Part shown: in pieces, positions 1 to 64,000 of the stretch
How positions within the stretch are numbered: position 1 is the stretch's first letter
Layout of the letters: every line of letters begins with the position of its first letter
Notes under the pieces: generated by a model
Told to the model about the DNA's origin: nothing
Seen by the model: only the letters and a program-made list of their open reading frames with translations
Databases searched by the model: none
Made by a program: the position numbers and the translations under genes
NCBI RefSeq assembly: GCF_023238445.1
Contig: NZ_CP096658.1
Coordinates: 868,001 to 932,000, forward strand
Source of the DNA: Halorussus gelatinilyticus
GTDB taxonomy: Archaea; Halobacteriota; Halobacteria; Halobacteriales; Haladaptataceae
Length of the DNA: 64,000 bases
Reading direction: 5' to 3'

Positions 1-26
1 AGTCGTCGCCACCCCTAGCGAACGCC

Positions 27-824
27 ATGATAGACCTGCGACTCTCCGAGTCGGAACTCGAAGCGCGCCGGGACCACCTCGTCGGGTTCATCCGCGAGAC
101 GGCCGAAGCGGCCGGTACCGACCAGGCGGTCCTCGGTCTCTCGGGCGGCATCGACAGCACGCTCACGGCCTACCTCGCCGTCGAGGCGCTGGGCGAGGCG
201 AACCTCCGCGGGTTGGTGATGCCGGGCGAGGTCAGCCGCGAGGACAACATGAGCGACGCCGAGTGGGTCGCACAGGAGTTGGGCATTCCCTACGACGTGT
301 TCGAGATAAACCCCATCGTGAACGAGTTCCTCGACACCTACTCGGAGGCCGAGGACGACCGCTTGGCGGTCGGCAACGCCCGCGCCCGGACCCGTGCCGT
401 GCTGAACTACCTCGTGGCCAACCACGAGGGCTCGCTGGTGTTGGGCACCGGGAACCGGAGCGAGGCGCTGGTCGGTTACTTCACGAAGTACGGCGACGGC
501 GCGGTGGACTGCCACCCGCTCGGGAACCTCTACAAACAGCAGGTCCGCCAGCTTGCGGCGCACGTCGGCGTGCCAGAGGAGTTGGTCGAGAAGCCCGCGA
601 CTGCCGGTCTCTGGGCGGGACAGACCGACGAGGAGGAGTTGGGCATCGGATACGACGCGCTCGATGCCATCCTCGCGCTCCACGTGGACGGTCCCCTGTC
701 GGTCGCCGCCACGGCGCGCGAACTCGACGACGTGACCGAGGAGCAGGTCCGGACTATCAGAGGGATGGTCGAGCGAAGCCAGCACAAGCGCCGCGTGCCG
801 CCCTCCCCCGACCCGCTCGAGTGA
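27..824 (+). CDS. nadE: NH3-dependent NAD+ synthetase
   Basis: NAD+ synthetase makes NAD+ from deamido-NAD+, ATP and ammonia in the cytoplasm, the last step of NAD synthesis. The 265-residue protein carries the PP-loop SGGIDS at residues 39-44, which binds the ATP pyrophosphate, and the family segment LGTGNRSE in the middle. It has only the synthetase domain and no N-terminal nitrilase-type glutaminase, so ammonia is the expected nitrogen donor. The ATG start agrees with the family N-terminus. It converges on the next gene with a 22-bp gap. Identification is secure. Confidence 0.95.
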   Translation: MIDLRLSESELEARRDHLVGFIRETAEAAGTDQAVLGLSGGIDSTLTAYLAVEALGEANLRGLVMPGEVSREDNMSDAEWVAQELGIPYDVFEINPIVNEFLDTYSEAEDDRLAVGNARARTRAVLNYLVANHEGSLVLGTGNRSEALVGYFTKYGDGAVDCHPLGNLYKQQVRQLAAHVGVPEELVEKPATAGLWAGQTDEEELGIGYDALDAILALHVDGPLSVAATARELDDVTEEQVRTIRGMVERSQHKRRVPPSPDPLE

Positions 825-846
825 GCGGCGAATCGTCGGTGGGCCG

Positions 847-1575
847 TTATGCCGACCCAGACCCGTTCGCCGCCGATGCGTTTGCCGACGACGAGTTTCC
901 TGCGGAGGCGTTCGCCACGATGCGGACCCGGTCGCCCTTCTGAAGGACGTACTCGGTGGGGGTCACGGATTCGCCGTTCACCAGCACGCGTGCCGTCTCG
1001 CCGGGGTCGTCGCCGTACGTCGTTCCCCGGTAGCTGACGGTCCCGTTCGTCACGTCGATGCCGAGCGTCTGCATCGCCCACGCGAGCGTCACCTCCTCGG
1101 CGTGGACGTGCCAGCGCCGACCCTCGCCGTTCTCGAAGTGGAAGGCGTCGGCCTGCAACTGGAACCGCTGGCGGCCGAAGTCGAGTTGCTGGCCGCCGAT
1201 GGTAGCCTCGATGGTCCCGTGGTAGTGGACCGACCCCACCGCCTGCGGTCGGGTGAGGCCGCTCGCGTCCGGCGTGCCGCCCGCGTCGTCCGGCCCGCCA
1301 GCGCCGCCCGCCTCGCCGCCGGAGAAGAAGAGCAGGTACGCCAGCAGGACGCCGATGGCGAGCGCGCCGACCGCGCCGCCGTACATCGCTATCGTCGGCC
1401 CGTCGTCGTCGAATCGGAGGCTATCGACGCGGCGCTGTTCTATCGGTCCGAGGTCGTCGCCGTGTTCGGTACTCAGGTGGCGCAAATAGCCCTCCTCGTC
1501 GTCGAAAGTCGCCCCGCAGTGGTCGCACCGCTCGCTTTCCGTCGTCTGGTCCCCCGCGTCTGACTCCTCCCCCAT
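847..1575 (-). CDS. C2H2-type zinc-finger membrane protein, function unknown
   Basis: The 242-residue protein starts with a single C2H2-like finger (C17, C20, H33, H38), followed by one hydrophobic segment at about residues 63-86. A Gly/Ala/Asp linker leads to a C-terminal domain of about 120 residues with several His (HYHG, FHFENGEGRRWHVHAEE). The last 20 residues are Ser/Asn/Ala-rich. The likely topology is a cytoplasmic finger with an external C-terminal domain. I do not recognise a function. It is convergent with nadE and divergent from the metalloprotease gene next to it. Confidence 0.75.
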   Translation of the reverse strand: MGEESDAGDQTTESERCDHCGATFDDEEGYLRHLSTEHGDDLGPIEQRRVDSLRFDDDGPTIAMYGGAVGALAIGVLLAYLLFFSGGEAGGAGGPDDAGGTPDASGLTRPQAVGSVHYHGTIEATIGGQQLDFGRQRFQLQADAFHFENGEGRRWHVHAEEVTLAWAMQTLGIDVTNGTVSYRGTTYGDDPGETARVLVNGESVTPTEYVLQKGDRVRIVANASAGNSSSANASAANGSGSA

Positions 1576-1792
1576 GCCGTCCGAGTACGGGCCAGAACCA
1601 TTCAGTCTTTGCGCCGCACGGGGTCGGACCGTCGGCGCAGAGCGGACGTCACACCCGAGGGAGTTTGTGACCGGGCGGTGGGTTCGTGGCCGGAGCGGTT
1701 TGTGGCCGCCCGGCCGATTTCGCTTCGAGCAAGGTTCGATTACCGCGTCCCGTCACGGGGTTTATCACTGTCCGAACCGTAGCGAAACCCGA

Positions 1793-2917
1793 ATGGGTTC
1801 GACCGACCCGCCCGCCGACGGTCCATCGCTGGAGCGACTCAGTGCCGTATTTCGCGTCTACGAAGCCCGCCGCGACGGTGACCGGCTGGTGTACTACGGC
1901 GAACCGCTGGTCTCCCGCGAACGACTGCTCGAAGCTGCGTGGCCCCTCTTCCGCGAACACGGCTACGAAGTGCAACTGACCACCGAGACCGGCGAGTACG
2001 TCCTCGTCGCCGAACCGACCGACAACAGCATCGACGGGATTCCGTGGACGAACGTCGTCCTTTTCCTGCTGACGGTCCTCTCGACGCTGTACGCCGGTCG
2101 GGCGTGGTACCACATCGACCCGGCGACGCTGGGCCAGAATCCGCTGGCGATTCTGCGAGCGTGGCCGTTCACCGCCGCGGTCGTCGGCGTCTTACTCACC
2201 CACGAACTCGGCCACTACGTCATGACGCGCTACCACGGCGTGGACGCGACCCTGCCGTACTTCATCCCGATGCCCTCGCTCATCGGGACGATGGGCGCGG
2301 TGATTCGGATGAAAGGCCAGATGCCCGACCGCGAGGCGCTGTTCGACATCGGCGTCGCCGGACCGCTCGCGGGGCTGGCGGCGACTATCGTCGTGACGGC
2401 AATCGGTCTCTCGCTCCCGCCCGAGACGGTCCCGGCGGAGATGATGACCGGCCCGAACGTCATCCAGATCGAGTTCGGCTACCCGCCGCTGTTGCAGTTC
2501 ATCGCCGCGGTCCTCGGCGAGCCGACGACGTATCCGCCGGGCCAGTCGGTCAACCCGGTCGTCATCGGCGGCTGGGTCGGGATGTTCATCACCTTCCTCA
2601 ACCTCATCCCGGCGGGACAACTCGACGGCGGCCACATCGTCCGCGCCATCCTCGGCGAGCAACAGGAGCGCATCGCGGCGCTGGTCCCGGTCGCGCTCTT
2701 CGGTCTCGCGGCCTACGTCTTCTACGTCAAGGAGGTCAGCAACGCCTCGGTGCTGTGGGTCGTCTGGGGCCTGCTGGCGACGTACGTCGCCTACGTCGGC
2801 CCGGCCAACCCCATCGACGACGAGGGGTTGGACCCCAAGCGGAAGGCGGTCGGCATCCTGACGTTCGTGCTGGGAATCATGTGCTTCACGCCGGTTCCGA
2901 TCGAGATAATTACGTGA
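1793..2917 (+). CDS. Site-2 protease family (M50) membrane metalloprotease
   Basis: This is an intramembrane zinc metalloprotease of the S2P/M50 family, which cleaves membrane-bound substrates such as anti-sigma-type or signalling proteins. The 374-residue protein has the zinc motif HELGH at residues 137-141 in a transmembrane helix and the second metal motif NLIPAGQLDGGH around residues 270-281. About seven hydrophobic segments are visible, after an N-terminal soluble domain of roughly 80 residues. I chose the ATG at 1793 because upstream in-frame codons back to 1574 lack coding character. The substrate cannot be inferred. Confidence 0.88.
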   Translation: MGSTDPPADGPSLERLSAVFRVYEARRDGDRLVYYGEPLVSRERLLEAAWPLFREHGYEVQLTTETGEYVLVAEPTDNSIDGIPWTNVVLFLLTVLSTLYAGRAWYHIDPATLGQNPLAILRAWPFTAAVVGVLLTHELGHYVMTRYHGVDATLPYFIPMPSLIGTMGAVIRMKGQMPDREALFDIGVAGPLAGLAATIVVTAIGLSLPPETVPAEMMTGPNVIQIEFGYPPLLQFIAAVLGEPTTYPPGQSVNPVVIGGWVGMFITFLNLIPAGQLDGGHIVRAILGEQQERIAALVPVALFGLAAYVFYVKEVSNASVLWVVWGLLATYVAYVGPANPIDDEGLDPKRKAVGILTFVLGIMCFTPVPIEIIT

Positions 2918-2937
2918 GGTAGCGTCCCTTATCGGTT

Positions 2938-3816
2938 CTATTCGCCGCCGTGCGTGTACCCGCGGTCCGGCAGTTCCTCGCCGTCCATCTCGACGCCAGA
3001 CTCGGTGACTTCGCCGACCACCGATACGGGCGTCGGCGATTCGGAACGAATCGCCGACAGCTCGCGTTCGGGCACCGTGAACGCCAACTCGAAGTCCTCG
3101 CCGAAGAAGACCGCTAGCTCCCGAACCTCGGCCTCGCCGTCGGCCACCTCGCGGACCGACTCGTCCACCGGGAGCGCGCTCCGCTCGACCGAGAACCCGC
3201 AGTCGCTCGCCTCCGCGAGTTGGTGGAGCGAGCGCGCGAGGCCGTCGCTCGAATCCATCATCGCGGTGGCGTAGGGGGCGAGTTCGCGGCCCGCGGCGAC
3301 TCGCGGCTCGAACCGGAACAGGTCGTTGGCGCGCTCCGTTTCTCCGGACTCGAACAGTCGGAGCGCCGCGCCGGTGCGCCCGAGCGTGCCCGTCACGCAG
3401 ACGACCTCGCCCGGACTCGCGCCAGAGCGAGCCACGGGGGCGTCGGTCCGACCGAGCGCGGTCGTCGCGGCGGTGAACTCCCGGCTCTCGTCCAAGTCGC
3501 CGCCGACGTACTCCGCGCCGACCGCCTCGCAGACGTCGCTCGCGCCCGCGACGAACTCCCCGAGGTCGGAGTCGTCGAACTCGGGGGCGGCGTAGACCGC
3601 GACGGCGGCGGTGGCCTCGGCTCCCATCGCGGCCACGTCCGACAGCGACGCGCCGACCGACCGCCAGCCGGCGGTGTACCGAGTGGTCCCGTCCGGGAAG
3701 TCGGTCGTCTCGTGGAGCATGTCAGTGGTCAGAACCTGTCCGTCCACGACCGCCGCGTCGTCGCCCGCGTGAGGGAGTCTATCACCGAGAAACGACAGTG
3801 CGGCCCGCTCGTCCAT
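2938..3816 (-). CDS. thiL: Thiamine-monophosphate kinase
   Basis: ThiL phosphorylates thiamine monophosphate to the active cofactor thiamine diphosphate using ATP. The 292-residue protein has the AIR-synthase-like fold markers: GDDAAVVDG near residue 18, the DML..TTDFP segment near residue 32, a Gly/Ala-rich stretch at ASLSDVAAMGAEA, and MDSSDGLARSLHQLA in the C-terminal half. Length is close to the usual 300-330 residues. It is convergent with the metalloprotease gene, and no other thiamine gene lies nearby. Confidence 0.92.
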   Translation of the reverse strand: MDERAALSFLGDRLPHAGDDAAVVDGQVLTTDMLHETTDFPDGTTRYTAGWRSVGASLSDVAAMGAEATAAVAVYAAPEFDDSDLGEFVAGASDVCEAVGAEYVGGDLDESREFTAATTALGRTDAPVARSGASPGEVVCVTGTLGRTGAALRLFESGETERANDLFRFEPRVAAGRELAPYATAMMDSSDGLARSLHQLAEASDCGFSVERSALPVDESVREVADGEAEVRELAVFFGEDFELAFTVPERELSAIRSESPTPVSVVGEVTESGVEMDGEELPDRGYTHGGE

Positions 3817-3934
3817 GCAGTTGACTTGTCGGGCGGAGGTGAAAGGGCTGTGGTCTCGGACTCCGGTTCGGACGGTCCGTGTAGTTCCGTTTCGGTGAGG
3901 GATTTATTCGGTCGGAAGGATTGCGACGAACGTA

Positions 3935-4516
3935 TCACGCCGTGGTAGCCTTCTCGAACGGGAGGTCGTCCAGCGGCGTCTCGTGAGCGACGTGAACGTC
4001 CAGTTCTGCGCCCACGCCGTCTCTTGCGGCCAAAATCGCCGCCCAACCCCGGTGGTTCCCGTCGAGCGTTACCGGTGGCCAGTACTCCTCGCACTGTCGA
4101 ACGACGACCGCACCGAACTCGTGGTCGGGATACTGACCACGGAACGTCGAAATCTCCTCGACAAATTCGGGACACTCGTCGTCAAGCTCCCCGGCTTGGA
4201 GTCTGTCGATTGCGCCAGCGAGCGTCTCCCCACCAGTCAACCAATTACAACCGATGCTGGGGTACGGGTCGAACTTCCCGAGTTCGGAACCGCTCACTAC
4301 GAGCGTCGTCCACTCCGGCGCTCCGAACGTCGCGTACTGGACTGGCTCATCGTAGGTCGTTTCGAGTTCGGAGACGAGTCGCTCTTCGTCCCACCCGGAC
4401 GGATTAGCATCGGGATACTCGTCCTTCTGAGACTCGCGACGTATCCACTGCCGAAGTCCCTCGGTTACATCCAGAGAGTCCTGTTTCCGTCGATAGCGAA
4501 TCGGAGACTCCTGCAT
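3935..4516 (-). CDS. Hypothetical protein with a ParB/sulfiredoxin-like DGNHR motif
   Basis: The 193-residue protein is not recognised as a whole. Near its end (residues 152-156) it has DGNHR followed by GWAAILAARDG. This resembles the DGNHR/DGQHR signature of the ParB-N/sulfiredoxin-like fold, where the Arg and neighbouring residues form the nucleotide pocket. The N-terminal half is rich in Trp, Tyr and charged residues and has no membrane segment. Base composition looks less GC-biased than its neighbours, suggesting later acquisition. The ATG at 4516 is the only sensible start. The motif may be real without any catalytic role. Confidence 0.62.
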   Translation of the reverse strand: MQESPIRYRRKQDSLDVTEGLRQWIRRESQKDEYPDANPSGWDEERLVSELETTYDEPVQYATFGAPEWTTLVVSGSELGKFDPYPSIGCNWLTGGETLAGAIDRLQAGELDDECPEFVEEISTFRGQYPDHEFGAVVVRQCEEYWPPVTLDGNHRGWAAILAARDGVGAELDVHVAHETPLDDLPFEKATTA

Positions 4517-4729
4517 CTGACGAGACTTCTCTTCCGGTCCACATGAATTGTGGGCCGGGCAGACACGCAAGCTACCTCGAACCGCTGTTTCAGACGCTAC
4601 GCTGAACGAAGAATCCGATTCGGGTCTGGTCCGAAGTCGAATCCGAGCGCCACACCGTGGCAAGCGCTCACTAACGCTGGCGTCCGTCTCCGGTGGCTTC
4701 AAGCCGCGTCCGGTCGTCTGTCGAAGTCG

Positions 4730-5773
4730 ATGGACGTAGACTTCGGGGACGCGCGTTCGATACTCGTCGCGTTCGGCGCGGGCGTCGTCGTTCTGCTGGC
4801 GCTGTACTCTCTCGTCGGGCTGGAGGACGTGCTGGCGGCGCTCTCGCAGGCCGACCCGACCATCTTCGCGGCGGTCTGCGTCGTGTCCGTCGGCTGGCTG
4901 TTCGCGTGGGGGCTGGCGCTCCGGACGGTCCTCGCGGTCGTCGCAGTGAAGGTGTCGGTCTGGCGGGCGTTCCTCCTGCTGGCGGGCGCGACGTTCGCCA
5001 ACAACGTCACGCCGTTCGGACAGGCCGGCGGCGAGCCGTTCAGCGCCCTGCTCGTCTCGCGCTCGACCGGGACCGAGTACGAGAACGGCCTCGCGGTCGT
5101 CGCCAGCGTGGACACGCTCAACTTCGTTCCCTCCATCTCGTTCGCTCTGCTGGGCGTGGGCTACTACGCCACCCGCTTTACCGTCGGCGGCAGGGTGGAA
5201 CTCGCCGCCGTCGCGCTCCTCGCGTTGGCGCTGGCGGTCCCGACGCTCGCCTATCTCGGCTGGCGCAACCGCGAGCGCGTCTCGGACCTCGTGGTTCGGC
5301 TCGCGGTGCCCGCGATCAGACTCGTCGGCCGGGTCGTTCCCACGCTCGAGCCGGCGGGCGAGTCGCAGGTCCGCGAGCGCATCGGCGGCTTCTTCGCCGC
5401 GCTGGAGCGCGTCGGGGGCGACCACCACCAGCTCGGGCTCGCGCTGTCGTTCTCGGCGCTCGGGTGGCTCCTGCTGTCGGTGTCGCTGTGGCTCTCGCTG
5501 GGCGCGCTCGGTTACTGGGTCCCGTTCGCGGCCGCGCTGTTCATCGTCCCGCTCGGGAGCGTCGCCAGCGTGACGCCGCTTCCGGGCGGTCTCGGCGGCG
5601 TCGAGGCCGCGCTCGTCCTGCTCATCGTCCCTATCACCGGCGTCGATGCGGGGACCGCGGCGGCCGCGGCGGTCCTCCACCGCGGGGCGACCTACGTACT
5701 TCCGGTTCTGATCGGCGGGAGCGCGACCGCGATGCTGGAAGCCGACAACGTCCACAAATCGGCCAGCGACTGA
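4730..5773 (+). CDS. Lysylphosphatidylglycerol synthase-like / flippase-like membrane protein (UPF0104)
   Basis: This 347-residue polytopic protein belongs to the LPG-synthase transmembrane-region family, which also forms the membrane part of some archaeal glycosyltransferases. Eight or so hydrophobic helices are visible. The family hallmarks are the NN.TPFGQAGGE segment near residue 90 and PLPGGLGGVEAALVLL near residue 285. No aminoacyl- or glycosyltransferase domain is attached, so a lipid-transport or integral-membrane support role is likely but unproven. I chose the ATG at 4730; the in-frame region upstream looks non-coding. Confidence 0.8.
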   Translation: MDVDFGDARSILVAFGAGVVVLLALYSLVGLEDVLAALSQADPTIFAAVCVVSVGWLFAWGLALRTVLAVVAVKVSVWRAFLLLAGATFANNVTPFGQAGGEPFSALLVSRSTGTEYENGLAVVASVDTLNFVPSISFALLGVGYYATRFTVGGRVELAAVALLALALAVPTLAYLGWRNRERVSDLVVRLAVPAIRLVGRVVPTLEPAGESQVRERIGGFFAALERVGGDHHQLGLALSFSALGWLLLSVSLWLSLGALGYWVPFAAALFIVPLGSVASVTPLPGGLGGVEAALVLLIVPITGVDAGTAAAAAVLHRGATYVLPVLIGGSATAMLEADNVHKSASD

Positions 5774-5853
5774 GCGAGCGCCGCGTCGGCGGTCGGCCGA
5801 CGCCGTGCCCGCCGCGGCTGACACCGCGCCCGACCCGCGACGTTACAACGATG

Positions 5854-5862
5854 CTTTTAAAC
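5854..5862 (+). promoter_or_regulatory. TATA box for the S19e gene
   Basis: The sequence cttttaaac is centred about 28 nt before the ATG at 5886. This is the spacing expected for a leaderless haloarchaeal transcript, and it supports 5886 rather than an upstream codon as the start. Confidence 0.65.
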
Positions 5863-5885
5863 GCCGCGGACGGGAATTCGTGGGT

Positions 5886-6341
5886 ATGACGACGCTCTAC
5901 GACGTTCCAGCGGACGACCTCATCGACGCGGTCGCCGCGAAACTGGAGGACCGAATCGACGAACCCGACTGGGCGCAGTACGCCACGACCGGCGAGAGCA
6001 AGGAACTGCCCCCCGAACAGGACGACTTCTGGTACCGGCGGGCCGCCAGCCTGCTCCGGAAGGTCGCCACCGACGGTCCCATCGGCGTCGAGCGCCTCTC
6101 GACGCAGTACGGCGACAAGAAGGGCGGCTCGAACCGCTATCAGGTCGCGCCCGAACACCGCTCGGACGGGAGCCGCAACATCATCCGGACCATCCTGCAA
6201 CAGCTCGAAGACGAGGACCTCGTGGACACCGAGGGCAGCGCGGGCCGCATCGTGACCGGCGACGGTCGCAGCCTGCTCGACGACACCGCGGGCGAGGTCA
6301 TGGAGGACCTCGACCGACCGGAACTCGAACGCTACGCCTAA
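5886..6341 (+). CDS. rps19e: 30S ribosomal protein S19e
   Basis: S19e is a small-subunit ribosomal protein shared by archaea and eukaryotes and needed for late maturation of the 30S/40S head. The 151-residue protein matches the family from its N-terminus (TTLYDVPADDLI) through WYRRAASLLRKVATDGPIGVERL to GRSLLDDTAGEV. The start codon is fixed by a TATA box 28 nt upstream. A PDCD5 homologue follows about 100 bp downstream, a neighbourhood conserved in many archaea. Confidence 0.96.
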   Translation: MTTLYDVPADDLIDAVAAKLEDRIDEPDWAQYATTGESKELPPEQDDFWYRRAASLLRKVATDGPIGVERLSTQYGDKKGGSNRYQVAPEHRSDGSRNIIRTILQQLEDEDLVDTEGSAGRIVTGDGRSLLDDTAGEVMEDLDRPELERYA

Positions 6342-6443
6342 TCGACCGAGACGGACCGACTTCTTCCACCCGCCGACCACGCCCGACCAGCGTCGCCGCT
6401 CCGTAATCATTTTTGGCCGCGGGCGTTTACTACGAGACAACAC

Positions 6444-6785
6444 ATGAGCGAACAGCCCGACGACGAGCGACTCGAAGAACTCCGCAAGCAGAAGATGCAG
6501 GAGATGCAAGAGCAGGGCGACCAGAACGAGGCCCAAGAGCAGGCCCAGCAGCAGGCCGACGCCCAGAAGCAGGCGCTGCTCCGCAAGCACCTCACCGACG
6601 GCGCGCGCAAGCGACTCAACTCCGTCCGGATGAGCAAGCCCGACTTCGCCGAACAGGTGGAGCGACAGGTACTCGCGCTGGCCCAGAGCGGCCGGGTCAG
6701 CGGCAAGATAGACGAGGACAAGATGAAGGAACTCCTCCGGGAACTCAAGCCCGACTCGAAGAGCTTCAACATCCGGCGTCGGTGA
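6444..6785 (+). CDS. DNA-binding protein of the PDCD5/TFAR19 family
   Basis: The 113-residue protein is an archaeal homologue of eukaryotic PDCD5, a small helical-bundle protein that binds DNA weakly. The N-terminal third is a Gln/Glu-rich helix (residues 8-50, [13 protein letters not shown]). The core then runs [24 protein letters not shown] to a basic C-terminal tail ending NIRRR. It sits between S19e and a PP-loop ATPase gene that begins 2 nt after its stop, so the two downstream genes are probably co-transcribed. Its precise archaeal role is not established. Confidence 0.93.
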
Positions 6786-6786
6786 G

Positions 6787-7380
6787 ATGGACCTCGGGTT
6801 ACTCTACAGCGGCGGGAAAGACTCGACGCTCGCCGCGCTCCTGCTCGAAGACTTCTACGACGTGACGCTGGTCACGGCCACGTTCGGCGTCGCCGACGCG
6901 TGGGACCACGCGCGCCGGACCGCCGAGGAGTTGGGCTTCGAGTTCGAGACGGTCGAACTGAACGACGACGTGGCCGCGGAAGCCGTCGAACAGATGGTCG
7001 AGGACGGCTACCCCCGCAACGGCATCCAGCAGGTCCACCTCCACGCGCTGGAGACGGCCGCCGGGATGGGGTTCGACGCGGTGGCCGACGGCAGCCGCCG
7101 CGACGACCGGGTGCCCTCCGTCTCGCGGGCGCAGGCCCAGAGCCTCGAAGACCGCCACGGCATCGACTACATCGTCCCGCTGGCGGGATTCGGTCGCGGA
7201 GCGGTCGATTCGCTCGTAGACGAGACGCTCGACGTGACGACCGGCCCGAGCGAGGAGATTCCGAAGGCCGACTACGAGGCCGAACTCCGCGACCTACTGG
7301 CCGACGAACACGGCGAGGAGGCCGTCGCCGAGGTGTTCCCGGACCACACCCAGACGTACGTGACGAGTCTGAGCCGCTGA
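6787..7380 (+). CDS. PP-loop ATPase-domain protein (COG2117-like)
   Basis: The 197-residue protein begins with the PP-loop SGGKDS at residues 8-13, the ATP-binding signature of N-type ATP pyrophosphatases (tRNA thiolation, tRNA-lysidine and diphthamide-type enzymes). No Cys pair or RNA-binding domain is visible, so the acceptor substrate is unclear. A conserved His/Arg region (HLHALETAA, ADGSRRDDRVPS) probably forms the active site. It begins directly after the PDCD5 stop codon. Calling it asparagine synthase, as automated pipelines may, is not justified by this sequence. Confidence 0.82.
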   Translation: MDLGLLYSGGKDSTLAALLLEDFYDVTLVTATFGVADAWDHARRTAEELGFEFETVELNDDVAAEAVEQMVEDGYPRNGIQQVHLHALETAAGMGFDAVADGSRRDDRVPSVSRAQAQSLEDRHGIDYIVPLAGFGRGAVDSLVDETLDVTTGPSEEIPKADYEAELRDLLADEHGEEAVAEVFPDHTQTYVTSLSR

Positions 7381-7518
7381 CGTTCCTCGCGGTGACGTTC
7401 GACGGCCGGTTCCGGACGCTCGAAGGTTCGACCGGCCGCGAGCGTCGTCTCGGTCGGTCGTCCGGCAAGAGAGACGCGAAGTAAAAGTTTCAAGCGCGCG
7501 CTCGCCCAACGCTTCCCC

Positions 7519-8826
7519 ATGTACGACCGCATCAAGGGCTTTCGGGACTTCTACCCCGGCGAAATGGGCGCGCGCCGTGAGACGTTCGACACACTCGAAG
7601 CGACCGCGCGACGGTACGGTTTCCGAGAGATCGGGACGCCCGCACTGGAGCACACCCAGATGTACGTCGATAAGAGCGGCGAAGAGATAGTCGAGGAACT
7701 CTACAGCTTCGAGGACCAAGGCGGCCGGGACGTGGCGCTGACGCCGGAACTCACGCCGACGGTCGCCCGGATGGTCGTGGCGAAACAGCAGGAGCTATCG
7801 AAGCCCATCAAGTGGTTCTCGACCCGCCCGTTCTGGCGCTACGAGGAACCTCAGAGCGGTCGCAAGCGCGAGTTCTACCAGACCAACGTGGACATCTTCG
7901 GCTCGTCGGAACCCGAGTCGGACGCCGAACTGCTGGCGTGCGCGGCCGACGCGCTCACGAGCCTCGGACTCACCGGCGAGGACTTCGAGTTCCGGGTCAG
8001 CCACCGCGACATCCTCGGCGGCCTGCTCGAAGCCTTCGACGCCGACGTGGACACCGAGGCCGCGATTCGCGCGGTGGACAAGAACGAGAAGGTCGGCGAC
8101 GACGAGTTCTACGGCCTGCTCTCCGACGCCGGACTCTCCTACGAGCAGGCCCGCGAGTTCGACGACCTGCTCGACACGCCCGAGGACGAGTTGGACGACC
8201 TCGTGTCGTTCGCCGGGACCGACCGCGTCGAGTCGGCGGTCGGGAACCTCTCGGACGTGCTGGACGCCGCGGCGGACTTCGGGGCGCGCGAGTACTGCAC
8301 GCTCTCGCTCGACACCGCGCGCGGCCTCGACTACTACACCGGCGTCGTCTTCGAGTGCTTCGACTCGACCGGCGACGTGAACCGCTCCATCTTCGGCGGC
8401 GGACGCTACGACGACCTCATCGAAGGCTTCGGCGGTCAGTCCACGCCCGCGGTCGGGTTCGCGGTCGGCGACGCGACGCTGACGCTCCTCCTGCAACGCG
8501 CCGGCGTCTGGCCCGACGAGGAGCTTTCGACCGACTACTACGTCTTGCAAGTCGGCGACACCCGCGACGTGGCGGCCGACGTCACGCGCGAACTCCGGGG
8601 CGAGGGCCACGTGGTCGAGACCGACGTGTCCGGCCGGAGCTTCGGCGCGCAGTTGGACTACGCCGACTCCATCGGCGCGGAGACGGTCGTCATCGTCGGC
8701 GAGCAGGACCTCGCGGACGGGAACGTGACGGTCAAGGACATGAACTCGGGCGACCAGACCCAAGTCCCGGTCGAGGAGTTCCCGCCAGAGGACGTGTCGC
8801 GGCCGACCTACGACGACTTCGAGTAG
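7519..8826 (+). CDS. hisS: Histidyl-tRNA synthetase
   Basis: This class II aminoacyl-tRNA synthetase charges tRNA-His. The 435-residue protein shows motif 1 near the N-terminus (IKGFRDFYPGEM), motif 2 (FWRYEEPQSGRKREFYQ), the His-binding loop LDYYTGVVFE, and motif 3 with the GGGRYDDLIEGFGG region. The C-terminal anticodon-binding domain covers about the last 95 residues. Length is typical. It is likely a single-gene unit, 138 bp downstream of the PP-loop ATPase gene. Confidence 0.96.
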   Translation: MYDRIKGFRDFYPGEMGARRETFDTLEATARRYGFREIGTPALEHTQMYVDKSGEEIVEELYSFEDQGGRDVALTPELTPTVARMVVAKQQELSKPIKWFSTRPFWRYEEPQSGRKREFYQTNVDIFGSSEPESDAELLACAADALTSLGLTGEDFEFRVSHRDILGGLLEAFDADVDTEAAIRAVDKNEKVGDDEFYGLLSDAGLSYEQAREFDDLLDTPEDELDDLVSFAGTDRVESAVGNLSDVLDAAADFGAREYCTLSLDTARGLDYYTGVVFECFDSTGDVNRSIFGGGRYDDLIEGFGGQSTPAVGFAVGDATLTLLLQRAGVWPDEELSTDYYVLQVGDTRDVAADVTRELRGEGHVVETDVSGRSFGAQLDYADSIGAETVVIVGEQDLADGNVTVKDMNSGDQTQVPVEEFPPEDVSRPTYDDFE

Positions 8827-8871
8827 CCCCGCGGTCGAACCTTTTTGGTACCGTCTCGCATACCATCGGAC

Positions 8872-9246
8872 ATGCGCGAGCGTTCGGTCCGGTTCGAGAA
8901 GCAGACGCTCCTCGCGGTGCTGTCGGTGCTGACCTTCGGGTTCACGGCCTTCTTCGCGGTCGTTGGACTGGAGTTTCTCGTCCCGACGACCTTCGTCCTC
9001 GGGTTCTTCGTCGTCGTCCCGCTGGTCGCGCTGCTGGGCGACGCGCTCCCGATGGTCGAGGGCGAAACCGAGGGCGTCGAGGTCGGGCGAGATTCGATGT
9101 GCTACGGCCCGATAGACGAACTCCGGTCGCGCTACGCCGCGGGCGAACTCACCGACGAGGAGTTCGAGCGACGGCTCGAACGACTGCTGGAGACCGAAGA
9201 CGCCGAGGTAGGGCGGAGCCGCGAGCCGGTGTTCGACCGGGAGTGA
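8872..9246 (+). CDS. Two-TM protein with C-terminal SHOCT domain
   Basis: The 124-residue protein has two hydrophobic helices (about residues 11-33 and 36-58), then a short acidic linker. It ends in a SHOCT motif (DELRSRYAAGELTDEEFERRLERLLE, about residues 82-108), a short helical module common at the ends of bacterial and haloarchaeal membrane proteins. Function is unknown; SHOCT is thought to mediate oligomerisation. The ATG at 8872 is preferred over the upstream TTG at 8845. Confidence 0.8.
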   Translation: MRERSVRFEKQTLLAVLSVLTFGFTAFFAVVGLEFLVPTTFVLGFFVVVPLVALLGDALPMVEGETEGVEVGRDSMCYGPIDELRSRYAAGELTDEEFERRLERLLETEDAEVGRSREPVFDRE

Positions 9247-9407
9247 GCGGTCGCTGACGAGGGATCGAGTCGCAGATTCGGTAGCGATAGCTGGCGGCGT
9301 GGCGAACAGACGGCACGGGCGGCCCGCGAGGAGACGTGCCGTACTCCCGCTTCACTCCTCGCGGCGACGCTTAGGTCACGGACGGGGTTCGTCCCGGCTT
9401 CGGAGTT
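9247..9407. other. Intergenic sequence, no feature seen
   Basis: Downstream of the SHOCT gene. No open frame with coding character, no tRNA and no clear promoter is visible before the hairpin element at 9408. Confidence 0.5.
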
Positions 9408-9457
9408 AAACCCTCGTGCCGACGCTGGCGCGGCGCTCACGCGCGCCGCGCCAGCGT
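9408..9457. repeat. Dispersed hairpin element, copy 1
   Basis: The lead aaaccctcgtgc (9408-9419) is followed by a perfect 15-bp inverted repeat, arms 9422-9436 and 9443-9457, with a 6-nt loop. The core GCTGGCGCGGCGC and the lead recur at 15937-15982, so this is a repeated intergenic element rather than a random palindrome. It could fold as RNA or be a small non-autonomous repeat. Confidence 0.7.
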
Positions 9458-9599
9458 TCACTCGCCAGAAAGAAAGGAAAACATTTCTTTACGAAATATT
9501 CTGGTGCTTCTAGCGATTGAAGACATTGTTCAGGCCGCCGTCGCGTGCGACGGCGACCGTTCCGCCGATTTAACTCCCTCCGGCACCGACGACGAACCG

Positions 9600-10406
9600 A
9601 TGCGAGCGTTCCGAATCGCCTACGACGGGCGGCCGTTCCACGGCTTCCAGCGCCAGCCGGACGTGCCGACAGTCGAGGAGGCCGTCTTCGACGCGGCGAA
9701 CGCGCTGGGCGTCGCCGACGGGAAACCCGCGGGGTACGCCGCGGCGGGCCGGACCGACGCCGGCGTCTCGGCGGTGGCCCAGACCGTCGCGTTCGAGTGC
9801 CCCGACTGGCTGACTCCGGCCGCGCTGAACAGCGAACTCCCCGCGAGCGTCCGGGCGTGGGCGAGCGCCGACGCGCCCGACGACTTCCACGCGACCCACG
9901 ACGCCGCGTCGCGGGCGTACCGCTACCACTGCCACGCGCCCGAGGCCGACCTCGCGCGGGCGGAGCAAGCCCTCGGCCGACTCCGCGGCGAGAACGACTT
10001 CCACAACCTGACGCCCGACGACGAGAACACGGTCCGGGAGTTGCAGGCCGACGCCGAGCGCGACGACGACTACCTCGTCTTCGACCTCCGAGCGGGCGGG
10101 TTCGTCCGCGAGATGGTCCGGCGCGTCGTCTCGCTCGTCCGGGCGGTGGCGACCGGCGACGCCTCACTGGCGAAGGTCGAGCGCGTCCTCGGGCCCGAGA
10201 AAATCGACGGTCCCGAGGGCGTCGCGCCCGCGCCGGCCTACCCCCTCGTGCTGGTGGACGCGGCGTATCCGATGTTGACGTTCTCGGTGGACGACGACGC
10301 CGCCGCCAGCACCCGCGAACTCTTCGCGGCTTTGCGCGACGAGCGCGCCACGCGAACCCGCGTGGCCGCCGAGGTCGTAGAGCAGACGCGAGTTCCGGAG
10401 CCGTGA
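9600..10406 (+). CDS. truA: tRNA pseudouridine(38-40) synthase TruA
   Basis: TruA isomerises uridines 38-40 in the tRNA anticodon arm. The 268-residue protein has the opening RIAYDGRPFHGFQRQP, the catalytic-Asp motif GRTDAGVSA near residue 50, and the late motif FVREMVRR in the second half-domain. I chose the ATG at 9600; the in-frame extension back to 9504 crosses AT-rich intergenic sequence. The downstream region to 10578 holds no gene. Confidence 0.94.
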   Translation: MRAFRIAYDGRPFHGFQRQPDVPTVEEAVFDAANALGVADGKPAGYAAAGRTDAGVSAVAQTVAFECPDWLTPAALNSELPASVRAWASADAPDDFHATHDAASRAYRYHCHAPEADLARAEQALGRLRGENDFHNLTPDDENTVRELQADAERDDDYLVFDLRAGGFVREMVRRVVSLVRAVATGDASLAKVERVLGPEKIDGPEGVAPAPAYPLVLVDAAYPMLTFSVDDDAAASTRELFAALRDERATRTRVAAEVVEQTRVPEP

Positions 10407-10578
10407 GCGCGTCGGGCTTCGAAATCGGGGCCGACCGCGTCGGAAACGACGGATTTCCGCGAAGGTTTCCTCGCGTGCGCGAGCAGCAAACGACGATGGT
10501 GATGCTATCCCACGGCACCACTGTTTCGGATACCGCACTCCTATCCTCGTTTTCGAGTGACGCTCGATACGAGAGCCG

Positions 10579-11898
10579 TCAGTCCCACCCCTCGGGCCAG
10601 ATACCCGCCGCCTTCATGCCCTCCTCGTAGTCGCCCGAGCGCAGGTTTCCGGCGACCGACGCCGCGCTCGGCCGCGGAATCTCGTCGCGCGCCGCGACCT
10701 CTCGAACCAGCAACGCGGTCAGCATCGCGTGTTCGCGCAGGTTCCGGTCGTCCACCTTGTCGCGCGTGTCGGCGTGAGTGTGGCCCCATCCCCGACCGCG
10801 CTCGCCGCTCTCGCTGTGGAGTTGGAGCGCGGGCACGCCGCGCTTGAGGAACGGCCAGTGGTCGCTGAACGGGTGGACCTGCTGGCGGACCGCGATGGGC
10901 TGGTTCGCCTCGTCGGCGACCGACGCGACGAGTTCCGCCATCGTCTCGGAGCCGTGGGTGTGCGCGCGCAGGTCGCGGAACCGGCCCGCGCCGTCCACGT
11001 TCACGACCGCGCGGACCGAATCGAGGTCGAGTCGCTCGGCGAGCGCGTCCGCCCCGAGCAGGCCGGTCTCCTCGCACCCGACGCCCGCGACCCGGACTCT
11101 GGTGTCGAGGTCCATCTCCGCCAGCAGGTGGGCCGCCGCGACGACGACGGTGATGCCACAGCCGTTGTCGAGCGCACCCTCCGCGATGTCGTGGGCGTCG
11201 TGGTGGCCGACGACGAGGATTTCGTCTTCCGTTTCCGGGCCGAGTTGAGCGTGCGCGTTGTGACTCCTTCCGGGCGTCGTCTCGGCGTCCACGCGGAGGT
11301 GGGCCTGCGCGCCCCGGTCGGCGTAGTCGGTCAGCCAGTCGCCGGTTTCGAGACTGACGCCGACGCCGGGAATCGCGGCCTCGCGGTCGAACCGGAGCGA
11401 CCCGGTGGGCGGCAGTTGGCCCGCCTTGTGGTTCCGGAAGACGAACGCCTCGGCCCCGGCCGCCGCGGCGTGGCCGAACTTCTCCATCCGGTGGACGAAT
11501 CTGGAGCCCTTCGGCGTCGTCGTGGACGCGACCACGATGTTGCCCTCCACGTCCACCGCGTCCAACTCGTCGGGCGTGCCGTGGCCCGCGTCCACGAGTT
11601 CGCCGCTGACCTCCCCCGCCGGGGAGTAGGGAAGCGCGATGGTCTCGAACGACCGCTCCACGGGGTCGGTGACGGCGAGTTCGGCGTCGCCGCGCGTCCA
11701 GCGAGTCATCTCGAACGACTCGACTTCGACCTCGCGTGCGCCCGCTCGCTCGAACCCCTCGGCCACGAGGTCGGCCGCGCGACGCTCGCCGGGTGACCCG
11801 CCCATCCGGTCGCCGATTTCGGTCAGTCGCGTGATGAACTCCCACGGATAGTCGTCGCGCCACGCCTCCCCCAGCGCGGCGGCGGTCTCCGGGTTCAT
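10579..11898 (-). CDS. M28 family zinc aminopeptidase/carboxypeptidase
   Basis: The 439-residue protein is a di-zinc exopeptidase of family M28. Candidate metal ligands in order are His/Asp in GHHDAHD and LDNGCGI, the catalytic Glu pair in GCEETGLLGA, Asp in VVNVDGAGR, and His in VHPFSDHWPF. A protease-associated-like insertion separates the N-terminal helix region from the metal motifs. No signal peptide is visible, so it is probably cytoplasmic. The ATG at 11898 fits the family; an in-frame codon at 11979 would add 27 non-conserved residues. Confidence 0.87.
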   Translation of the reverse strand: MNPETAAALGEAWRDDYPWEFITRLTEIGDRMGGSPGERRAADLVAEGFERAGAREVEVESFEMTRWTRGDAELAVTDPVERSFETIALPYSPAGEVSGELVDAGHGTPDELDAVDVEGNIVVASTTTPKGSRFVHRMEKFGHAAAAGAEAFVFRNHKAGQLPPTGSLRFDREAAIPGVGVSLETGDWLTDYADRGAQAHLRVDAETTPGRSHNAHAQLGPETEDEILVVGHHDAHDIAEGALDNGCGITVVVAAAHLLAEMDLDTRVRVAGVGCEETGLLGADALAERLDLDSVRAVVNVDGAGRFRDLRAHTHGSETMAELVASVADEANQPIAVRQQVHPFSDHWPFLKRGVPALQLHSESGERGRGWGHTHADTRDKVDDRNLREHAMLTALLVREVAARDEIPRPSAASVAGNLRSGDYEEGMKAAGIWPEGWD

Positions 11899-12053
11899 GG
11901 TCGGGAAGTGCGCTCCGGACCGTGAAAAGTCTCGGGCTACGCAATCTCGGTTGCGGGGTTCGATACCGCTAGACCGCACAACACCGCCCGGACAATCGGA
12001 ACACGCATTCGGAATGACAAAGGCTTACAACCGCGGTTTCCTAATCAGAGGGT

Positions 12054-13844
12054 ATGAGTTCGGTTCCCGAGCGGTCGGAGATAGAGTCGAAGTACAAGTG
12101 GGACTTGGAGAGCATCTACGCGACCGACGACGAGTGGGAGGCGGCCTACGAGGAGGTCGAGGAGCGCCTCGACGAGCTGTCGGCCTACGAGGGCCGGGCC
12201 ACCGAGGACGGCGAGACCCTGCTCTCGGTCCTCGAACTCCGCGACGACGTGTATCGGACCGTCGAGCAGGTCGTCAGCTACGCCCGGATGCGGAAGGACG
12301 AGAACACCGCCGACCAGCACTATCAGGCGCTCTCGTCCCGCGGGATGTCGCTGGCCTCCCAGACCGACAGCGCGAGCAGCTTTCTCGAACCCGAAATTCA
12401 GGACCTGGACCGCGACGAACTCGACCGGATGATAGAGGAGACCGACGGACTGGAGCTCTACGACCACTACCTCCACGACGTGCTTCGGACCGCCGAACAC
12501 ACCCGGTCGGCCGAGGTCGAGAACGTGCTGGCCGAACTCGGCGAGGTCACGAGCGCCTCGGGCGAGGTCTACAACATGCTGATGGACTCGGACATGGAGT
12601 TCCCGACCGTCGAGAAACCCGACGGCGAGTCGGTCGAGATTACCCAGAGCAACCTCACACGACTCCTGAAGAACCCCGACCGCGAGTTCCGCCAGACCGT
12701 CTACGAGAGCTTCTTCGACGAAATCGGCGAGTACCACAACACCATCGGCACCACGTTCAAGAACAGCGTGAAGACCGACGTGCAACTCGCGCGAATCCGC
12801 GACTACGACACCGCCCGCGAGGACGCGATGGACGGGCCGAACGTCCCGGTCGAGGTGTACGACAACCTCGTGGACACGGTGCGGGACAACCTCGACAAAC
12901 TCCACCGCCACGCCGAACTCAAGCGCGAGAGTCTGGGCGTGGACGAACTCCGGATGTGGGACCTCTACATGCCCATGACCGAGACCGAGACCCCCGACGT
13001 GGAGTACGAGCAGGCCCGCGAGTACGTCGTGGAGGCGCTGGGCGCGCTCGGCGACGACTACCAGCGCCGCATCGAGGAGGGCTTCGAGTCGCGCTGGGTG
13101 GACGTCTACGAGACCGAGAACAAGCGCTCGGGCGCGTACAGCGGCGGCACCTACGACACCCAGCCGTTCATCCTGATGAACTATCAGGACGACATCTCCT
13201 CGATGTTCACGCTGGCCCACGAACTCGGCCACTCGCTCCACAGCCAACTCACCAGCGAGAACCAGCCCTACGTCTACGGCGACTACGAAATCTTCGTCGC
13301 GGAGGTCGCCAGCACCGTCAACGAGGCGCTGCTGACCAACCACCTGCTCGACACCGTGGAGGACCCGACCTTCCGGCGGCACGTCCTCAACGAGTATCTG
13401 GAGCGGTTCCGCTCGACGCTCTACCGCCAGACGATGTTCGCGGCCTTCGAACACGAGGTCCACCAGTTGGTCGAGGACGACGAGGCGCTCACGCCCGGCA
13501 AGGCCGACGAAATCTACGGCGACCTGAAAGCGGAATTCTACGAGCCGGCGGTCGTGGACGACCGCATCGCCCGTGAGTGGGCGCGCATCCCGCACTTCTA
13601 CCGAGCCTACTACGTCTACCAGTACAGCACCGGCATCAGCGCCGCGGTCGCGCTCGCCGACGGCATTCTGAACGACGGCGACGAGGCCGCCGACCGCTAC
13701 CTCCAGTTCCTCCAGGGCGGGTCGCGGGAGTACCCCCTCGAACTGCTCGAAACCGCGGGCGTGGACATGTCCTCGCCCGAACCCATCCAGCGCGCGCTCG
13801 ACGTGTACGACGACCACCTCGACGAGATGGAATCGCTCATCTGA
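12054..13844 (+). CDS. pepF: Oligoendopeptidase F (M3 family)
   Basis: PepF hydrolyses short cytoplasmic peptides using one zinc ion. The 596-residue protein has the thimet motif HELGHSLH at about residues 389-396, with the downstream Glu ligand in [16 protein letters not shown], and the Tyr-rich substrate loop near the end ([12 protein letters not shown]). Length matches the family (about 600). A TATA-like gcttacaacc lies about 30 nt before the ATG, suggesting a leaderless transcript. It is divergent from the M28 peptidase gene. Confidence 0.95.
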
Positions 13845-13885
13845 GGCGTCCCGAGCGCCGACCTGTCGCGAGTACCGACCCGGTT

Positions 13886-13965
13886 CCGCGCCGAACCGTC
13901 CCCGCGCCGAACCGTCCCCGCGCCGAACCGTCCCCGCGCCGAACCGTCCCCGCGCCGAACCGTCC
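13886..13965. repeat. Five tandem copies of a 16-bp unit
   Basis: The 16-bp unit ccgcgccgaaccgtcc is repeated five times without a mismatch directly after pepF. The last copy forms the left arm of a hairpin with the sequence that follows. The unit length is not a multiple of three, so it is not a peptide repeat. Confidence 0.85.
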
Positions 13966-13976
13966 GGTTCGGCGCG
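13951..13976 (+). terminator. Hairpin at the end of the tandem repeat, possible terminator
   Basis: Perfect 11-bp arms (13951-13961 and 13966-13976) flank the loop gtcc about 110 bp after the pepF stop. There is no T-run directly after it, so termination is only a possibility. Confidence 0.4.
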
Positions 13977-14206
13977 TCCGCGACATCACGAAACCCATCG
14001 AGGCCATCGAGCGGGTGGCCGACGCCATCGCGGACGGCGGACTCGACGCGCTGGTGGGCGAATTTCGGCTTCCCGAGTCCGCTCGTCCGGCGGGAGCGGA
14101 GGCGGGGACGGAGAACGCGGAGCGTCGAACGGCGAGGCGGTCCGCCGATGCGGACCGACGACTGCGAAAGATTTTTTTGCGGTGAAGCGGCCGAGACCCA
14201 AAGGCA
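13977..14206. other. Intergenic stretch with a coding-like frame, no start codon
   Basis: From about 13985 to 14185 the + strand reads [19 protein letters not shown] and onward in a frame with normal third-position GC. It has no ATG, no family I recognise, and decays into Arg/Ala-rich sequence. It may be a remnant of a gene 3' end. A T-run (14172-14178) follows. Confidence 0.35.
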
Positions 14207-14214
14207 CTTTTAAG
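14207..14214 (+). promoter_or_regulatory. TATA box for pan
   Basis: The sequence cttttaag lies about 28-35 nt before the ATG at 14242, the expected position for a leaderless haloarchaeal promoter. Confidence 0.6.
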
Positions 14215-14241
14215 CCCGCAACCTACGGACGGGTAGCAACG

Positions 14242-15480
14242 ATGTCGCGTAGCCCACCTCTCCCCGACCAACCGACACTCGAACTCGACCCCGAAATGAC
14301 AGACAGGGAGCGGCTGGCGGCGCTCCGTGAGCACTTCGCCGATATCGTGGACGTGAACGCCACGCTCGAAGAGCGACTCGACGACGCCCGCGAGCGCCGC
14401 GAGGACCTCCGCGAGGAAGTGGACAAACTCGAACGCGAGAACGAGACGCTGAAGACGACCTCGCTGTACGTCGCCACCGCCGAGGAGCTGACCGACGACG
14501 GCATCGTCATCAAACAGCACGGCAACAATCAGGAGGTGCTGACCGAGGTCTCGCCCAAGCTCCGCGAGAAGATCGAGTCGGGCGACCGCGTGGCGGTCAA
14601 CGACTCCTTCACGGTCCAGACCGTGCTGGAAGCCGAGAAGGACGCTCGCGCACAGGCGATGGAAGTGGACGAGTCGCCGGACGTCACCTACGACGAAATC
14701 GGGGGCCTCGAAGACCAGATGCAGGAGGTCCGCGAGGCGGTCGAGCAACCTCTCGAAAACCCCGAGCAGTTCGAGCAAGTCGGTATCGAACCGCCGAGCG
14801 GCGTCCTCCTGCACGGTCCGCCCGGAACCGGGAAGACGATGCTGGCGAAAGCGGTCGCCAACCAGACCGACGCGACCTTCATCAAGATGGCCGGCTCGGA
14901 ACTCGTCCAGAAGTTCATCGGCGAGGGCGCGAAGCTGGTCCGTGACCTCTTCGAGTTGGCCAGCCAGCGAGAGCCGGCCATCGTCTTCATCGACGAGATA
15001 GACGCCGTGGCTTCGAAGCGGACCGACTCGAAGACCTCGGGCGACGCCGAGGTCCAGCGGACGATGATGCAACTGCTCTCGGAGATGGACGGCTTCGAAG
15101 ACCGCGGCGATATTCGCATCATGGCCGCGACCAACCGCTTCGACATGCTCGACCGCGCCATCCTCCGGCCCGGCCGCTTCGACCGCCTCATCGAAGTGCC
15201 CGAACCCGACGAGGAGGCCCGGCACAAGATTCTGGACATCCACACCCGCAACATGGGCGTCGCCGACGACGTGGACTTCGACAAACTCGCCGCGGAGACC
15301 GAGGGCAAGAGCGGCGCGGACATCGAGAGCCTGACCACCGAGGCGGGCATGTTCGCCATCCGCGACGAGCGCACGGAGGTCCGCCAGTCGGACTTCGAGG
15401 ACGCCTTGGAGAAGATGGACGAGAACGACGAGGAGACCGGCATCGTCACCAAGGGGTCGCTGCCGAGCTACGCCTACTGA
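14242..15480 (+). CDS. pan: Proteasome-activating nucleotidase PAN
   Basis: PAN is the hexameric AAA ATPase that unfolds proteins and feeds them into the 20S proteasome. The 412-residue protein has an N-terminal coiled coil (about residues 22-72, rich in Glu/Arg/Leu), an OB-like domain, Walker A GPPGTGKT at 192-199, Walker B IVFIDEID near 250, and the second region of homology with paired Arg in RPGRFDR. The C-terminus ends SYAY. In other PANs a hydrophobic-Tyr-X tail opens the 20S gate; here the penultimate residue is Ala. The start is supported by a TATA box 28 nt upstream. Confidence 0.95.
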
Positions 15481-15608
15481 GGTCGGGGTTCGGGCTACGA
15501 CGTTTCTCTTCGCTTTCTTCGACGCCATCGAGTCGCTACGCTCCGGTTTCGCTATGCGTCACCGCCGAGCGCTCGGCAACAGTTTAAACGACGAGGAGAA
15601 GAGACGTC

Positions 15609-15884
15609 TCAGTCGTCGTCCACGACGACTTCGACGGGAGCGTCCTCGGCGGCCATCGTCTGCTCTTGGCCCTTGCGCTCGTGCCAGAGGAGCGCGCCGG
15701 CGACGGCCAGCACGATCCACGACCGCCAGTTGGCGAGGTTGAGCGTGTAGCCGATGCCGAAGGGCTTCTCGACCAGCATCCCCTCGTCGGGTTTCCAGTA
15801 CGACGAGAGCATCCGTCCGATGCTCGGTCGCTCGAAGTTGTACGGCACGCCGAAGAGTTCGCCAGTGCTGGGCTTGTCTGCCAT
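15609..15884 (-). CDS. DUF5808-like small membrane protein
   Basis: The 91-residue haloarchaeal protein has a conserved N-terminal block (FGVPYNFERPSIGRMLSSYW, then PFGIGYTLNLANWRSW). One transmembrane helix (about residues 54-68) and an acidic tail (VEVVVDDD) follow. I associate this pattern with the DUF5808 family, with moderate certainty. No function is known. It is convergent with pan. Confidence 0.7.
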   Translation of the reverse strand: MADKPSTGELFGVPYNFERPSIGRMLSSYWKPDEGMLVEKPFGIGYTLNLANWRSWIVLAVAGALLWHERKGQEQTMAAEDAPVEVVVDDD

Positions 15885-15936
15885 GCGAGAAGTGTACGTC
15901 GGAGAGGAATAAAGTGCTTTGGCTACCGGTTCAGCG

Positions 15937-15982
15937 AAACCTCGTGCGTTGCTGGCGCGGCGCTCGTGCGCCGCGCCAGCAA
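15937..15982. repeat. Dispersed hairpin element, copy 2
   Basis: The lead aaacctcgtgc (15937-15947) precedes a perfect 15-bp inverted repeat, arms 15949-15963 and 15968-15982, loop tcgt. Lead and stem core match the element at 9408-9457; the outer stem bases differ but are compensated, so the base pairing is conserved. Confidence 0.7.
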
Positions 15983-16010
15983 TACGCTGGAGAATCCGGA
16001 CGCGACCGGT

Positions 16011-16730
16011 TCACGAGTCGCGCCGGTCGGCGATGGCGTCGGCGTGGCGCTCCACGAGGCGGCCGAAGACCTCGGTCTCCCGGCGCTCCTGCACCTCGGC
16101 CGGGGCGTCGTCGCGCATCCGGGCCTTGACCGCTCGCAGCGTCTCGGCGTCGTTGTCGGCGAGTTCGTCGGCGACCGCTCGCGGGTCCTCGGTCACCCGC
16201 GAGACGAGACCCATCCGGAGCGCGGAGTCGGCGTCCACGGTCCGACCCGAGAGCGCGAGGTCCAGCGCCTCGCCCTCGCCGACGACGCGGGGCAGGCGGA
16301 CCGTCCCGCCCCACGCGCCGAAGAGACCGAGTTTCACGCCCGGTTCCGCGAAGGTCGCCTCGGGCGTGGCGACCCGGAGGTCCGCGGCGAGCGCCAGTTC
16401 GACGCCGCCGCCGCGCGCCGGGCCGTCGATGCCCGCGACGACCGCGCTCTCGGCGTCTTCGATGGCGTTGGCGACGCGTTGGCCTCGCTCGGCGAACTCC
16501 TCCGCGGCGGGGCCGTCGAGGTCGGCCACCACGTCGAGGTCCGCGCCCGCGCAGAACGCCGGGCCCGCGCCCCGGAGGTAGACGACCGGTCGGTCGGTCC
16601 CGCTGACGGCGGCTTCGAGCGCGTCGAGGGCCGCGGGGGTGAGCGCGTTGCGTCGCTCCGGCCGGTCGAGGGTCACGACGCGGACCGACTCGGCGTCTCG
16701 GATTCGAATCGCTGACCTGTTAGCTGGCAC
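16011..16730 (-). CDS. Enoyl-CoA hydratase/isomerase (crotonase) family protein
   Basis: The 239-residue protein has the crotonase fold: the oxyanion-hole segment FCAGADLDVV, and GPARGGGVELALAADLRVA with the first catalytic Glu. The second motif reads EPGVKLGLFGAWGGT. Hydratases have Glu right after the Pro (PE); here it is Gly. This argues against classical enoyl-CoA hydratase chemistry and for an isomerase-, hydrolase- or decarboxylase-type member. The CoA ester substrate is unknown, and no fatty-acid gene is adjacent. Confidence 0.82.
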   Translation of the reverse strand: MPANRSAIRIRDAESVRVVTLDRPERRNALTPAALDALEAAVSGTDRPVVYLRGAGPAFCAGADLDVVADLDGPAAEEFAERGQRVANAIEDAESAVVAGIDGPARGGGVELALAADLRVATPEATFAEPGVKLGLFGAWGGTVRLPRVVGEGEALDLALSGRTVDADSALRMGLVSRVTEDPRAVADELADNDAETLRAVKARMRDDAPAEVQERRETEVFGRLVERHADAIADRRDS

Positions 16731-16800
16731 GGCTGGTCACGTTCGCACCTCGGAGTCGCTTTCCAAAGGTCTTTGGCGACTCCGTCGTAAGACCCGGTTA

Positions 16801-17580
16801 ATGGAAGCGGCCGTCCGGGCACGAAAAGCAGGACGACAGGCGGTGCGAGACGTGTCGCCCGACCCTCTCCGCGAACGCATCGACGCTCTCCTCGGCGAGT
16901 CGGCTATGGTACCGGGGGTTCTGGCGCTCGCGTCAGCACACGCAGTCGAGGGTGCAGGCCCAACGAGCGTCGCTCCGGAGGCGTCCGACGACGAGCGGAC
17001 GAACGGGGCGACGCCGGCGGGAGCGACGACCGAGTCCGTCGGGGGCGACGCCGGTCGAACGGGAAGCGACACCGGGCCGGTCGGCGTCGAAGAGCGCGCC
17101 GCCGGCGTCCAACTCATCTACGAGGGACTGCGACTCACGCGGGCGCTCGCCGACGACCCGCCGTGGGAACGCGACCTGCCACACACCGACAGCAACATCG
17201 ACATCCTCGCGGCCGACGTGATGGTCGCCCGCGGGTTCTCGCTGCTGGCCCGGACCGAGGCCGCGGACAAGGCGGTCGAGACGGTCCAGTCGTTCGGCCG
17301 CGACGAGACCGACGAGCAACAGGGCCGGGCGGTCTCGACGCGCGCGCTGGAGACCGACGTCTTCGAACTCGCCGTGGTCGCGGGCACCACCGCGTTCGGC
17401 GCGACTCCCTCCGACGCGCTGGTGGCCTACGCCGGGGAGTTAGCCGAGTCGCTCGACGGCGACAGCCCGGAACCCCCCGAGTCCGTCTCCGAAGCGGTCG
17501 AGGAGGCCGTCGCCGACGCGCCGAACCCCCGGCAGTTCGGCCCGGCCGAAGACCCCCAGCCGTCGGCGACCGACCCGTGA
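16801..17580 (+). CDS. Conserved haloarchaeal protein, possibly DUF7114, resembling a degenerate isoprenyl synthase
   Basis: This 259-residue, mostly helical protein has an acidic low-complexity insert (about residues 60-100). The segment IDILAADVMVARGFSLLARTEAADKAVETVQSFG recalls the helices around the LAGD region of trans-isoprenyl diphosphate synthases. The Asp-rich DDxxD motifs are missing, so catalysis as a prenyl synthase is unlikely. I think it corresponds to the haloarchaeal DUF7114 family but cannot confirm it. The ATG at 16801 gives the best coding start. Confidence 0.6.
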   Translation: MEAAVRARKAGRQAVRDVSPDPLRERIDALLGESAMVPGVLALASAHAVEGAGPTSVAPEASDDERTNGATPAGATTESVGGDAGRTGSDTGPVGVEERAAGVQLIYEGLRLTRALADDPPWERDLPHTDSNIDILAADVMVARGFSLLARTEAADKAVETVQSFGRDETDEQQGRAVSTRALETDVFELAVVAGTTAFGATPSDALVAYAGELAESLDGDSPEPPESVSEAVEEAVADAPNPRQFGPAEDPQPSATDP

Positions 17581-17665
17581 CTCGTACTCCCGTGCCCTGT
17601 CGTGAATCGAAACGCCTAAAGAGGTTTCCGGGCATACCATGAAACGCGCCGAAGTGGCGGAGTGC

Positions 17666-17737
17666 GCCTGGGTAGCTTAGAGGTAAAGCGCGTCCTTGGT
17701 AAGGACGAGAGCCCGGGTTCAAATCCCGGCCTAGGCT
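17666..17737 (+). tRNA. tRNA-Thr (anticodon GGT)
   Basis: The 72-nt cloverleaf has a 7-bp acceptor stem (gcctggg with cctaggc, one G-U pair), a D-stem gctt/aagc, and anticodon stem cgtcc/ggacg around loop ttggtaa with anticodon GGT. The T-stem is ccggg/cccgg with loop ttcaaat. The discriminator base is T, as usual for archaeal tRNA-Thr. No intron is present and CCA is not encoded. Confidence 0.95.
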
Positions 17738-17817
17738 CTTTCTGCGATTCACTCTCCTTCGGAGCAGCGCGTCCGTCCGACGCCGCGAAAAACAGCCGAA
17801 AAGTCGTTACTTCGCGG

Positions 17818-18882
17818 TCACTGCTTCGGTTCGGGGTCGAAGACCTCGGGGTTCTCCTCGCCCTCGGCGGCCACGATGGCCATACAGCCCTTCCGGGCGA
17901 CCCGAGTCAGCGAGTGGTCCACGAGTTTGAACGCGCCGGGAACCGGGAATCCCATCGTGGCGACGGTGGTGCTACCGGGCGCGACCTGCTTAGTCTGGAT
18001 GTGGGTCTGGGGCTTCGTCGTCAGCGACCCCTCGGGCCAGAGCTTCTCCCAGACGTTGCCGATGGGGTGGAAGCTACTGGTGAGGTTCGGGCCGCCGGTG
18101 ACGAAGAACACCCGCGCGGTGTCGCCGGTCTGGACCTTGCCCGCGCCGTACTTGTCGGGCGTGCAGGCGTACTTCTCGCCGTTCATCACGACGTAGGTCG
18201 GTTCCTCGCGCTTCATCGACTCGATGTCGAAGTTGTGCTGGCCCTTCTCGCCGGGGCGCTTGTCGGTGTAGATCTCGTGCTGGCCGAAGTAGAACTCGTG
18301 GTCCACCTCGGGGAGACCCTCCTCGGGTTCGACGAGGATGATGCCGAACATGCCCGCGGAGATGTGCATGTCCATGTTCGGGACGGCGCAGTGGTAGATG
18401 TACGCGCCGGGGTAGGTCGCCTCGAACTTCAGGTGGGCGGTCTCGCCCGGTGCGGTCATCGTCGCCTCGGCACCGCCGCCCGGTCCCGCCGCCGCGTGGA
18501 AGTCCACGTTGTGGGGCATGTCGTTCTCGGCGGGGTTCTCGAAGGTGAGGTTCACCGTGTCGCCCTTCCGGACCCGAATCATCGGACCGGGGACCTGCCC
18601 GTTGTAGGTCATGTAGTTGAACGTCACGCCGTCTTCGACTTCGGCCGTGACCTCCTCGGGTCGGAGGGTCACGTCCACCTCCTTGGACTCGTTGCGGCTA
18701 ATCGGGTCCGGGATATCTGTCGGGGCCGCGGCGACGCGCTTGGCGGTCTGCTGTTTCTGCTTGTTCATGGCTTTCTGGGTCTGGGTCGCTTTCGGGGCGG
18801 AGCGGGTGGAACACCCGGCGAGGGTGGCCGCGCCACCGAGGCCGATACCTTGCAGGACCGTGCGACGATTGGTTGCGGGCAT
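17818..18882 (-). CDS. nirK: Copper-containing nitrite reductase
   Basis: NirK reduces nitrite to nitric oxide on the outer face of the membrane. The 354-residue precursor has a Tat signal (RRTVLQGIGLGG) ending in a lipobox LAGC, then a Lys/Gln linker and two cupredoxin domains. Type 1 copper ligands are visible in MPHNVDFH and YIYHCAVPNMDMHISAGM (His, Cys, His, Met). Type 2 ligands are His in NVDFH, YIYHC and SSFHPIG. A CGAACGTGTTCG palindrome lies 80 nt upstream. It shares the strand with nor, which lies just upstream of it. Confidence 0.96.
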   Translation of the reverse strand: MPATNRRTVLQGIGLGGAATLAGCSTRSAPKATQTQKAMNKQKQQTAKRVAAAPTDIPDPISRNESKEVDVTLRPEEVTAEVEDGVTFNYMTYNGQVPGPMIRVRKGDTVNLTFENPAENDMPHNVDFHAAAGPGGGAEATMTAPGETAHLKFEATYPGAYIYHCAVPNMDMHISAGMFGIILVEPEEGLPEVDHEFYFGQHEIYTDKRPGEKGQHNFDIESMKREEPTYVVMNGEKYACTPDKYGAGKVQTGDTARVFFVTGGPNLTSSFHPIGNVWEKLWPEGSLTTKPQTHIQTKQVAPGSTTVATMGFPVPGAFKLVDHSLTRVARKGCMAIVAAEGEENPEVFDPEPKQ

Positions 18883-18962
18883 TGGAAGTCACCTTACAGT
18901 TACAGATAGTGCCCGACCATCCTTTAATCGGGAAACTGATTCTCAGGCCGCAGGAAGGCTAT

Positions 18963-18974
18963 CGAACGTGTTCG
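18963..18974 (-). promoter_or_regulatory. CGAA-N4-TTCG palindrome upstream of nirK
   Basis: CGAACGTGTTCG lies 80 nt before the nirK ATG. A second inverted repeat, ttctcag/ctgagaa, occurs at 18980-18996. A TATA-like gattaaagg element lies between the palindrome and the gene, suggesting a transcript with a short leader. Confidence 0.7.
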
Positions 18975-19087
18975 CGGCGTTCTCAGTGTCTGAGAATCGT
19001 CGGCGGTTCCCGGCCGAGAATTGACGGTTTCGAACGAGACGACGAATGCGAAAACGGGGAAGGAGGGACGAAGCGACCCGACCGCGG

Positions 19088-21385
19088 CTAGTCGTCGCTC
19101 TCGACGACCGGTCCGCCGGCGACGGGCGCATCCGCGGGCTCGTCGCTGGCGGTCGTGTCACCGCGGAGGCGGAGCTTCTTCACCACGTCGTAGCCGAAGA
19201 TGGCGGTGCCGATGATGACCAGCGTGTCGCCCGGCATCCGGAGCCAGAACAGCAGTTGGACGAGGTCGCCCTCGTAGAACGAGAGGCTCCGGGCGGCGTC
19301 GTAGCTCTGTGTGAACGCGACTTCCAGCTGGAGGAAGCCGACCGGGAGCAGGCTAACGGCGACCATCACCGCGAGACCGACGTTCCACGCCCAGAACGCG
19401 CGCCGGAGGTTGGTCCCGTCCCACTTCGCCTCGGGCACCGCGATGCGGAACATGTACGTCACCATGCCGAGCGCGAGGAAGCCGAACGCGCCGAACATCG
19501 CGGCGTGGGCGTGGGCCACCGTCAGGTAGGTCCCGTGCTCGAAGTAGTTGATGAACGGGAGGTTGATGAAGAACCCGAGGACGCCCGCCCCGACGAAGTT
19601 CCAGACACCGCTGGCGACGATGAACATGAACGGCAGGGTGTAGGGGAACGACTCCCCGCTGCCCGACATCGCGCGGTACTGGCCGATGGCCTCGTAGAGG
19701 ATGAACACGAGCGGGATGAGTTCGAGCGTCGAGAACGCGCTCCCGATGGGCACCCACACGTCGGGTTGGCCGACCCACCAGTAGTGGTGCGAGACGCCGA
19801 TGACGCCCGTCCCCATCACGAGCAGGGCTTGGACCATCACCGCCTTCTCCGCCGACCGCTTGGTCAGCAGGTTCATGCTGACCAGCGTGACGCCGACCAG
19901 TGAGACGATGAAGAACTCGAAGGCCCCCTCGACCCACATGTGGACGACCCACCAGCGCCAGAACTCCGTGACGACGATGTTGGTCTGGGGCGTGTAGAGG
20001 AAGCCCGCGCAGAACAGCAGGGCGATGGAGCCGCCCGCGTACAGAATCATGTGCGCGAGGCCCCACTTGGGTTCGCGGTCCAGCAGGGGTTTCAGCCCCC
20101 GCGCCACGAGCGCGGCCCACGCGAGGAAGCCGACGAGGATGCCGACCTGCCAGAGCCGACCGATTTCGAGGTACTCCAGCCCCTCGTTGCCGAGAATCCA
20201 CCAGAGCGCGCCGTCGATGTACCCCTTCGCGCCGAGCCAGATGCCCGCGAGGGCACCGACCACGACCACGACGAGGACGCCGAGCAGTCGGTTTATCCAC
20301 TTGCCCTGTCCGCGCGGCTCGTGGCCGGTCAGCAGCGGCGGGAGGAACAGGCCCGCACCCAGCCACAGCGTGGCAATCCAGAGGATGCCCAAGTCGAGGT
20401 GCCACGTCTTGGCGATGGAGAACGGCAGGACCTGGAGGATGTCGAAGCCCAGCATCTCGCCGAGTCCGAAGAAGCCCGCGCGCTCGATGTAGAAATGCGC
20501 CAGCAAGCCCCCGAGCAGGACCTGCCCGAGGAACAGTCCCGCGCCGACGACCGCGAACCGGAGCGCCGCGGCCTGTCCGGGGAACAGGTCAACGTCGTCG
20601 GGTCGGGGCACCGTGACGCCCTCGGTCTCCGGTTCGGGCAACTCGATGGACTTGTACAGCCAGACGCCGACGCCCGCGCCGGCGACGAGCAGGACCATGG
20701 CGACGACGCTCCACGTCATCGACGCGCCCGTGGCGTCGTTACCGGCCGCCGGATTGTACGGCCACTCGTTGGTGTAGCTGTGGTCCGAACCGGGCCGGTC
20801 GGTGTGGGAGATCCACGCGGTCCAGAGCGCGAAGTCGGCGAAGCGCCGGGCCTCCTCCTCGCTCTCTATCATCCCGGCGGGGACGCCGCGCTCGTGGCTC
20901 CCCTCGTGGTAGCGCTCGACGTAGACCTGCGTCACCTGCTCGTGGGCGTAGGCCTCCGCGGCGGAGTACTCGACCGTCCCCGTGGGGTCGCCGTCGGTCA
21001 AGTCCGACTTCACCGCCACGTCAACGGTGGCCCGCTGGCTCTTCGAGAGGCCGCCGTAGTCGGTGGTGCCGTACTGCTCTCGGGCGTAGTACTGGCGCAT
21101 GAACTTCACCTTCAGGTCGAGCGCGTCGGCGGTGAAGTCCTCGCCGTAGTACGCGCCGTTGCCCAGTATCGACCCGTGGTTCATCAGGCCGTCCGACTGG
21201 AACACTTTCTTTCCGTCCCGTACTTGCTCCGCGGTCACGATGGTCTGACCGTTCGGTCCCTCGACCTCCTTCGGGATGGGCGGGGCCTCCTGATAGGAGT
21301 ACCACGCGCCGGCGCCCATCACGGCCAGATTGAGGACGAAGACGACCGCGAGTATCTTGCCGAGTGTGCGACGTTCGACTCTCAT
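19088..21385 (-). CDS. norB: Nitric oxide reductase, quinol-dependent single-subunit type (qNOR)
   Basis: This enzyme reduces two NO to N2O with electrons from quinol. The 765-residue protein combines an N-terminal segment with a cytochrome-c-like fold (QVRDGKKVFQSDGLMNHGSILG, no CXXCH haem motif) and about fourteen transmembrane helices of a haem-copper-oxidase-type core. The non-haem iron site shows as VVHMWVEGAFEFF and GVSHHYWWVG (His, Glu, His-His). The haem ligands show as VAHAHAAMFGAFG. The ATG at 21385 follows a TATA-like aattaaaag and a CGAACGTGTTCG palindrome 67 nt upstream. Confidence 0.95.
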   Translation of the reverse strand: MRVERRTLGKILAVVFVLNLAVMGAGAWYSYQEAPPIPKEVEGPNGQTIVTAEQVRDGKKVFQSDGLMNHGSILGNGAYYGEDFTADALDLKVKFMRQYYAREQYGTTDYGGLSKSQRATVDVAVKSDLTDGDPTGTVEYSAAEAYAHEQVTQVYVERYHEGSHERGVPAGMIESEEEARRFADFALWTAWISHTDRPGSDHSYTNEWPYNPAAGNDATGASMTWSVVAMVLLVAGAGVGVWLYKSIELPEPETEGVTVPRPDDVDLFPGQAAALRFAVVGAGLFLGQVLLGGLLAHFYIERAGFFGLGEMLGFDILQVLPFSIAKTWHLDLGILWIATLWLGAGLFLPPLLTGHEPRGQGKWINRLLGVLVVVVVGALAGIWLGAKGYIDGALWWILGNEGLEYLEIGRLWQVGILVGFLAWAALVARGLKPLLDREPKWGLAHMILYAGGSIALLFCAGFLYTPQTNIVVTEFWRWWVVHMWVEGAFEFFIVSLVGVTLVSMNLLTKRSAEKAVMVQALLVMGTGVIGVSHHYWWVGQPDVWVPIGSAFSTLELIPLVFILYEAIGQYRAMSGSGESFPYTLPFMFIVASGVWNFVGAGVLGFFINLPFINYFEHGTYLTVAHAHAAMFGAFGFLALGMVTYMFRIAVPEAKWDGTNLRRAFWAWNVGLAVMVAVSLLPVGFLQLEVAFTQSYDAARSLSFYEGDLVQLLFWLRMPGDTLVIIGTAIFGYDVVKKLRLRGDTTASDEPADAPVAGGPVVESDD

Positions 21386-21452
21386 ACGGGTCGAATTTGC
21401 CCGTCGTGGGGCTTTTAATTGGGACGCGCTTCCCGAACGCTGGGAAGTCGGG

Positions 21453-21464
21453 CGAACGTGTTCG
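21453..21464 (-). promoter_or_regulatory. CGAA-N4-TTCG palindrome upstream of nor
   Basis: CGAACGTGTTCG lies 67 nt before the nor ATG, with a TATA-like aattaaaag (about 21412-21420) between them. Confidence 0.7.
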
Positions 21465-21904
21465 GACGTACGGGGACACCCCTTTCTCCGCGGGCGATTT
21501 CGTGCGAGTCGTTGTCGTGAGCCGACGACCGGCGATGCGGGCGACCGAACCGCGACCAATTACGCAGACCACCGACCGCGACCGACGACGCAGACCACCG
21601 GACGCGCCGCGTCTGCGCTCGCGCTCGCGGTTCCGCGCGAGCGCAGACCCAGGCGGGGAGGTTCGGGGCGCGGTGCGGCGGCGGTGTCGTGCAGTCGGCG
21701 GTGGTGGTGTCGCGCGGTCTGATAGGCGTCGGCATCAGTCGCAGTGCTGCATCCGGTGCGTCGCGGTCTGAGAAGAGTTCGAGACTCCGACCGACCGAAA
21801 CCCGAAACGCCGAACGGAACCCGAAAAAGAGCGCGGGAAGACGAGCGTTCCAACCGTTAACCGTCCGCGCGTGAGGCGCGGAGCCACACCAGCGACGGAG
21901 CGAC
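21465..21904. other. Intergenic region between nor promoter and cupin gene, with a hairpin
   Basis: No gene is supported in these 440 bp. A perfect 14-bp inverted repeat (21611-21624 and 21635-21648, 10-nt loop) is the main structure, preceded by two copies of acgcagaccaccg (from about 21572 and 21588). It may terminate transcription from the cupin operon before the nor promoter. Confidence 0.5.
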
Positions 21905-22213
21905 CTACCCGTCGTCGGACCGAGGGGCCAGCACCAGTACCGCGGTGCTGTCGGCCTCGGCCGTGAGCGACACCTCCTGTCGGCCGTCGAATCTGAGTAG
22001 GTCGCCCGATTCGAGGTCGTTCGCGTCGCCGTCCACGCGCACGTCGAGACGACCCGAGACGAGGTGAATCACGATCTCGCGCTCGGGGTGGCGATGGGCG
22101 GGAATCTCCTCGCCCGCGTCGAGCGCGAGTCGAACCGTCTTGGGTTCGGCCCCCGGAAAGACTACCTCGCGGGGGCGCTCGGTCAGGTCGTCGAGTGCGA
22201 CTGTCTCGGTCAT
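21905..22213 (-). CDS. Cupin domain protein
   Basis: The 102-residue protein is a single small beta barrel of the cupin type: EIPAHRHPEREIVIHLVSGRLDVRVDGD carries the His and Glu metal ligands, and LESGDLLRFDG fills the second motif. Such cupins bind Fe, Mn or another metal; the substrate is unknown. The start lies 8 nt after the stop of the DUF2249 gene, so both are one transcript under the same palindrome. This suggests a role in NO or nitrite metabolism, which is inference from context. Confidence 0.8.
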   Translation of the reverse strand: MTETVALDDLTERPREVVFPGAEPKTVRLALDAGEEIPAHRHPEREIVIHLVSGRLDVRVDGDANDLESGDLLRFDGRQEVSLTAEADSTAVLVLAPRSDDG

Positions 22214-22221
22214 GGCGAGAG

Positions 22222-22449
22222 TTACTGCTTCGGGAACTTGGCGACGAACTTCTGGCTCTCGGGTCGCTCGACCTCGTAGCCGTCGGCGTCGAACGACTCG
22301 ACTTCGGCCTGCATCTCGTAGAACAGCGGCTTGGGCTCGTGGTCGTTGACGATTTCGAGGACCTCGCCGCTGTCCATCTCGGCGAACGCGTCGTGTATCT
22401 TGGGATGTCGTTCCGGCGGTGGTATCTCGCGTACGTCTAACCTCGGCAT
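22222..22449 (-). CDS. DUF2249 protein (denitrification-linked), copy 1
   Basis: The 75-residue protein is almost entirely one DUF2249 domain: LDVREIPPPERHPKIHDAFAEMDSGEVLEIVNDHEPKPLFYEM, ending KFVAKFPKQ. The fold is related to the TusA/SirA type, but the active Cys is absent. Function is unknown; the domain recurs near nitrate and nitrite reductase genes. A CGAACGTGTTCG palindrome lies 40 nt before the ATG, and a cupin gene follows 8 nt after the stop. Confidence 0.85.
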   Translation of the reverse strand: MPRLDVREIPPPERHPKIHDAFAEMDSGEVLEIVNDHEPKPLFYEMQAEVESFDADGYEVERPESQKFVAKFPKQ

Positions 22450-22489
22450 ACACGTCGAAGTTGACGGACGCGAGCCTTCGCGGTTGTCC

Positions 22490-22501
22490 CGAACGTGTTC
22501 G
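22490..22501 (-). promoter_or_regulatory. CGAA-N4-TTCG palindrome, DUF2249/cupin operon
   Basis: The palindrome is 40 nt before the ATG at 22449. Read toward the gene, it continues GGGACAACC, an extension shared with the two other stand-alone DUF2249 promoters. No good TATA box is seen. Confidence 0.75.
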
Positions 22502-22543
22502 GCTACGGGGGAGGAGTGGTTCGTGCCACTGACGCGCTCCGCG

Positions 22544-22581
22544 GGCGCGGTCCGCGCTCACTTCGTTCGCTCCGGACCGCG
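22544..22581 (-). terminator. Hairpin overlapping the end of the second cupin gene
   Basis: Ten-bp arms (22544-22553 and 22572-22581) with an 18-nt loop span the stop codon at 22558. It may separate this gene from the DUF2249 operon downstream. There is no T-run. Confidence 0.35.
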
Positions 22582-22950
22582 CGGCTCGAACTCCCCGCGC
22601 TTCAACCCCTCGCGCACGGGGTCGTGTTCGGCGTCGGTCGGCGGCGGCGCGGTGACGAGCGTCGCCTCCAGTCGGTCGCCGTCGCCGGCTCTCACGCCGC
22701 GCTCGTCGCCCGCCGGGACGACCACCACGTCGCCCGGTCCCACCTCGCGTTCGTCGTCGCCGTCGCGGACGACGCCCCGGCCCTCGCGGACCGTAATCGC
22801 CACGTCGCTGTCGGGCGCGTGTACCGGGATGAACTGCCCCGGTTCGAAGTAGCCCAGCACGACCTTCATCCGGTCGCTCCGGAAGACGGACTGCGCCGAG
22901 AACCGTTGGTCGTCGTACTCTCGTTCGACGTCGAAACTGGTCGTGACCAT
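22558..22950 (-). CDS. Cupin domain protein, second copy
   Basis: This 130-residue cupin differs from the one at 21905 by an N-terminal extension and a charged C-terminal tail. The motifs FIPVHAPDSDVAITVREGRGVVRDGD and VGPGDVVVVPAGDERGVRAG mark the two strand pairs; only one clear His is in the metal motif, so metal binding is less certain. Its ATG is preceded by a CGAACGTGTTCG palindrome at exactly 38 nt, making it an independent regulon member. The ligand is unknown. Confidence 0.8.
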   Translation of the reverse strand: MVTTSFDVEREYDDQRFSAQSVFRSDRMKVVLGYFEPGQFIPVHAPDSDVAITVREGRGVVRDGDDEREVGPGDVVVVPAGDERGVRAGDGDRLEATLVTAPPPTDAEHDPVREGLKRGEFEPRGPERTK

Positions 22951-22988
22951 GTTCGAGACGTAGCGCGAGGCGGCCGTGGCGGTGTCGC

Positions 22989-23000
22989 CGAACGTGTTCG
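22989..23000 (-). promoter_or_regulatory. CGAA-N4-TTCG palindrome, 38 nt before a cupin gene
   Basis: CGAACGTGTTCG sits in the 63-bp gap between the oxidase-like membrane gene and the cupin gene, 38 nt from the ATG at 22950. The spacer has no clear TATA box. Confidence 0.75.
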
Positions 23001-23013
23001 GCCGTCGGTAACT

Positions 23014-24426
23014 TCACGACAGGTCGTCGGCGTCGTCGGCCGCGTCTCCGGACGCGGCCGACTCGCCGGACGCGACCGCTCCGCTCGATTCGCCGAGCGT
23101 ACCGACGCGGAGCGACTCCGGGCCGTGGCGGACGACGACGCCGGTCAGATTCGCGGCGAAGGCGGTGAACCCGACGAGCGCGAGCGCACCGCCGGCGAGC
23201 AGTAGGGCCTCGGCGTCGCCGACCTCGCCGAGAACGACGAGACCGACCCCGGCCAGTGTCAGCCAGAAGTCTACGGCCGCGAGGCGGCCGTCGTACAGGT
23301 CGTCTATCATCGGGACGGGTTCGAGTCCCACGCGGTCGCTGTACCGCCGGACCCAGACGACGAACGGGACGACGTGGTAGAGCGTGCCGAGCAGGACGAA
23401 CCCGACCGCGCCGGCCGCGAGCAGGTGGCCCGCCGCGGGGTGGCCGAACGTCGTCGCGGGGTCGGCCGGGCGCGCGAGCCACGACGGGAGCGCCGCGAGC
23501 GCCCACGCCGGGAGCGCCACCGCGACGACCGCGTATCGCGACAGCATCGGCGTCCGCTCGACCTTCGTCTCCCGGAGCTTCCGCGCGAGGACCGCCGCGA
23601 ACGCGAGCAGGCTCGCCGCGACGAGGAGCGCGCCGACGCGCGCGACCCACTCCGCGCCGACGAGTCGCCCGGCGGCGAGCGCGAGGACGCCGGGCGTGTA
23701 CGCGAGTTCTTGGGCGCGCTGGAGCGTCGTATCGACTCCCCGGAGTTCGGTCTGGGTGAACATCGTGGCGAGCTGGTAGAGCGCGCCGACGACGGTCGTG
23801 AGGACGATGCCGAACACCGCGAACGTCGCGTGCGCGGCGACGACTCGCGGGCGGGCCAACCCCGTGGGAGCGAGCGTCGGGCGAACGAAGTCGAGCGCGA
23901 GGAGAAATCCGAGCGTCGTCACGAGCAGGACGTGGCCGAGCGCGAGCGCGAAGTGGCGCTCGGTCGCGTCGAGCGGGAGACCGTCGCCCTCCTCGGCCGA
24001 CCCGCGCCCCGCGGCCCGCCACAGCGTCCGGCCGACGTTGTAGACGAACAGCCAGAACCCCGCGAGCATCGTCGCGCCGGCTGCGGGCAGGAGGTCGAGT
24101 CGTCCGGCCACGAGCAGGCCCGCGAACCCCGCGACCCCGCCCGCGACGAGCGCGAGTTGCGCGAGCGCGAGTCGCCGCGAGTGGAGTTCGACGCCCGACC
24201 AGACCGGCACGAACTGGGTCATCGCGCCGAGAATCGTGAGACAGACCCACCCCACCAGCAGGAGGTGGACGTGCGCGAGTCCGTGGAGTCCCGGCGCGAG
24301 ACCCGCGGCTCCGAGGAGGCCGAGCGCCGCGCCCGCGAGCAGAAAGGCGAACCCCGCGAGGAAGTGCGCGAGGGGCACGGCCATCGGCGGGCCGCGGTCG
24401 GCGTCGATGCCGGCGGGGACGCTCAT
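23014..24426 (-). CDS. Polytopic membrane protein resembling haem-copper oxidase subunit I
   Basis: The 470-residue protein has about twelve transmembrane helices. Intramembrane His occur in LHGLAHVHLLLVGWVCLTILGAMTQFVP, VAAHATFAVFGIVLTTVVGALYQ and LGTLYHVVPFVVW. The first pattern resembles a haem-ligand helix of cbb3-type and NO-reductase-like subunits. Full oxidase and NOR signatures are absent, so it may be a haem-binding or NO-responsive membrane protein (NnrS-like in role, not clearly in sequence). Its ATG overlaps the stop of the upstream DUF2249 gene (ATGA), so the two are translationally coupled. Confidence 0.7.
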   Translation of the reverse strand: MSVPAGIDADRGPPMAVPLAHFLAGFAFLLAGAALGLLGAAGLAPGLHGLAHVHLLLVGWVCLTILGAMTQFVPVWSGVELHSRRLALAQLALVAGGVAGFAGLLVAGRLDLLPAAGATMLAGFWLFVYNVGRTLWRAAGRGSAEEGDGLPLDATERHFALALGHVLLVTTLGFLLALDFVRPTLAPTGLARPRVVAAHATFAVFGIVLTTVVGALYQLATMFTQTELRGVDTTLQRAQELAYTPGVLALAAGRLVGAEWVARVGALLVAASLLAFAAVLARKLRETKVERTPMLSRYAVVAVALPAWALAALPSWLARPADPATTFGHPAAGHLLAAGAVGFVLLGTLYHVVPFVVWVRRYSDRVGLEPVPMIDDLYDGRLAAVDFWLTLAGVGLVVLGEVGDAEALLLAGGALALVGFTAFAANLTGVVVRHGPESLRVGTLGESSGAVASGESAASGDAADDADDLS

Positions 24427-24674
24427 CGCGGCTCTATCTCCACCCGCCACTCGTCGGGGGCGACCCGCTCGGTCTCGTGGTCGAAACCGCGCTGGTCCAA
24501 CACCCCGTAGAGCGGTTCGGGCTCGAAGCTGTTGTACAGGACCAGCGTCTCGTCGTCGCCGAGGTCCGCGAGCGCCGACGTGATGGCCCCGAACGGTTCG
24601 CCGTCTATCTCCCGCGCGTCGAGTTCGCGCGTGGACTGTTCGTCGGTCGCGCCGGACGTCGTATCGTGGCTCAT
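24423..24674 (-). CDS. DUF2249 protein, copy 2
   Basis: The 83-residue protein has an acidic Ser/Thr tail of about 18 residues and then one DUF2249 domain (LDAREIDGEPFGAITSALADLGDDETLVLYNSFEPEPLYGVL). It overlaps the following membrane-protein gene by 4 nt (ATGA), so the two products are probably made together. A variant palindrome (CGACCATGTTCG) lies exactly 38 nt before the ATG at 24674, which favours this start over an in-frame codon at 24719. Confidence 0.84.
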   Translation of the reverse strand: MSHDTTSGATDEQSTRELDAREIDGEPFGAITSALADLGDDETLVLYNSFEPEPLYGVLDQRGFDHETERVAPDEWRVEIEPR

Positions 24675-24699
24675 GGTTCGTACTCCGTTCGGTTCGGGT

Positions 24700-25587
24700 C
24701 TATCGGTTGTCCCGACCATGTTCGACGGGCGGTTCCGCGAGGTGGGCGTCGCTGACGGTCGATTCTCCGCCTCGGCCGCGAACGACCGGGAACTCGTCGG
24801 GAACGCCGAACCCGTACTCCCGCAACCGCTCGGCGTCCCCGACCAGATTCCGGTGGAACGCCCGGCCGCGGTCGGTCAGGTACGCCGCGCCGTACTCGAT
24901 GGGTTCGCCCCGAATCGTCTCGCCGCCGACCGTCACCGCGGCGCTCCGGTAGTGGTCCGCGAGCGCGGGGTCCGAGAGGTCGAACCTCGGGGACAGGTCG
25001 AGGTGCGGCAGGTCGTGGGCGACCGCCATGTTCCGGTAGGCGAACGCGGCGTCGAGTCCGCCCGCCTCCAGCGCCCGGAGGAGTTGGGTCTCGGGGAACA
25101 CCTCGGCGTTCCCCCGAATAGCCTCGGCGGGCGCGCCCTCCCGGCCAGCGAGTTCGAGCGCGAGCAGCGTCCGGTAGCCCAGCGGGTCGCGGGCCGGGTC
25201 GGTCCGGCCGACCGAGACCGCCTCGCGGGCGAGCGCGGCCCGCCAGTCGTCGCGGACGACCGGGGCGTACTCCGACTCCGGGTCGTAGACCACGGTGAGC
25301 GCGTTGGTGGCGAAGGCGGCGTGCCACCCCGCGAGGTCGGTGACGAGACCGGGCGCGGCGAGTGCGAGCGCGTCGGGGTCTCGCGCGCCCGACCGGACGA
25401 GTTCCGCCGCGGCCAGACTCCCGTGGGCCTCGGCGGTCGCGCCGTCCACCTCGCCCGCGACGGTCTGGAGGCTCCCGGCGACCAGCGCGGTGGCGCGTCC
25501 ACCCTCGTTTCGGGACTCCGTGACTCGAACGCCGACAGCGCCGGCGGCGAGCCCGCACCCCGAGAGCAGCAGCGTTCGTCGTCGCAT
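24700..25587 (-). CDS. Molybdate/tungstate ABC transporter substrate-binding protein (WtpA/ModA type)
   Basis: The 295-residue extracytoplasmic binding protein starts with a Tat-like lipoprotein signal (MRRRTLLLSGCGLAAG). The body fits the archaeal WtpA pattern: HGSLAAAELV, LALAAPGLVTDLAGW, a central region FAYRNMAVAHDLPHLDLSP, and a late segment YLTDRGRAFHRNLVG. Molybdenum is needed for NarG. No permease or ATPase gene follows; the next gene is a DUF2249 gene. The start ATG at 25587 is 81 nt from a palindrome shared with narG. Confidence 0.82.
   Translation of the reverse strand: MRRRTLLLSGCGLAAGAVGVRVTESRNEGGRATALVAGSLQTVAGEVDGATAEAHGSLAAAELVRSGARDPDALALAAPGLVTDLAGWHAAFATNALTVVYDPESEYAPVVRDDWRAALAREAVSVGRTDPARDPLGYRTLLALELAGREGAPAEAIRGNAEVFPETQLLRALEAGGLDAAFAYRNMAVAHDLPHLDLSPRFDLSDPALADHYRSAAVTVGGETIRGEPIEYGAAYLTDRGRAFHRNLVGDAERLREYGFGVPDEFPVVRGRGGESTVSDAHLAEPPVEHGRDNR
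24713..24724 (-). promoter_or_regulatory. Variant palindrome inside the 3' end of the binding-protein gene
   Basis: CGACCATGTTCG (one mismatch from CGAA-N4-TTCG) overlaps the last codons of the gene ending at 24700. It lies 38 nt before the DUF2249 ATG at 24674, followed toward the gene by GGGACAACC. Confidence 0.6.
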
Positions 25588-25668
25588 GTTCGGAGGTCGC
25601 GGCTGTCGGCCCAAAAAGGCGGTCGGGCGTTTTCAGTCGGCGGGAATCGCACTCAAAAACCCCCGTCC

Positions 25669-25680
25669 CGAAGGTGTTCG
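25669..25680. promoter_or_regulatory. CGAA-N4-TTCG palindrome between narG and the binding-protein gene
   Basis: CGAAGGTGTTCG lies 112 nt before the narG GTG and 81 nt before the divergent binding-protein ATG. On the minus side a TATA-like ctttttgg (around 25609) follows at the same general distance seen for nirK and nor. Confidence 0.65.
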
Positions 25681-25792
25681 CCGGCGTTGTCACGCGGTTG
25701 GAATCGGCTCGTCGGTTGAAGGTTACGAAGAGGTGAGGTCCGAACTGTATGACACGAGTAACTGCGCGAACGACGGCGGGAGGTGGGTCGCG

Positions 25793-28700
25793 GTGAGCCT
25801 CTCGCGGCGCGACTTCATCCGCGGTGCCGGGACGGGAGCCGTCGGCGCGCTCCTGACCAGCGGTTGGGGCGCGACCCAGAGCGTCGACCCCGTGACCGAC
25901 GTGAAGAACCCGCTGAAGTCGTATCCGAATCGGGACTGGGAGCAGGTCTATCACGACATCTACGCCTACGACGGGGTGGACTGGACGGTCTGTCACCCCA
26001 ACTGCACCCAGTCGTGCGCCCTGAACTTCTACATGAAGAACGGGATTCCGATTCGGGCCGAACAGGTGTACCACAACGAGGAACCGAGCGTCGGTCCCTC
26101 CGGCTACGAGGACGCGAACGTCAGCCAGAACTGGAACCCCCGCGGGTGCATGAAGGGGCTGACGCTCCACCGCCGGACGTTCGAGCCGAGTCGCATCAAG
26201 TACCCGATGGTCCGGAAGGGCTGGTCGCCCGACGACCCGAACCCCGAAGGTCGAGGGGAAGACGAGTTCGAGCGCGTCTCGTGGGACGAGGCGGTGGACC
26301 TCATCGCCGAGAAGATGGCGAGTCTGGACGACAACAAGCGGTTCCACATCTTCAACGCCATCAAGGCCGACGGTCTCATCACCCGCCACGGCGCGGGCCG
26401 ACGCCTCGCCTCCATCTTCGGCGGCTGCGAGTGGACCGAGTACGACTGGTACGCCGACCTGCCGCCGGGCCACGTCATCACGACGGGCTACCAGACCAGC
26501 GACTCGGACGCCAGCGCGTGGCGGAAGGGCGACTACACCATCATCCAGGGCAAGAACCTCATCCACAACAAGCTCGCGGACAACCACTGGTTGCAGGAGT
26601 CCCGCGAGCGCGAGGGCAAGATGGTCGGCATCTACCCCGACTACTCGCCGACCGTCCAGAAGTGCGACCGGTGGCTCCCCATCCGGCCCGGTTCCGACCC
26701 GGCGATTCCGCTCGGGTTCGCCCACGTCATCGTCCGGGACGAGCTGTACGACGCCGACTTCATGCGGAAGTTCACCAGCCTCCCACTGCTGGTGCGCTCG
26801 GACGACGACAAGTACCTCCGCGCCCACGAGGTATTCTCCGACCGCGAACCGCCCGCCGAGGGCGACGAACACGACTGGGGCGACTTCGTGGTGTTGGACC
26901 GGAACGGGAACCCGAAAGCTGTCACCCGCGAGCAGGTCGGCGACGAGATGCCCGTCACGCCCAAGCTGGAGGCCGACACCGAAGTCTCGCTGGCCGACGG
27001 CGGGTCGGTCTCGGTCCGGACCGACTTCGCGCGCCAGAAGCGGAACGTGATGGAGAACTACTCGCCCAAGCAGGTCGAGGAGATAACCACGGTTCCGGCC
27101 GACGCCATCGAGAAGACCGCCAAGGAGTTCGCGGCTGCCGAGAAGGGTCAGTGGTTCACCGGCGAGGGCATCAACCACTGGTTCCACGGCAACTCGGAGC
27201 TCCAGCGCTCCATCTTCTTCGTCCAGTCGATGCTGGGCAACGTCGGCGACGCCGGGAAGGGCTACTACAACTACTCGGGCCAGTACAAAATCGAGTTGCT
27301 CGACGGCTACCCCCACTACGTCAACCCCGACGGCAACTCGGCCCACGGGATGTATCCGGGGTACGCCTTCGCGTTCTTCGGCGGCGAGCAGTTGGATCCC
27401 CACGAGATTCGGGGCGACTTCGACCGGGAGATGGACCTCGTGCCCCAAGGCGACGCCGACGAGCCGGTGATGCCGAAGGGCGCGAAGTCGTACACGATGT
27501 CCAAGCCCACGATTCTGTGGACGATGAACTGCAACCTCCTGAACCAGACCAAACATCAGGAGCACGTCGTCAACAACTTCACGAAGCACCCGGACACGAG
27601 CAACGAACTGTTCGTCGTCTCGGACATGCACATGACGTACTCGGCCCAGCACGCCGACATCGTGCTTCCCTGTCCGTCGTGGCTCGAATGCGACTACCCC
27701 GACATCACGGTCGGCCCGGAGAACCCCTTCATCACGATGGACTCCGGGGTGATGGACCCCATCTACGACACGAAGCAGGACGGCGAGGTGCTGGCGATGG
27801 TCGCCGAGAAGTTGGACGAGAAGATTCCGCCCGAGGAGCGCAACGTCGATTCGTACCGGTCGTACTTCTCGGAGTTCCTCGACGACGACGGCGACGTGCG
27901 CAAGTACATCCAAGAGACGCTCGACGCGGGCATCACGACTCAGGACATCGACGTGAAGGACCTCGAAGACGGTCCCGAGCGCCTGAGCCTCAAGACGTAC
28001 CCGCGCATCCCGTTCTACTCCCAGATTCACGACGACCGGCCGTTCTACACCAAGACCGGCCGGATGGAGTTCCACAAGGAGGAAGACCGGTTCATCGACC
28101 TCGGGCGCGACGACTTGGACCACATCGAGAGCGTCGAGGGGACGCCCTACGGCGTAAACCAGAAGTGGCCCGAGGCGGGCGAGGAGGAGAACCCCCTCTA
28201 CCACGACGAGGGCTACCAGTTCTACTACAACACGCCCCACAGCAAGTACCGGACTCACTCCTCGTGGGGGATGACCGACTGGAACCTCATCTGGGCGTCG
28301 CGGGACTTCGGTTCGACCAGCGCCGACCCGGAGGGCACCGAGCGACTGATTGACGACTTCTCGTTCCCCGAGGCCGAGGGCGAGACCAGCGACGCGCCGC
28401 CGCTCGGCGAGGCGTTCGTCGAGATACACCCGAGCGACGCCGAGCAGATCGGCGTGGAGAACGGCGACTACGTGCGAATCAAGGGCAAGCGCGGGGGCAC
28501 CGTCGTCCGCGCGATGTTGAGCGAGCGCCAGCGCCCCGGCAAGGCGGGCGACATGGGCCAGCTCACCCTCTGGCACGGCTGGTGGCCCCAGCACTTCCCC
28601 GACGACGAGGAGAAGGGCGACGACGAGGTGAAGGGGTTCAACACGACGACGAACATCTGGCTCGACCCCGGCCAGGAGACCGACGAACTCGTCCACAAGG

Positions 28701-28996
28701 CGGTGTTCGGCGACCCGAACGTCTCCGAGAAGGTGGGCGAGGACATCGCGTGGCACGGCGCGGAACTCGAACACGGCTACGAGGAGACCGTCTGGGCACC
28801 GACCGGGGTGAACCGCGACGACCTCGTGACCGTCGAGAAGTACCAAGAGGCCGACTGGTGGCCCGGCGACGCTCGGAAGGACGAACTCGTCTCCGACTAC
28901 ATCGGCGGGTCGCTCCAGTCGAAGGGCGGCGGTAGCGGGACGACGACGGGCGGCAGTGGGACGACCAGTAGCACGACGACGCGAGGTGACGACTGA
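25793..28996 (+). CDS. narG: Respiratory nitrate reductase catalytic subunit (external type)
   Basis: NarG reduces nitrate to nitrite at a Mo-bis-MGD centre. The 1067-residue precursor has a Tat signal (SLSRRDFIRGAGTGAVGALL), so the active site faces outward, as in other archaeal Nar enzymes. The N-terminal Fe-S motif is VCHPNCTQSC with a later Cys in NPRGCMKG. The cofactor domains follow, and the C-terminus is a Gly/Ser/Thr-rich tail. The GTG at 25793 is preceded by a purine-rich gggaggtgg; the only nearby ATG (25749) is out of frame. It overlaps narH by one base. Confidence 0.95.
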   Translation: MSLSRRDFIRGAGTGAVGALLTSGWGATQSVDPVTDVKNPLKSYPNRDWEQVYHDIYAYDGVDWTVCHPNCTQSCALNFYMKNGIPIRAEQVYHNEEPSVGPSGYEDANVSQNWNPRGCMKGLTLHRRTFEPSRIKYPMVRKGWSPDDPNPEGRGEDEFERVSWDEAVDLIAEKMASLDDNKRFHIFNAIKADGLITRHGAGRRLASIFGGCEWTEYDWYADLPPGHVITTGYQTSDSDASAWRKGDYTIIQGKNLIHNKLADNHWLQESREREGKMVGIYPDYSPTVQKCDRWLPIRPGSDPAIPLGFAHVIVRDELYDADFMRKFTSLPLLVRSDDDKYLRAHEVFSDREPPAEGDEHDWGDFVVLDRNGNPKAVTREQVGDEMPVTPKLEADTEVSLADGGSVSVRTDFARQKRNVMENYSPKQVEEITTVPADAIEKTAKEFAAAEKGQWFTGEGINHWFHGNSELQRSIFFVQSMLGNVGDAGKGYYNYSGQYKIELLDGYPHYVNPDGNSAHGMYPGYAFAFFGGEQLDPHEIRGDFDREMDLVPQGDADEPVMPKGAKSYTMSKPTILWTMNCNLLNQTKHQEHVVNNFTKHPDTSNELFVVSDMHMTYSAQHADIVLPCPSWLECDYPDITVGPENPFITMDSGVMDPIYDTKQDGEVLAMVAEKLDEKIPPEERNVDSYRSYFSEFLDDDGDVRKYIQETLDAGITTQDIDVKDLEDGPERLSLKTYPRIPFYSQIHDDRPFYTKTGRMEFHKEEDRFIDLGRDDLDHIESVEGTPYGVNQKWPEAGEEENPLYHDEGYQFYYNTPHSKYRTHSSWGMTDWNLIWASRDFGSTSADPEGTERLIDDFSFPEAEGETSDAPPLGEAFVEIHPSDAEQIGVENGDYVRIKGKRGGTVVRAMLSERQRPGKAGDMGQLTLWHGWWPQHFPDDEEKGDDEVKGFNTTTNIWLDPGQETDELVHKAVFGDPNVSEKVGEDIAWHGAELEHGYEETVWAPTGVNRDDLVTVEKYQEADWWPGDARKDELVSDYIGGSLQSKGGGSGTTTGGSGTTSSTTTRGDD

Positions 28997-30177
28997 TGCC
29001 AGAAGTGTACAATCCGCAACTCGGCCGGAAGCAGAGCTACCCCTACGAGCATCGCCAGGAGGAGCGCGACTGGCACTGGGGGATGGTCATCAACACGAAC
29101 CGGTGTATCAACTGCAACACCTGCTCGTTCGCCTGCAAGTCCACGTGGACCAGCGGGAAGGGCGAGGAGTACATGTGGTGGATGAACGTCGAGACCGAAC
29201 CCTACGGGGGTTACCCGATGGGGTGGGACATGCGCCTGCTCGACGACTTGGGTCCCGAGGAGACCATCTTCGAGGCCGCCGAGCAGGGCGAGAAGGTCAA
29301 GGGGTACGTCGCCCAGAAGGAGGAGTGGGAGTATCCCGCCTTGGGCGACGACTCGGTTCACGGCGAGTACCCCGAGGACGAGGTGGTCGAGTCCGACCCC
29401 GAGAAGGGCAAGTATCACGACATCTGGCAGTTCTACCTGCCGCGCCTCTGCAACCACTGCAAGAACCCGGCCTGCCTCGCGGCCTGTCCCCGGAAGGCCA
29501 TCTACAAGCGCTCGGAGGACGGCATCGTCCTGCTCGACCAGGAGCGGTGCCGGGGCTACCGCAAGTGCGTGAAGGCGTGTCCGTACCACAAGCCGATGTA
29601 CAACCCCGAGACCGGGGTTTCGGAGAAGCCGGTCGGCTGTTTCCCCCGCATCGAGGAGGGCAACGTCCCGCGGTGCGTGAGCAGTTGCATCGGGAAGACC
29701 CGACTCCACGGCAACATCAACCGGGGTCCGAACTCCGGCCATCCGAACGGCAAGAAGTCGGCGGCGAAGGGCCGGAGTCCCGTCAACTACCTCGCCCAGT
29801 CCGACGAGAAGGTCGCGCTCCCGCTCTACCCGCAGTTCGGGACGCGCCCGCAGGTGTTCTACATGCCGCCGTACCACGTCCCGCCGGAGTTCCTGACCCA
29901 GATGTTCACGCCGAACACCGACCAGAAGCGCAACGACTGGCCGGGTAGCACCTACGAGGAGTCGGTCAAGATCATCCAGAAGCGCGTCCGGAACCCGAGC
30001 CACCACCTGCTCGGGGTCCTCCAGTTGTTCGGCGCGACGACCCGGCTCATCGAGACGTACACCGTCAAGGAGAACAAGGTGAAGGGCTGGGACCGGAAGG
30101 GGAACAAAGTCGTGGACATGCCCATCGAGGAGGACCTCGAAGTCCGCGAGGGCGAGAAGTGGACCAACCAACCGTGA
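28996..30177 (+). CDS. narH: Nitrate reductase iron-sulfur subunit
   Basis: NarH passes electrons from the haem subunit to NarG through four Fe-S clusters. The 393-residue protein has four Cys groups: CINCNTCSFAC, CNHCKNPACLAAC, CRGYRKCVKACP and a final set around CFPRIEEGNVPRCVSSC. It has no signal of its own and is probably exported with NarG through the Tat pathway. Its ATG overlaps the narG stop (ATGA). Length is shorter than bacterial NarH (about 510) and close to that of DMSO-reductase-family subunits of the archaeal and chlorate/perchlorate type. Confidence 0.95.
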   Translation: MPEVYNPQLGRKQSYPYEHRQEERDWHWGMVINTNRCINCNTCSFACKSTWTSGKGEEYMWWMNVETEPYGGYPMGWDMRLLDDLGPEETIFEAAEQGEKVKGYVAQKEEWEYPALGDDSVHGEYPEDEVVESDPEKGKYHDIWQFYLPRLCNHCKNPACLAACPRKAIYKRSEDGIVLLDQERCRGYRKCVKACPYHKPMYNPETGVSEKPVGCFPRIEEGNVPRCVSSCIGKTRLHGNINRGPNSGHPNGKKSAAKGRSPVNYLAQSDEKVALPLYPQFGTRPQVFYMPPYHVPPEFLTQMFTPNTDQKRNDWPGSTYEESVKIIQKRVRNPSHHLLGVLQLFGATTRLIETYTVKENKVKGWDRKGNKVVDMPIEEDLEVREGEKWTNQP

Positions 30178-30186
30178 GGTGACAGC

Positions 30187-30978
30187 ATGGACGACACACC
30201 ACACAGCGACGCGACCGCAGACGGCCGGGAGGTACCCCCTGCAGAGCGCCACGCGGCCCGCTCGGCGCTCTACAGCGCCGCGGCCGGGGTCTTCTGCTAC
30301 CCCGACGACGACCTCGTCGCGGACCTGACCCACGAGGGGACCGCCGAGGGACTGCGCGAGGCCGGGCGGAAACTCGACCTCGAAGCGGAGGTCGAGACCC
30401 TCGTCGGCGCGCTCGGCGAGACGACCCGCGACGACCTCGAATCGGCGTACAACGACCTGTTCGGCCTGCCGGGTGCCGACGGGAGCTACCCCGTGGTCCC
30501 CTACGAAGCCGAGTACACGGTCGGCGACGAGGTGGGCCGCCAACAGCGCCGCATCGCGACCGTCGTGGGACTCCTCGAAGCGTTCGGCGTCGAACCCGCC
30601 GACCGGTTCGACGAGCGCCAAGACCACGTCGTCGTGGAACTCGAACTGGTGCAGGTGCTGGCGGCGCGGCGAGCGGTCGCCCGCGAGGAGGGCGACGACG
30701 ACACCGCGGCCAACCTCGAACGCGCCGAGGCGATGGTACTCGAGGAACACCTCGGGGACTTCGTGCCCGCGTTCGCCCACGAGGTCCGTGAGTCCACGCC
30801 CGACCCGAGCGAGGTCCTCGGAGCCGACGAAGACGACGCCGACCGGCGCGAGGCGGCCGCCGCGGTCTACCGCGCGGCCGCCGACCTCGCGGAGAGCGTC
30901 GTCACCCGCGACGTGGCGACCCACCCCGAACCCGACGTGGACTTCGACGCCGCCTCGGAGGTGAAGAGCCGTGCTTGA
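30187..30978 (+). CDS. narJ: TorD/NarJ-family chaperone
   Basis: NarJ/TorD proteins bind the NarG signal and apoprotein until cofactor is inserted. The 263-residue helical protein has the family segments ALYSAAAGVFCYPDDDLV, LESAYNDLFGLPGADGSYPVVPYEAEYT and HLGDFVPAFAHEV. The acidic C-terminus is longer than in bacterial TorD. It follows narH by 9 nt and overlaps the next gene by 8 nt, placing it firmly in the nar operon. The assignment as NarJ rather than another TorD rests on this context. Confidence 0.85.
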   Translation: MDDTPHSDATADGREVPPAERHAARSALYSAAAGVFCYPDDDLVADLTHEGTAEGLREAGRKLDLEAEVETLVGALGETTRDDLESAYNDLFGLPGADGSYPVVPYEAEYTVGDEVGRQQRRIATVVGLLEAFGVEPADRFDERQDHVVVELELVQVLAARRAVAREEGDDDTAANLERAEAMVLEEHLGDFVPAFAHEVRESTPDPSEVLGADEDDADRREAAAAVYRAAADLAESVVTRDVATHPEPDVDFDAASEVKSRA

Positions 30979-31978
30979 CGAGGACGCCGCGCGGCGCGCG
31001 ACGATAGTCACCGTGGTCGTCGTGGTCGCGCTCGTCGCCGCCCAGTCCGCGGTCACGGCCGCGGTCACGGGCGGGAGCCAACCCGCGATGGCCGTCGAGT
31101 CGGTGCCGAGCGACCCCGCCGCCGCGACGTGGCAGGACGCGCCGACCCGGACCGTCTCGCTGTCGAAACAGCAGATGGCCCCGCCGTTCGGCGGCGGGAG
31201 TACCGACGAGGTGGACGTCCAGACGGTCCACAACGAGACCCACACCGCGTTCCGGTTGACGTGGCAGGACCCGACCCGCGACGCGAACATCCGCGCGCCG
31301 GAGAACTACAGCGACGCCGCCGCGGTGATGCTCCGGACCGGCGACAAGCCGCCCATCACGATGGGCGCGGCCGGGAAGCCCGTGGACATCTGGTACTGGC
31401 GCGCGAGCTGGCAGTTCGAGAACCGGTCGGCGTTCGGCCAGATGTACACCTACCCGCACCCGAACAACGAGACGATGCCGGGGCGGGCCGCCGGAAACCC
31501 GCTCTCGAAGCCCCAGTACGAGCAGTTCGCGCAGAACTACTACGCGAAGGGGTACGGCTCGCTGAGCCACGCGCCCCGCCAGAACGTCCACGCGACCGCC
31601 GAGTACGAGGACGGCCAGTGGTCGGTCGTCTTCACCCGGAAGCACGACACCAAAGGCGAGTTCGACGCGTCGTTCTCCGGGTCCGAGCCGGTGTATCTGG
31701 CGTTCGCAGTCTGGAACGGGAGCGCCGACGAGGTGAACGGCCAGAAGTCCATCACGCTCCAGTTCACCAAGCTCGACACCCAGAAGTGGGCGATGAGCGA
31801 CGCCAGCACCGGCGGGAGCGACTCGGGGAGCGGCCAGTCGGCCGGCGGGTCGTCCGGGACGAGTTCCGGGCAGTCGAGCGGGCCGTGGATAGTTCACTCG
31901 GTGAGCAACTGGGTCGTCGGTCTCGTGGCGACGACCCTGCTGACGTGGACGGTCGTCTACTGGAGGTCCAGAGAATGA
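30971..31978 (+). CDS. Ethylbenzene-dehydrogenase-related haem b subunit
   Basis: The 335-residue protein matches the haem-b gamma subunits of ethylbenzene dehydrogenase, dimethylsulfide dehydrogenase and chlorate reductase. It has an N-terminal signal anchor (residues 10-31), then the beta-sandwich domain with TAFRLTWQDPTRD, DIWYWRASWQ and AVWNGSADEVNGQKSI. A Ser/Gly-rich linker and a C-terminal membrane helix (about 308-328) follow. It would receive electrons from a quinol-cytochrome system or halocyanin and pass them to NarH. It takes the place of NarI in this operon. The start is GTG. Confidence 0.87.
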   Translation: MLDEDAARRATIVTVVVVVALVAAQSAVTAAVTGGSQPAMAVESVPSDPAAATWQDAPTRTVSLSKQQMAPPFGGGSTDEVDVQTVHNETHTAFRLTWQDPTRDANIRAPENYSDAAAVMLRTGDKPPITMGAAGKPVDIWYWRASWQFENRSAFGQMYTYPHPNNETMPGRAAGNPLSKPQYEQFAQNYYAKGYGSLSHAPRQNVHATAEYEDGQWSVVFTRKHDTKGEFDASFSGSEPVYLAFAVWNGSADEVNGQKSITLQFTKLDTQKWAMSDASTGGSDSGSGQSAGGSSGTSSGQSSGPWIVHSVSNWVVGLVATTLLTWTVVYWRSRE

Positions 31979-33030
31979 GCAACGAGTACAAGAACCGGAG
32001 CGCCCGCGCTCGCTCGCCACTTCGCGGTAGCGAAGCGACCGAGGAGGACGGAGCGGACGGCGAGGGCGACGACGAGGCCTCGCTCCGGAGTCTGCTCGAC
32101 TCGCCCTGCGAGTACGAGCGCCGGGACGCCGCGCTCGCGCTCGTGGACGAGGCCGAGTCGGAGGGCCTCGACGCGGAGACCGCGCGGGCGCTGGCGGACC
32201 GACTCGCCGTGGACGACAGCGCGGACGTGCGCCAGTTCGCGGTCGAGGCGCTCGGCGTCGCGGGTCCCGGTACGCCCGCGGACGTCGAGACCGCGGTCCG
32301 GGGCGCGCTCGACGACGGCGACGAGTGGGTCCGCGCGGAGGCCGTGGTCGCGCTCTCGCGGGTCGCACCCGACGCCGACCCCATCGCCGACGCGCTCGAC
32401 GACGACAGCGGGTGGGTCCGCCGGAACGCGGTCATCGCGCTCGGCAAGACCGAGCGGGCGACCTTCGAGGACCTGACCGACCGCATCAAGAACGACGCCC
32501 ATCCCGCGGTCCGGGAGTACGCCGCGCGCTACCTCGGCGAGTGCGCCGAGCGCGACGACTCGTACGAGGCGGACGCGGTCCGCCTGCTGGCGGCGGTGCT
32601 GGCCCGCGACCCCGAGGCGTTCGTCCGGGCGAAGGCCGCCGAGGCGCTCGGGGGGCTCGCCACCGACCGGGCCGAGCAGGCGCTCGAAACCCACGGCATC
32701 ACCGACCGGAGCGACGACGTGAAGCGAACCGCCAAGCGCGCGCTGGCGTCGGCCCGCGGCGTGGACCCCGACCAACTGGACGTGGAGATAGACGACGGAC
32801 CGCCCGGCGGCGGGCCGCAGACGCCCGGCGAGACGCCGGGCGGACCGGGGCCGGGTGGCGGTCCCGGCGGTGGACCGAATAGCGGTCCCGGAAGCGGACC
32901 GAACGGCGGGACGGGCCGACCGGGACCCGGTAGCGGCCCCGAAGGAGGACCGAGCGGTGGCCCCGGACGACGGCCGCCCGAACCGGGAGAGACGCCCGGA
33001 AGAAGCCCCGAAGACGCGAACGAGAGGTGA
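31975..33030 (+). CDS. HEAT-repeat protein with Gly/Pro-rich tail
   Basis: The 351-residue protein has an acidic N-terminus, then about six HEAT/PBS-lyase-like repeats (residues 45-255; examples are SADVRQFAVEALGVAG, GWVRRNAVIALGK, AFVRAKAAEALGGLA). A disordered tail of about 90 residues is built from GGP/PG repeats. No signal or membrane segment is seen. Such repeats usually bind proteins or cofactors, so an assembly role for the nitrate reductase is plausible. The ATG overlaps the previous stop (ATGA). Confidence 0.82.
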   Translation: MSNEYKNRSARARSPLRGSEATEEDGADGEGDDEASLRSLLDSPCEYERRDAALALVDEAESEGLDAETARALADRLAVDDSADVRQFAVEALGVAGPGTPADVETAVRGALDDGDEWVRAEAVVALSRVAPDADPIADALDDDSGWVRRNAVIALGKTERATFEDLTDRIKNDAHPAVREYAARYLGECAERDDSYEADAVRLLAAVLARDPEAFVRAKAAEALGGLATDRAEQALETHGITDRSDDVKRTAKRALASARGVDPDQLDVEIDDGPPGGGPQTPGETPGGPGPGGGPGGGPNSGPGSGPNGGTGRPGPGSGPEGGPSGGPGRRPPEPGETPGRSPEDANER

Positions 33031-33036
33031 ACTACG

Positions 33037-33618
33037 ATGTCCAAGACCGACCCCGAGAGCGGAGGCACAGAGAACGAATCGGTGGGAGTGTCCATCCCCG
33101 ACGACCACGTCGGCGCGTTCGTCGCCGAGGTGTTCGAGGACGTGGAGCGCGACACGACGTGGGAGCAGGTCGTCTCGGCGCTGGTCGCCGAGGAAGCCCG
33201 CGAGGAGTGGAACGAGTTGTCTGCGCGCGAGCAGATCGCCGCGGTCCTCTCGACCGCGGCGGACTACGACGAGCGCGCGGCCGACCGCCTCGCCGGAATT
33301 CCGACCGACCGGGGCAAGCCCACGCCCGAAATCCGCGAGGAGTACGACGAGGCGATGCGGTGTCGCCGGAACGCCGACCAGTTCCGCGACGGCGTGGCCG
33401 CGGCCTACGCCGAGGGCGTGGTCGGCGACGACGAACTGGTCGCCGCGGTCGAGGAGGGCGAGTTCGACGCGGGCGTCGTCGCCGAGCGCGAGGACGAACT
33501 CGACCGGGTGGCCAACGCCTTCGACTTCGACTACCGGCCCTACGGCGGGACGCTGATGCACGACGAGGACGGCGAATCGGACGAGGAGAACCCGCTGGAA
33601 GACTTCGAGGCGTGGTAA
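33037..33618 (+). CDS. Unknown protein encoded in the nar operon
   Basis: This 193-residue, acidic, mainly helical soluble protein has a conserved-looking Arg/Cys segment (EAMRCRRNADQFRDGVAAAYAEGVV) and ends in DFDYRPYGGTLMHDEDGESDEENPLEDFEAW. It has no signal, metal motif or recognised domain. It lies 6 nt after the HEAT-repeat gene and 1 nt before the Mrp-fusion gene, so it is co-transcribed and probably helps make or regulate the nitrate reductase. I do not recognise its family. Confidence 0.78.
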   Translation: MSKTDPESGGTENESVGVSIPDDHVGAFVAEVFEDVERDTTWEQVVSALVAEEAREEWNELSAREQIAAVLSTAADYDERAADRLAGIPTDRGKPTPEIREEYDEAMRCRRNADQFRDGVAAAYAEGVVGDDELVAAVEEGEFDAGVVAEREDELDRVANAFDFDYRPYGGTLMHDEDGESDEENPLEDFEAW

Positions 33619-33619
33619 C

Positions 33620-35104
33620 ATGAGCGACACCGAGACGCCGGACGGCGAGGTTTCGGACGAAGCGACTCCGAACGAGGCGATTCCGGACAGCGAGGTTTCG
33701 GCGCGGGTCGAGGACGCGATAGCGAGCGTCGAGGACCCCGACTTCGGCGCGAGCGTGCTGGACGCCGGACTCGTGACCGACGTGGCCGTCGCCGACGGCG
33801 CGGCGACGATTACGGTGGACCTCGCGGGCGCGGACCCCGAGGCCGCCGAGGACGTGACCGAGGCGATGCGACGCGAGGCGTTCGAGGTGCCGGGCGTCGA
33901 GACGGTTCGAGTCGAGGGCGAGACGCCCGACTCCGGCGGGGTGCGCGGTGGCGGAGCGCATGGTGGCGGCGCACGCGGCGACGCGGCGGGGTCCGGTGGA
34001 GCAGGGTCCGGCGCGGCGGGGTCGCACGACCACGGCGGCGCACACGACGCCGGCGCGCACGGTGGCGGTGGCGGCCTCGCGCTCCCCGAAATCGACCACG
34101 TAATCGCGGTCGGGAGCGCGAAAGGCGGCGTCGGCAAGACCACCGTGGCGACCCACCTCGCTCGCGCGCTGGCCGACGAGTACGACGTGGGGTTGTTCGA
34201 CGCGGACATCCACGGCCCGAACGTGCCCGAGATGGTCGGCGTCGAGGGGCCGGTCGAGGCCACCGACGACGGGCGGGCCGCTCCCGCCGACGCGGACGGG
34301 ATGCAGGTGATGAGCGTCGGCCTGGTAGCCGACGACGCGCCGCTGGCGTGGCGGGGCGCGATGGCCCACGACGCGCTGACCGAACTGCTCGAAGACACCG
34401 CGTGGACCGACCGGGACGTGCTGGTCGTGGACCTGCCGCCGGGGACCGGCGACGTGGTGTTGACGATGCTGCAGGAGGTGCCGGTCGCGGGGTCGGTGCT
34501 GGTGACGACGCCGTTCCCGACCAGCCTCTCCGACACGGGGCGGAGCGCCGCGCTGCTGGAGGAGAACGGCGTCCCGGTCGTCGGCGCGGCGGTGAACATG
34601 CGCGGGTTCACCTGCGAGAACTGCGGGCACGACCACGACCTCTACGGCGGCGGCGAGAGCGGTCCCGAGGAGGAACTCGGCGTGGAGGTGCTGGCCGAAC
34701 TTCCCTTCGACCGCGGGTTGCAGAACCCCGGCGAACCCGGCGAGGGCGAGCGTTCGGACGCCGAGCGACCCGACGCCGCGACTCCCGACCCCGTCGCCGA
34801 CCTCGCGCAGTCGGTCGGCGAGTTCGTGGAGAGCGACGACTCCGGGCCGGTCTCGGTGCCCGACTCGGCGCTCGACGTGCGGGGACTCCCGCCGCGCATC
34901 CGCCACGAGCAAGTCGGCGAGGAGTTCGCGGCGTTGGCCCCCGGCGAGGAGTTCTACGTCGTGAACGACCACGACCCATCGCCGCTGGCCCAGATGCTCG
35001 CCGGGGAGTTCGCCGAGGAGTCGGCCGACGAGGCGTTCGAGACCTGCGAGGTCCACCGCCGCGCGCCGGACGAGTGGGTGCTGGAACTCCAGCGAGCGGT
35101 CTGA
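33620..35104 (+). CDS. DUF59-Mrp/NBP35 ATPase-DUF2249 fusion (Fe-S carrier type)
   Basis: The 494-residue, three-domain protein has a DUF59/MIP18-like N-terminus (about residues 22-105), then a His/Gly-rich linker (about 110-150) and a P-loop ATPase of the Mrp/ApbC family. The P-loop GSAKGGVGKT is at 165-174, with the FDADIHGPNVP switch and the Fe-S-bridging pair C332/C335. The last 80 residues form a DUF2249 domain (LDVRGLPPRIRHEQVGEEF onward). Mrp proteins carry and insert [4Fe-4S] clusters; at the end of the nar operon the likely client is NarGH. The DUF2249 fusion ties that domain to cluster delivery. Confidence 0.9.
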   Translation: MSDTETPDGEVSDEATPNEAIPDSEVSARVEDAIASVEDPDFGASVLDAGLVTDVAVADGAATITVDLAGADPEAAEDVTEAMRREAFEVPGVETVRVEGETPDSGGVRGGGAHGGGARGDAAGSGGAGSGAAGSHDHGGAHDAGAHGGGGGLALPEIDHVIAVGSAKGGVGKTTVATHLARALADEYDVGLFDADIHGPNVPEMVGVEGPVEATDDGRAAPADADGMQVMSVGLVADDAPLAWRGAMAHDALTELLEDTAWTDRDVLVVDLPPGTGDVVLTMLQEVPVAGSVLVTTPFPTSLSDTGRSAALLEENGVPVVGAAVNMRGFTCENCGHDHDLYGGGESGPEEELGVEVLAELPFDRGLQNPGEPGEGERSDAERPDAATPDPVADLAQSVGEFVESDDSGPVSVPDSALDVRGLPPRIRHEQVGEEFAALAPGEEFYVVNDHDPSPLAQMLAGEFAEESADEAFETCEVHRRAPDEWVLELQRAV

Positions 35105-35144
35105 GAGTGTCGAGCAGAAGAGAACCTCGCCGCGTCGTCCGCTC

Positions 35145-35699
35145 CTACGAGGCCGTCGAAGCGCCGCGACCCACGCTGGGTTTCTGCCAGTAGTAGAGGG
35201 CCACGTTGAGCAGGACGCCGAGCGCGAGCAGGCCCCAGTTGAACCACGTGGCGTTGTACCAGACGAGGTCGATGCCGATGGACTGCTGGTAGAGGGGCCA
35301 GAACGGTTCGATGGCCTCGGCGATGTCCGGGGCCGAGAGCATGTCCGCGAAGATGTGCGAGAGGCCCGCGACCCAGACCATCACGAATCCGAGCGAGAGC
35401 GCGTTACGCTCGGCCGCGTCCGAGAACCAGTCGGAGTCGTCCAGTGCTTCCTTCAGTATCCAGCCGACGAGCGGGCCGAGTATCGCGGCGAGGATGCTCA
35501 CGACCAGTACGGTGTGGAAGACGCCGTGGTGCTTGACGGTCGGGAACCAGTTCGAGAGGACGAGGTCCACGTCCGGCAACATCCCGAACCAGAAGCCGAC
35601 CGCGACGAACGTCGCGGCGGTCTTGCGCCGGTCGATGACGAACCACGCCGGTGCGAGCCATACGAGCGCCATACCGAGGTGGCCGGCTACGTCTACCAT
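35145..35699 (-). CDS. DUF457/YdjM-type membrane metal-dependent hydrolase
   Basis: The 184-residue protein has four or five membrane helices and the family pattern of His/Asp: GHLGMA near residue 6, MLPDVDLVLSNW, HHGVFHTVLVVS and LSHIFADMLS. These proteins are called metal-dependent hydrolases by homology; no substrate is established. It is convergent with the nar operon and has no palindrome, so it is probably unrelated to denitrification. Confidence 0.8.
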   Translation of the reverse strand: MVDVAGHLGMALVWLAPAWFVIDRRKTAATFVAVGFWFGMLPDVDLVLSNWFPTVKHHGVFHTVLVVSILAAILGPLVGWILKEALDDSDWFSDAAERNALSLGFVMVWVAGLSHIFADMLSAPDIAEAIEPFWPLYQQSIGIDLVWYNATWFNWGLLALGVLLNVALYYWQKPSVGRGASTAS

Positions 35700-35982
35700 A
35701 CCGGATTTTCAATACGTACGCCAAAACACTTGACGGCAGATTCGGGCGGAGCGAGCGTCGGCTCGGGGGATGCGGCTCGTCTTCCGGTGTGGCCGCGGGC
35801 GGTGAGAGCAGTGAAACTCGCGCTTTCGCTCGGTCCGCACCGCCTCGGACGAGCGATAGCCGACCGTCAGGGACGGCACCGACCCGTAAACGGACCCTAC
35901 GCACCGACAAGACCGCCCTACGCCGACGGAACTGGCGTTCTGTCAGCACATACTAAAACGCTCGGAGTTCCAAGCGCGGACC

Positions 35983-37182
35983 ATGCCCCCGGTAGACGAC
36001 GACGGCCCGTCGGTCCTGATTCCGACGGGCGTCGCGCCATACAGTTACCCCTGCCTGCGGTCGCTGAGTCGGCGAGGCGTCCGCACCGTCGCGGCCTCGG
36101 AGCGCGACCACGTGCCGGTGTTCTCCTCGCGGTTCTGCGACGAGACGGCGCGACTCCCCTCGCCCGACGACGACCTGCTGGCGTACAAAGACGCGCTACT
36201 CGACCTCGCGGCGCGCGAGGACGTGCGGGCCGTGATTCCGATTCGGGAGTACGACGCATACCTGCTGTCGCGCTATCGCGACGAGTTCGCCGAACGCGCG
36301 GCGGTCGAGGTGCCGAGCATCGAAACGCTAGAGCGAGTCCACGACCGCGTGAAACTCGCCGAGGCCGCCGAGACCGCGGGCGCGCCGGTGCCCGAGACCC
36401 GGCCGCTCGACGCCGTCGAGGACTGGTCGGGCGACCACATCGTCAAGTCGCGGTACAACCTGCTGGCCGACCGGTACGTCGATACCCACGCGCCCGACGA
36501 GTGCGAGGAAGTCAACCACGTCACGCACGCCCGACCCGACGAGGAACCCGACCGCGAGGAGTTGGTCGCGGAGATGAACCACGTCCCCATCGTCCAGGAG
36601 TTCGTGCCGTCGAGCGACGAGTACATGTTCGCGGCGCTGTACGACGAGGGCGACCCGGTCGCCACGTTCCAGCACCGCCAGATTCGGGGCAACTCCTACA
36701 CCGGCGGCGGCGGGGTGTACCGCGAGTCGATGTACGACCCGGAACTCGAACGGGTCGCCCGCGACCTGCTGGGCGAACTCGACTGGCACGGGCTGGCCTG
36801 CATCGAGTACATGGAACACGCCGAGACCGGCGAGTACTACCTCACCGAAATCAACCCCCGGATGTGGCAGTCGCTCCCCTCGACGGTGCGGGCGGGCGCG
36901 GACTTCCCGCTGTACTACTGGCTCCAGTCGCGCGACCGCACCGACGAAATCGACCCGGACTTCGAGCTGGGCGTCGGGAGCCACCTGCTGTACGGCGAAC
37001 TCGGCTACCTCGCCAGCGTCCTCAGCGACGAGTCGCCGTACGTCGAGCGCCCCGGACTCGGCGAGACCGCGTTGGAAATCGGCGAGTCGATGGTCCGCCA
37101 ACCTCGCTTCGACTTCCTGCGGCTGGACGACCCCCGGCCGTTCGTGAGCGGGGTCTTGCAGACGCTCTCGAAGAGCGACTGA
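35983..37182 (+). CDS. ATP-grasp (carboxylate-amine ligase-like) protein
   Basis: The 399-residue protein has the three-part ATP-grasp layout. An N-terminal Rossmann-like domain (VLIPTGVAPYSYPCLRSLSRRGV) is followed by an ATP-binding domain with HIVKSRYN and QEFVPSSDEYMF, and a metal-binding region CIEYMEHAETGEYYLTEINPRMW. ATP-grasp enzymes join a carboxylate to an amine or similar acceptor; the substrate cannot be told. A TATA-like actaaaac lies about 30 nt upstream, consistent with a leaderless transcript. Confidence 0.85.
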   Translation: MPPVDDDGPSVLIPTGVAPYSYPCLRSLSRRGVRTVAASERDHVPVFSSRFCDETARLPSPDDDLLAYKDALLDLAAREDVRAVIPIREYDAYLLSRYRDEFAERAAVEVPSIETLERVHDRVKLAEAAETAGAPVPETRPLDAVEDWSGDHIVKSRYNLLADRYVDTHAPDECEEVNHVTHARPDEEPDREELVAEMNHVPIVQEFVPSSDEYMFAALYDEGDPVATFQHRQIRGNSYTGGGGVYRESMYDPELERVARDLLGELDWHGLACIEYMEHAETGEYYLTEINPRMWQSLPSTVRAGADFPLYYWLQSRDRTDEIDPDFELGVGSHLLYGELGYLASVLSDESPYVERPGLGETALEIGESMVRQPRFDFLRLDDPRPFVSGVLQTLSKSD

Positions 37183-37228
37183 GTCGGGATTCGAGGACGG
37201 TGGAGAGAGTCCGTGGACGAACGACTCG

Positions 37229-38320
37229 TTACGCCTCGAACCCGTCCTCGAACCGAAACGTCCCGTCGCGCTGGACGACTTCGCCGTCCACTTCGAGGCG
37301 CGAGTCCTCGCTCACGTCCACCAGCAGGTCGAGGTGGCGGGCGCTTTCGTTGAACTCGCGGTCGTCGGGCACGCACTCCTCCATGGCGGCCCCGAGCGCC
37401 ACGTGGACGGTGTCGCCCATCTTCTCGTCGAACAGCGTCGTGTGGGTGAGGCGGTCGATGCCGCGGTTCATCCCGATGCCGAGTTCGCCGACGCGCCGGG
37501 ACCCCTCGTCGGTCTCCACGACGCTCCACAGGGCCGCCTCGTTCCGTCGGGCCTCGCACGCGACGACCTCGCCGTCCTCGAATTCGAGTCGAGCCCCGCG
37601 GACCTCGCGGCCGTTCTCGCGGAACGGCACGTCCACGAACAGCGTCCCCTCGACGCTGTCCACGACCGGCGACGTGGCGACTTCGCCGCCGGGCATGTTC
37701 TTACGCCCGTAGTCGTTCAGCGAATCCATGCCATCGACCGAGAGGCGGAGGTCGGTCTCGTCGCCGGAGACGAGCCGGACCGCCGACGCCGAGTCGAGAA
37801 TCTCGGCCATCCGGGCCTGAAACTCCCGCTGGGCGTCCCAATCTCTGTTCACCGCGTCGTAGACGAACTCCTCGTACGCGTCGGTGCTCATCTCGGCGGC
37901 CTGCGCGTCGGCGGGCGTCGGATGCCGGGTTATCACCCACCGCGTGTCGAGGCGCTCTTCGAGAATCGGTTGCTTCGCGCGTCCGGCGGCCGCTCGCTTC
38001 TCGGGGGCCACGTCGCTGTTCTCCGCCGTGTTCGCGGACCCGACGACCATGATGACCACGTCGGTCTCGGCCATCGCCGCGAGGTCGTGGTCCTTCGTCC
38101 GGTAGTCTTCGGCGGCCATCGTGCGGTGATACGCCCGACTCGCCCGCTTGTTCAGCCACTCGGTCGTCGGCCGCGCGCCGCGCTCCCCGAGTTTCTCGTA
38201 GAGCGCGACGACTAACTCCTCGGCCGGCTCGGTCGCTCTGACGAGAACGTCGTCTTCGGGACCGACATCGGTACAGTGGTCTACCAGAATCTCCGCGTGT
38301 CTCTCGACGCGTTCGTCCAT
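37229..38320 (-). CDS. M29 family aminopeptidase (AmpS/T-like)
   Basis: The 363-residue protein fits the thermophilic M29 aminopeptidases, which use two metal ions. It has an N-terminal domain (DERVERHAEILVDHCTDV onward) and a C-terminal catalytic domain with GDETDLRLSVDGM, GEVATSPVVDSVEGTL, RRVGELGIGMNRG, DEKMGDTVHVALG and NESARHLDLLVD. These contain the expected Glu, His and Asp ligands. The ATG at 38320 is preferred over the in-frame codon nine residues upstream. It is convergent with the ATP-grasp gene. Confidence 0.88.
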   Translation of the reverse strand: MDERVERHAEILVDHCTDVGPEDDVLVRATEPAEELVVALYEKLGERGARPTTEWLNKRASRAYHRTMAAEDYRTKDHDLAAMAETDVVIMVVGSANTAENSDVAPEKRAAAGRAKQPILEERLDTRWVITRHPTPADAQAAEMSTDAYEEFVYDAVNRDWDAQREFQARMAEILDSASAVRLVSGDETDLRLSVDGMDSLNDYGRKNMPGGEVATSPVVDSVEGTLFVDVPFRENGREVRGARLEFEDGEVVACEARRNEAALWSVVETDEGSRRVGELGIGMNRGIDRLTHTTLFDEKMGDTVHVALGAAMEECVPDDREFNESARHLDLLVDVSEDSRLEVDGEVVQRDGTFRFEDGFEA

Positions 38321-38395
38321 GTCCACGACCACTCGGAGACGCGACAAAAGCGCGCGCCAAGCTCGGTGAAAGTGAACGTGAAACGGGGGCGCTCG

Positions 38396-39262
38396 CTACG
38401 GCGTCATCTCGTCGATCAGCTCGACGATTTCGGCGCGCACGTCGTCGCTCACCCCGCGGTGGGGCTTGCGCGGGTGGCCCGCATCGACGCCGCGTTCGGC
38501 CATCGCCGCCTTCGCGCCCGGTACCCCGTACTCGGAGGTCACGGCGCGGTTGAGTTCGACCAACTCGGCGTTGAGCTGCCGGGCCGACTCGTCCTCGCCG
38601 GCCTGATGGAGTTTGAAAATCTCGCTGGCGCGCTCGGGTGCGACGTTCGCCAGCCCGAGGATGCCGCCGTCGCCGCCCGAGGCGAGCGCGTGGGCGTAGA
38701 CGCTCCCGCTCCCGACGAGGAGGTCGAACTCCTCGTCGGCGGTCAGGCGGCGCTCGCGCTGGAACCGCTCGATGTCGCCGCTGGAGTCCTTCATTCCCGC
38801 GATATTGTCGTGGGCGGCGAGTCGCCCGACGACCTCGGGGTCGAGCGCGACGCCCGTGTAGACCGGCACGCTGTAGAGGTAGACCGGAATCGGACTCTCG
38901 TCGGCCACCTCCCGATAGTAGGCCTCCAGTTCCTCGTCGTCGTACCCGTAGTAGAACGGCGTCACGACCAGCGCGGCGTCCGCGCCCGCCTCGTCCGCGA
39001 GTTCGGTCTGGCGGAGCGTCTCCTTCAGTCCGGGGTGGCCGGTGCCCGCGACGATGGGCAGGTCGGTCTCGTCGGCGACCACTTCGACCACGCGAGCGCG
39101 CTCCTCGATACCCATCAGTTCGGCCTCGCTGTTCGACCCGCAGGGGACCACGAAGTCCACCCCGCCGTCATCGACCCACCGGGTCACTTCGCGCAGTCGC
39201 TCCTCGTCGAGTTCGCCGTCCGCGTCGAAGGGCGTAATCAGCGGCACGCCGGTTCCGTGCAT
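38396..39262 (-). CDS. Dihydrodipicolinate synthase family aldolase
   Basis: The 288-residue TIM barrel has the Schiff-base Lys in AGMKDSSGD and the Tyr in YLYSVP. The substrate loop reads PCGSNSEAELM, whereas true DapA usually has GTTGE. The protein may therefore be DapA or a relative that condenses or cleaves another keto acid (N-acetylneuraminate or KDG-aldolase type). No lysine-pathway gene is adjacent, so I leave the gene symbol empty. The ATG start gives the standard N-terminus (GVPLITPFDADGELDEE). Confidence 0.85.
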   Translation of the reverse strand: MHGTGVPLITPFDADGELDEERLREVTRWVDDGGVDFVVPCGSNSEAELMGIEERARVVEVVADETDLPIVAGTGHPGLKETLRQTELADEAGADAALVVTPFYYGYDDEELEAYYREVADESPIPVYLYSVPVYTGVALDPEVVGRLAAHDNIAGMKDSSGDIERFQRERRLTADEEFDLLVGSGSVYAHALASGGDGGILGLANVAPERASEIFKLHQAGEDESARQLNAELVELNRAVTSEYGVPGAKAAMAERGVDAGHPRKPHRGVSDDVRAEIVELIDEMTP

Positions 39263-39969
39263 ACCTCCCGAATCGGTCCGACCGCCCTTGAAGGTAGGCC
39301 CCTCGGCAACCGAACGCGCCGTCGCTCGCGGGGTCTGACCGGTCGAACCGACCGACGAGTTCGCAGGAGGGCGGCCCGACGAACCCCGTCTCGTCTGGCG
39401 TCCGTCTGACGTACTTTTAAGTTGGTGCCGTTCTCAGCCCCGATTGGGCGCGCATTGACGGCCTCTCTCCCCCATCCTCCCACACCGCGCGCCCGGCACA
39501 CCACCACTCTCCCCACCCTCTCCCACTCCTCATTCGGCGCGGGACGCCGTTTTCGTACCGAACCACCCGGTTCGAGTCGGGAAATCGACCGTCACACCCG
39601 AGTAATCACTGCTTACGGGCAGGTCAGACCGGACCTGTGCCGCGAGGAGTTCGGAGGAGCTGGTACCTACGGCTCCCGCAGACGCCACATAACAAAGTCC
39701 GAATCCGCCCAAGAAGTGGATGCGCCCGACGGCTCGGGCGCGAAGCGTGCAGCAGTCTCCCGGTCGGCGTCCCGACGGGGCCGGAGGCTCTGGCGGCGAG
39801 TTGGCCTCTCGCCACAGTGTCACCAACCCTCCCACGAAAGTTCTCGTCTCGGGTCGCCCACCACTGACCCCGCGCTACCCACTGCCCTCCTCCGAACTTT
39901 TTCGGGAGCTTGTACCGACCGCGAGACGCGTCAGAGCGACGGGCGCGTCGCGCCGACGCCGCAGGTCCG
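39263..39969. other. 707-bp region without a recognisable gene
   Basis: A TATA-like acttttaag sits at 39413-39421. A strongly pyrimidine-rich + strand (about 39459-39532, mostly C and T) follows. Beyond that the codon pattern is poor in all frames and no tRNA, rRNA or standard RNase P/SRP motif is visible. It could encode a non-coding RNA or a decayed gene; I see no decisive evidence for either. Confidence 0.4.
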
Positions 39970-40644
39970 TCAGTCGGCGGTCTCTGCGGCGTCGCCTTGT
40001 AACTGCTCGCGGACCGCCGAGACCGCGGTCCGGTCGGCGATGACGGCGAGCCGGTCCCCGCCCTCGATGGTCGCGTTCGGGAGCGGAATCGTCATGCGCT
40101 CGTGGCCGTGACCGTGGGCGTAGATGCGCGCGTCCTCGGGGACCTCGACCGCGCTGACCTGCTGGCCGACGACCGGCGAGTCTTCGGGCACGACGACGGT
40201 GGTCAACTGCAACTCCGCGGTCAGGTCGGCGATGACGTTGAAGTTGCCGCCCAGGAGCGCCGTCTTCGCTCCGGCCGCGCCCAGTCGCTCGGGGTAGACC
40301 ACCTCGTCCACGTCGTCGGCGAACTTGTGGTAGATGTCCTCGCGGTAGTCCTCGTCGATGCGCAGGACCGTCCGACAGCCGTAGTGCTTGCCGATCATGC
40401 ACGCCGCGAAGTTGACGTTGAGGTCGCCGGTCAGTCCGCCGATGGCGTCGGCGGTGCCGAGGTCGGTCTGTTCGAGAATCTCCTCGCTGGCTCCGTCTCC
40501 TTCCACGACCATGAACTCCTCGTCGCGGGCGCGGTCGGCCTTGTCGGCGTCGTTCTCCACGAGCGTCACCTCGTGGCCCTCTTCCTGAAGGATTCGGGCG
40601 GTTCGGAGTCCGACCCGTCCTGAACCAACGATAACAAATCGCAT
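39970..40644 (-). CDS. trkA: TrkA-type potassium channel regulatory protein
   Basis: The 224-residue cytoplasmic protein has a Rossmann RCK-N domain (MRFVIVGSGRVGLRTARIL, with acidic residue VENDADKADR for NAD binding) and an RCK-C domain from about residue 135 (LTTVVVPEDSPVVGQQVSAVEVPEDARI). It gates a Trk/Ktr potassium channel in response to nucleotides. No channel subunit is in the window. The ATG at 40644 removes a 21-residue extension not seen in the family. Confidence 0.92.
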   Translation of the reverse strand: MRFVIVGSGRVGLRTARILQEEGHEVTLVENDADKADRARDEEFMVVEGDGASEEILEQTDLGTADAIGGLTGDLNVNFAACMIGKHYGCRTVLRIDEDYREDIYHKFADDVDEVVYPERLGAAGAKTALLGGNFNVIADLTAELQLTTVVVPEDSPVVGQQVSAVEVPEDARIYAHGHGHERMTIPLPNATIEGGDRLAVIADRTAVSAVREQLQGDAAETAD

Positions 40645-40727
40645 GGAAGTCCCTACTCCGAGTAGGAACAAAAGGGTTCGCGTCGGACGAGAGTCGGGGG
40701 TGCGCACCCGCCGAAGAATCGGCGTCG

Positions 40728-41108
40728 TCAGTGCGAGACGTCGAAGTCCAACAGGTCGGAGACCGCTCGTCGGACCGCATCGACCCCGGAGAGCGGTTTC
40801 GTGAGGTAGCGGTCGCAGTCGAGGTCCGAACCGTCGGTCGGTTCCTCGGCCGACACTATCGCTACGCGGCAGTCGTAACCGCTGGCTCGAATCTCTTCGA
40901 GCAGTCGGTCGCCGGACGTGTCCGGCAGCCGGCGGTCGAGCAGGACCACGTCTACGTCCTCGTGGAGGGACTCGCGGGCCTCGCGGGCGGTGTACGCCGT
41001 CAGCGTCTCGTACTCGTCGTGGAGCGCTTGTGCGAACCCGTCGGCGAGCGGGCGATTATCGTCCACTATCAGCACGGTCGGCGTCTCGGGCATGGGGAGA
41101 TCGGGCAT
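40728..41108 (-). CDS. Stand-alone response regulator receiver protein
   Basis: The protein of about 126 residues is one receiver domain: acidic pair in VLIVDDNRPLA, phospho-acceptor Asp in VVLLDRRLPDTSG, and Lys in DRYLTKPLSG. It has no output domain (HalX or HTH). It probably relays phosphate from a histidine kinase outside this window. I prefer the ATG at 41108; a GTG at 41126 would add six residues. Confidence 0.87.
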   Translation of the reverse strand: MPDLPMPETPTVLIVDDNRPLADGFAQALHDEYETLTAYTAREARESLHEDVDVVLLDRRLPDTSGDRLLEEIRASGYDCRVAIVSAEEPTDGSDLDCDRYLTKPLSGVDAVRRAVSDLLDFDVSH

Positions 41109-41235
41109 AGTGAGTTCAGACGGCACCGTAATGACCTACCCCTTCTTGGAGACCAAGCTATAACGGTTGGGTGGTCCGTTGCACACGGTTGCAGTCCGTT
41201 GCACGCCCGAATCCCCCGAAACTCGAAGTCGAACG

Positions 41236-41243
41236 GCTTATAG
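41236..41243 (+). promoter_or_regulatory. TATA box for the HTH/membrane gene pair
   Basis: gcttatag lies about 28 nt before the ATG at 41268, pointing to a leaderless transcript. Confidence 0.55.
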
Positions 41244-41267
41244 TTCTGTCACGGCGAGGGGAAGTAG

Positions 41268-41645
41268 ATGGTCCGCGACCCCTTCGGAGACGGCGAGACC
41301 CCGGAACTCCAGCCGGTCCTCGACGCGCTGGACGACCCGGACTGCCGTCGGATCGTCCGCCAACTCGACGAACCCATGACTGCCAGCGAAATCTCGTCCC
41401 AGTGCGACATCCCGACCTCGACCACGTATCGGAAGCTCGAACGACTCACCGACGCCTCGATACTCTCGGAGACGACCGCAATCCGAACCGACGGTCACCA
41501 CACCTCCGAGTACACCTTGGCCTTCGAGGAGGTCACGGTCTTCTTGGACGACGAGCGCCAGTTCGAGGTGTCCATCACTCGCCCGACGCAGTCGGCCGAG
41601 GAACAGCTCGCGGGCCTCTGGGCAGAGGTCCGCAAGGAAACCTGA
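41268..41645 (+). CDS. Winged-helix (ArsR-like) transcriptional regulator
   Basis: The 125-residue protein is a single winged helix-turn-helix (residues 14-75: LDDPDCRRIVRQLDEPMTASEISSQCDIPTSTTYRKLERL). A beta-rich tail follows and may sense a ligand or bind the partner. It begins an operon with a small membrane protein gene 1 nt downstream, a pairing common in haloarchaea. Its signal and targets are unknown. Confidence 0.85.
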   Translation: MVRDPFGDGETPELQPVLDALDDPDCRRIVRQLDEPMTASEISSQCDIPTSTTYRKLERLTDASILSETTAIRTDGHHTSEYTLAFEEVTVFLDDERQFEVSITRPTQSAEEQLAGLWAEVRKET

Positions 41646-41646
41646 G

Positions 41647-41922
41647 ATGGTCCACGTCACGTCCACAATCGTCGCGCTCAAGACCGTCACGCTGGTACTC
41701 GGCGGTCTCATCACCTACTTCGCGTTCAAGGCCTACCGACGAACCGGCTCGGGGCCGCTCAAGGCGTTGGCGCTCGGGTTCGGGACGGTCACGCTCGGGT
41801 CGCTGCTCGCGGGGGTCTTGGACCGCGTGTTGGCCACCGCCGGAACCGCGGCGCTCGCCGTCGAGAGCGCGCTCACCGCGGTCGGGTTCGCCATCATCCT
41901 CTACTCGCTGTACGCCGACTAA
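41647..41922 (+). CDS. Small three-TM membrane protein (DUF7521-like)
   Basis: The 91-residue protein has three hydrophobic helices (about 6-28, 38-60 and 66-88) with a basic loop YRRTGSGP. It follows the HTH regulator by one base and probably forms a sensor pair with it. I associate it with haloarchaeal DUF7521 with moderate certainty. Confidence 0.75.
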   Translation: MVHVTSTIVALKTVTLVLGGLITYFAFKAYRRTGSGPLKALALGFGTVTLGSLLAGVLDRVLATAGTAALAVESALTAVGFAIILYSLYAD

Positions 41923-41975
41923 GTCACCAGAAGGAGTCGCGGAGTCGCTCGGGGAGCCGCCGTCTCACCCGTCGC

Positions 41976-42548
41976 TCACCCGAGGACGTAGCGCAGTTTG
42001 GGGTACTTCTCGACCAGCCACTCGCCGCCGGTCTCGTACTTCTCCACGATGGCGTCCAACCCGAGGAGGCGGCCCGCGCCGAACGCCGCCACCGCGAGGA
42101 ACACCATCATGTAGGCGAGGTCGCCGTTGACGAACCCGTGGGCGACCTCCCAGTTGCCGAAGTAGAACAGCAACATCATGAGCGCGCCGAAGAACGCCGC
42201 GAGGCGGGTCAGCACGCCCACCAGTAGGCCGAGACCGATGAGGAACTCGCCCCACGGGACCGCGAGGTTGACGAACTCCACGAACCACGGGGTCTGGCCC
42301 ATCCAGTGGAACAGGCCCGACAGCGGGCTGGCGGCCGTGACGTTGGTCAGGTAGCCCGCGGCGTCGAACGGTTCGGAGGCGGTGAGTTTGCTCCACCCCG
42401 AGTGGAGGAAGGCGTACCCCATCATCAACCGGAGCGCGACGACGAACCACGCGCTCAGGCTGTGGGCCTTCCCGCGGACGGTGACGCCCGCGAGGTCACT
42501 CTCGAAGACGTTGGCTTCCGTGCCGAGTCGGGACGTGTCGGTGGCCAT
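41976..42548 (-). CDS. DoxX family membrane protein
   Basis: The 190-residue protein has four helices in the DoxX arrangement, with the family segments ALRLMMGYAFLHSGWSKLT, PWGEFLIGLGLLVGVLTRLAAFFGALMMLLFYF and AVAAFGAGRLLGLDAIVEKY. DoxX proteins are linked to quinone or thiosulfate chemistry in a few cases; here the substrate is unknown. It is convergent with the HTH/membrane pair. Confidence 0.88.
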   Translation of the reverse strand: MATDTSRLGTEANVFESDLAGVTVRGKAHSLSAWFVVALRLMMGYAFLHSGWSKLTASEPFDAAGYLTNVTAASPLSGLFHWMGQTPWFVEFVNLAVPWGEFLIGLGLLVGVLTRLAAFFGALMMLLFYFGNWEVAHGFVNGDLAYMMVFLAVAAFGAGRLLGLDAIVEKYETGGEWLVEKYPKLRYVLG

Positions 42549-42813
42549 AGCGAATCACTCCTACGGGAGTACCTTGGCCCGCCGGAAGGGTATAAACGGG
42601 TACCGATTCCCAAAGGCTGAAAATCGGCTCCCCAGCCCCCGAGGTTGCGTTTCGGCGGCGCGGCCGCGGGCACGGATTCCGCGGCTCGTTCGCGGACCGA
42701 GCCGCCGACCGTCCGACAACTGTCGGCCGACCGCCAGCAGACCGCCCGAGATTTTCATCGCGTGAGAACAACGGCCCTACTATATACCCTCCGGCGACAG
42801 AGTATCGAACGTA

Positions 42814-43266
42814 ATGTACGATACGGTGTTGCTTCCGACCGACGGGAGCGAAGCAATGGAGACGGTGGTCGAACACGCCCGCGACATCGCCGAGCGGCGC
42901 GGCGCGGACGTTCACGTCCTCTACGTCGTGGACGACCGGGCGTTCCTGACGCTCGACGACGACCGGATTCCGGAAGTAACCGACGGTCTGCAGGCGGAAG
43001 GCGAGCGCGCGACCGACGCCGTCGCGTCCGACTTCGACGCCGCGGCGGTGTCGGTCTCGACCGAGATTCGAGAGGGCAACCCGGCCGACGAGATTCTGGC
43101 GGTCGCCGACGAGCGCGACGCCGACCTCGTGGTCATGGGTTCGCACGGCTCGGACCCGACGCGCAACATGCTCGGTAGCGTCTCCCAGAAGGTCGTCACT
43201 CTCTCGTCGGTCCCCGTGTTGACCGTGGACATCGCCGACGCCGACTCCTCCGCCGGCGACAACTGA
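42814..43266 (+). CDS. Universal stress protein (UspA family)
   Basis: The 150-residue protein has the UspA alpha/beta fold: VLLPTDGSEAMETVVEHA at the start and the ATP-binding signature GSHGSDPTRNMLGSVSQKV near the C-terminus. It binds ATP and is usually dimeric; its client is unknown. A TATA-like ctatatac lies about 34 nt before the ATG. The acidic tail is typical of haloarchaea. Confidence 0.93.
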   Translation: MYDTVLLPTDGSEAMETVVEHARDIAERRGADVHVLYVVDDRAFLTLDDDRIPEVTDGLQAEGERATDAVASDFDAAAVSVSTEIREGNPADEILAVADERDADLVVMGSHGSDPTRNMLGSVSQKVVTLSSVPVLTVDIADADSSAGDN

Positions 43267-43310
43267 GCGGCGACAACTGAGCCCCGACACCTCCCGAACC
43301 CCTCCCGACC

Positions 43311-43526
43311 ATGACCGACGTCACGTCCCCGAACGCCGACGACTGCGCGCCGACCGACGACCCGCCCTCCGACCGCCCCGCCGACCTCCGGGCGGTCGTG
43401 GAAGAACGCGACGACCGACCCGACGAGTGTACCCTCTACCCGCCGGACGCCGACGACGAAGCGCTCGTCGCGGAGTGGATAACCGCCGAGGAAGGCTCGT
43501 TCGTGGACCTCGACGAGATGCGGTGA
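43311..43526 (+). CDS. Small acidic protein (DUF7511-like)
   Basis: The 71-residue, very acidic protein has a conserved C-terminal half (RDDRPDECTLYPPDADDEALVAEWITAEEGSFVDLDEMR). This is a pattern I associate with haloarchaeal DUF7511. No catalytic motif is seen. It is convergent with a DUF2249 gene. Confidence 0.75.
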   Translation: MTDVTSPNADDCAPTDDPPSDRPADLRAVVEERDDRPDECTLYPPDADDEALVAEWITAEEGSFVDLDEMR

Positions 43527-43554
43527 GCCGGCGGCGAACGCGACAGCAAGATTA

Positions 43555-43833
43555 TTATTCCTCCGTCTCGCGCCAGATGGCCGTCAGGACGACCTCCTCG
43601 TCGGTCACGGTCTCGTACTCGTATCCCCTGTCGGTCAGTTTCGGATAGAGGTGTTGCGGTGCCCGGTCGTTGGCCTGCACGAGGACCGTCTCGTCGTCCG
43701 CCTCGGCCAGTCGCTCCAGCGTCTCGGTCAGCGGCTCGGGCGGTCCGAGGCTCCGCACGTCCAACTCCTCGCGCGGCCGGTCGGCCGGGGCGTCGGTGCG
43801 CTCGACTCCGCGCTCGGTGAACTGCGCCTGCAT
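43555..43833 (-). CDS. DUF2249 protein, copy 3
   Basis: The 92-residue protein has a charged N-terminus of about 25 residues and one DUF2249 domain (LDVRSLGPPEPLTETLERLAEADDETVLVQANDRAPQHLYPKL). Three in-frame starts are possible; the ATG at 43833 places a CGAATACGTTCG palindrome exactly 38 nt upstream, as for other members, which decides the start. It lies next to, and divergent from, a bacterio-opsin-activator-type regulator gene. Confidence 0.82.
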   Translation of the reverse strand: MQAQFTERGVERTDAPADRPREELDVRSLGPPEPLTETLERLAEADDETVLVQANDRAPQHLYPKLTDRGYEYETVTDEEVVLTAIWRETEE

Positions 43834-43871
43834 ACTAGCGACGACGCGGCCCATCGTCACGGGCGTTGTCC

Positions 43872-43883
43872 CGAATACGTTCG
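43872..43883 (-). promoter_or_regulatory. CGAA-N4-TTCG palindrome, 38 nt before DUF2249 copy 3
   Basis: CGAATACGTTCG is followed toward the gene by GGGACAAC, the extension shared by the three stand-alone DUF2249 promoters. Confidence 0.75.
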
Positions 43884-43914
43884 GAGCCGGGACCGGTGTC
43901 CCCGCCAGGATACC

Positions 43915-43926
43915 CGAACGTGTTCG
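43915..43926 (+). promoter_or_regulatory. CGAA-N4-TTCG palindrome before the regulator gene
   Basis: CGAACGTGTTCG lies 44 nt before the ATG at 43971. A TATA-like acttatcc (about 43933-43940) follows it, making this one of the few sites with a visible TATA box. Confidence 0.7.
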
Positions 43927-43970
43927 GCAGGACTTATCCGGGCGGTGGGCGAGAAGGAGTAGATAGAGAG

Positions 43971-44594
43971 ATGCCAACGGCGAAACTACACATTTCGCTC
44001 CCCGAGAGCGTCTGGATTTCGGAGGTATCGACGGCCCACCCCGACGCGGAGTTTCGCGTCCTCGCGGCCTTCCCCGCCGAGGAGACCGGCGTCGGCCTGC
44101 TCGAAATCTCGGCCGACGACCTGCCGGCGGTCGTGGCCGCGATGGACGACCGCGAGGACATCACCCGACTCGACCTCCAGCAGGCGTCCGAAGAGTCCGC
44201 GCTGGTGGAGTTCGAGACGACCGAACCGCTCCTGCTGTTCTCGGTCCAGGAGTCGGGCCTCCCGCTGGAACTGCCGTTCACCATCGTCGACGGACAGGCC
44301 GAGGTGGAACTGACCGCCTCGCGCGACCGCCTGTCGGCGTTCACGACCCAACTGCAGGCCTTCGGGATGGACTTCGACGTGGAGTACGTCCGCGAGATGG
44401 TCAACTCCGAGAGCCTGCTGACCCAACGCCAGCGCGAACTCCTCCACACCGCGGTCGAGGAGGGCTACTACGACACCCCGCGGGAGTGCTCGCTGACCGA
44501 ACTCGCCGAGGAGGCGGGCGTGGCGAAATCGACCGCGAGCGAGACGCTCCACCGCGTCGAGGAGAAAATCGTCAAGGAGTACGTGGGCGAGTAG
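43971..44594 (+). CDS. Bacterio-opsin-activator-type HTH regulator
   Basis: The 207-residue protein has an N-terminal sensory region (about 1-145) and a C-terminal HTH_10 domain (LTQRQRELLHTAVEEGYYDTPRECSLTELAEEAGVAKSTASETLHRVEEKIVK). The known denitrification activator NarO has the same HTH type but a Cys-rich N-terminus. This protein has a single Cys, in the HTH, so it is not a direct NarO orthologue. It has the regulon palindrome upstream and is likely a regulon member or co-regulator. The upstream ATG alternatives lack support. Confidence 0.85.
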   Translation: MPTAKLHISLPESVWISEVSTAHPDAEFRVLAAFPAEETGVGLLEISADDLPAVVAAMDDREDITRLDLQQASEESALVEFETTEPLLLFSVQESGLPLELPFTIVDGQAEVELTASRDRLSAFTTQLQAFGMDFDVEYVREMVNSESLLTQRQRELLHTAVEEGYYDTPRECSLTELAEEAGVAKSTASETLHRVEEKIVKEYVGE

Positions 44595-44613
44595 GAAGGC
44601 GGACCGATGCGTC

Positions 44614-45921
44614 TCAGGCGACGACCGCCGACTGCTCCGCTTCTCCCGAACTCGACTCCTCGGACTCGGCCAGCGCCTCCGCCGTCTGCTTCGCCTCCCG
44701 AACCCGGCCGGGAAGCCCGGCGCGAGCGGTGTAGTTCGTGCAGAGCCGAATTCCCTCGGGCATCGAAATCCGGTCTAGCGCGGCCCAACTCCGGTCGTAG
44801 GCGGGCATCCCCCGGCGAAGCCGATGCACCGAGAGGTCGCGCGCTTCGTAGCCGGTAATCTCCTCGAACTCCGCGGCCGCCAGCGACCCCAACGCCTCGT
44901 CGCTCCGCTCGACTAGTTCGGGGTTCCGCGACCCGCCGAGATAGCAGGTGTAGACGCCGTCGCGGTCGAGCAGGCTGTCGTTCCACGTCGCGCCGAGCGT
45001 CCGGAACTCCTCGTCGTACTGGACCTGATAGCCCGCGCCGGTCAGGTCCGTCTCGGCGTGGAGGTGGACGACGGCTTGGGGGTTGTAGTGCAACTCGCGG
45101 AGCGCGGCGGCCGAGTCGGGCGCGAGGTCCCCGAGCAGGTCGGCGGTCACGTCCGCCGGCGTGGTCACGACGAGTCGGTCCACCGCGGTCGCCCCGTCGT
45201 CGGTCTCCAGCGCGAACCCGTCTCCCTCGCGTCGAATCTCCCGAACCGGCGTCCCGAGGCGGACGCCTTCGTCGTGGGCCGCGGCGAGCGCCTCGGGGAG
45301 TCGCTGGAGACCGGCGTCGAACGAGACGATGGGCGGGGCTTCGCGGCCGTCGAGGACCTTCCGCGCGACGGCGGTCAGGACGCTCCGCTCGACGCCCGCC
45401 TTCTCCAGCGCCTTCGACAGCGAGTACTCGACGGGCATCTCGTCGGGGTGAGAGCCGTAGAGACCGCCGTAGAGCGGCCCGAAGTAGTAGCGCGCGACCT
45501 CCGGGCCGAACTTCCGGGTCAGGAACGCCTCGACGCTCTCGCCGTCGCGCGCCGGCCCGGTCAGCGGTTCCAACAGCGCCCGGAACTTCCCGCGCCACGA
45601 GAGCAGGTCGGTCGTCACCGCCTCTCGGGGCGACTGGGGCACCAGTCGGAGTCTCCCGTCGCGGTAGACGTACAGCGGCGGGTCCGCGGCCCGGCGCAGT
45701 TCCGACTCCAGTCCGAGCGATTCGACCAGTTCCCGAATGGCTGGCGTGAGGCGCGTTCGCTGGGGCCCGAAATCGAGTACCTTCCCCTCGACCTCCGCGC
45801 TCCGGACGACGCCGCCGGGTTCGTCGTCGGCCTCGAAGACGACGCTCTCGACGCCCGACTCCCGGAGGTAGTGGTGTGTCGCCAGTCCCGTGATGCCGCC
45901 GCCGACGATGCCGACGCTCAT
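44614..45921 (-). CDS. Protoporphyrinogen/coproporphyrinogen oxidase-like FAD protein
   Basis: The 435-residue flavoprotein begins with the dinucleotide motif GIVGGGITGLATHHYLRESG and the FAD-binding acidic strand FEADDEPGG. It has PPO-family segments (LDFGPQRTRLTPAIRELVESLGL, VEAFLTRKFGPEVARYYFGPLYGGLYGSHPDEM). It would oxidise a porphyrinogen late in haem synthesis. Archaea usually make haem by the sirohaem route, which does not need this step, so the substrate is uncertain. The ATG at 45921 lies 38 nt from a CGAAGACGTTCG palindrome, tying it to denitrification. Confidence 0.84.
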   Translation of the reverse strand: MSVGIVGGGITGLATHHYLRESGVESVVFEADDEPGGVVRSAEVEGKVLDFGPQRTRLTPAIRELVESLGLESELRRAADPPLYVYRDGRLRLVPQSPREAVTTDLLSWRGKFRALLEPLTGPARDGESVEAFLTRKFGPEVARYYFGPLYGGLYGSHPDEMPVEYSLSKALEKAGVERSVLTAVARKVLDGREAPPIVSFDAGLQRLPEALAAAHDEGVRLGTPVREIRREGDGFALETDDGATAVDRLVVTTPADVTADLLGDLAPDSAAALRELHYNPQAVVHLHAETDLTGAGYQVQYDEEFRTLGATWNDSLLDRDGVYTCYLGGSRNPELVERSDEALGSLAAAEFEEITGYEARDLSVHRLRRGMPAYDRSWAALDRISMPEGIRLCTNYTARAGLPGRVREAKQTAEALAESEESSSGEAEQSAVVA

Positions 45922-45959
45922 GTTCGACAGTCGGGACGCCACGGCGTTGGGCCTCTCCC

Positions 45960-45971
45960 CGAAGACGTTCG
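45960..45971 (-). promoter_or_regulatory. CGAA-N4-TTCG palindrome, 38 nt before the PPO-like gene
   Basis: CGAAGACGTTCG lies exactly 38 nt before the ATG at 45921. Toward the other side, a run of gttcg/attcg repeats (ggttcggttcaattcggtcc and similar, 45970-46040) separates it from the next gene. Confidence 0.72.
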
Positions 45972-46059
45972 GTTCGGTTCAATTCGGTCCAGTTCGCTTC
46001 GGTCTGGTTCGGTCCGATTCGATTCGCTTCGACTCGACTCGTGCGAGAAGCGCGCCGCG
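45972..46059. repeat. TTCGG-like simple repeat tract
   Basis: The spacer contains many near-tandem copies of a 5-bp unit (ggttc, gattc, cttcg) over about 65 bp. It is short and imperfect, and likely arose by slippage. Confidence 0.5.
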
Positions 46060-46404
46060 CTACTCCGTCAGCAGGCCGAGCGCGGTCTCGGAGTCCACCT
46101 CGCCGTCGGCCAGTTTCGACGCCCACTGCTCGACCATCGCGTCGGTGAGTCGCGCCGCGAGGCGTTCCAACACCCGTCGCTCGTCACGCGAGAGGTCGCC
46201 CCGCTCGTCCAATCGCCGGAGCGCGGTGTCGAGTTCCCGGCGGCGGACGCGCCGACCGCGAGCGCGGACCCGCTCGGCGGCGGCCGACGCTCCGGCGTCG
46301 CCGCCCCGTCCGGCGTCGAAGTCTCCCAATCGCTCGGCGTCGGCTTCCGGTCCGGGGTCCGCGGTCGTCGCCGACTCCGAGTCGAGTCTTCCGAGTTCGG
46401 TCAC
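46060..46404 (-). CDS. Stand-alone protein resembling the glutamyl-tRNA reductase dimerisation domain
   Basis: The 114-residue protein has a variable acidic N-terminus (about 45 residues) and a helical C-terminal segment, RVRRRELDTALRRLDERGDLSRDERRVLERLAARLTDAMVEQW. This closely resembles the C-terminal dimerisation domain of HemA (glutamyl-tRNA reductase). No catalytic or NADPH domain is present. It could regulate HemA, since HemA-partner proteins exist elsewhere. The ATG lies 38 nt from a CGAACGTGTTCG palindrome shared with mobA. Confidence 0.75.
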   Translation of the reverse strand: MTELGRLDSESATTADPGPEADAERLGDFDAGRGGDAGASAAAERVRARGRRVRRRELDTALRRLDERGDLSRDERRVLERLAARLTDAMVEQWASKLADGEVDSETALGLLTE

Positions 46405-46442
46405 GTGGCGAGGTTACACCGCGCGCTCCGAAGCGACTGCGC

Positions 46443-46454
46443 CGAACGTGTTCG
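46443..46454. promoter_or_regulatory. Shared CGAA-N4-TTCG palindrome, 38 nt from both divergent genes
   Basis: CGAACGTGTTCG lies exactly 38 nt before the ATG at 46404 (minus) and 38 nt before the GTG at 46493 (plus). Being a palindrome, it can serve both with identical geometry. Confidence 0.78.
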
Positions 46455-46492
46455 GCCCAACGTCTACCGACGAGGGGAGAGAATCGCCGGAC

Positions 46493-47218
46493 GTGAACGA
46501 GTCACTGCCGGACGTCGAGACCGACGACCCGACGGGCGTCGTCCTCGCGGGCGGCTACTCCCGGCGGTTCGGCGACCGCGACAAGGCGCTGGCCCGACTC
46601 GGCGGGCGACCGCTCCTCGCGCGCGTCGTCGGCCGCCTCGGAGACGTCGCCGACCGCGTGGTGGTCAGCTGCCGGAGCGACCAGCGCGCGGCGTTCGACG
46701 ACGCGCTGGCGGTGGACGACGGGGTTTCGGTCACCGTCGAGTTCGTCGCCGACCCGGTGCCCGACAGGGGACCCCTCTACGGTTTCCGTGCCGCGCTCGG
46801 CGCGGTCGAGACCGAGACCTGCGCGCTGACGGCCTGCGACGCGCCGTTCCTCGACCCCCGACTGGTCGCGGATCTCGCCGCGCGACTCGAATCCACCGCG
46901 AACGCCCCGGACGCTCCGGACGCGGCCGCGGTGCTGGCCGACGAGCGCCTCGTCCCGACGCAGGCGGTCTACCGGACCGGCCCGGCGAGAGCCGCCGCCG
47001 AGGAACTGCTCGACGCCGGCGTGACCCGACTCTCGGCGCTTCTCGACCGCCTCGACGCGCTGGCGGTCCCGGCCGAGGAGGTCGCCGGGGACGCCGAGCG
47101 GAGCCTGTTCGACGTGGACACGCCCGCCGATCGCGAGGCGGCGGTCCGGATGCTCCGGGAACTCGCGGAAGCCGAGGCGAGCGATGCGGGCCGGCGGGAG
47201 ACGTCGGTACCGCGATGA
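46493..47218 (+). CDS. mobA: Molybdenum cofactor guanylyltransferase
   Basis: MobA joins GMP to molybdopterin to make the MGD cofactor needed by NarG. The 241-residue protein has the nucleotidyltransferase signature VVLAGGYSRRFGDRDKAL (residues 16-33), the metal-binding Asp region TACDAPFLDP and a late FDVDTPADRE. The GTG start is preferred because it lies 38 nt from the palindrome and gives the standard family N-terminus. Its stop overlaps the ATG of the next gene. Confidence 0.92.
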   Translation: MNESLPDVETDDPTGVVLAGGYSRRFGDRDKALARLGGRPLLARVVGRLGDVADRVVVSCRSDQRAAFDDALAVDDGVSVTVEFVADPVPDRGPLYGFRAALGAVETETCALTACDAPFLDPRLVADLAARLESTANAPDAPDAAAVLADERLVPTQAVYRTGPARAAAEELLDAGVTRLSALLDRLDALAVPAEEVAGDAERSLFDVDTPADREAAVRMLRELAEAEASDAGRRETSVPR

Positions 47219-47655
47219 CCCGCGTCGTCGCGCTCGGCACCTTCGACCTGCTCCATCCGGGCCACGTCCACTACCTGCGGGAGGCCGCCCGAGCGGGCGA
47301 CGAACTCCACGTCGTCGTGGCGAACGGCGAGCGACTGGACCACAAGGACCCGGTACTGCCGGACAACCAGCGCGTCCGGACGGTCGAGGCCCTCGACCCG
47401 GTGACGGCGGCCCACCCCGGCGACCCCGACGACGTCTCGGCACCCGTCCGCCGCATCGACCCGGACGTGCTGGTGTTGGGCGGCGACCAGCACCACGACG
47501 AGGCGGAAGTCGCCGCGATGCTCGAAGAGTGGGGCGTCGAGTGTGCGGTCCGGCGCGCGTCGCTGGCCGAGGCCGAGGGCGACGCGGTGTACTCGTCGAG
47601 CGCCATCGTGGAACGGATTCTGGAGGAACGCGAGAAACGGGTCGTCGGTCCGTAA
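47215..47655 (+). CDS. RibL-like nucleotidyltransferase (FAD synthase type)
   Basis: The 146-residue protein has the cytidylyltransferase motif GTFDLLHPGHVHYLREAA and VLGGDQHHDE, and ends in the YSSSAIVERILEE segment corresponding to the ISST loop. Archaeal RibL (FAD synthase) has this length and pattern. Haloarchaea often hold several paralogues, so the substrate could be FMN or another phosphomonoester. Its ATG overlaps the mobA stop (ATGA), so it is in the mobA operon under the shared palindrome. Confidence 0.82.
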   Translation: MTRVVALGTFDLLHPGHVHYLREAARAGDELHVVVANGERLDHKDPVLPDNQRVRTVEALDPVTAAHPGDPDDVSAPVRRIDPDVLVLGGDQHHDEAEVAAMLEEWGVECAVRRASLAEAEGDAVYSSSAIVERILEEREKRVVGP

Positions 47656-47672
47656 AAACGGGTCGTAGCTGG

Positions 47673-48140
47673 CTACCCGACTCGCGGCTCTTCTTCGGCG
47701 TTGAGCGCGACCGCCGAGACGCGCTCGACGCGCTTGACCAGTCGCTCGCCGGGCACGCCGTCGGCGACGAGTCGGGGAAGTCCGACTTCGCCGTCGTCGC
47801 GGTCACCGCGGCGCTCGAAGGCCACGATGCCGCCGAGCGCGGGGCGAATCGGCACGTCGGCCGCGAAGTCGGCCGACTCGACACGGAGGTGAGTGGTATC
47901 GCCGGAGAAGTCCGCCGCGTCCGCGAGCGCGGCCACGGGGACCCCCGTCCACTCGTCGGTCGCGCGGACGCCCGACGCGCACTCGACCGTGCAGGTCAGG
48001 TTCGCTCGCGGGAGGTCTATTCCGGGCGAGACGATGACCGTCTCGCGGCCCACGACTTCGATTCGCGGGCGCTCGCGGTCCGCGAGCGCCCGCCGATTCT
48101 CGTCGTTCACTTCGGTCGATTCGACGCTCGATGAGTGCAT
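47673..48140 (-). CDS. Short molybdopterin-oxidoreductase-like domain protein
   Basis: The 155-residue protein resembles part of the sulfite-oxidase-type molybdopterin domain: TCTVECASGVRATDEWTGVPVAALADAADF, then FAADVPIRPALGGIVAFE and a tail PGERLVKRVERVSAVAL. The usual domain is nearly twice as long, so the protein either lost its catalytic part or is a small cofactor-handling relative. It begins 4 nt after the radical SAM gene in a halocyanin-led operon. Cofactor binding is uncertain. Confidence 0.7.
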   Translation of the reverse strand: MHSSSVESTEVNDENRRALADRERPRIEVVGRETVIVSPGIDLPRANLTCTVECASGVRATDEWTGVPVAALADAADFSGDTTHLRVESADFAADVPIRPALGGIVAFERRGDRDDGEVGLPRLVADGVPGERLVKRVERVSAVALNAEEEPRVG

Positions 48141-48144
48141 GGCG

Positions 48145-49380
48145 TTACGTGGAGTTCACTGCGTGGTCGGCGTCCGAGTGAACGTCGGCCCGCGAGTCCG
48201 CGTCCGGCCCGTCCGCCCGTGGGTCGTCGTCCCACGGGAGCGGGCCGTCGTAGCCGTCCGGGACGAACGAACAGAGCGGGTCGCTTTCGAAGGGGTCGCC
48301 GGTCGTCGCGTAGGCCCGCGAGCGACTGCCGCCGCAGACGTTCCGGTAGGGACAGGCCCCGCACTTGCCCTTCAGGGCGTCCCCGTCGCGCAGGTCCTCG
48401 AAGAGGTCGGCGTTCCGGTAGATGTCGGTGACGCTCCGGTCGCGGACGTTGCCCGCCGACTCGGGCAGGAACCCGGAGGGGTACATCTCACCGACGTGGC
48501 TCACGAAGGCGAAGCCGTCGCCCGCGGTGATGCCCATCTGGCGGTCGGGGGTGGCCTCGGTCTGCTGGACCGCGACCCGACGGTAGTGCGGTGCCTCGGT
48601 CGTCTTCAGGCCGAAGGGCCACTCCTCGCGGCGCTCGACCAGCCACTCCATCACGCGCTCGGCGCGCTCCGGCGCGAGGGAGTCGAGCGCCGCGCCCCGG
48701 CCGACCGGCACGAGGAAGAAGACGCTCCAGAGGACCGCCCCGAGGTCCGCCACGAGGTCGGCGACGTCGGGCAGGTCCGCGACGGTCTGGCGACAGACGG
48801 TGGTGTTTATCTGGAGCGGAAGCCCCTCGTTGGCGGCGGCCTGCGCCGCGGCCATCGTCTCCTCGAAACTCCCCTCCTCGCCGCGGAAGGCGTCGTGGCG
48901 CTCGGCGCTCGCGCCGTCCACGCTCAGGGCCATCCGGCGCAGGCCCGCGTCCGCGAGGTCCGAGACGGCCGCGGGAGTCAGCGAGGCGGTCCCGCTCGGC
49001 GTCATCGTCACGTTCAGGCCGATTTCCGTGCCGTACTCCACGAGGTCCACGGCGTCGTCGCGCTTCAGCGGGTCGCCGCCCGAGAACACGACCAGTTGGT
49101 TCTCGCCGAACTCGGCGGTCTCGTCGAGGAGCGTCTTCGCCTCCGCGGTCGTGAGTTCGTCGGGGTGACGGTCGGGTTGGGCGTCGGCCCGGCAGTGTTC
49201 GCAGGTCAGGTCGCAGGCCTGCGTCAACTCCCAGATGAGGACGAACGGTCGCTCGTCCGTGTCCACGCGTCGCGGCGGTCCGCCCGAGCGGTCCGGTTTC
49301 GCCGCGCCGTCGGGCCTGCCGGCGCTGTCGGACTCGACGGAGGGAGGCGGGCCGCCCGAACGATTCGGTGGTCTCGGCAT
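48145..49380 (-). CDS. Radical SAM/SPASM protein related to NirJ/AhbC/AhbD (TIGR04053-like)
   Basis: The 411-residue protein has the radical SAM motif CDLTCEHC near residue 55 in the context FVLIWELTQACDLTCEHCRADA. A C-terminal SPASM Cys set (CGACPYRNVCGGSRSRAYATTGDPFESDPLC) binds a second Fe-S cluster. Its closest relatives by pattern are the haem-side-chain enzymes of sirohaem-derived haem (AhbC/AhbD) and haem d1 (NirJ). It lies between halocyanin and a molybdopterin-domain gene. The exact reaction is unknown; haem or peptide modification are both possible. Confidence 0.83.
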   Translation of the reverse strand: MPRPPNRSGGPPPSVESDSAGRPDGAAKPDRSGGPPRRVDTDERPFVLIWELTQACDLTCEHCRADAQPDRHPDELTTAEAKTLLDETAEFGENQLVVFSGGDPLKRDDAVDLVEYGTEIGLNVTMTPSGTASLTPAAVSDLADAGLRRMALSVDGASAERHDAFRGEEGSFEETMAAAQAAANEGLPLQINTTVCRQTVADLPDVADLVADLGAVLWSVFFLVPVGRGAALDSLAPERAERVMEWLVERREEWPFGLKTTEAPHYRRVAVQQTEATPDRQMGITAGDGFAFVSHVGEMYPSGFLPESAGNVRDRSVTDIYRNADLFEDLRDGDALKGKCGACPYRNVCGGSRSRAYATTGDPFESDPLCSFVPDGYDGPLPWDDDPRADGPDADSRADVHSDADHAVNST

Positions 49381-49388
49381 GGAACTAC

Positions 49389-49937
49389 TCACTCCACGAC
49401 GATTGCGCCCTTCATGCCCATCGCCTTGTGGGGCGTGCAGTAGTACTTGTGCTTGCCCGCGCTGTCGAACGTCTGGCTGAAGGTGAAGCCCTCCTTTTGG
49501 GTCTGCTTGCTCTCGAAGGAGCCGTCGTCCGCGACGACGTTGTGCACGCTGCCCTTCCCGGTCCACTTCCAGACGACTTTCGTCCCCTTCGAGACCTCGA
49601 CCGCGGCCGGGCCGAACGCGAAGTTGCCGCCGTTGCCCTTCGCGCCGACCTTCACCGTCACCTCGCTACTGCCGGTCTTATCGACCACGCCGTCGAAGTT
49701 CGAGGTGTTGTCGAACCAGCCGTCGAAGCTCACCGAGTCGCTTCCGGAACTACCGCCCGAGTCGCCGGACCCGTCTCCGGAGCTACCGCCGCTGTCTCCG
49801 GAGCTACCGCCGCTGTCCCCGGAGCTACCGCCGCCGTCTCCGGAACCGCCGCTCGAACAGCCCGCGATAGTCGCCGTCGCCGCGCCCGCAGCCATCGTCT
49901 TCAGCATCGTTCGTCGGTCGAGAGTATCTCGGGTCAT
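49389..49937 (-). CDS. Halocyanin (blue copper protein)
   Basis: Halocyanins carry electrons on the outer membrane face and can feed NirK. The 182-residue precursor has a Tat signal (RRTMLKTMAAGAATATIAGC) with lipobox Cys, a Ser/Gly/Asp linker of about 50 residues, and one cupredoxin domain. Copper ligands are His in GSVHNVVADD and Cys-His-Met in YYCTPHKAMGMKG. I chose the ATG at 49937 because a TATA-like catttatg lies about 26 nt upstream; a GTG two codons earlier is possible. A CGAACGTGTTCG palindrome lies 69 nt upstream. Confidence 0.9.
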   Translation of the reverse strand: MTRDTLDRRTMLKTMAAGAATATIAGCSSGGSGDGGGSSGDSGGSSGDSGGSSGDGSGDSGGSSGSDSVSFDGWFDNTSNFDGVVDKTGSSEVTVKVGAKGNGGNFAFGPAAVEVSKGTKVVWKWTGKGSVHNVVADDGSFESKQTQKEGFTFSQTFDSAGKHKYYCTPHKAMGMKGAIVVE

Positions 49938-50006
49938 CTTCACTTGCGGCTTCGAGGGCTACATAAATGGGGGTAGCCCCGATTCCCACGGGCTGAAAAC
50001 GGCCGG

Positions 50007-50018
50007 CGAACGTGTTCG
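50007..50018. promoter_or_regulatory. CGAA-N4-TTCG palindrome between halocyanin and an unknown gene
   Basis: CGAACGTGTTCG lies 38 nt before the ATG at 50057 (plus) and 69 nt before the halocyanin ATG (minus). The two spacings match the two classes seen elsewhere: 38 nt without a TATA box, longer with one. Confidence 0.75.
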
Positions 50019-50056
50019 GGACCACGGCTACCCGGCGTTCGGCCGTACTCCCGGAC

Positions 50057-50680
50057 ATGCCCAGTATCCCGCGGCCCTTCGCCAGCGACGACGCCGACGA
50101 CGAGACCTTCGACGAGTACGACGAGTTCCGCCCCGACCACCTGCCGGTCCCCGGTCCGTTCCTGCAAGGCGCGGACGTGCTGACCGGCGCGGACCACTGC
50201 GCGTTCCACCGACTCACGCGCGACATCTTCGAGGAGCGCGGTGTCTACGACGCCACCTTCGGCTACAACCTCGCGCGACTCAACCTCGATTCGCGCCACC
50301 CCGACGCCGGCTGGCGGTACGCTCGCGTCGAGGCGGACCGCGAGGGAGGGGACGGCGAGGAAGGGGGCGACGAAGGAGACGCCGACGTGCTGCTCGCGGA
50401 GTTCACGCCGACCACGAAGTTTTGCCCCCAGAGCGAGAGCCTGACTATCGGAGCGTTCCGGGCGTGGAACGGCCTGAGCGACCGCCACGACTACGAGCGC
50501 GTCTCGGTGGGTCTCGCGCCGATGCACCACGAGAGTACGGACATCAACGAGAAACTGCGGAGCCTGGAAGGGCGACTCGACGACGGCGAGAGTGTAGCGG
50601 ATTCCGAAGACACTCCACGAACCGGGGGAAGAAATCGAGGGCGTTCCGACGACGCGGACGACTCGTCGCTCCCGTTCTGA
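50057..50680 (+). CDS. Unknown haloarchaeal protein in the denitrification regulon
   Basis: The 207-residue protein has a conserved-looking core: HLPVPGPFLQGADVLTGADHCAFHRLTRDIFEERGVYDATFGYNLARLNLDS, then LLAEFTPTTKFCPQSESLTIGAFRAWNGL and RVSVGLAPMHHESTDINEKL. Two Cys and several His could bind a metal or Fe-S cluster; the second half is reminiscent of DUF59/MIP18-type assembly proteins. The disordered tail is charged. It has no signal. Its ATG is exactly 38 nt after the palindrome, so it is probably expressed with halocyanin and nar genes. Confidence 0.75.
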   Translation: MPSIPRPFASDDADDETFDEYDEFRPDHLPVPGPFLQGADVLTGADHCAFHRLTRDIFEERGVYDATFGYNLARLNLDSRHPDAGWRYARVEADREGGDGEEGGDEGDADVLLAEFTPTTKFCPQSESLTIGAFRAWNGLSDRHDYERVSVGLAPMHHESTDINEKLRSLEGRLDDGESVADSEDTPRTGGRNRGRSDDADDSSLPF

Positions 50681-50747
50681 GTCGCCCGGCTCGGTCGTCG
50701 CGCCGGCCTTCGGTAGCGTTTTGGGCGCGGTGGCCCATTGCTCGGGT

Positions 50748-52031
50748 ATGGCAGATTATCCGACGATAAGCGAGCAGGTCGAGGACGTCGAGGCCGCTCG
50801 CACCGAGGGCCATCGCAAGATGGACTGGGCGCGCGAACACATGCCGATTCTGACCGCGATGCAGGAAGACTTCGACGCGAACCAGCCCTTCGAAGGCCAG
50901 CGCATCGGGATGGCGATGCACGTCGAGGCCAAGACCGCCGTGCTGGTCGAGACCCTCGCCGAGGGCGGCGCGGAGGTCGCCATCACCGGCTGTAACCCGC
51001 TCTCGACCCACGACGACGTGAGTGCCGCGCTCGACGAACACCCCAACATCACCTCCTACGCCAAGCGCGAGGTGGACGACGAGGAGTACTACGCCGCCAT
51101 CGAAGCCGTCATCTCCCACGAACCCACGATTACGGTGGACGACGGCATGGACCTCGTGGCGGCAATTCACGAGGACTACCCCGAACTCATCGACTCCATC
51201 GTCGGCGGGGCCGAGGAGACCACCACGGGCGTCCACCGACTGCGCGCGATGGACGACGACGGCGCGCTCGACTACCCCGTCTTCGCCGTGAACGACACGC
51301 CGATGAAGCGACTGTTCGACAACGTTCACGGCACCGGCGAGTCGTCGCTGGCGAACATCGCCATGACCACGAACCTCTCGTGGGCGGGCAAGAACGTCGT
51401 CGTCGCGGGCTACGGCGACTGCGGCCGCGGCGTCGCCAAGAAGGCCTCCGGCCAGAACGCGAACGTCATCGTGACCGAGGTCGAACCCCGGCGCGCGCTC
51501 GAAGCCCACATGGAGGGCTACGACGTGATGCCGATGGTCGAGGCCGCCGAAATCGGCGACGTGTTCCTCACCACGACCGGGAACAAGAACGTCGTCACCC
51601 GCGACCACTTCGAGAAGATGGACGACGGCGTCCTGCTGGCCAACGCGGGCCACTTCGACGTGGAGGTCAATCTCGACGACCTCTCTGACCTCGCAGTCGC
51701 CGAGCGCGAGGCCCGCGACGGCGTCCGCGAGTACGAGATGGAGGACGGCCGCCGTCTGAACGTCCTCGCGGAAGGCCGACTCGTCAACCTCGCGTCGCCC
51801 ATCGCGCTGGGCCACCCCGTCGAGGTCATGGACCAGAGCTTCGGCGTGCAGGCGGCCGTCGTCCGCGAACTGGTCGAGAACGGCGACCAGTACGACGCCG
51901 GCGTCCACGAGGTGCCCGACGAACTCGACAAGGAAATCGCGGAAATCAAACTCGACGCCGAGGGCGTCGAGTACGACGACCTGACCGACGAGCAGGCCGA
52001 GTACATGAGCAGTTGGCAGCACGGGACGTAG
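50748..52031 (+). CDS. ahcY: Adenosylhomocysteinase
   Basis: The enzyme hydrolyses S-adenosylhomocysteine to adenosine and homocysteine, recycling the product of methylations. The 427-residue protein has the NAD-binding motif VVAGYGDCGRGVAKKASG, the substrate segment GGAEETTTGVHRL, and the C-terminus with LAEGRLVNLASPIALGHP. Length is normal for archaea. The ATG at 50748 is supported by the family start. It is probably a single-gene unit. Confidence 0.96.
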   Translation: MADYPTISEQVEDVEAARTEGHRKMDWAREHMPILTAMQEDFDANQPFEGQRIGMAMHVEAKTAVLVETLAEGGAEVAITGCNPLSTHDDVSAALDEHPNITSYAKREVDDEEYYAAIEAVISHEPTITVDDGMDLVAAIHEDYPELIDSIVGGAEETTTGVHRLRAMDDDGALDYPVFAVNDTPMKRLFDNVHGTGESSLANIAMTTNLSWAGKNVVVAGYGDCGRGVAKKASGQNANVIVTEVEPRRALEAHMEGYDVMPMVEAAEIGDVFLTTTGNKNVVTRDHFEKMDDGVLLANAGHFDVEVNLDDLSDLAVAEREARDGVREYEMEDGRRLNVLAEGRLVNLASPIALGHPVEVMDQSFGVQAAVVRELVENGDQYDAGVHEVPDELDKEIAEIKLDAEGVEYDDLTDEQAEYMSSWQHGT

Positions 52032-52128
52032 GCACGCCAGCGCACTACGCTCTTCTCGCGGTTCTTATCTCTCCGCACGCACGCGATTCCCGACAAGCAT
52101 TTACCACGTCGCTTCCACGCTCCGCGTC

Positions 52129-53247
52129 GTGCAACGCCGCCAAGTCCTCCAAACGAGCGCGGCGACGCTCGGTGCGGCCGTCGGCCTCACCGGGTGTCTG
52201 TCGAGTTCGAGCGACGACCAGCAGACGCGTCGACCGGATACCGAACGACCGAACGACCGGAGCGACCTCGACGAGACCGATGCCGTCGAGACGGCCTCAG
52301 ACGACCCGGAGACGACCGAGACGCCCGCCGACCCGACCGCACCGCCGCGCGAGTCGGCCGTCTTCGCCGCCGTCGAGGTCAGCGAGGCCCGACTCCTCGT
52401 CACCTTCGAGTCGAACCCCGTCGTGGAGTCGCTGGCCGAGAGCGGTGAGACGACCACCGCCGCGGACGCGACCCGGACCGCGACGAACGAGACCGCTACC
52501 ACGACCACTACCGCGACAGCGAATCGGACGACAACGTCCGGAACCGCCACAGCCTCTGAAACAGCCACCACCACCTCCTCGCTCGGGAGTCTCGGCGACT
52601 CGCTCGCCGCGCTCCTCCCGGTCGGCGTCGCGGCCGGGCGACCCGGCAGAGGAGGCGGCGGCCGCGGCGGACGGAGCGGTGGCGGTCGAAACGGCGGGAG
52701 CGGAAGCGGCGGCAGTGGGTGGGGCGGTAGCGGTGGCGGCGTTGGAGGTAGCGGCGGTAGCGGAAGGAGCGGGAGCGGACGCAGTGGCGGCTCGAAATCC
52801 GGAAGCGGAAGCGGTAGTAGCGGGAGCGGTGGCCGCAAGCCGAGTCCGGGCAAGCGCGGAAGCGGCGAGAGTCCCGCTCGCGGGCGGAACGGCCGACACA
52901 AGTGGCACGGCGGGAGCTACGCCGCGTGGCGCGGCCGGCACGGCCACCGCGTCCGGGACGCCGACGCCCGCGTGGTCCAGTGCGGCGTCGGCTACATCGG
53001 CGACCCGGACGCCACCGAGGAGGAGCTTCCCGGCGCGGGACCGGTGGAGTGGACCCACCGGTGCGACGGCGACCACGACGAGATGGCCGTCGTGCCGTCC
53101 GACCCCGGTTGGTACCGCGTCGGCGCTCGACTCCGGGGGACGGCCGAGGGCCGCGACTTCGGGTGGGAAGCCGTGGACGCGAAGCTCGTAGACGGCGACG
53201 ACGGTTGGCGAATCGACGCCCAGTGGAAGGTCTCGCCCCGGCTCTGA
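52129..53247 (+). CDS. Lipoprotein with long Thr/Gly/Ser-rich linker
   Basis: The 372-residue protein starts (GTG) with a Tat-like lipoprotein signal (MQRRQVLQTSAATLGAAVGLTGC). A Thr/Ala-rich region (about 118-150) and a Gly/Ser/Arg-rich stretch (about 165-260) follow. The C-terminus is a compact domain with conserved Trp and Cys (VQCGVGYIGDPDATEEE, VEWTHRCDGDHDEMAV, WRIDAQWKVSP). Export and surface anchoring are likely; function is unknown. Repeated Gly/Ser codons make it prone to slippage. Confidence 0.72.
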   Translation: MQRRQVLQTSAATLGAAVGLTGCLSSSSDDQQTRRPDTERPNDRSDLDETDAVETASDDPETTETPADPTAPPRESAVFAAVEVSEARLLVTFESNPVVESLAESGETTTAADATRTATNETATTTTTATANRTTTSGTATASETATTTSSLGSLGDSLAALLPVGVAAGRPGRGGGGRGGRSGGGRNGGSGSGGSGWGGSGGGVGGSGGSGRSGSGRSGGSKSGSGSGSSGSGGRKPSPGKRGSGESPARGRNGRHKWHGGSYAAWRGRHGHRVRDADARVVQCGVGYIGDPDATEEELPGAGPVEWTHRCDGDHDEMAVVPSDPGWYRVGARLRGTAEGRDFGWEAVDAKLVDGDDGWRIDAQWKVSPRL

Positions 53248-53315
53248 GGCCGGCGAGCGCGAGGGGACGGCTCGCGGTCGCTAACGCTTTTTCTCCGGAG
53301 CGCGTAGTCCGAATC

Positions 53316-54269
53316 GTGACCCTTCAGTACGACCATCGACCGAGTGAGACGGCGAGGCCCTACCTCGACGCGCTCGCGGACGTCTGCGACCACTACGACG
53401 TGGACGCCGAATCGGCGTACGCGACGCTCCCCGACCCCGCCGGACGCGTCCACTACCTGACCGCTGGCGAGGGACCGCCCCTGCTCTTGCTCCACGGTCT
53501 CAGCACGACGGCGACCAGTTGGGTCCCGATGTTCGACGCGCTGACCGACCAGTTCACCGTCTACGCGCCCGACCGGCCGGGCCGGGGGCTCTCGACCGCG
53601 GTGGACTACCGCGAGACCGGGTTCCGGGAGTTCGGCGTCGAGTACGTCGCGGACTTTCTGGACGCGGTGGGGGTCGAGGAGACCGCCGTGATGGGCAACT
53701 CGCTCGGCGGGTTCCAGTCGCTCGCGCTCGCGGTGGACCACCCCGAGCGCGTCGAGCGACTCTGCGCCATCGGCGCGCCCGCCGGTCTCTCGCGCGACAT
53801 CCCGACCTTCTTCCGGCTGTTCGACCTGCCGGGGGTCGGCCGCTGGCTGTTCGACTACTTCGAGACCGAGACGGTGCCCGAAGCCCGCGCGGAGTTCCAG
53901 CGCATCAACGTCGAGGACGACGCCGCGGTTCCCGACGCCTACTTCCGGCCGGGGGTCGTCGGCGAGGACCTGCCCGGCCAGCGCGAGAGCCTCTGGTCGA
54001 TGCTGGAGACGCTGGGGACGATGCGCGGGATGCGCTCGCAGTTCGACCTCCGGGCGGAGGTTCGGGACCTCGACCTGCCGACTCGGTTCGTCTGGGGGAC
54101 CGAGGACTACTTCTGGCCGCCCTCGGTCGGTCGCCCGGTCGCGGGCGCGATGGCGAACGCCGACTTCGTGACGCTGCAGGACCACGGCCACATGCCGTGG
54201 CTGGAACCCACCGACGACGCGACGGAGGCCGCGGTCGAGTTTCTGGCGGGCGAGGTCGGACCCGAGTAG
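53316..54269 (+). CDS. Alpha/beta hydrolase
   Basis: The 317-residue protein has the alpha/beta-hydrolase core: LLLLHGLSTTATSW, the nucleophile elbow GNSLGG (Ser), an Asp near FVWGTEDYFWPP, and the His in QDHGHMPWLE. A lid domain with aromatic residues (about 165-235) forms the substrate cover. The substrate is unknown. A TATA-like gctttttct lies about 28 nt before the GTG at 53316, consistent with a leaderless start. Confidence 0.85.
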   Translation: MTLQYDHRPSETARPYLDALADVCDHYDVDAESAYATLPDPAGRVHYLTAGEGPPLLLLHGLSTTATSWVPMFDALTDQFTVYAPDRPGRGLSTAVDYRETGFREFGVEYVADFLDAVGVEETAVMGNSLGGFQSLALAVDHPERVERLCAIGAPAGLSRDIPTFFRLFDLPGVGRWLFDYFETETVPEARAEFQRINVEDDAAVPDAYFRPGVVGEDLPGQRESLWSMLETLGTMRGMRSQFDLRAEVRDLDLPTRFVWGTEDYFWPPSVGRPVAGAMANADFVTLQDHGHMPWLEPTDDATEAAVEFLAGEVGPE

Positions 54270-55106
54270 CTATTCCGCCGATTCCTCGCCGCCGCGCACG
54301 ACGTGGCCGTACTTCAGCAGGGCGACGAAGACCGACCCGCCGATGACGTTACCGACCGTGGCGAGCGCGAGGAATCCGGCGTACTGCGCGAGCGAGATGT
54401 TCGGCGAGACGAGCGCGCCCGCCAGCACCTCGACGTTGCCCGCGATGGAGTGGGGCAGGTGTGCGAGACCGATGCTGGTCGTGACCAGCCAGACGACCGC
54501 GAGGCGCGAGATGCTCTCGCGCGCGGCCGTCAACAGCCACGAGAGCAGTCCCATCAGCCACCCCGCGACGACGCCGCCGGCGAGCAGTATCGTCGGCCCG
54601 TGTTCCGTGAGGTGTAGCGCGATGTCGGTGAACGCCGACGGCTCGACGATGCCGTAGGCGGGCGCGAAGTACACCATCCCGACGGCGAAGAGGCCGCCGC
54701 CGAGGATGTTCCCGCCGTAGACGAGCGCCCAGAGTCGAGCCAGTTGCCCGATACTCGCCCGGCCGTCGAGGACCGGGAGCGCGGCGCGAGTCGTGTGTTC
54801 GGTGAACAGCTCCGACCGGCCCCCGATGACGAAGATGAACCCGACAGCGTAGGCGTTGGCGACGACGATTCGGGTCAGGGGGTCGCCCCACGACCCGCCG
54901 ACGACGGTGAGCAGGACCGCCATCAGCAGGGGACCGAAGCCGATGTCGAGTCCGGCCGAGACGCCCGAGAGGAACAGGCCGTCCGCCGGTCGTTCGAGTT
55001 CCTCCAACCCCTCCTGAATCTCCTCGGCCAGAATCTCCTGCTTGGCCTTCTGTCCCTCCCCCGGCGCTTCGGTCCGAATTCGCTGGTCGAGTTCCTCCTT
55101 GGCCAC
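54270..55106 (-). CDS. Formate/nitrite transporter (FNT) family channel
   Basis: FNT channels pass formate, nitrite or similar monovalent anions. The 278-residue protein has a cytoplasmic N-terminal helix (about 45 residues) and six membrane helices, with FNT features FGPLLMAVLLTVVGG, YGGNILGGGLFAVG and HSIAGNVEVLAG. It is of the YfdC-like branch with a longer N-terminus. Nitrite is a plausible substrate given the nearby denitrification genes, but no regulon palindrome precedes it. A TATA-like ctttttgtt precedes the GTG at 55106, which I choose over a TTG at 55133. Confidence 0.85.
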   Translation of the reverse strand: MAKEELDQRIRTEAPGEGQKAKQEILAEEIQEGLEELERPADGLFLSGVSAGLDIGFGPLLMAVLLTVVGGSWGDPLTRIVVANAYAVGFIFVIGGRSELFTEHTTRAALPVLDGRASIGQLARLWALVYGGNILGGGLFAVGMVYFAPAYGIVEPSAFTDIALHLTEHGPTILLAGGVVAGWLMGLLSWLLTAARESISRLAVVWLVTTSIGLAHLPHSIAGNVEVLAGALVSPNISLAQYAGFLALATVGNVIGGSVFVALLKYGHVVRGGEESAE

Positions 55107-55306
55107 GGCAGAGTGAGTCGGCCCGTCGAACAAAAAGCGGTCCGGCCGCGAACCGAGTTGGTGAGTGGCCGGGCCGGACCGGTGTGCGGCCGGACCGCAG
55201 CGACCGAGACCGGGCGTTCACTTTCACCGCGCTCCCGAGAGACTTAACACCCGGAAGGAAGCAGTAGCAAATATGGCAGACACGACGGGTCTTCAGGGGG
55301 TGGCCG

Positions 55307-55801
55307 ATGTCCAACGCCAAGGGTGACAGGCGCGAGCGGGAACTCGTCAACCGACTCGACGAGGCCGGATTCGCGGTCATGCGCGCGCCAGCCAGCGGGA
55401 GCGCGACCGAGCGCGAACTCCCGGACGTGCTGGCGGGCGACGGCGTCGCCTTCTACGCCATCGAGGCCAAATCGAGTTCTGGCGACCCCATCTATCTCAC
55501 GGGCGAGGAGGTCGAGGCGCTGGTGTACTTCTCGCAGAACTTCGGGGCGAAGCCCAAAATCGGGGTGCGGTTCGACCGCGAGGACTGGTTCTTCTTCCAC
55601 CCCGCGGACGTTCATCAGACCGACGGCGGTAACTACCGCGTCAAGAAGGAGACCGCGCTCGACGCGGGCGACCCGCTCGACGCGCTCCGCGAGAGCGACG
55701 ACGCCGACGACGAAGACGACGGCCACGACATCCGCGACGTGCTTCACGCGGTCGAACAAGGCGTCCTCTCGCCGGACGAGGCGGCGTCGATGCTGGAGTA
55801 A
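55307..55801 (+). CDS. hjc: Archaeal Holliday junction resolvase Hjc
   Basis: Hjc is a dimeric nuclease that cuts four-way DNA junctions in recombination. The 164-residue protein has the nuclease core: [50 protein letters not shown] (with the Glu/Asp/Lys catalytic set), and [24 protein letters not shown] haloarchaeal acidic C-terminal extension ([11 protein letters not shown]) precedes a short helix. It is divergent from the FNT gene. Confidence 0.95.
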
Positions 55802-56154
55802 CGCGCCCACCCGTCTTCGGTACTTCTCCCGCACATCGGTCGGTAGAGAAACCCTCCCCACGCACCGGTCAGTATGAAAAATTATATGGATTTTGTGACT
55901 ATATTCCCTACCGTCGGTGGCGGAGCAGGGTTTCGGTCGAGCGTCGCCCGCGGGCTACGTCACCGACCGTCGCATTGCAACTGGCCACACGTTCCGAACG
56001 CCGGAGCATCCAGCGGGAGGCCCGCGGCGGTCCGGAGGCGGGGCACGCCATCGGAGGGCCGGACCGCCGCAGTCGCTCGCTCTTCGGCGTCCTCGGAGGT
56101 GGTGCGTACTGCTCTCGATTCCGTTCGGGGCACGCTCGCTTCTCGCTGTCGTCG
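55802..56154. other. 353-bp intergenic region, no gene seen
   Basis: An AT-rich patch at 55873-55912 (gaaaaattatatgg) stands out against the GC-rich surroundings and could hold a promoter. No reading frame on either strand looks coding, and no structured RNA is obvious. Confidence 0.45.
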
Positions 56155-56850
56155 TCAGACGGTCGCCTCGAAGTCGTCGAGCGCCGACTGGTCCTCGCGC
56201 TCGGCGGGGCGAACGTCCTCGCGCCTGCGGGCGAGTCGCCCCCGCGGGAACGAGTAGCGCCGGAGGTGGCGCGGTTGCAGGTCCCCGGAGCCGAGGCCCG
56301 CCGGCACCGGGTACATCGCTTCGACCACCACGTCGTCGGGGCGGTACGCCGCGTTGGACGAGTACTCCGCGACGGTGCAGCCGTGGCCGGTAATCTCCAC
56401 CTCGTCGGCCCGCCGGGACGTCGTCCGGACGACGACCAGCAGGTCGCCGGTCTCGCGGTCCACGACCGTCTCGCCGGGGTCCAGTCCGCACTCCTCGCAG
56501 AAGTGCGGGCCGCGGTCGGTCTCGTCCACGAAGCGTTCGTCGCCGCAGTTCCGGCACGTGACCGCCTGCTGGCCGGGCGGCGGGACGCGTCCCTCCGTGA
56601 CCTCCATCGCCACCCGCCGGAGGTGCTTGCACCTGACGCCCCGGAAGTTGTGGTCCGGGCAGGTGCAGCGTCCGCCGGGCAGGTCCACGGAGTAGGTGTT
56701 ACCGCTCTGGCTCTCGATTTCGTAGACGCCGCCGCCGAGCGGCGTGACCGCCATGCGCTCCATCCGGGCGCGCTGGGACCTGATGTCGGTCACGCCCTCG
56801 ACTGGCGGGAGCGATGCGTGCGTTCGTTCGGAAGCTGTTGTGTTTGCCAT
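56155..56850 (-). CDS. SWIM zinc-finger protein with a second zinc ribbon
   Basis: The 231-residue protein has a SWIM motif CTCPDHNFRGVRCKHL (CxC...CxH) at about residues 62-77, then a ribbon CRNCGDERFVDETDRGPHFCEECG near 99-122. An Arg/Glu-rich C-terminus follows. SWIM domains bind DNA or protein partners in recombination-associated and ubiquitin-like systems. Function here is unknown. The ATG at 56850 gives a reasonable N-terminus (MANTTASERTHASLP). Confidence 0.85.
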   Translation of the reverse strand: MANTTASERTHASLPPVEGVTDIRSQRARMERMAVTPLGGGVYEIESQSGNTYSVDLPGGRCTCPDHNFRGVRCKHLRRVAMEVTEGRVPPPGQQAVTCRNCGDERFVDETDRGPHFCEECGLDPGETVVDRETGDLLVVVRTTSRRADEVEITGHGCTVAEYSSNAAYRPDDVVVEAMYPVPAGLGSGDLQPRHLRRYSFPRGRLARRREDVRPAEREDQSALDDFEATV

Positions 56851-57060
56851 GGGCTTCCCTCTCTGTGTGCGGCCGGCCGACGACTTCCGAAATCGGCGTC
56901 TCGACCCCCAAACCTCGCGTTGTCGGCCGGTTCCGCGTACGAATAGGTAGGTGCTGGACACTCCTAAGTCTTGCATCTACCAACTCGGCTAGACGTGCGG
57001 GAGAGCGCGGTAATGGGCCAATAACGAGTAAATTCGATAATATTTAGTGCGAATTAATCG
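56851..57060. other. Intergenic sequence with AT-rich promoter-like patch
   Basis: The stretch 57028-57058 (cgagtaaattcgataatatttag and onward) is AT-rich and resembles a promoter. It precedes the structured GC-rich element at 57061-57330. Nothing else is recognisable. Confidence 0.45.
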
Positions 57061-57330
57061 GGGGCCAGCGAGCGCCCAATTCCAGCCGGCAATTTTCAGC
57101 GAGCCGACGGCTCGCGCACCAGCGATTCGACCGCGAGCGAGGAGCGGGAGCGCGGCGCGAAGCGCCGCGCGACGCGACGAGCGAGCGGACCAAGGGAGGA
57201 CCAGAGCGAGCGCAGCGAGCGGCGGGACGACCGCCGTGTTTTTGATCAACCTTTTGCAAGCGAGCAAGGGCGAGCGCCAGCGGCGCTCGCCCGACCGAGC
57301 GCTGGAAAAGGTTGTGGTCGTTCCGAAGCC
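57061..57330. repeat. Structured GAGCGAG-rich intergenic element
   Basis: It contains several perfect inverted repeats: 57099-57105/57109-57115, 57150-57158/57162-57170 and 57268-57278/57282-57292. An outer stem, 57247-57255/57306-57314 (caacctttt with aaaaggttg), encloses the last. Between them is a dense run of gagcg/agcgag words. No protein frame is convincing. It may be a non-coding RNA gene or a degenerate mobile repeat. Confidence 0.55.
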
Positions 57331-57360
57331 CTTTTGCCGATACCCTCGGAATCGTCGGCC

Positions 57361-57561
57361 ATGGTAGATAAGGAGACGCGCCGCGAGATTCTCGTCGGTG
57401 CGGGTTCCGTCGGGGTCTTCATCGCCCTTCTCGTCGGCGTGGGCACGACCTACGGCAACGGCGGGCTCACGCAGACGGGCGCGTTGGCAGTCGTGGGCGT
57501 CATCGTCTTGTTCGTGCTGTTGATGACCGGCGTCGGCCTCTGGATGTCGCGGCAGTACTGA
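57361..57561 (+). CDS. Small two-TM protein (DUF7472-like)
   Basis: The 66-residue protein has two hydrophobic helices (about 10-28 and 37-60) with a short loop YGNGGLTQTG, and a basic/aromatic end MSRQY. I associate the pattern with haloarchaeal DUF7472, with limited certainty. No function is known. It lies about 30 bp after the structured element. Confidence 0.7.
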   Translation: MVDKETRREILVGAGSVGVFIALLVGVGTTYGNGGLTQTGALAVVGVIVLFVLLMTGVGLWMSRQY

Positions 57562-57816
57562 ATTTCAAATCGAATTTTAGGGTCGCTCTTTTCGGAATCG
57601 TTCTTTTCGGATTTCGGCGGCGGGGTCTCGCCTCTTATTTTCGTGGAAGACGAAGTAGCGAGAAGCCGATTCGACGGGACGAGACGAGAAACGGAAAGAG
57701 AGAGTGGAACGACGCTAGCTCTCTCCGACTCGAAGGAGTCACCGCAACTGCACTGCAACCGCACCGCGCCGGGTAGTCCGCGGAATATCCGAGAGAAACC
57801 GGGCGAGGCATCAGAT

Positions 57817-58893
57817 TCAGACGTTCTCCGCCGTGTCGAGCGCGTCCTCGTAGTAGGCCAGCGGATGGGAAATCGAGTCGCATCGGGCGTCGGTCGTCGG
57901 ATCCTCGTCGTCGGCGACCGGGCACTCGCCGTAGGCCGCCATCGTCTCGCAGGAGGGCGGCGCGTACTGCGCGCCCGACTCGTCGCCGACCCTGCTCGCT
58001 CGGTAGCGGACCGCTTTGGCGCGCGTGTCGCCGTCCACGCCACAGAGCGCCAGTAGTTCGTCGGTGTCGGCGTTGGCGCTGGTCAGGAACGAGACCAGTG
58101 CAAATTCGGCGGGGTCGCTCAGGTCCTCGCCGCCCTGCGCTCGCTCGACCAGCGAGGCGACGCAGGGCGGGAAGCAGTCGGGCGCGAGGACGGGGATGTC
58201 CCGCGAGATATCGATTTCGGAGAACGTGTCCTGCAACTCGGCCACTTCGTCGGTCAGGCCAGCGCGAATCTCGTCGGGCACGTCGGTCGGCAGGCCCGCG
58301 GCGACGCGCTGGCGGACCGCCTCCCGGAGGAGTTCGTGGAGTTCGCGCTCGGAGACCTTCACCGCGCCGTCGGCGAGTTGCCGGGTGGCGAGCGTCCACG
58401 ATTCGCCGTCGAGGTTCGACGAGAGCGCCAGATAGCGCCCGACCGCGACGCGGTAGCCGTCGCCCGAGGGCGTCTCGCGGACCGCGCCCGCGAGGTCGAA
58501 CTCAGCGAGGAGCGCGTCGAGCGAGATGGCGGTGTCGGCGGTGGATTTGAGGCCGTCGTCGGGGTTCTCGAAGTCGTCGGTGAACCGCTCGTAGGCGGTG
58601 TCGGCCTCCGAACTGGCGTACTTCTCGACCGCGCCGGGCGCGTCCACGAGCGACACGAGGACGCGCGCGACCGGGTACGAGAGCAGTTCCGCGCGCGTAC
58701 TCCAGCGCCGCTCGCCGTCGGGGCCCGGCCGGACCGTCCCGTCGACGAGCGCGCGGCGCACCCGCTCGACGCCGCGTTCGACCGCGGGGTGGCGCTCGTC
58801 GCCCGTCACGACGCCGACGAGACCGATGTCGGCCTCGCGGACGCTCTCGCGGGCCGCCGCGAGGAACGGGTACCGGGCGTGAAGCGGGTCCAT
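57817..58893 (-). CDS. priL: DNA primase large subunit PriL
   Basis: PriL is the regulatory, Fe-S-containing subunit of the archaeal/eukaryotic-type primase. The 358-residue protein has the N-terminal helical domain starting MDPLHARYPFLAAARESV. The C-terminal Fe-S domain carries four Cys, in CFPPCVASL, SCETMAAYGEC and DARCDSISHPLAYYED. Length is typical. The catalytic subunit PriS is not in the window. The ATG at 58893 is strongly supported by family similarity. Confidence 0.92.
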   Translation of the reverse strand: MDPLHARYPFLAAARESVREADIGLVGVVTGDERHPAVERGVERVRRALVDGTVRPGPDGERRWSTRAELLSYPVARVLVSLVDAPGAVEKYASSEADTAYERFTDDFENPDDGLKSTADTAISLDALLAEFDLAGAVRETPSGDGYRVAVGRYLALSSNLDGESWTLATRQLADGAVKVSERELHELLREAVRQRVAAGLPTDVPDEIRAGLTDEVAELQDTFSEIDISRDIPVLAPDCFPPCVASLVERAQGGEDLSDPAEFALVSFLTSANADTDELLALCGVDGDTRAKAVRYRASRVGDESGAQYAPPSCETMAAYGECPVADDEDPTTDARCDSISHPLAYYEDALDTAENV

Positions 58894-58971
58894 ACTCGCC
58901 CCATTTCGGCCGACCCCGATAAACGCGACGAATCGGATGGGTTGATACGGCCGACGGTCCTCTGTCCCGAC

Positions 58972-59346
58972 ATGACCGAGGCGACCGAAACCGCACGGGC
59001 GTACTACGACGCCATCGACGCGGGCGACTACGACCGCTTCGCCGACCTGCTCGCGCCCGGCGTGGTCCACGAGCGCCCGGACCGGACCATCGAGGGGCGA
59101 GACACGCTGGTGGGGTTCATGCGTGACGACCGGCCGAACGAGGACACGTCCCACGAGGTCCGGACCGTCTTCGCCGCGAGCGACGGGGTGGCGGTCGAGG
59201 GTCGCCTGCTGGACGCCGACGGCGCTCCGATGTTCGCGTTCGTAGACAGCTTCGACGTCGAGGACAGGCCGGACGAGAGCGAGGCGGACGCAGGTCGAGA
59301 CGGTGGGCGTCCGAGCATCGCTCGAATCCGGACCTACACCCGTTGA
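58972..59346 (+). CDS. SnoaL-like / NTF2-fold protein
   Basis: The 124-residue protein has the NTF2-like pattern: ETARAYYDAIDAGDYDRFADLLAPGVVHERPDRTIEGRDTLVGFM, followed by strands ending in IARIRTYTR. Such proteins bind small hydrophobic ligands or act as isomerase-like enzymes; the ligand here is unknown. It is divergent from priL with a 78-bp gap. Confidence 0.83.
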   Translation: MTEATETARAYYDAIDAGDYDRFADLLAPGVVHERPDRTIEGRDTLVGFMRDDRPNEDTSHEVRTVFAASDGVAVEGRLLDADGAPMFAFVDSFDVEDRPDESEADAGRDGGRPSIARIRTYTR

Positions 59347-59419
59347 GTACCGACACCCGGTAGCTACGGATGCCACTCGCTGCCAAAACTTATCCCTCGG
59401 CTGTGCCTCTCTAGTTACC

Positions 59420-59593
59420 ATGGGCCTCTTCAGAGACCTCGGCAACAAAGTCGAGAAATTCAAGCAGGCGTCGGAAGCCGCGGCCGACGAGGAAGCGAGC
59501 CACGAGTGTAGGGACTGCGGCGAGAAGTTCTTCGCCGACCGCGAGACGTGCCCCGAGTGCGGGAGTTCCGACGTGACGCCGCTGGGCGAGTAA
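59420..59593 (+). CDS. Small zinc-ribbon protein
   Basis: The 57-residue protein has an amphipathic N-terminal helix (MGLFRDLGNKVEKFKQASEAA) and a zinc ribbon CRDCGEKFFADRETCPECG (two CxxC pairs). A TATA-like cttatccc lies about 30 nt before the ATG at 59420. Function is unknown; the helix may attach it to a membrane surface. Confidence 0.8.
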   Translation: MGLFRDLGNKVEKFKQASEAAADEEASHECRDCGEKFFADRETCPECGSSDVTPLGE

Positions 59594-59701
59594 CGGCGGT
59601 CACGAGTCGGCCCCGTAAGGAAGCAGATGCGTCGCCGGCGCACTCCGGTCGTCGGACGGGACGCGTTCCGGAACCCCAACCGATACGTGTGGCAGTTTCC
59701 A

Positions 59702-60124
59702 ATGGCCGCCATGAACTACATCGCGTGGGCGGTCGTCGCGCTGGTCGGCTACTCGGTCTTCACGCCGTTGGCGAGTCTGGCGACGAACCAGATTCCGAGT
59801 ACCGTCGTCGCGCTGGTCGCCAACAGCATGCTCGCGCTCGGGGCCGCCGGGGTCATCGCCTACCGGGACGAGTCGGTCGTGCCCTACCTCCTCGGCGAGA
59901 ACGCGGTGTACATGTACGCCGCGGGGGTCTTCCTCACGGTCGGCATCCTCGCGTACTATCAGGCGCTCGGGGCCGGCCCCGTCAGCACGGTCGTCCCCAT
60001 CTTCGGGATGTTCCTGGTCGGGAGCTCGCTGCTCGGCGTCGTGTTCCTGAACGACCCGCTGACAGCGAAGAAGGCCCTCGGAATCGTGCTGGCGGCCGTC
60101 GGGGTCTACCTGACGACGAGTTAA
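59702..60124 (+). CDS. EamA-type transporter, single-repeat
   Basis: The 140-residue protein has four to five hydrophobic helices and the EamA half-repeat pattern (NYIAWAVVALVGYSVFTPLASLATNQ and YYQALGAGPVSTVVPIFGMFLVGSSLLGVVFLNDPLTAKKALGIVLAAVGVYL). Full DMT transporters hold two such repeats, so this would act as a dimer. Substrate is unknown. Its stop codon overlaps that of serS by 3 nt on the opposite strand. Start choice between 59702 and 59711 is open. Confidence 0.8.
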   Translation: MAAMNYIAWAVVALVGYSVFTPLASLATNQIPSTVVALVANSMLALGAAGVIAYRDESVVPYLLGENAVYMYAAGVFLTVGILAYYQALGAGPVSTVVPIFGMFLVGSSLLGVVFLNDPLTAKKALGIVLAAVGVYLTTS

Positions 60125-61476
60125 TCCTTCTCGCCCGCGCCGAGCGCGCTCTCGCCGACCGGTTCGTGGCCCTCGATGACCTCTTTGCCGCCCATGTAGG
60201 GCCGGAGCGCTTCGGGCACGGTGACGGTGCCGTCGTCGTTCTGGTAGTATTCGAGGACGGCGACCATCACGCGAGGCAGGGCCAGTCCCGAGGCGTTGAG
60301 CGTGTGGAGGTACTCGGTCGATTCGTGGCGCTCGGGCCGGTAGCGCAGGCCGGCGCGCCGGGCCTGAAAGTCCTCGAAGTTCGAGGCCGTCGAGACTTCG
60401 AGCCAGCGCCCGCCCTCGTCGGGACCGTCCTCCATGTCGTCGCCGGGGGCCCAGACTTCGAGGTCGATCTGCTTGGCGGCCTTGAACCCGAGGTCGCCGG
60501 TACAGAGCTCTAGGACGCGATAGGGCAGGTCGAGGCGTCGCAGGACCTCCTCGGCCTCGTCCAGTAGTTCGTGGAGACGGTCGTAGCTCTCGTCGGGTTC
60601 CACGAAGTTGACCATCTCGACCTTGTTGAACTGGTGGACCCGGACGATTCCCCGCGTCTCGGTGCCGTGTTCGCCCGCCTCGCGCCGGAAATTCGGCGTG
60701 TAGGCCTGATGTTTCAGCGGGAGGTCGTCTTTCAGGAGGATGTCGTCGCGGTACATGTTCGTGACCGGTACCTCCGCGGTCGGGCAGAGCCAGAGGTCCT
60801 CGTCCTCCAGTTTGTAGGCGTCGTCGGCGAACTTCGGCAGTTGGCCGGTCCCGGTCATCGACTCGCTGTTGATGGGGATGGGCGGGAAGATCTCCTGATA
60901 GTCCTGCTCGCGGTGGACGTCCATCATGAACTGCATCAGGGCGTGTTCGAGTTGGCTCCCCTCGCCCTTGAGGAAGTAGTAGCCGCTCCCGGTGGTCTTG
61001 GCGGCCCGCGCCTCGTCGATGATGTCCAACTCCTCGCCGAGGTCGTAGTGGGGCGTCACCTCGTCGGGCAGGTCCCGGAGGTCCTCGAAGCCCTCGCGCC
61101 GGGTCTCGACGTTGTCGTCCTCGTCGTCGCCCTCGGGGACGCTCTCGTGGGGGACTTGGGGAACGCGCAGGAGCGCGTCTTCGAGTTCCTCCTCTAACTC
61201 GGCGGCGCGGTCCTCGACCTCCTCGATTTCGGCCTTGAGTTCCTGCGAGCGTTCGATGGCCTCGTCGGCCTCGTCGTGCTCTCCGGCCTGCTTCAACTCG
61301 CCGATTTTGTCGCTGACCTCGTTGCGCTCGTGGCGCAGGTCGTCGCCGCGCGCCTTCAGGTCGCGCCACTCCTCGTCTTTCTCCAGAATCGCGTCGAGGT
61401 CCACGTCGGCCCCGCGCTGGCGGAGTCCCTCGCGGACCTCCTCCGGATTGTCGCGGATGTAGTTCCGGTCTAGCAT
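60121..61476 (-). CDS. serS: Seryl-tRNA synthetase
   Basis: This class II enzyme charges tRNA-Ser. The 451-residue protein has the N-terminal coiled-coil arm (about residues 25-105, LKARGDDLRHERNEVSDK onward) that grips the long variable arm of tRNA-Ser, and the catalytic domain with motif 2 FRREAGEHGTETRGIVRVHQFNKVEMV. Motif 3 is NASGLALPRVMVAVLE. It is the common (bacterial-like) type, not the rare methanogen form. It converges on the EamA gene with overlapping stop codons. Confidence 0.96.
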   Translation of the reverse strand: MLDRNYIRDNPEEVREGLRQRGADVDLDAILEKDEEWRDLKARGDDLRHERNEVSDKIGELKQAGEHDEADEAIERSQELKAEIEEVEDRAAELEEELEDALLRVPQVPHESVPEGDDEDDNVETRREGFEDLRDLPDEVTPHYDLGEELDIIDEARAAKTTGSGYYFLKGEGSQLEHALMQFMMDVHREQDYQEIFPPIPINSESMTGTGQLPKFADDAYKLEDEDLWLCPTAEVPVTNMYRDDILLKDDLPLKHQAYTPNFRREAGEHGTETRGIVRVHQFNKVEMVNFVEPDESYDRLHELLDEAEEVLRRLDLPYRVLELCTGDLGFKAAKQIDLEVWAPGDDMEDGPDEGGRWLEVSTASNFEDFQARRAGLRYRPERHESTEYLHTLNASGLALPRVMVAVLEYYQNDDGTVTVPEALRPYMGGKEVIEGHEPVGESALGAGEKD

Positions 61477-61614
61477 TCCTACTCTCTCAATTCTGCTCCC
61501 GGCAAAAAACCGTATCGTTCGTGGGGCAGGGGTTCACAGGGGAGTGATTCGGAGACGGCGTACGACCTTTCCGCGGGCGAACACCTTTTACCCCACCGAG
61601 ACCACTCACAAACC

Positions 61615-62529
61615 ATGACCAGAGGCGACCTCCGAGAAGTCACGGTCGGCGACTGTTCGGACCTCTACTACGTCGATACCGGGATGTACGACACCGACGA
61701 GTACGGCGCGGTCTACATCTACGACTCGGCCCGGCCCGCCATCGTGGACACGGGCATCGGGACTCACCACGAGGTCGTCCTCGACGCGCTGGACGAGTTG
61801 GACATCGACCGCGAGGACGTGGCGGTCATCGCGCCGACGCACGTCCACCTCGACCACGCGGGCGGTGCCGGCTACCTCGCGGAGGCCTGCCCCAACGCCG
61901 AGGTGATGATTCACGAAATCGGTGCCTCGCACCTCGTGGACCCCTCCCGACTGGTGGAGGGCACGAAGGCGGCGGTCGGCGACCAGTGGGAGTTCTACGT
62001 CGAACCCAAGCCCGTCCCCGAGGACCGCGTTGTCGAACTCAACGGCGGCGACACCATCGAACTCGGCGACCACCGCCTCGACGTGTACCACGCGCCGGGC
62101 CACGCGCCCCACCAAGTCCTCTTTCACGACCGCGACGACGACGCGGTGTTCACCGCCGACGCCGCCGGCATCTGGGTGCCTTCGGTCGAGGAGATTCGCC
62201 AGACGTCGCCGCCCTCGAACTTCGACCTCGACCAGTGCCTCGCCGACCTCGAAACCATCCGGGACCTCGACCCCGAGACCCTGCTCTACCCGCACTTCGG
62301 CCCGCGAGAGTACGAGCAGGGCGTGATGGACGAGTACGCCGACGTGCTTCGGGAGTGGGTCGAGACGGTCGAAGCGAAGTACGACGAGTTGGGCGACGCC
62401 GACGCGGTGGAGGACTACTTCGCGGAGCGCGCCGACTTGGTGGACGTGTGGGGCGAGCGCAAGGCCAGCGAGGAGGCCCGCCTGAACGTCCGCGGCGTCG
62501 TGACCTATCTCGACCGTCGTGAGGAGTGA
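61615..62529 (+). CDS. Metallo-beta-lactamase fold hydrolase
   Basis: The 304-residue protein has the MBL di-metal motif THVHLDHAGG, further ligands in LDVYHAPGHAPHQVLFHDRDDDAVFTADAAG, and LYPHFGPREYEQG. A C-terminal helical extension (about 215-304) is present, as in the glyoxalase-II-like and RNase-Z-unrelated branches. Substrate is unknown. A TATA-like ccttttac lies about 30 nt before the ATG, a leaderless arrangement. Confidence 0.88.
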   Translation: MTRGDLREVTVGDCSDLYYVDTGMYDTDEYGAVYIYDSARPAIVDTGIGTHHEVVLDALDELDIDREDVAVIAPTHVHLDHAGGAGYLAEACPNAEVMIHEIGASHLVDPSRLVEGTKAAVGDQWEFYVEPKPVPEDRVVELNGGDTIELGDHRLDVYHAPGHAPHQVLFHDRDDDAVFTADAAGIWVPSVEEIRQTSPPSNFDLDQCLADLETIRDLDPETLLYPHFGPREYEQGVMDEYADVLREWVETVEAKYDELGDADAVEDYFAERADLVDVWGERKASEEARLNVRGVVTYLDRREE

Positions 62530-62574
62530 GTAGTCTCCAATCGTCGTCGGGCGACTGCCGGTTCGCAGCACCAG

Positions 62575-63069
62575 CTATTCGGCGGGAGTAACTCGGAAAT
62601 CTGCTGCCAGACGGGGGTCGGTTTCGAGGAGGACGAACCGATGCCGACCGGGTCGGAGTTCCCCGAGGAGGTCCCCGGTCTGGGTCTCTAACTTCTCTTT
62701 GGACATCGTAGCGGTCTCGATGCGGGACTCTCCGGGCGGTAGTTCGAGCGCACACATCTGGTAGTGACTCCGCGGCGTGTCCGTAACGCCTCGCCACTCA
62801 CCGTCCGAATACGTCTGAACGATCCACGCGTTGTCGCATCCGAGGACGACCGTCGAATCGCCGGTGTTGGTGACCTCGAACCGTACCGTCTCTCCGAGAC
62901 TGACGCTGTCCCGAAGCGTCTCCAGTCGGAGGTCCTCGTGTTCGTAGACGACGGGTGTGCGCTGGTTTTCCGAACCCTCCGAGCCGTTTTCGGACCGCTT
63001 CAGCACGATACCGCCGGAGAACGCGGCGGCACCGACACCGATAGAGCCGAGATACGTTCGACGTTTCAC
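62575..63069 (-). CDS. Small exported protein with a twin-Arg-like signal, function unknown
   Basis: The 164-residue protein begins KRRTYLGSIGVGAAAFSGG, a short signal or anchor with a twin Arg. The mature part is a beta-rich domain (LETLRDSVSLGETVRFEVTNTGDSTVVLGCDNAWIVQTYSDGEW). This resembles the intracellular-proteinase-inhibitor/BsuPI-like folds found in haloarchaeal exported proteins. Two Cys could form a disulfide. The GTG at 63069 is chosen because a TATA box (about 63093-63100) lies 27 nt upstream and a 20-bp palindrome lies directly above that. Confidence 0.7.
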   Translation of the reverse strand: MKRRTYLGSIGVGAAAFSGGIVLKRSENGSEGSENQRTPVVYEHEDLRLETLRDSVSLGETVRFEVTNTGDSTVVLGCDNAWIVQTYSDGEWRGVTDTPRSHYQMCALELPPGESRIETATMSKEKLETQTGDLLGELRPGRHRFVLLETDPRLAADFRVTPAE

Positions 63070-63092
63070 GTCGCGTCGTTGCGTATCGAACG

Positions 63093-63100
63093 GATAAATA
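63093..63100 (-). promoter_or_regulatory. TATA box of the exported-protein gene
   Basis: On the minus strand the sequence gatatttatccg lies about 27 nt before the GTG at 63069, which supports that start and a leaderless transcript. Confidence 0.6.
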
Positions 63101-63110
63101 TCATCGCAAA

Positions 63111-63130
63111 GGTGAAACGTACGTTTCACC
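63111..63130. promoter_or_regulatory. Perfect 20-bp palindrome, operator candidate
   Basis: The sequence ggtgaaacgtacgtttcacc is a perfect palindrome 41 nt before the GTG at 63069, just upstream of its TATA box. The half-site gtgaaacgt occurs again over the start codon itself (63061-63069). A dimeric regulator is the natural reading. Confidence 0.75.
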
Positions 63131-63259
63131 GACTCGCGCGTTTCGGACCGCTTCGTCTGCGAATCGGACGCGTACCCGGTCGTCACCCGTCGAAATCCGA
63201 CTCCGGCGGGTCTCTCGACCTCGAAGATAGAAGAATCTAGCCGAGTGTCACGCCGACGG

Positions 63260-63988
63260 TCAGTTTTCGGACGCGAGGAACGGCTGGATGGCTTTCATGA
63301 TCTCCTCGGGCGGTTTCGCCTCGTCGAACGCTCGCGGGAACGGCGACTTCCCGGTCAGTCCGTTGAGATACGCCGAGTGGCGGCCTTCGACCGTAGCGAT
63401 GGTCGCCGCCGCGGTCAGCAGTTGGTCGCTCCCGCTCAGCAGGTTTATCGCACCGTCGTAGGCCGAGACGCCGGTTGTCTCGAGCGTCTGGGCCGTTTCG
63501 ATGAACCCCTCGGGGCTTTCGAGCGAGAACTGGAACTCGAGTTCGTCCTCGCCGATGGGGTCGCCGCCGAGGTCGTTTATCGTCTTCACGAGCGTCTCGA
63601 CGTGGGCCTTCTCGTGGTCCCGAATCGTCGCGAGTTGCTCTTGGATGGACGATTGGACCTTCTCCCCGAACTGCTGGCCGATCTCCGAGTCCTCGATTTC
63701 CGACTCGCTGAACTTCTGTAGCCCCTCCACGTAGAACGTCGCCTCGAGTCGTTCGAGCGTGAGCGCGTAGTTGAGCGTATCGACGTACTTCTGGCTGCCC
63801 TCGCCCTCCGTCGTGGTTTCGTCGTCGGCCGCCACGGCGCTGCCGGTGCCCGCCGAAAGTCCGAGACCGACCGCCGACGCGGTCGCTCCCTTCTTCAGGA
63901 AGCCTCGCCGGGACTCGAAGGCGCTTCCGAGGTCGTTGGTCAGCGATTCGATTCGCTCGTTTCCGCCGTAGTCGTGTTCGTCTGTCAT
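63260..63988 (-). CDS. Ferritin-like domain protein, Tat-exported
   Basis: The 242-residue precursor has a Tat signal (RRGFLKKGATASAVGLGLSAGTGSAVA) after an unusually long N-terminal extension. A four-helix ferritin-like domain (DUF4439/Dps-unlike type) follows, with Glu/His in LERLEATFYVEGL, RDHEKAHVETLVKTI and EGRHSAYLNGL. These can bind a di-iron centre outside the membrane. Substrate is unknown. The start lies 12 bp from the window end, so the promoter is not fully visible. Confidence 0.88.
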   Translation of the reverse strand: MTDEHDYGGNERIESLTNDLGSAFESRRGFLKKGATASAVGLGLSAGTGSAVAADDETTTEGEGSQKYVDTLNYALTLERLEATFYVEGLQKFSESEIEDSEIGQQFGEKVQSSIQEQLATIRDHEKAHVETLVKTINDLGGDPIGEDELEFQFSLESPEGFIETAQTLETTGVSAYDGAINLLSGSDQLLTAAATIATVEGRHSAYLNGLTGKSPFPRAFDEAKPPEEIMKAIQPFLASEN

Positions 63989-64000
63989 GAATTGAACGCT

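Follow-up and report, generated by a model that had tools for sequence, protein, structure and literature searches.

Four DUF2249 domains in a denitrification locus

The window analysed here is a 64,000-nt stretch of the Halorussus gelatinilyticus genome (GCF_023238445.1, NZ_CP096658.1, positions 868,001-932,000, forward strand). A profile search of the whole 3.67-Mb genome returned exactly four matches to PF10006 (DUF2249), all inside the window and scoring 45.7-83.7 bits against a curated cut-off of 29.5 bits (Table 1). The sequence-only reading of this DNA had proposed four copies, one of them fused to DUF59-Mrp, in a denitrification context. All three points were confirmed, as DUF2249 forms the C-terminus of the fusion gene by profile search, and NirK, qNor and a type II molybdoenzyme operon all lie in the window. 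The fourth copy, at 43555, falls outside the interval to which that reading had been attached (22222-35104).

Table 1. Genes and palindromes of the window (positions within the 64,000 nt)
Feature	Position	Strand	Remarks
NirK	17818-18882		
qNor	19088 to about 21.4 kb		
DUF2249-A	22222-22449	-	75 aa, DrpA-type stand-alone domain; PF10006 83.7 bits, E 8e-24
Palindrome CGAACGTGTTCG	22490-22501		Upstream of DUF2249-A
Cupin-domain gene	22558-22950	-	PF07883 E 1e-8; palindrome upstream at 22989
Membrane protein	23014-24450	-	11 predicted TM segments; distant haem-copper oxidase (HCO) relative, COX1 weak, below cut-off
DUF2249-B	24423-24674 (longest ORF to 24719)	-	PF10006 67.2 bits, E 1e-18
Palindrome, 1 mismatch	24713-24724		Upstream of DUF2249-B
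Palindrome, 1 mismatch	25669-25680		Upstream of molybdoenzyme operon
Large subunit, type II molybdoenzyme, NXR-type	25793-28996	+	GTG start, RR signal; TIGR03479 425 bits, below cut-off
Fe-S subunit	28996-30177	+	TIGR03478 229 bits
Type II enzyme chaperone (TorD/NarJ-like)	30187-30978	+	PF02613, TIGR03482
Haem b subunit (EB_dh)	30971-31978	+	TIGR03477 160 bits
HEAT-repeat protein	31975-33030 (start inferred)	+	PF13646
193-aa protein	33037-33618	+	Occurs in NXR-type operons
DUF59-Mrp/NBP35 NTPase-DUF2249-C fusion	33620-35104	+	FeS_assembly_P (DUF59), NUBPL/Mrp P-loop NTPase and DUF2249 by profile
DUF2249-C	Residues 418-491 of fusion	+	PF10006 65.5 bits
DUF2249-D	43555-43833 (longest ORF to 43977)	-	PF10006 45.7 bits, E 6e-12; TusA weak, E 3e-5
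Palindrome, 1 mismatch	43872-43883		Upstream of DUF2249-D
Further palindrome	43915		Faces HTH_10 regulator gene divergent from DUF2249-D

The inventory itself is not new, since the same four proteins, including the fusion, have been published for Haloferax mediterranei, where all are induced under denitrification, the fusion lies in the nar operon and the promoters carry the same kind of motif, CGAAYATDKTYG (PMC11218638). We reject four as a meaningful copy number, as other haloarchaeal genomes carry 1-12 PF10006 matches. What is new here is the division of the copies into classes, their tracking of denitrification genes across Halobacteria, the position of the fusion after type II operons and a class-specific linkage to DUF59; neither the DUF59 neighbourhood nor an assignment of the other DUF2249 proteins to halves of DrpB was found in the H. 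mediterranei study, which matched only one of them to DrpA and favoured sensing.

The palindrome CGAAYATRTTCG occurs 9 times against 0.24 expected. The starts of DUF2249-B and DUF2249-D probably lie downstream of the longest-ORF starts, at 24674 and 43833, and with these starts each of the three stand-alone DUF2249 genes has a palindrome 38-40 nt ahead of its start. The earlier count of three copies under the palindrome was too low, as CGAACGTGTTCG with at most one mismatch precedes all four transcription units, the operon copy being that at 25669. No CGCGG-type RiPP precursor was found in the window.

The operon that ends in the fusion had been called nar. Its large subunit scored 436 bits to Kuenenia NxrA (PDB 7b04), its closest solved relative, 264 to PcrA and 177 to NarG, whereas a classical haloarchaeal NarG scored 744 to PcrA, 478 to NarG and 160 to NxrA. 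By these scores the operon is of NXR type, not classical Nar, and in this it differs from that of H. mediterranei; unlike NxrA, it stands in a denitrification cluster. The terminal position of the fusion was upheld, and the operon type has to be widened to NXR-type and Nar-type. The HEAT-repeat protein is conserved ahead of the fusion in both.

Classes, fold and distribution of DUF2249

Profile comparisons indicate that the copies of the window are not equivalent: A is of DrpA type, and in bacterial DrpB-type didomain proteins the counterpart of B is the first domain and that of D the second. Class A, common to DUF2249-A and rhizobial 90-aa proteins, is the best profile for Thermus DrpA (99.7 bits), and its His15 and His37 are invariant in 42 sequences, an alignment that leaves out plasmid-record rows. 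DUF2249-A keeps both motifs (RH and NDHEP), and DUF2249-B lacks the conserved His. In Thermus DrpB and in rhizobial didomain proteins it is the first domain that fits the class B profile, and the class D profile fits the second domain of DrpB-type proteins. As in Thermus thermophilus (PMC6282519), the set adjoins a nitrate enzyme operon. Thermus DrpB, however, is a single polypeptide that carries DUF1858 at its N-terminus, whereas B and D are separate genes without a DUF1858 match and do not form its tandem architecture. Since each matches one DrpB domain specifically, we suggest that they may work like a split DrpB rather than count as members of it.

The structure model of DUF2249 (pLDDT 90.4) supports a TusA-like fold: Foldseek aligned it at TM 0.66-0.73 to SirA-like 3hz7, TusA 3lvj and TsuB 8k1r, with weak E-values (0.03-0.2), and the model shows the beta-alpha-beta-alpha-beta-beta arrangement of TusA/SirA sulfur carriers. 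Searching solved structures by sequence yielded no real match to DUF2249. The predicted fold, the weak TusA match of class D and a CP motif kept in two D-like Pseudomonadota proteins would fit a sulfur relay of the TusA kind. Unlike those carriers, the four window copies lack the catalytic Cys of CPxP, as had been noted from the sequence, and have Pro or Gly at its position; among the haloarchaeal classes conserved Cys is limited to one column of one tandem class. A sulfur relay, already doubted in the sequence-only reading, is therefore largely refuted for the window proteins, and for DUF2249 we hold it to be very improbable.

Among 194 Halobacteria, DUF2249 tracked NirK/qNor/NosZ (123/133 vs 10/61), so the co-occurrence proposed earlier as a check was found, and a within-genus permutation gave p <= 5e-5. 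Denitrification genes move as islands and are often plasmid-borne, and DUF2249 genes could be co-regulated passengers of such an island with no common mechanism. This within-genus tracking, a DUF59 neighbourhood conserved in 13 phyla (see below) and the published growth defect of the Thermus double mutant speak against mere passengers, a reading to which we give hardly any weight.

The family as a whole is broad. PF10006 was found in 64/299 Pseudomonadota species, where most loci had no tested denitrification gene within 6 kb, and once in Sulfolobus acidocaldarius; the wide occurrence without denitrification named beforehand as contrary evidence is thus half realized. Furthermore, single D-like genes were divergent from sirohaem synthase (CysG/Met8-like) genes at 24 of 43 sampled Pseudomonadota loci. 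Because of this breadth and this sirohaem-linked subfamily, the denitrification link is maintained for the DrpA/DrpB-type classes and the Mrp fusion, and not for DUF2249 as a whole.

The sirohaem synthase linkage is also an argument that DUF2249 handles haem or sirohaem, by delivery or iron insertion, with denitrification entering through haem-rich Nor, Nir and HCO-homology proteins. In support, norB shares a transcript with COG4309 (PMC1274295). At about 30 of 80 loci the gene after DUF2249-A encodes a 10-12-TM membrane protein, and nine of these proteins are akin to the HCO-homology protein of the window; a Rhizobium homologue of the latter (26% identity over 358 aa, E 3e-17) sits between two DUF2249 genes. 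The sirohaem-linked D-like genes nevertheless belong to another subfamily, the DrpA-type classes accompany the Fe-S factor DUF59, and the operons of the fusion encode Fe-S-rich molybdoenzymes. We regard haem handling as improbable.

DUF59 as neighbour and fusion partner

A stand-alone DUF59 gene was present within 7 kb of 48 of 80 DrpA-class loci, in 13 phyla (bacteria and Thermoplasmata), about 80-fold over the background of 0.68 per Mb. Its density was 0.160 per kb within 1 kb and 0-0.005 beyond 4 kb, and 51 of 51 DUF59-like neighbour domains, scanned on their own, were PF01883. An unbiased Pfam tally of long neighbours under-counted DUF59 because it preferred long ORFs. In an independent sample of Pseudomonadota loci, DUF59 lay within 450 bp of 7/7 canonical class A loci, 1/7 loci of the FDARG variant of class A, 3/7 didomain-only loci and 0/39 single-domain D-like loci. 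The linkage is therefore class-specific within DUF2249. The link to Fe-S delivery, at first drawn from the fusion, now also rests on this neighbourhood across 13 phyla. Thermus has a stand-alone DUF59, whereas near the haloarchaeal loci only the DUF59-Mrp-DUF2249 fusion was found.

The fusion occurred within 10 kb of 52 of 60 type II molybdoenzyme operons, on the same strand in 52/52 and downstream in 50, in two operon classes whose large subunits are only about 28% identical. Eight operons had no detected fusion nearby, one of which may wrap round a contig end. The fusion of the window carries the deviant Walker A motif KGGVGKT and the Cys pair CENC (CxxC) of ApbC/Mrp carriers and MrpORP (PMC6345978), from which it differs by the added DUF59 and DUF2249; many NXR-linked relatives have CxC instead of CxxC. 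The Cys pair was present in 30 of 30 relatives. An apparent loss of CxxC in NXR-linked fusions was rejected as a pattern artefact, and since the pair is CxC there, no loss is claimed. In most Nar-linked fusions the His of DUF2249-C is gone (SDRDPTP). At least 90% of stand-alone DUF59 domains keep a Cys that is missing from most fused ones, so no one set of ligands is conserved throughout.

HCF101 (PMC7980591) likewise combines DUF59, an Mrp/NBP35 NTPase with a Cys pair and a small C-terminal domain. DUF971 was not found in the fusion, which ends in DUF2249 and so departs from the HCF101 architecture; it is also archaeal, tied to molybdoenzyme operons and mostly without the DUF59 Cys.

Putative role in iron-centre maturation

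With DUF2249 beside the gene of an Fe-S assembly factor in 13 phyla, its most likely job would be to build or mend iron centres. The window may accordingly represent the haloarchaeal version of a widespread putative accessory module that builds or repairs the iron centres of denitrification enzymes, a reading whose chances we consider evenly balanced. The metal-centre role proposed earlier is partly supported by these sequence comparisons. The Thermus drpAB double mutant contains a wild-type-like amount of NarG with about one tenth of the activity, which fits a role in maturation (PMC6282519). In six genomes, moreover, RIC/ScdA di-iron repair genes lie next to those of four-domain DUF2249 proteins of haloarchaea. 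Against such a module, Thermus DrpA is reported to be periplasmic (PMC6282519), while the cytoplasm is the expected place of DUF59 and Mrp, and drp mutants also alter nar transcription. The variable ligand set, the eight operons with no detected fusion nearby and the weak Foldseek E-values count against it as well.

DUF59, either as a protein of its own or joined to the Mrp carrier, would supply a cluster or iron, and DUF2249 would be the adaptor steering it to apo- or NO-damaged respiratory enzymes. Pro would have replaced the persulfide Cys of TusA, and the two His of class A (RH, NDHDP) probably lie at that former site. The fusion might work like HCF101, with DUF2249 replacing DUF971 and dedicated to NXR/Nar-type enzymes.

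The main rival is the Drp model, in which DUF2249 proteins sense nitrate, nitrite or NO and set the transcription of denitrification genes accordingly. Without DrpA/DrpB, nar and dnr expression in Thermus is nitrate-independent (PMC6282519), and the haloarchaeal study leans the same way (PMC11218638). Furthermore, DUF2249-D is divergent from an HTH_10 gene, and HTH_10 or Crp/Rrf2 genes are common DUF2249 neighbours. A sensor, on the other hand, has no need of DUF59, the most constant neighbour; the double mutant still makes NarG, poorly active as it is; ligand binding is purely putative; and the model does not readily account for fusion to an Fe-S carrier NTPase. We consider sensing unlikely.

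In its full form, the maturation reading assigns DrpA/DrpB-type DUF2249 to a pathway, common to Bacteria and Archaea, that matures and repairs Fe-S or iron centres specifically for anaerobic nitrogen respiration; it would act there as client adaptor, with DUF59 as usual partner. The DrpAB "nitrate sensor" would in fact serve maturation and affect expression only secondarily, haloarchaea would have fused the pair into an HCF101-like carrier for NXR/Nar molybdoenzymes, and the TusA-type persulfide site would have become a His-based metal/NO site. We advance this version tentatively.

Although DUF2249 occurs widely, it has no biochemical role assigned to it. If DUF59, of a known class of Fe-S maturation factors, is its partner, that role becomes directly testable and the nitrate-sensor model published for DrpA/DrpB has to be revised. 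The maturation reading, if true, would offer candidate genes in Bacteria and Archaea for a missing step by which the enzymes of nitrate, nitrite and NO are assembled or mended when nitrosative stress prevails, and a prokaryotic parallel to HCF101, whose DUF59-Mrp carrier ends in another small domain.

DUF2249 genes of the window and their promoters

A PF10006 profile search of the whole genome recovered four DUF2249 domains, all in the window and none elsewhere in the 3.67-Mb haloarchaeal chromosome, at the places given by the sequence-only reading: DUF2249-A (22222), DUF2249-B (24423), DUF2249-C (within the gene at 33620-35104) and DUF2249-D (43555). A domain scan also confirmed the proposed fusion, as the third copy lies C-terminal to DUF59 (PF01883) and an Mrp/NBP35 NTPase in one gene. 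NirK, qNor and a type II molybdoenzyme operon are the neighbours. The observation itself is not new, since the same four-copy inventory has already been published for Haloferax mediterranei. DUF2249 presumably corresponds to COG4309. A 2005 regulon study tied COG4309 to norB (PMC1274295). In H. mediterranei, all four DUF2249 proteins are induced under denitrification, their genes have a promoter motif in common, and the nar operon holds a 'P-loop NTPase, iron-sulfur carrier protein (containing a DUF2249)' (PMC11218638).

Three of the copies had been placed under a palindrome. The palindrome is indeed upstream, but the number is four: CGAACGTGTTCG (at most 1 mismatch) precedes all four DUF2249 transcription units, including the molybdoenzyme operon, whose copy is at 25669. 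With start codons taken as 24674 for B and 43833 for D, the palindrome stands 38-40 nt ahead of the start in A, B and D and also in the cupin gene.

Features of the window and one gene elsewhere in the same genome (G000)
Feature	Position	Gene or location
Extended promoter element, palindrome with GGACAAC directly after	22483-22501	DUF2249-A
Extended promoter element, palindrome with GGACAAC directly after	24706-24724	DUF2249-B
Extended promoter element, palindrome with GGACAAC directly after	43865-43883	DUF2249-D
WtpA-like gene, tungstate/molybdate-type substrate-binding protein	24700-25590	between DUF2249-B and molybdoenzyme operon
Radical SAM gene, related to Halarchaeum system	48145-49566	
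RIC/ScdA domain gene, one in the genome	G000:C1:499225-499377	~369 kb from window start

Co-occurrence, class identity and fold

The co-occurrence comparison suggested by the sequence-only reading was run on 194 near-complete Halobacteria genomes, 133 of which had DUF2249 over the cut-off. DUF2249 tracks denitrification genes, as NirK, qNor or NosZ occurred in 123/133 genomes with DUF2249 vs 10/61 without (odds ratio 63, p 2e-26). Label shuffles within genera gave 150.3 +/- 4.0 concordant genomes vs 174 observed, a value reached by none of 20,000 shuffles; the association is therefore more than genus-level common ancestry. Nine genomes carried DUF2249 without any tested marker; in one of them (G093), DUF2249-A adjoins a membrane gene with HCO homology.

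Class profiles made from haloarchaeal sequences and named after the window copies assigned Thermus DrpA and rhizobial ~90-aa proteins to class A. Thermus DrpB and three didomain proteins of rhizobia have a class B first domain and a class D second domain. The window therefore encodes a DrpA-type protein, DUF2249-C and, split over two genes, both DUF2249 halves of a DrpB-type protein. In Rhizobium, the two DUF2249 genes flank a gene related to the one for the window's membrane protein at 23014-24450. Membrane proteins of 10-12 TM follow DUF2249-A in about 30 of 80 loci and form two families, one including the window protein.

Copy A is modelled as beta-alpha-beta-alpha-beta-beta (pLDDT 90.4) and resembles SirA-like 3hz7, TusA 3lvj and TsuB 8k1r (TM 0.66-0.73, weak E-values). 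The active Cys of TusA, held to be absent from the outset, is indeed replaced by Pro or Gly. Class A has two invariant His (RH and NDHDP motifs), which, judging from the fold, would sit at the former TusA Cys site. A Cys-rich C-terminal tail (CxCCCGS), present in rhizobial DrpA-type proteins L108, L112 and L113 and absent from haloarchaeal ones, may be a metal site.

DUF59 near DUF2249 genes

A class A alignment, used to scan named genomes, yielded 80 loci, with DUF59 within 7 kb of 48 and within 1 kb of 25. Its density was 0.160 per kb at 0-1 kb and 0-0.005 per kb past 4 kb, and 51/51 neighbouring DUF59-like domains were PF01883. Because the PF01883 background is only 0.68 per Mb (39 matches in ~57 Mb from 12 of these genomes), DUF59 is enriched ~80-fold overall near class A loci. 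Counted from record titles, the 48 linked loci cover 13 phyla (Deinococcota, Chloroflexota, Rokubacteria, Bacillota, Pseudomonadota, Actinomycetota, Armatimonadota, Myxococcota, Oligoflexia, Acidobacteria, Gemmatimonadota, the Salinivenus lineage and the archaeal Thermoplasmata); at 33 of these loci, none of the tested denitrification genes was found within the locus.

Since the class A scan is biased to close DrpA relatives, PF10006 was the sole criterion for a second sample, taken from 299 Pseudomonadota genomes; 64 of these had a match, and 60 loci were examined. DUF59 lay within 450 bp at 11/60: 7/7 canonical class A, 1/7 FDARG variant, 3/7 B+D didomain only and 0/39 single-domain, mostly D-like proteins. 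Among 43 sampled Pseudomonadota loci (L210-L255), D-like single-domain genes were divergent from sirohaem synthase genes at 24 and preceded the gene for a C_GCAxxG_C_C redox protein at 13, which suggests that this branch has a tetrapyrrole-related role. Given the missing DUF59 and the sirohaem synthase neighbours, the family is therefore functionally split: the function first proposed for DUF2249 stands only for the denitrification-type classes. Two D-like members, L223 and L237, retain the TusA CP motif.

The fused gene and a proposed role in iron-centre maturation or repair

The DUF59-Mrp-DUF2249 fusion lies within 10 kb of 52/60 type II gamma-subunit genes; the strand is the same in every case, and the fusion is downstream in 50 (median distance 3.6 kb). 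It is common to two operon classes, window-like and classical haloarchaeal NarG type, whose large subunits are ~28% identical. For the window-class subunit the nearest match is nitrite oxidoreductase NxrA (436 bits vs 177 for NarG), while the classical one scores 744 with PcrA, 478 with NarG and only 160 with NxrA; the window operon's low-scoring class accounts for ~19/60 type II gamma matches in the class search. The operon at 25793-35104, previously labelled nar, is thus of nitrite-oxidoreductase (NXR) type, and its enzyme may either reduce nitrate or oxidize nitrite.

The Mrp Cys pair is retained in 30/30 fusions as CxxC or CxC. Most fused DUF59 domains have no counterpart of the Cys retained in stand-alone relatives. 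Among L041-L070, most NXR-linked fusions keep the DUF2249-C His motif (NDHDPSP), often with CxC, whereas Nar-linked ones have lost the His (SDRDPTP) and mostly carry CxxC. HCF101 is DUF59-Mrp-DUF971 (PMC7980591); the haloarchaeal fusion has the same DUF59-Mrp order but ends in DUF2249 instead of DUF971.

Set beside the observed domain content, class-profile orthology, co-occurrence, neighbourhood and fold, the best reading is that DUF59 and DUF2249 work as a pair that matures or repairs iron centres in denitrification and related enzymes, and that haloarchaea joined this pair into an HCF101-like carrier. The direction of function, metal or cluster binding and the role of NO are inferred. In Thermus, the DUF2249 proteins DrpA and DrpB were instead proposed to be nitrate sensors, and DrpA was reported as periplasmic (PMC6282519), the strongest fact against a maturation or repair pair. 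The drpA/drpB double mutant also made NarG with ~1/10 of the activity, taken by the authors as an added maturation effect (PMC6282519). The sensor model is the main, though less likely, alternative. Independent support for iron-centre repair comes from a ~370-aa protein with four tandem DUF2249 domains (three with invariant His), found in many haloarchaea (L091-L100, L104, L105), which adjoins a RIC/ScdA di-iron repair gene in six haloarchaeal genomes.

No CGCGG peptide was found in the window, though a related radical SAM gene is present. In Halarchaeum (locus L115, 12684-12983), a CGCGG rSAM-modified RiPP precursor follows norB, and its tail YEYVEQCGCGGHVVRVRV is weakly similar to the DUF2249 end (E 0.001).

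Follow-up and report, generated by a model that had tools for sequence, protein, structure and literature searches.

The mobA-like gene and a neighbouring 114-aa open reading frame (ORF) start in opposite directions from one palindrome, which lies exactly 38 nt from each start codon, and the same spacing recurs across the haloarchaeal denitrification regulon. We consider it probable (about 0.75) that an anaerobically active dimer binds this palindrome and aids TFB and TBP on two weak leaderless promoters, and that this contact fixes the distance. The window (the whole stretch of DNA that was analysed, 64 kb of a 3.67-Mb genome) is a Halorussus-type denitrification island. It contains nirK (copper nitrite reductase, TIGR02376, 443 bits), norB, a gene for a halocyanin-like copper protein, several DUF2249 genes and an HTH_10 regulator gene, and a molybdopterin oxidoreductase sits where narG is expected.

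Geometry of the shared operator

The 12-mer CGAACGTGTTCG at positions 46443-46454 reads CGAA-CGTG-TTCG and displays the dyad CGAA-N4-TTCG. By sequence inspection it extends by two bases on either side into a 16-bp dyad, GCCGAAC-GT-GTTCGGC (46441..46456), a palindromic operator common to the two divergent promoters. On the minus strand, a 38-nt core promoter spacer of the leaderless type (46405..46442) leads to position 46404, the G of the GTG codon of the GlutR_dimer ORF. On the plus strand, a spacer of the same type and length (46455..46492) leads to position 46493, the G of the GTG codon of mobA. The distance from the dyad centre to each start codon is 44.5 nt. The initial annotation had placed the palindrome 38 nt from both divergent starts, and these coordinates bear it out; the left start, given there as ATG, is in fact the GTG at 46404.

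Counted by strand, the window contains 19 matches to CGAACNNNTTCG; the expectation from dinucleotide shuffles is 2.06, and none of 100 shuffles reached 19. Seven of the 12 exact copies of CGAACGTGTTCG present in the genome are located inside the window. A chance occurrence of the palindrome and of its spacing is ruled out by the shuffles together with the genus- and order-wide spacing scans given below.

The divergent gene pair and the PPOX gene

The left-hand ORF (46060..46404, minus strand, GTG start) encodes a stand-alone domain of 114 aa that matches the Pfam family GlutR_dimer (PF00745) with an E-value of 4.8e-6 and 27.3 bits (cut-off 22.9); no NCBIfam match was found for it. Its first description as GluTR-like, with a direct regulation of haem synthesis through this gene, is rejected as stated. 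The protein matches GlutR_dimer only and lacks the catalytic and NADPH-binding domains of a full-length glutamyl-tRNA reductase, and a 469-aa frame located elsewhere (G000:C1:390467), which matches GlutR_dimer too, is probably the real GluTR. A stand-alone GlutR_dimer protein is kept beside PPOX across the genus, and relatives of about 102 aa are found in other families.

The mobA-like gene (46493..47218, plus strand, GTG start) encodes a MobA-like NTP transferase domain (PF12804, 112 bits). The exact substrate of the protein is uncertain because its score against TIGR02665 (89.5 bits) is under the curated cut-off of 151.85. The search for mobA in the genome contigs recovered three loci only, and in a distant Halorubrum homologue no palindrome was found near mobA.

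The next gene on the minus strand (44614..45921) is protoporphyrinogen oxidase-like (PPOX; TIGR00562, 151 bits). It has its own operator, CGAACGTCTTCG (45960..45971, minus strand), 38 nt from its ATG at 45921, and the link with haem rests better on this gene than on the GlutR_dimer ORF. A run of degenerate TTCGGTTCG-like repeats fills positions 45972-46045, which separate the GlutR_dimer ORF from the PPOX operator; a similar, yet different, run is seen at locus L051.

Other operators of the denitrification cluster

The palindrome recurs in the window at nirK, norB and the halocyanin and DUF2249 genes. Besides PPOX, the spacing of 38 nt to an ATG is found at the cupin gene (operator CGAACGTGTTCG, 22989..23000, minus strand; ATG 22950), at a DUF2249 gene (43555..43833, minus strand; operator CGAACGTATTCG, 43872..43883, minus strand; ATG 43833) and at a plus-strand ORF with ATG at 50057. 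The operator of this ORF (50007..50018, plus strand) is also located 69 nt from the minus-strand halocyanin ATG at 49937. Other spacings are 40 nt for a DUF2249 gene (22490..22501, minus strand; ATG 22449), 44 nt for the start of the HTH_10 regulator gene (CGAACGTGTTCG, 43915..43926, plus strand), 67 nt for norB (21453..21464, minus strand; ATG 21385) and 80 nt for nirK (18963..18974, minus strand; ATG 18882). The mechanical ORF starts of the DUF2249 gene (43977) and of norB (21559) lie too far upstream; the starts at 43833 and 21385 are those favoured by the spacing rule and the relatives.

A link between haem regulation and molybdenum cofactor synthesis had been proposed by way of the GluTR-like gene. 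The link is real, since both belong to the published denitrification regulon (PMC5746218, PMC11218638), and it does not pass through GluTR.

The 38-nt spacing as a general rule

Among 274 distinct CGAA-N4-TTCG sites of the retrieved loci, the in-frame ATG of an open frame is found at 38 nt 57 times, with a mean of 2.83 per spacing, and the neighbouring spacings of 37 and 39 nt have 5 and 0 occurrences, respectively; as these loci were partly chosen via the present gene cluster and orthologues were counted, the values describe a pattern and not independent trials. GTG is found at 38 nt 17 times (mean 4.72), a value also reached by one other spacing. The second ATG peak, at 80 nt, is largely composed of nirK promoters and of regulator/DUF2249 regions with two palindromes. 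The same spacing analysis revealed no comparable ATG peak for CGAA-N3-TTCG, CGAA-N5-TTCG, CGAA-N6-TTCG or other dyads.

In whole-genome pattern counts over 18 genomes of the genus, 104 matches were obtained at 38 nt, 21 at 37 nt and 12 at 39 nt. Of 195 genomes of the order, at least one match is present in 174 at 38 nt, in 127 at 37 nt and in 140 at 39 nt; in the order-wide scans the loci were not picked via the cluster, and the counts include ATG codons matched by chance within genes.

The symmetry of the site had been taken as added evidence for the function of the distance, a point not borne out by the counts. A start at 38 nt is present on at least one side in 94 of 324 sites and on both sides in eight of them (orthologues included), and about eight would be predicted by independent placement. 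Since the number of double-sided sites is close to this expectation, the symmetry requires no separate explanation and a special meaning of it is unsupported. Five of the eight correspond to the GlutR_dimer ORF/mobA pair, one to a DUF2249/HTH_10 regulator pair (L111) and the remaining two to other gene pairs in another family (L067, L071). The 38-nt rule works per promoter: a single operator is used by both promoters, each with its own requirement for 38 nt.

Conservation of the arrangement in related genomes

The orthologues of the GlutR_dimer ORF were compared in twelve other genomes of the genus. Counting the present genome, the distance from the palindrome to the start of this ORF is 38 nt in eight genomes and 39 nt in three, and the mobA GTG is found at 38 nt in five of the six genomes that possess the gene pair. 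The 38/38 arrangement with an altered core and spacer is observed at loci L043, L044, L048 and L050: the four central bases of the dyad change freely (CGTG, CACG, CCCG) and the spacers differ too. At the syntenic locus L047, GAG replaces GTG at 38 nt before mobA and the next ATG is at 43 nt. In genome G082 (L049) the GlutR_dimer ORF is present and the exact palindrome was not found. L047 and L049 both count against the mechanism proposed below. At L046 the exact pattern is matched by the PPOX site only. In the genus comparison, every PPOX site found next to its gene lies 38 nt from the ATG.

The alignment of related genomes, proposed at the outset as a check on whether 38/38 is kept while the spacer changes, thus gave the predicted outcome. 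Together with the sharp peak at 38 nt across the genus and the order, this supports the claim that the distance is functional: being conserved, it very probably is.

Anatomy of the promoters

A profile was built from 60 non-redundant 38-nt promoters. It contains G at -38, AA at -34/-33, T/A at -28/-27, TA at -11/-10 and C/T at -1 before the ATG. This profile fits the haloarchaeal BRE, TATA and -10 elements, with a predicted transcription start on the start codon, and judged from these sequences the 38-nt promoters look leaderless. GTG starts are rarer in leaderless transcripts, which counts against a leaderless reading here. In Haloferax, 72% of the protein-coding transcripts are leaderless, some of them with GUG (PMC4983044). 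At the 38-nt promoters the operator ends a few bases upstream of the BRE and does not overlap the TATA element, and the core promoters are weak.

In the promoters with long spacing (nirK 80 nt, norB 67 nt, halocyanin 69 nt) the TATA (ATTAAA, ATTTAT) is far stronger and lies about 33-45 nt beyond the palindrome. Their spacings count against the mechanism proposed below. A second, short dyad, TTC-N11-GAA in form, seems to recur in these promoters (18963-18974, 21453-21464 and the minus side of 50007-50018), at about 7-23 nt from the palindrome and ahead of the strong TATA. This dyad is possibly the site of a second regulator; a strict regular expression for the second dyad and the strong TATA recovered five sites only.

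The candidate regulator

The best candidate for the operator-binding protein is, on the ground of guilt by association, the Bat-type HTH_10 regulator encoded at 43971..44594 on the plus strand (HTH_10, PF04967, 69.6 bits), in which the match to the BAT domain is weak. Its orthologues in 15 other genomes of the genus display 74-96% identity and, where checked, are located in or beside the palindrome cluster (16 of 18 genomes of the genus). Outside the genus, 18 of 20 genomes have a palindrome in the 300 bp that precede the orthologue, often at a distance of 38-48 nt. Among the HTH_10 paralogue loci of the present genome, one of ten has a palindrome nearby. Several genomes of a sister genus with 38-nt sites yielded no regulator orthologue at E<=1e-45, and another HTH_10 paralogue may therefore bind there.

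The defining feature of NarO, a Cys-Xn-Cys-X2-Cys motif close to the N terminus, is missing from the candidate, which has a single cysteine and no CxxC. NarO itself was rejected as the regulator, as no CxxC occurs in the candidate or in the ten HTH_10 loci that were read out of the 31 matches in this genome; at some of these ten (L202, L209) the automatically chosen frame looks wrong. At seven loci (L214, L216, L217, L219, L222, L226 and L227) a copy of CGAA-N4-TTCG is located 1-9 nt before the start of the regulator orthologue, a position that suggests autorepression besides activation.

Proposed mechanism and alternative explanations

In the proposed mechanism, an activator of the haloarchaeal denitrification regulon would use the palindrome as its operator, common to both divergent leaderless promoters. 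This activator would be a dimeric helix-turn-helix protein that is active at low oxygen and/or in the presence of nitrogen oxides and binds CGAA-N4-TTCG. With the start codon as the putative +1, the operator would end at -39 with its centre at about -44.5, upstream of the predicted BRE (-34/-33) and of a weak TATA (-28/-27), and the bound protein would aid the loading of TFB and TBP on an otherwise weak core promoter. Two features would hold the spacing constant: a leaderless transcript and a contact with the basal machinery that allows no displacement. Given the symmetric dyad and the 38 nt on either side, a single dimer bound at 46441-46456 could act at once on the GlutR_dimer ORF and on mobA, whose product would serve the molybdenum cofactor of nitrate reductase. 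We would give even odds to a wider rule, in which the haloarchaeal genes for anaerobic respiration follow a rigid promoter grammar: one dimeric Bat-type regulator would act from fixed positions only, either centred at -44.5 relative to a leaderless start or at a longer spacing combined with a second element, and with enough symmetry for one dimer to drive a pair of opposed promoters.

The identity of the binding protein is where the proposal is most open to an alternative. It is possible, although we lean against it, that the protein is another Bat-type paralogue, a cysteine-containing sensor of the NarO type or an unrelated regulator, a substitution compatible with the rest of the mechanism. 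The numerous HTH_10 paralogues, the sister-genus genomes that have 38-nt sites and no close orthologue, and the single cysteine of the candidate, in which a NarO-type oxygen sensor is not evident, point in this direction, and according to a 2024 paper (PMC11218638) no regulator was known for the Haloferax motif. The palindrome just upstream of the orthologue at most loci outside the genus and the position of the orthologues beside the cluster within it argue for the candidate. The palindrome could also be the operator of a repressor, a dimer that blocks TFB and TBP under oxic conditions and leaves during denitrification. Sites near BRE and TATA can repress, and in many regulator genes the start codon is preceded, at 1-9 nt, by a second palindrome, a repressing position; this reading is nevertheless unlikely, as point mutations of the motif in Haloferax mediterranei lower, and do not raise, the activity of the nor and nos promoters (PMC10062603), and as the 38-nt sites combine an operator clear of the TATA with weak core promoters, typical of activated genes.

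The spacing might also reflect nothing more than the relatedness of the genomes or a constraint from coding, in intergenic DNA that is simply conserved: the compared genomes are related and, upstream of mobA, its frame stays open across the palindrome. This explanation is largely contradicted by the spacers and cores, which differ among genomes while the length stays at 38 nt, and by the recurrence of this distance in other families and at unrelated genes (cupin, DUF2249, PPOX, MoaD-like, peroxiredoxin, CGCGG peptide), so that we give it very little weight. Still less credible is an RNA hairpin or a transcription terminator between the divergent genes. The inverted repeat is G+C-rich as such an element would be, but no T run is present on either side, a transcript end is not expected between genes that diverge, and the palindrome would be untranscribed in the predicted leaderless transcripts.

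Comparison with known systems

The operator and the regulon were already known. For Haloferax volcanii, PMC5746218, which cites Hattori 2016, places CGAA-X4-TTCG at the promoters of denitrification genes and at ahbD, a haem gene, and describes it as indispensable for the transcription of nirK. In H. mediterranei, CGAAYATDKTYG is common to the nar, nir, nor and nos promoters (PMC10062603); this narrower MEME consensus is not matched here, CGAACGTGTTCG having G for A at position 6. Under denitrification, mobA is up in this species and Bat-type regulators change their expression (PMC11218638). The Haloferax system thus resembles the present one by the same dyad and by a gene set with nirK, nor, halocyanin, DUF2249 and a Bat-type regulator. 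The published distances of the H. mediterranei nirK and nor palindromes, 79 and 66 nt upstream of the ATG, agree with the 80 and 67 nt observed here. However, the promoters that carried the mutations in PMC10062603 (nir, nor and nos) are long-spaced (66-79 nt), whereas the commonest arrangement here is the 38-nt one, leaderless-type and sometimes bidirectional. No description of a fixed 38-nt leaderless geometry with double-sided use was found in the literature covered, which did not include Hattori 2016.

The bacterial FNR/CRP class II promoters also combine a symmetric site at a fixed distance beside the core promoter with genes of anaerobic respiration. The centre of an FNR class II site is at about -41.5, against about -44.5 here. 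The likeness is one of analogy and not of homology, as the present promoters depend on archaeal TFB, TBP and RNAP and probably on an HTH_10 regulator. With the NarO/DmsR/Bat regulators, the candidate shares the HTH_10 domain and a weak BAT-domain match; it differs by its single cysteine without CxxC, and its status as the binder is predicted.

With a fixed 38-nt grammar, regulon members and true start codons can be read from sequence, and genes of molybdenum cofactor and haem are tied to denitrification without expression data. The analysis also names one candidate regulator for the haloarchaeal denitrification motif. The 38-nt promoters offer a clean case for the recruitment of TFB and TBP by an archaeal activator adjacent to the BRE, in which the bidirectional site is a built-in control. 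If the rigid grammar is true, it would represent a class-II-like activation rule in an archaeon, with a spacing readable from sequence alone.

Further observations concern genes outside the window. At G000:C1:709950 (L002, position 1501), the gene behind a 38-nt site encodes a MoaD/ThiS-like protein with FCC as its last residues, again of the molybdenum-cofactor or sulfur-carrier type. At position 1001 of L147 and of L128, a 38-nt site stands before the gene of a putative rSAM-modified RiPP protein of the CGCGG family (TIGR03995; the L147 protein scores 141.6 bits). Finally, a nirK relative broken by stops is located at G097:C3:177622-178331, in the only nearly complete genome of the genus without an orthologue of the regulator.
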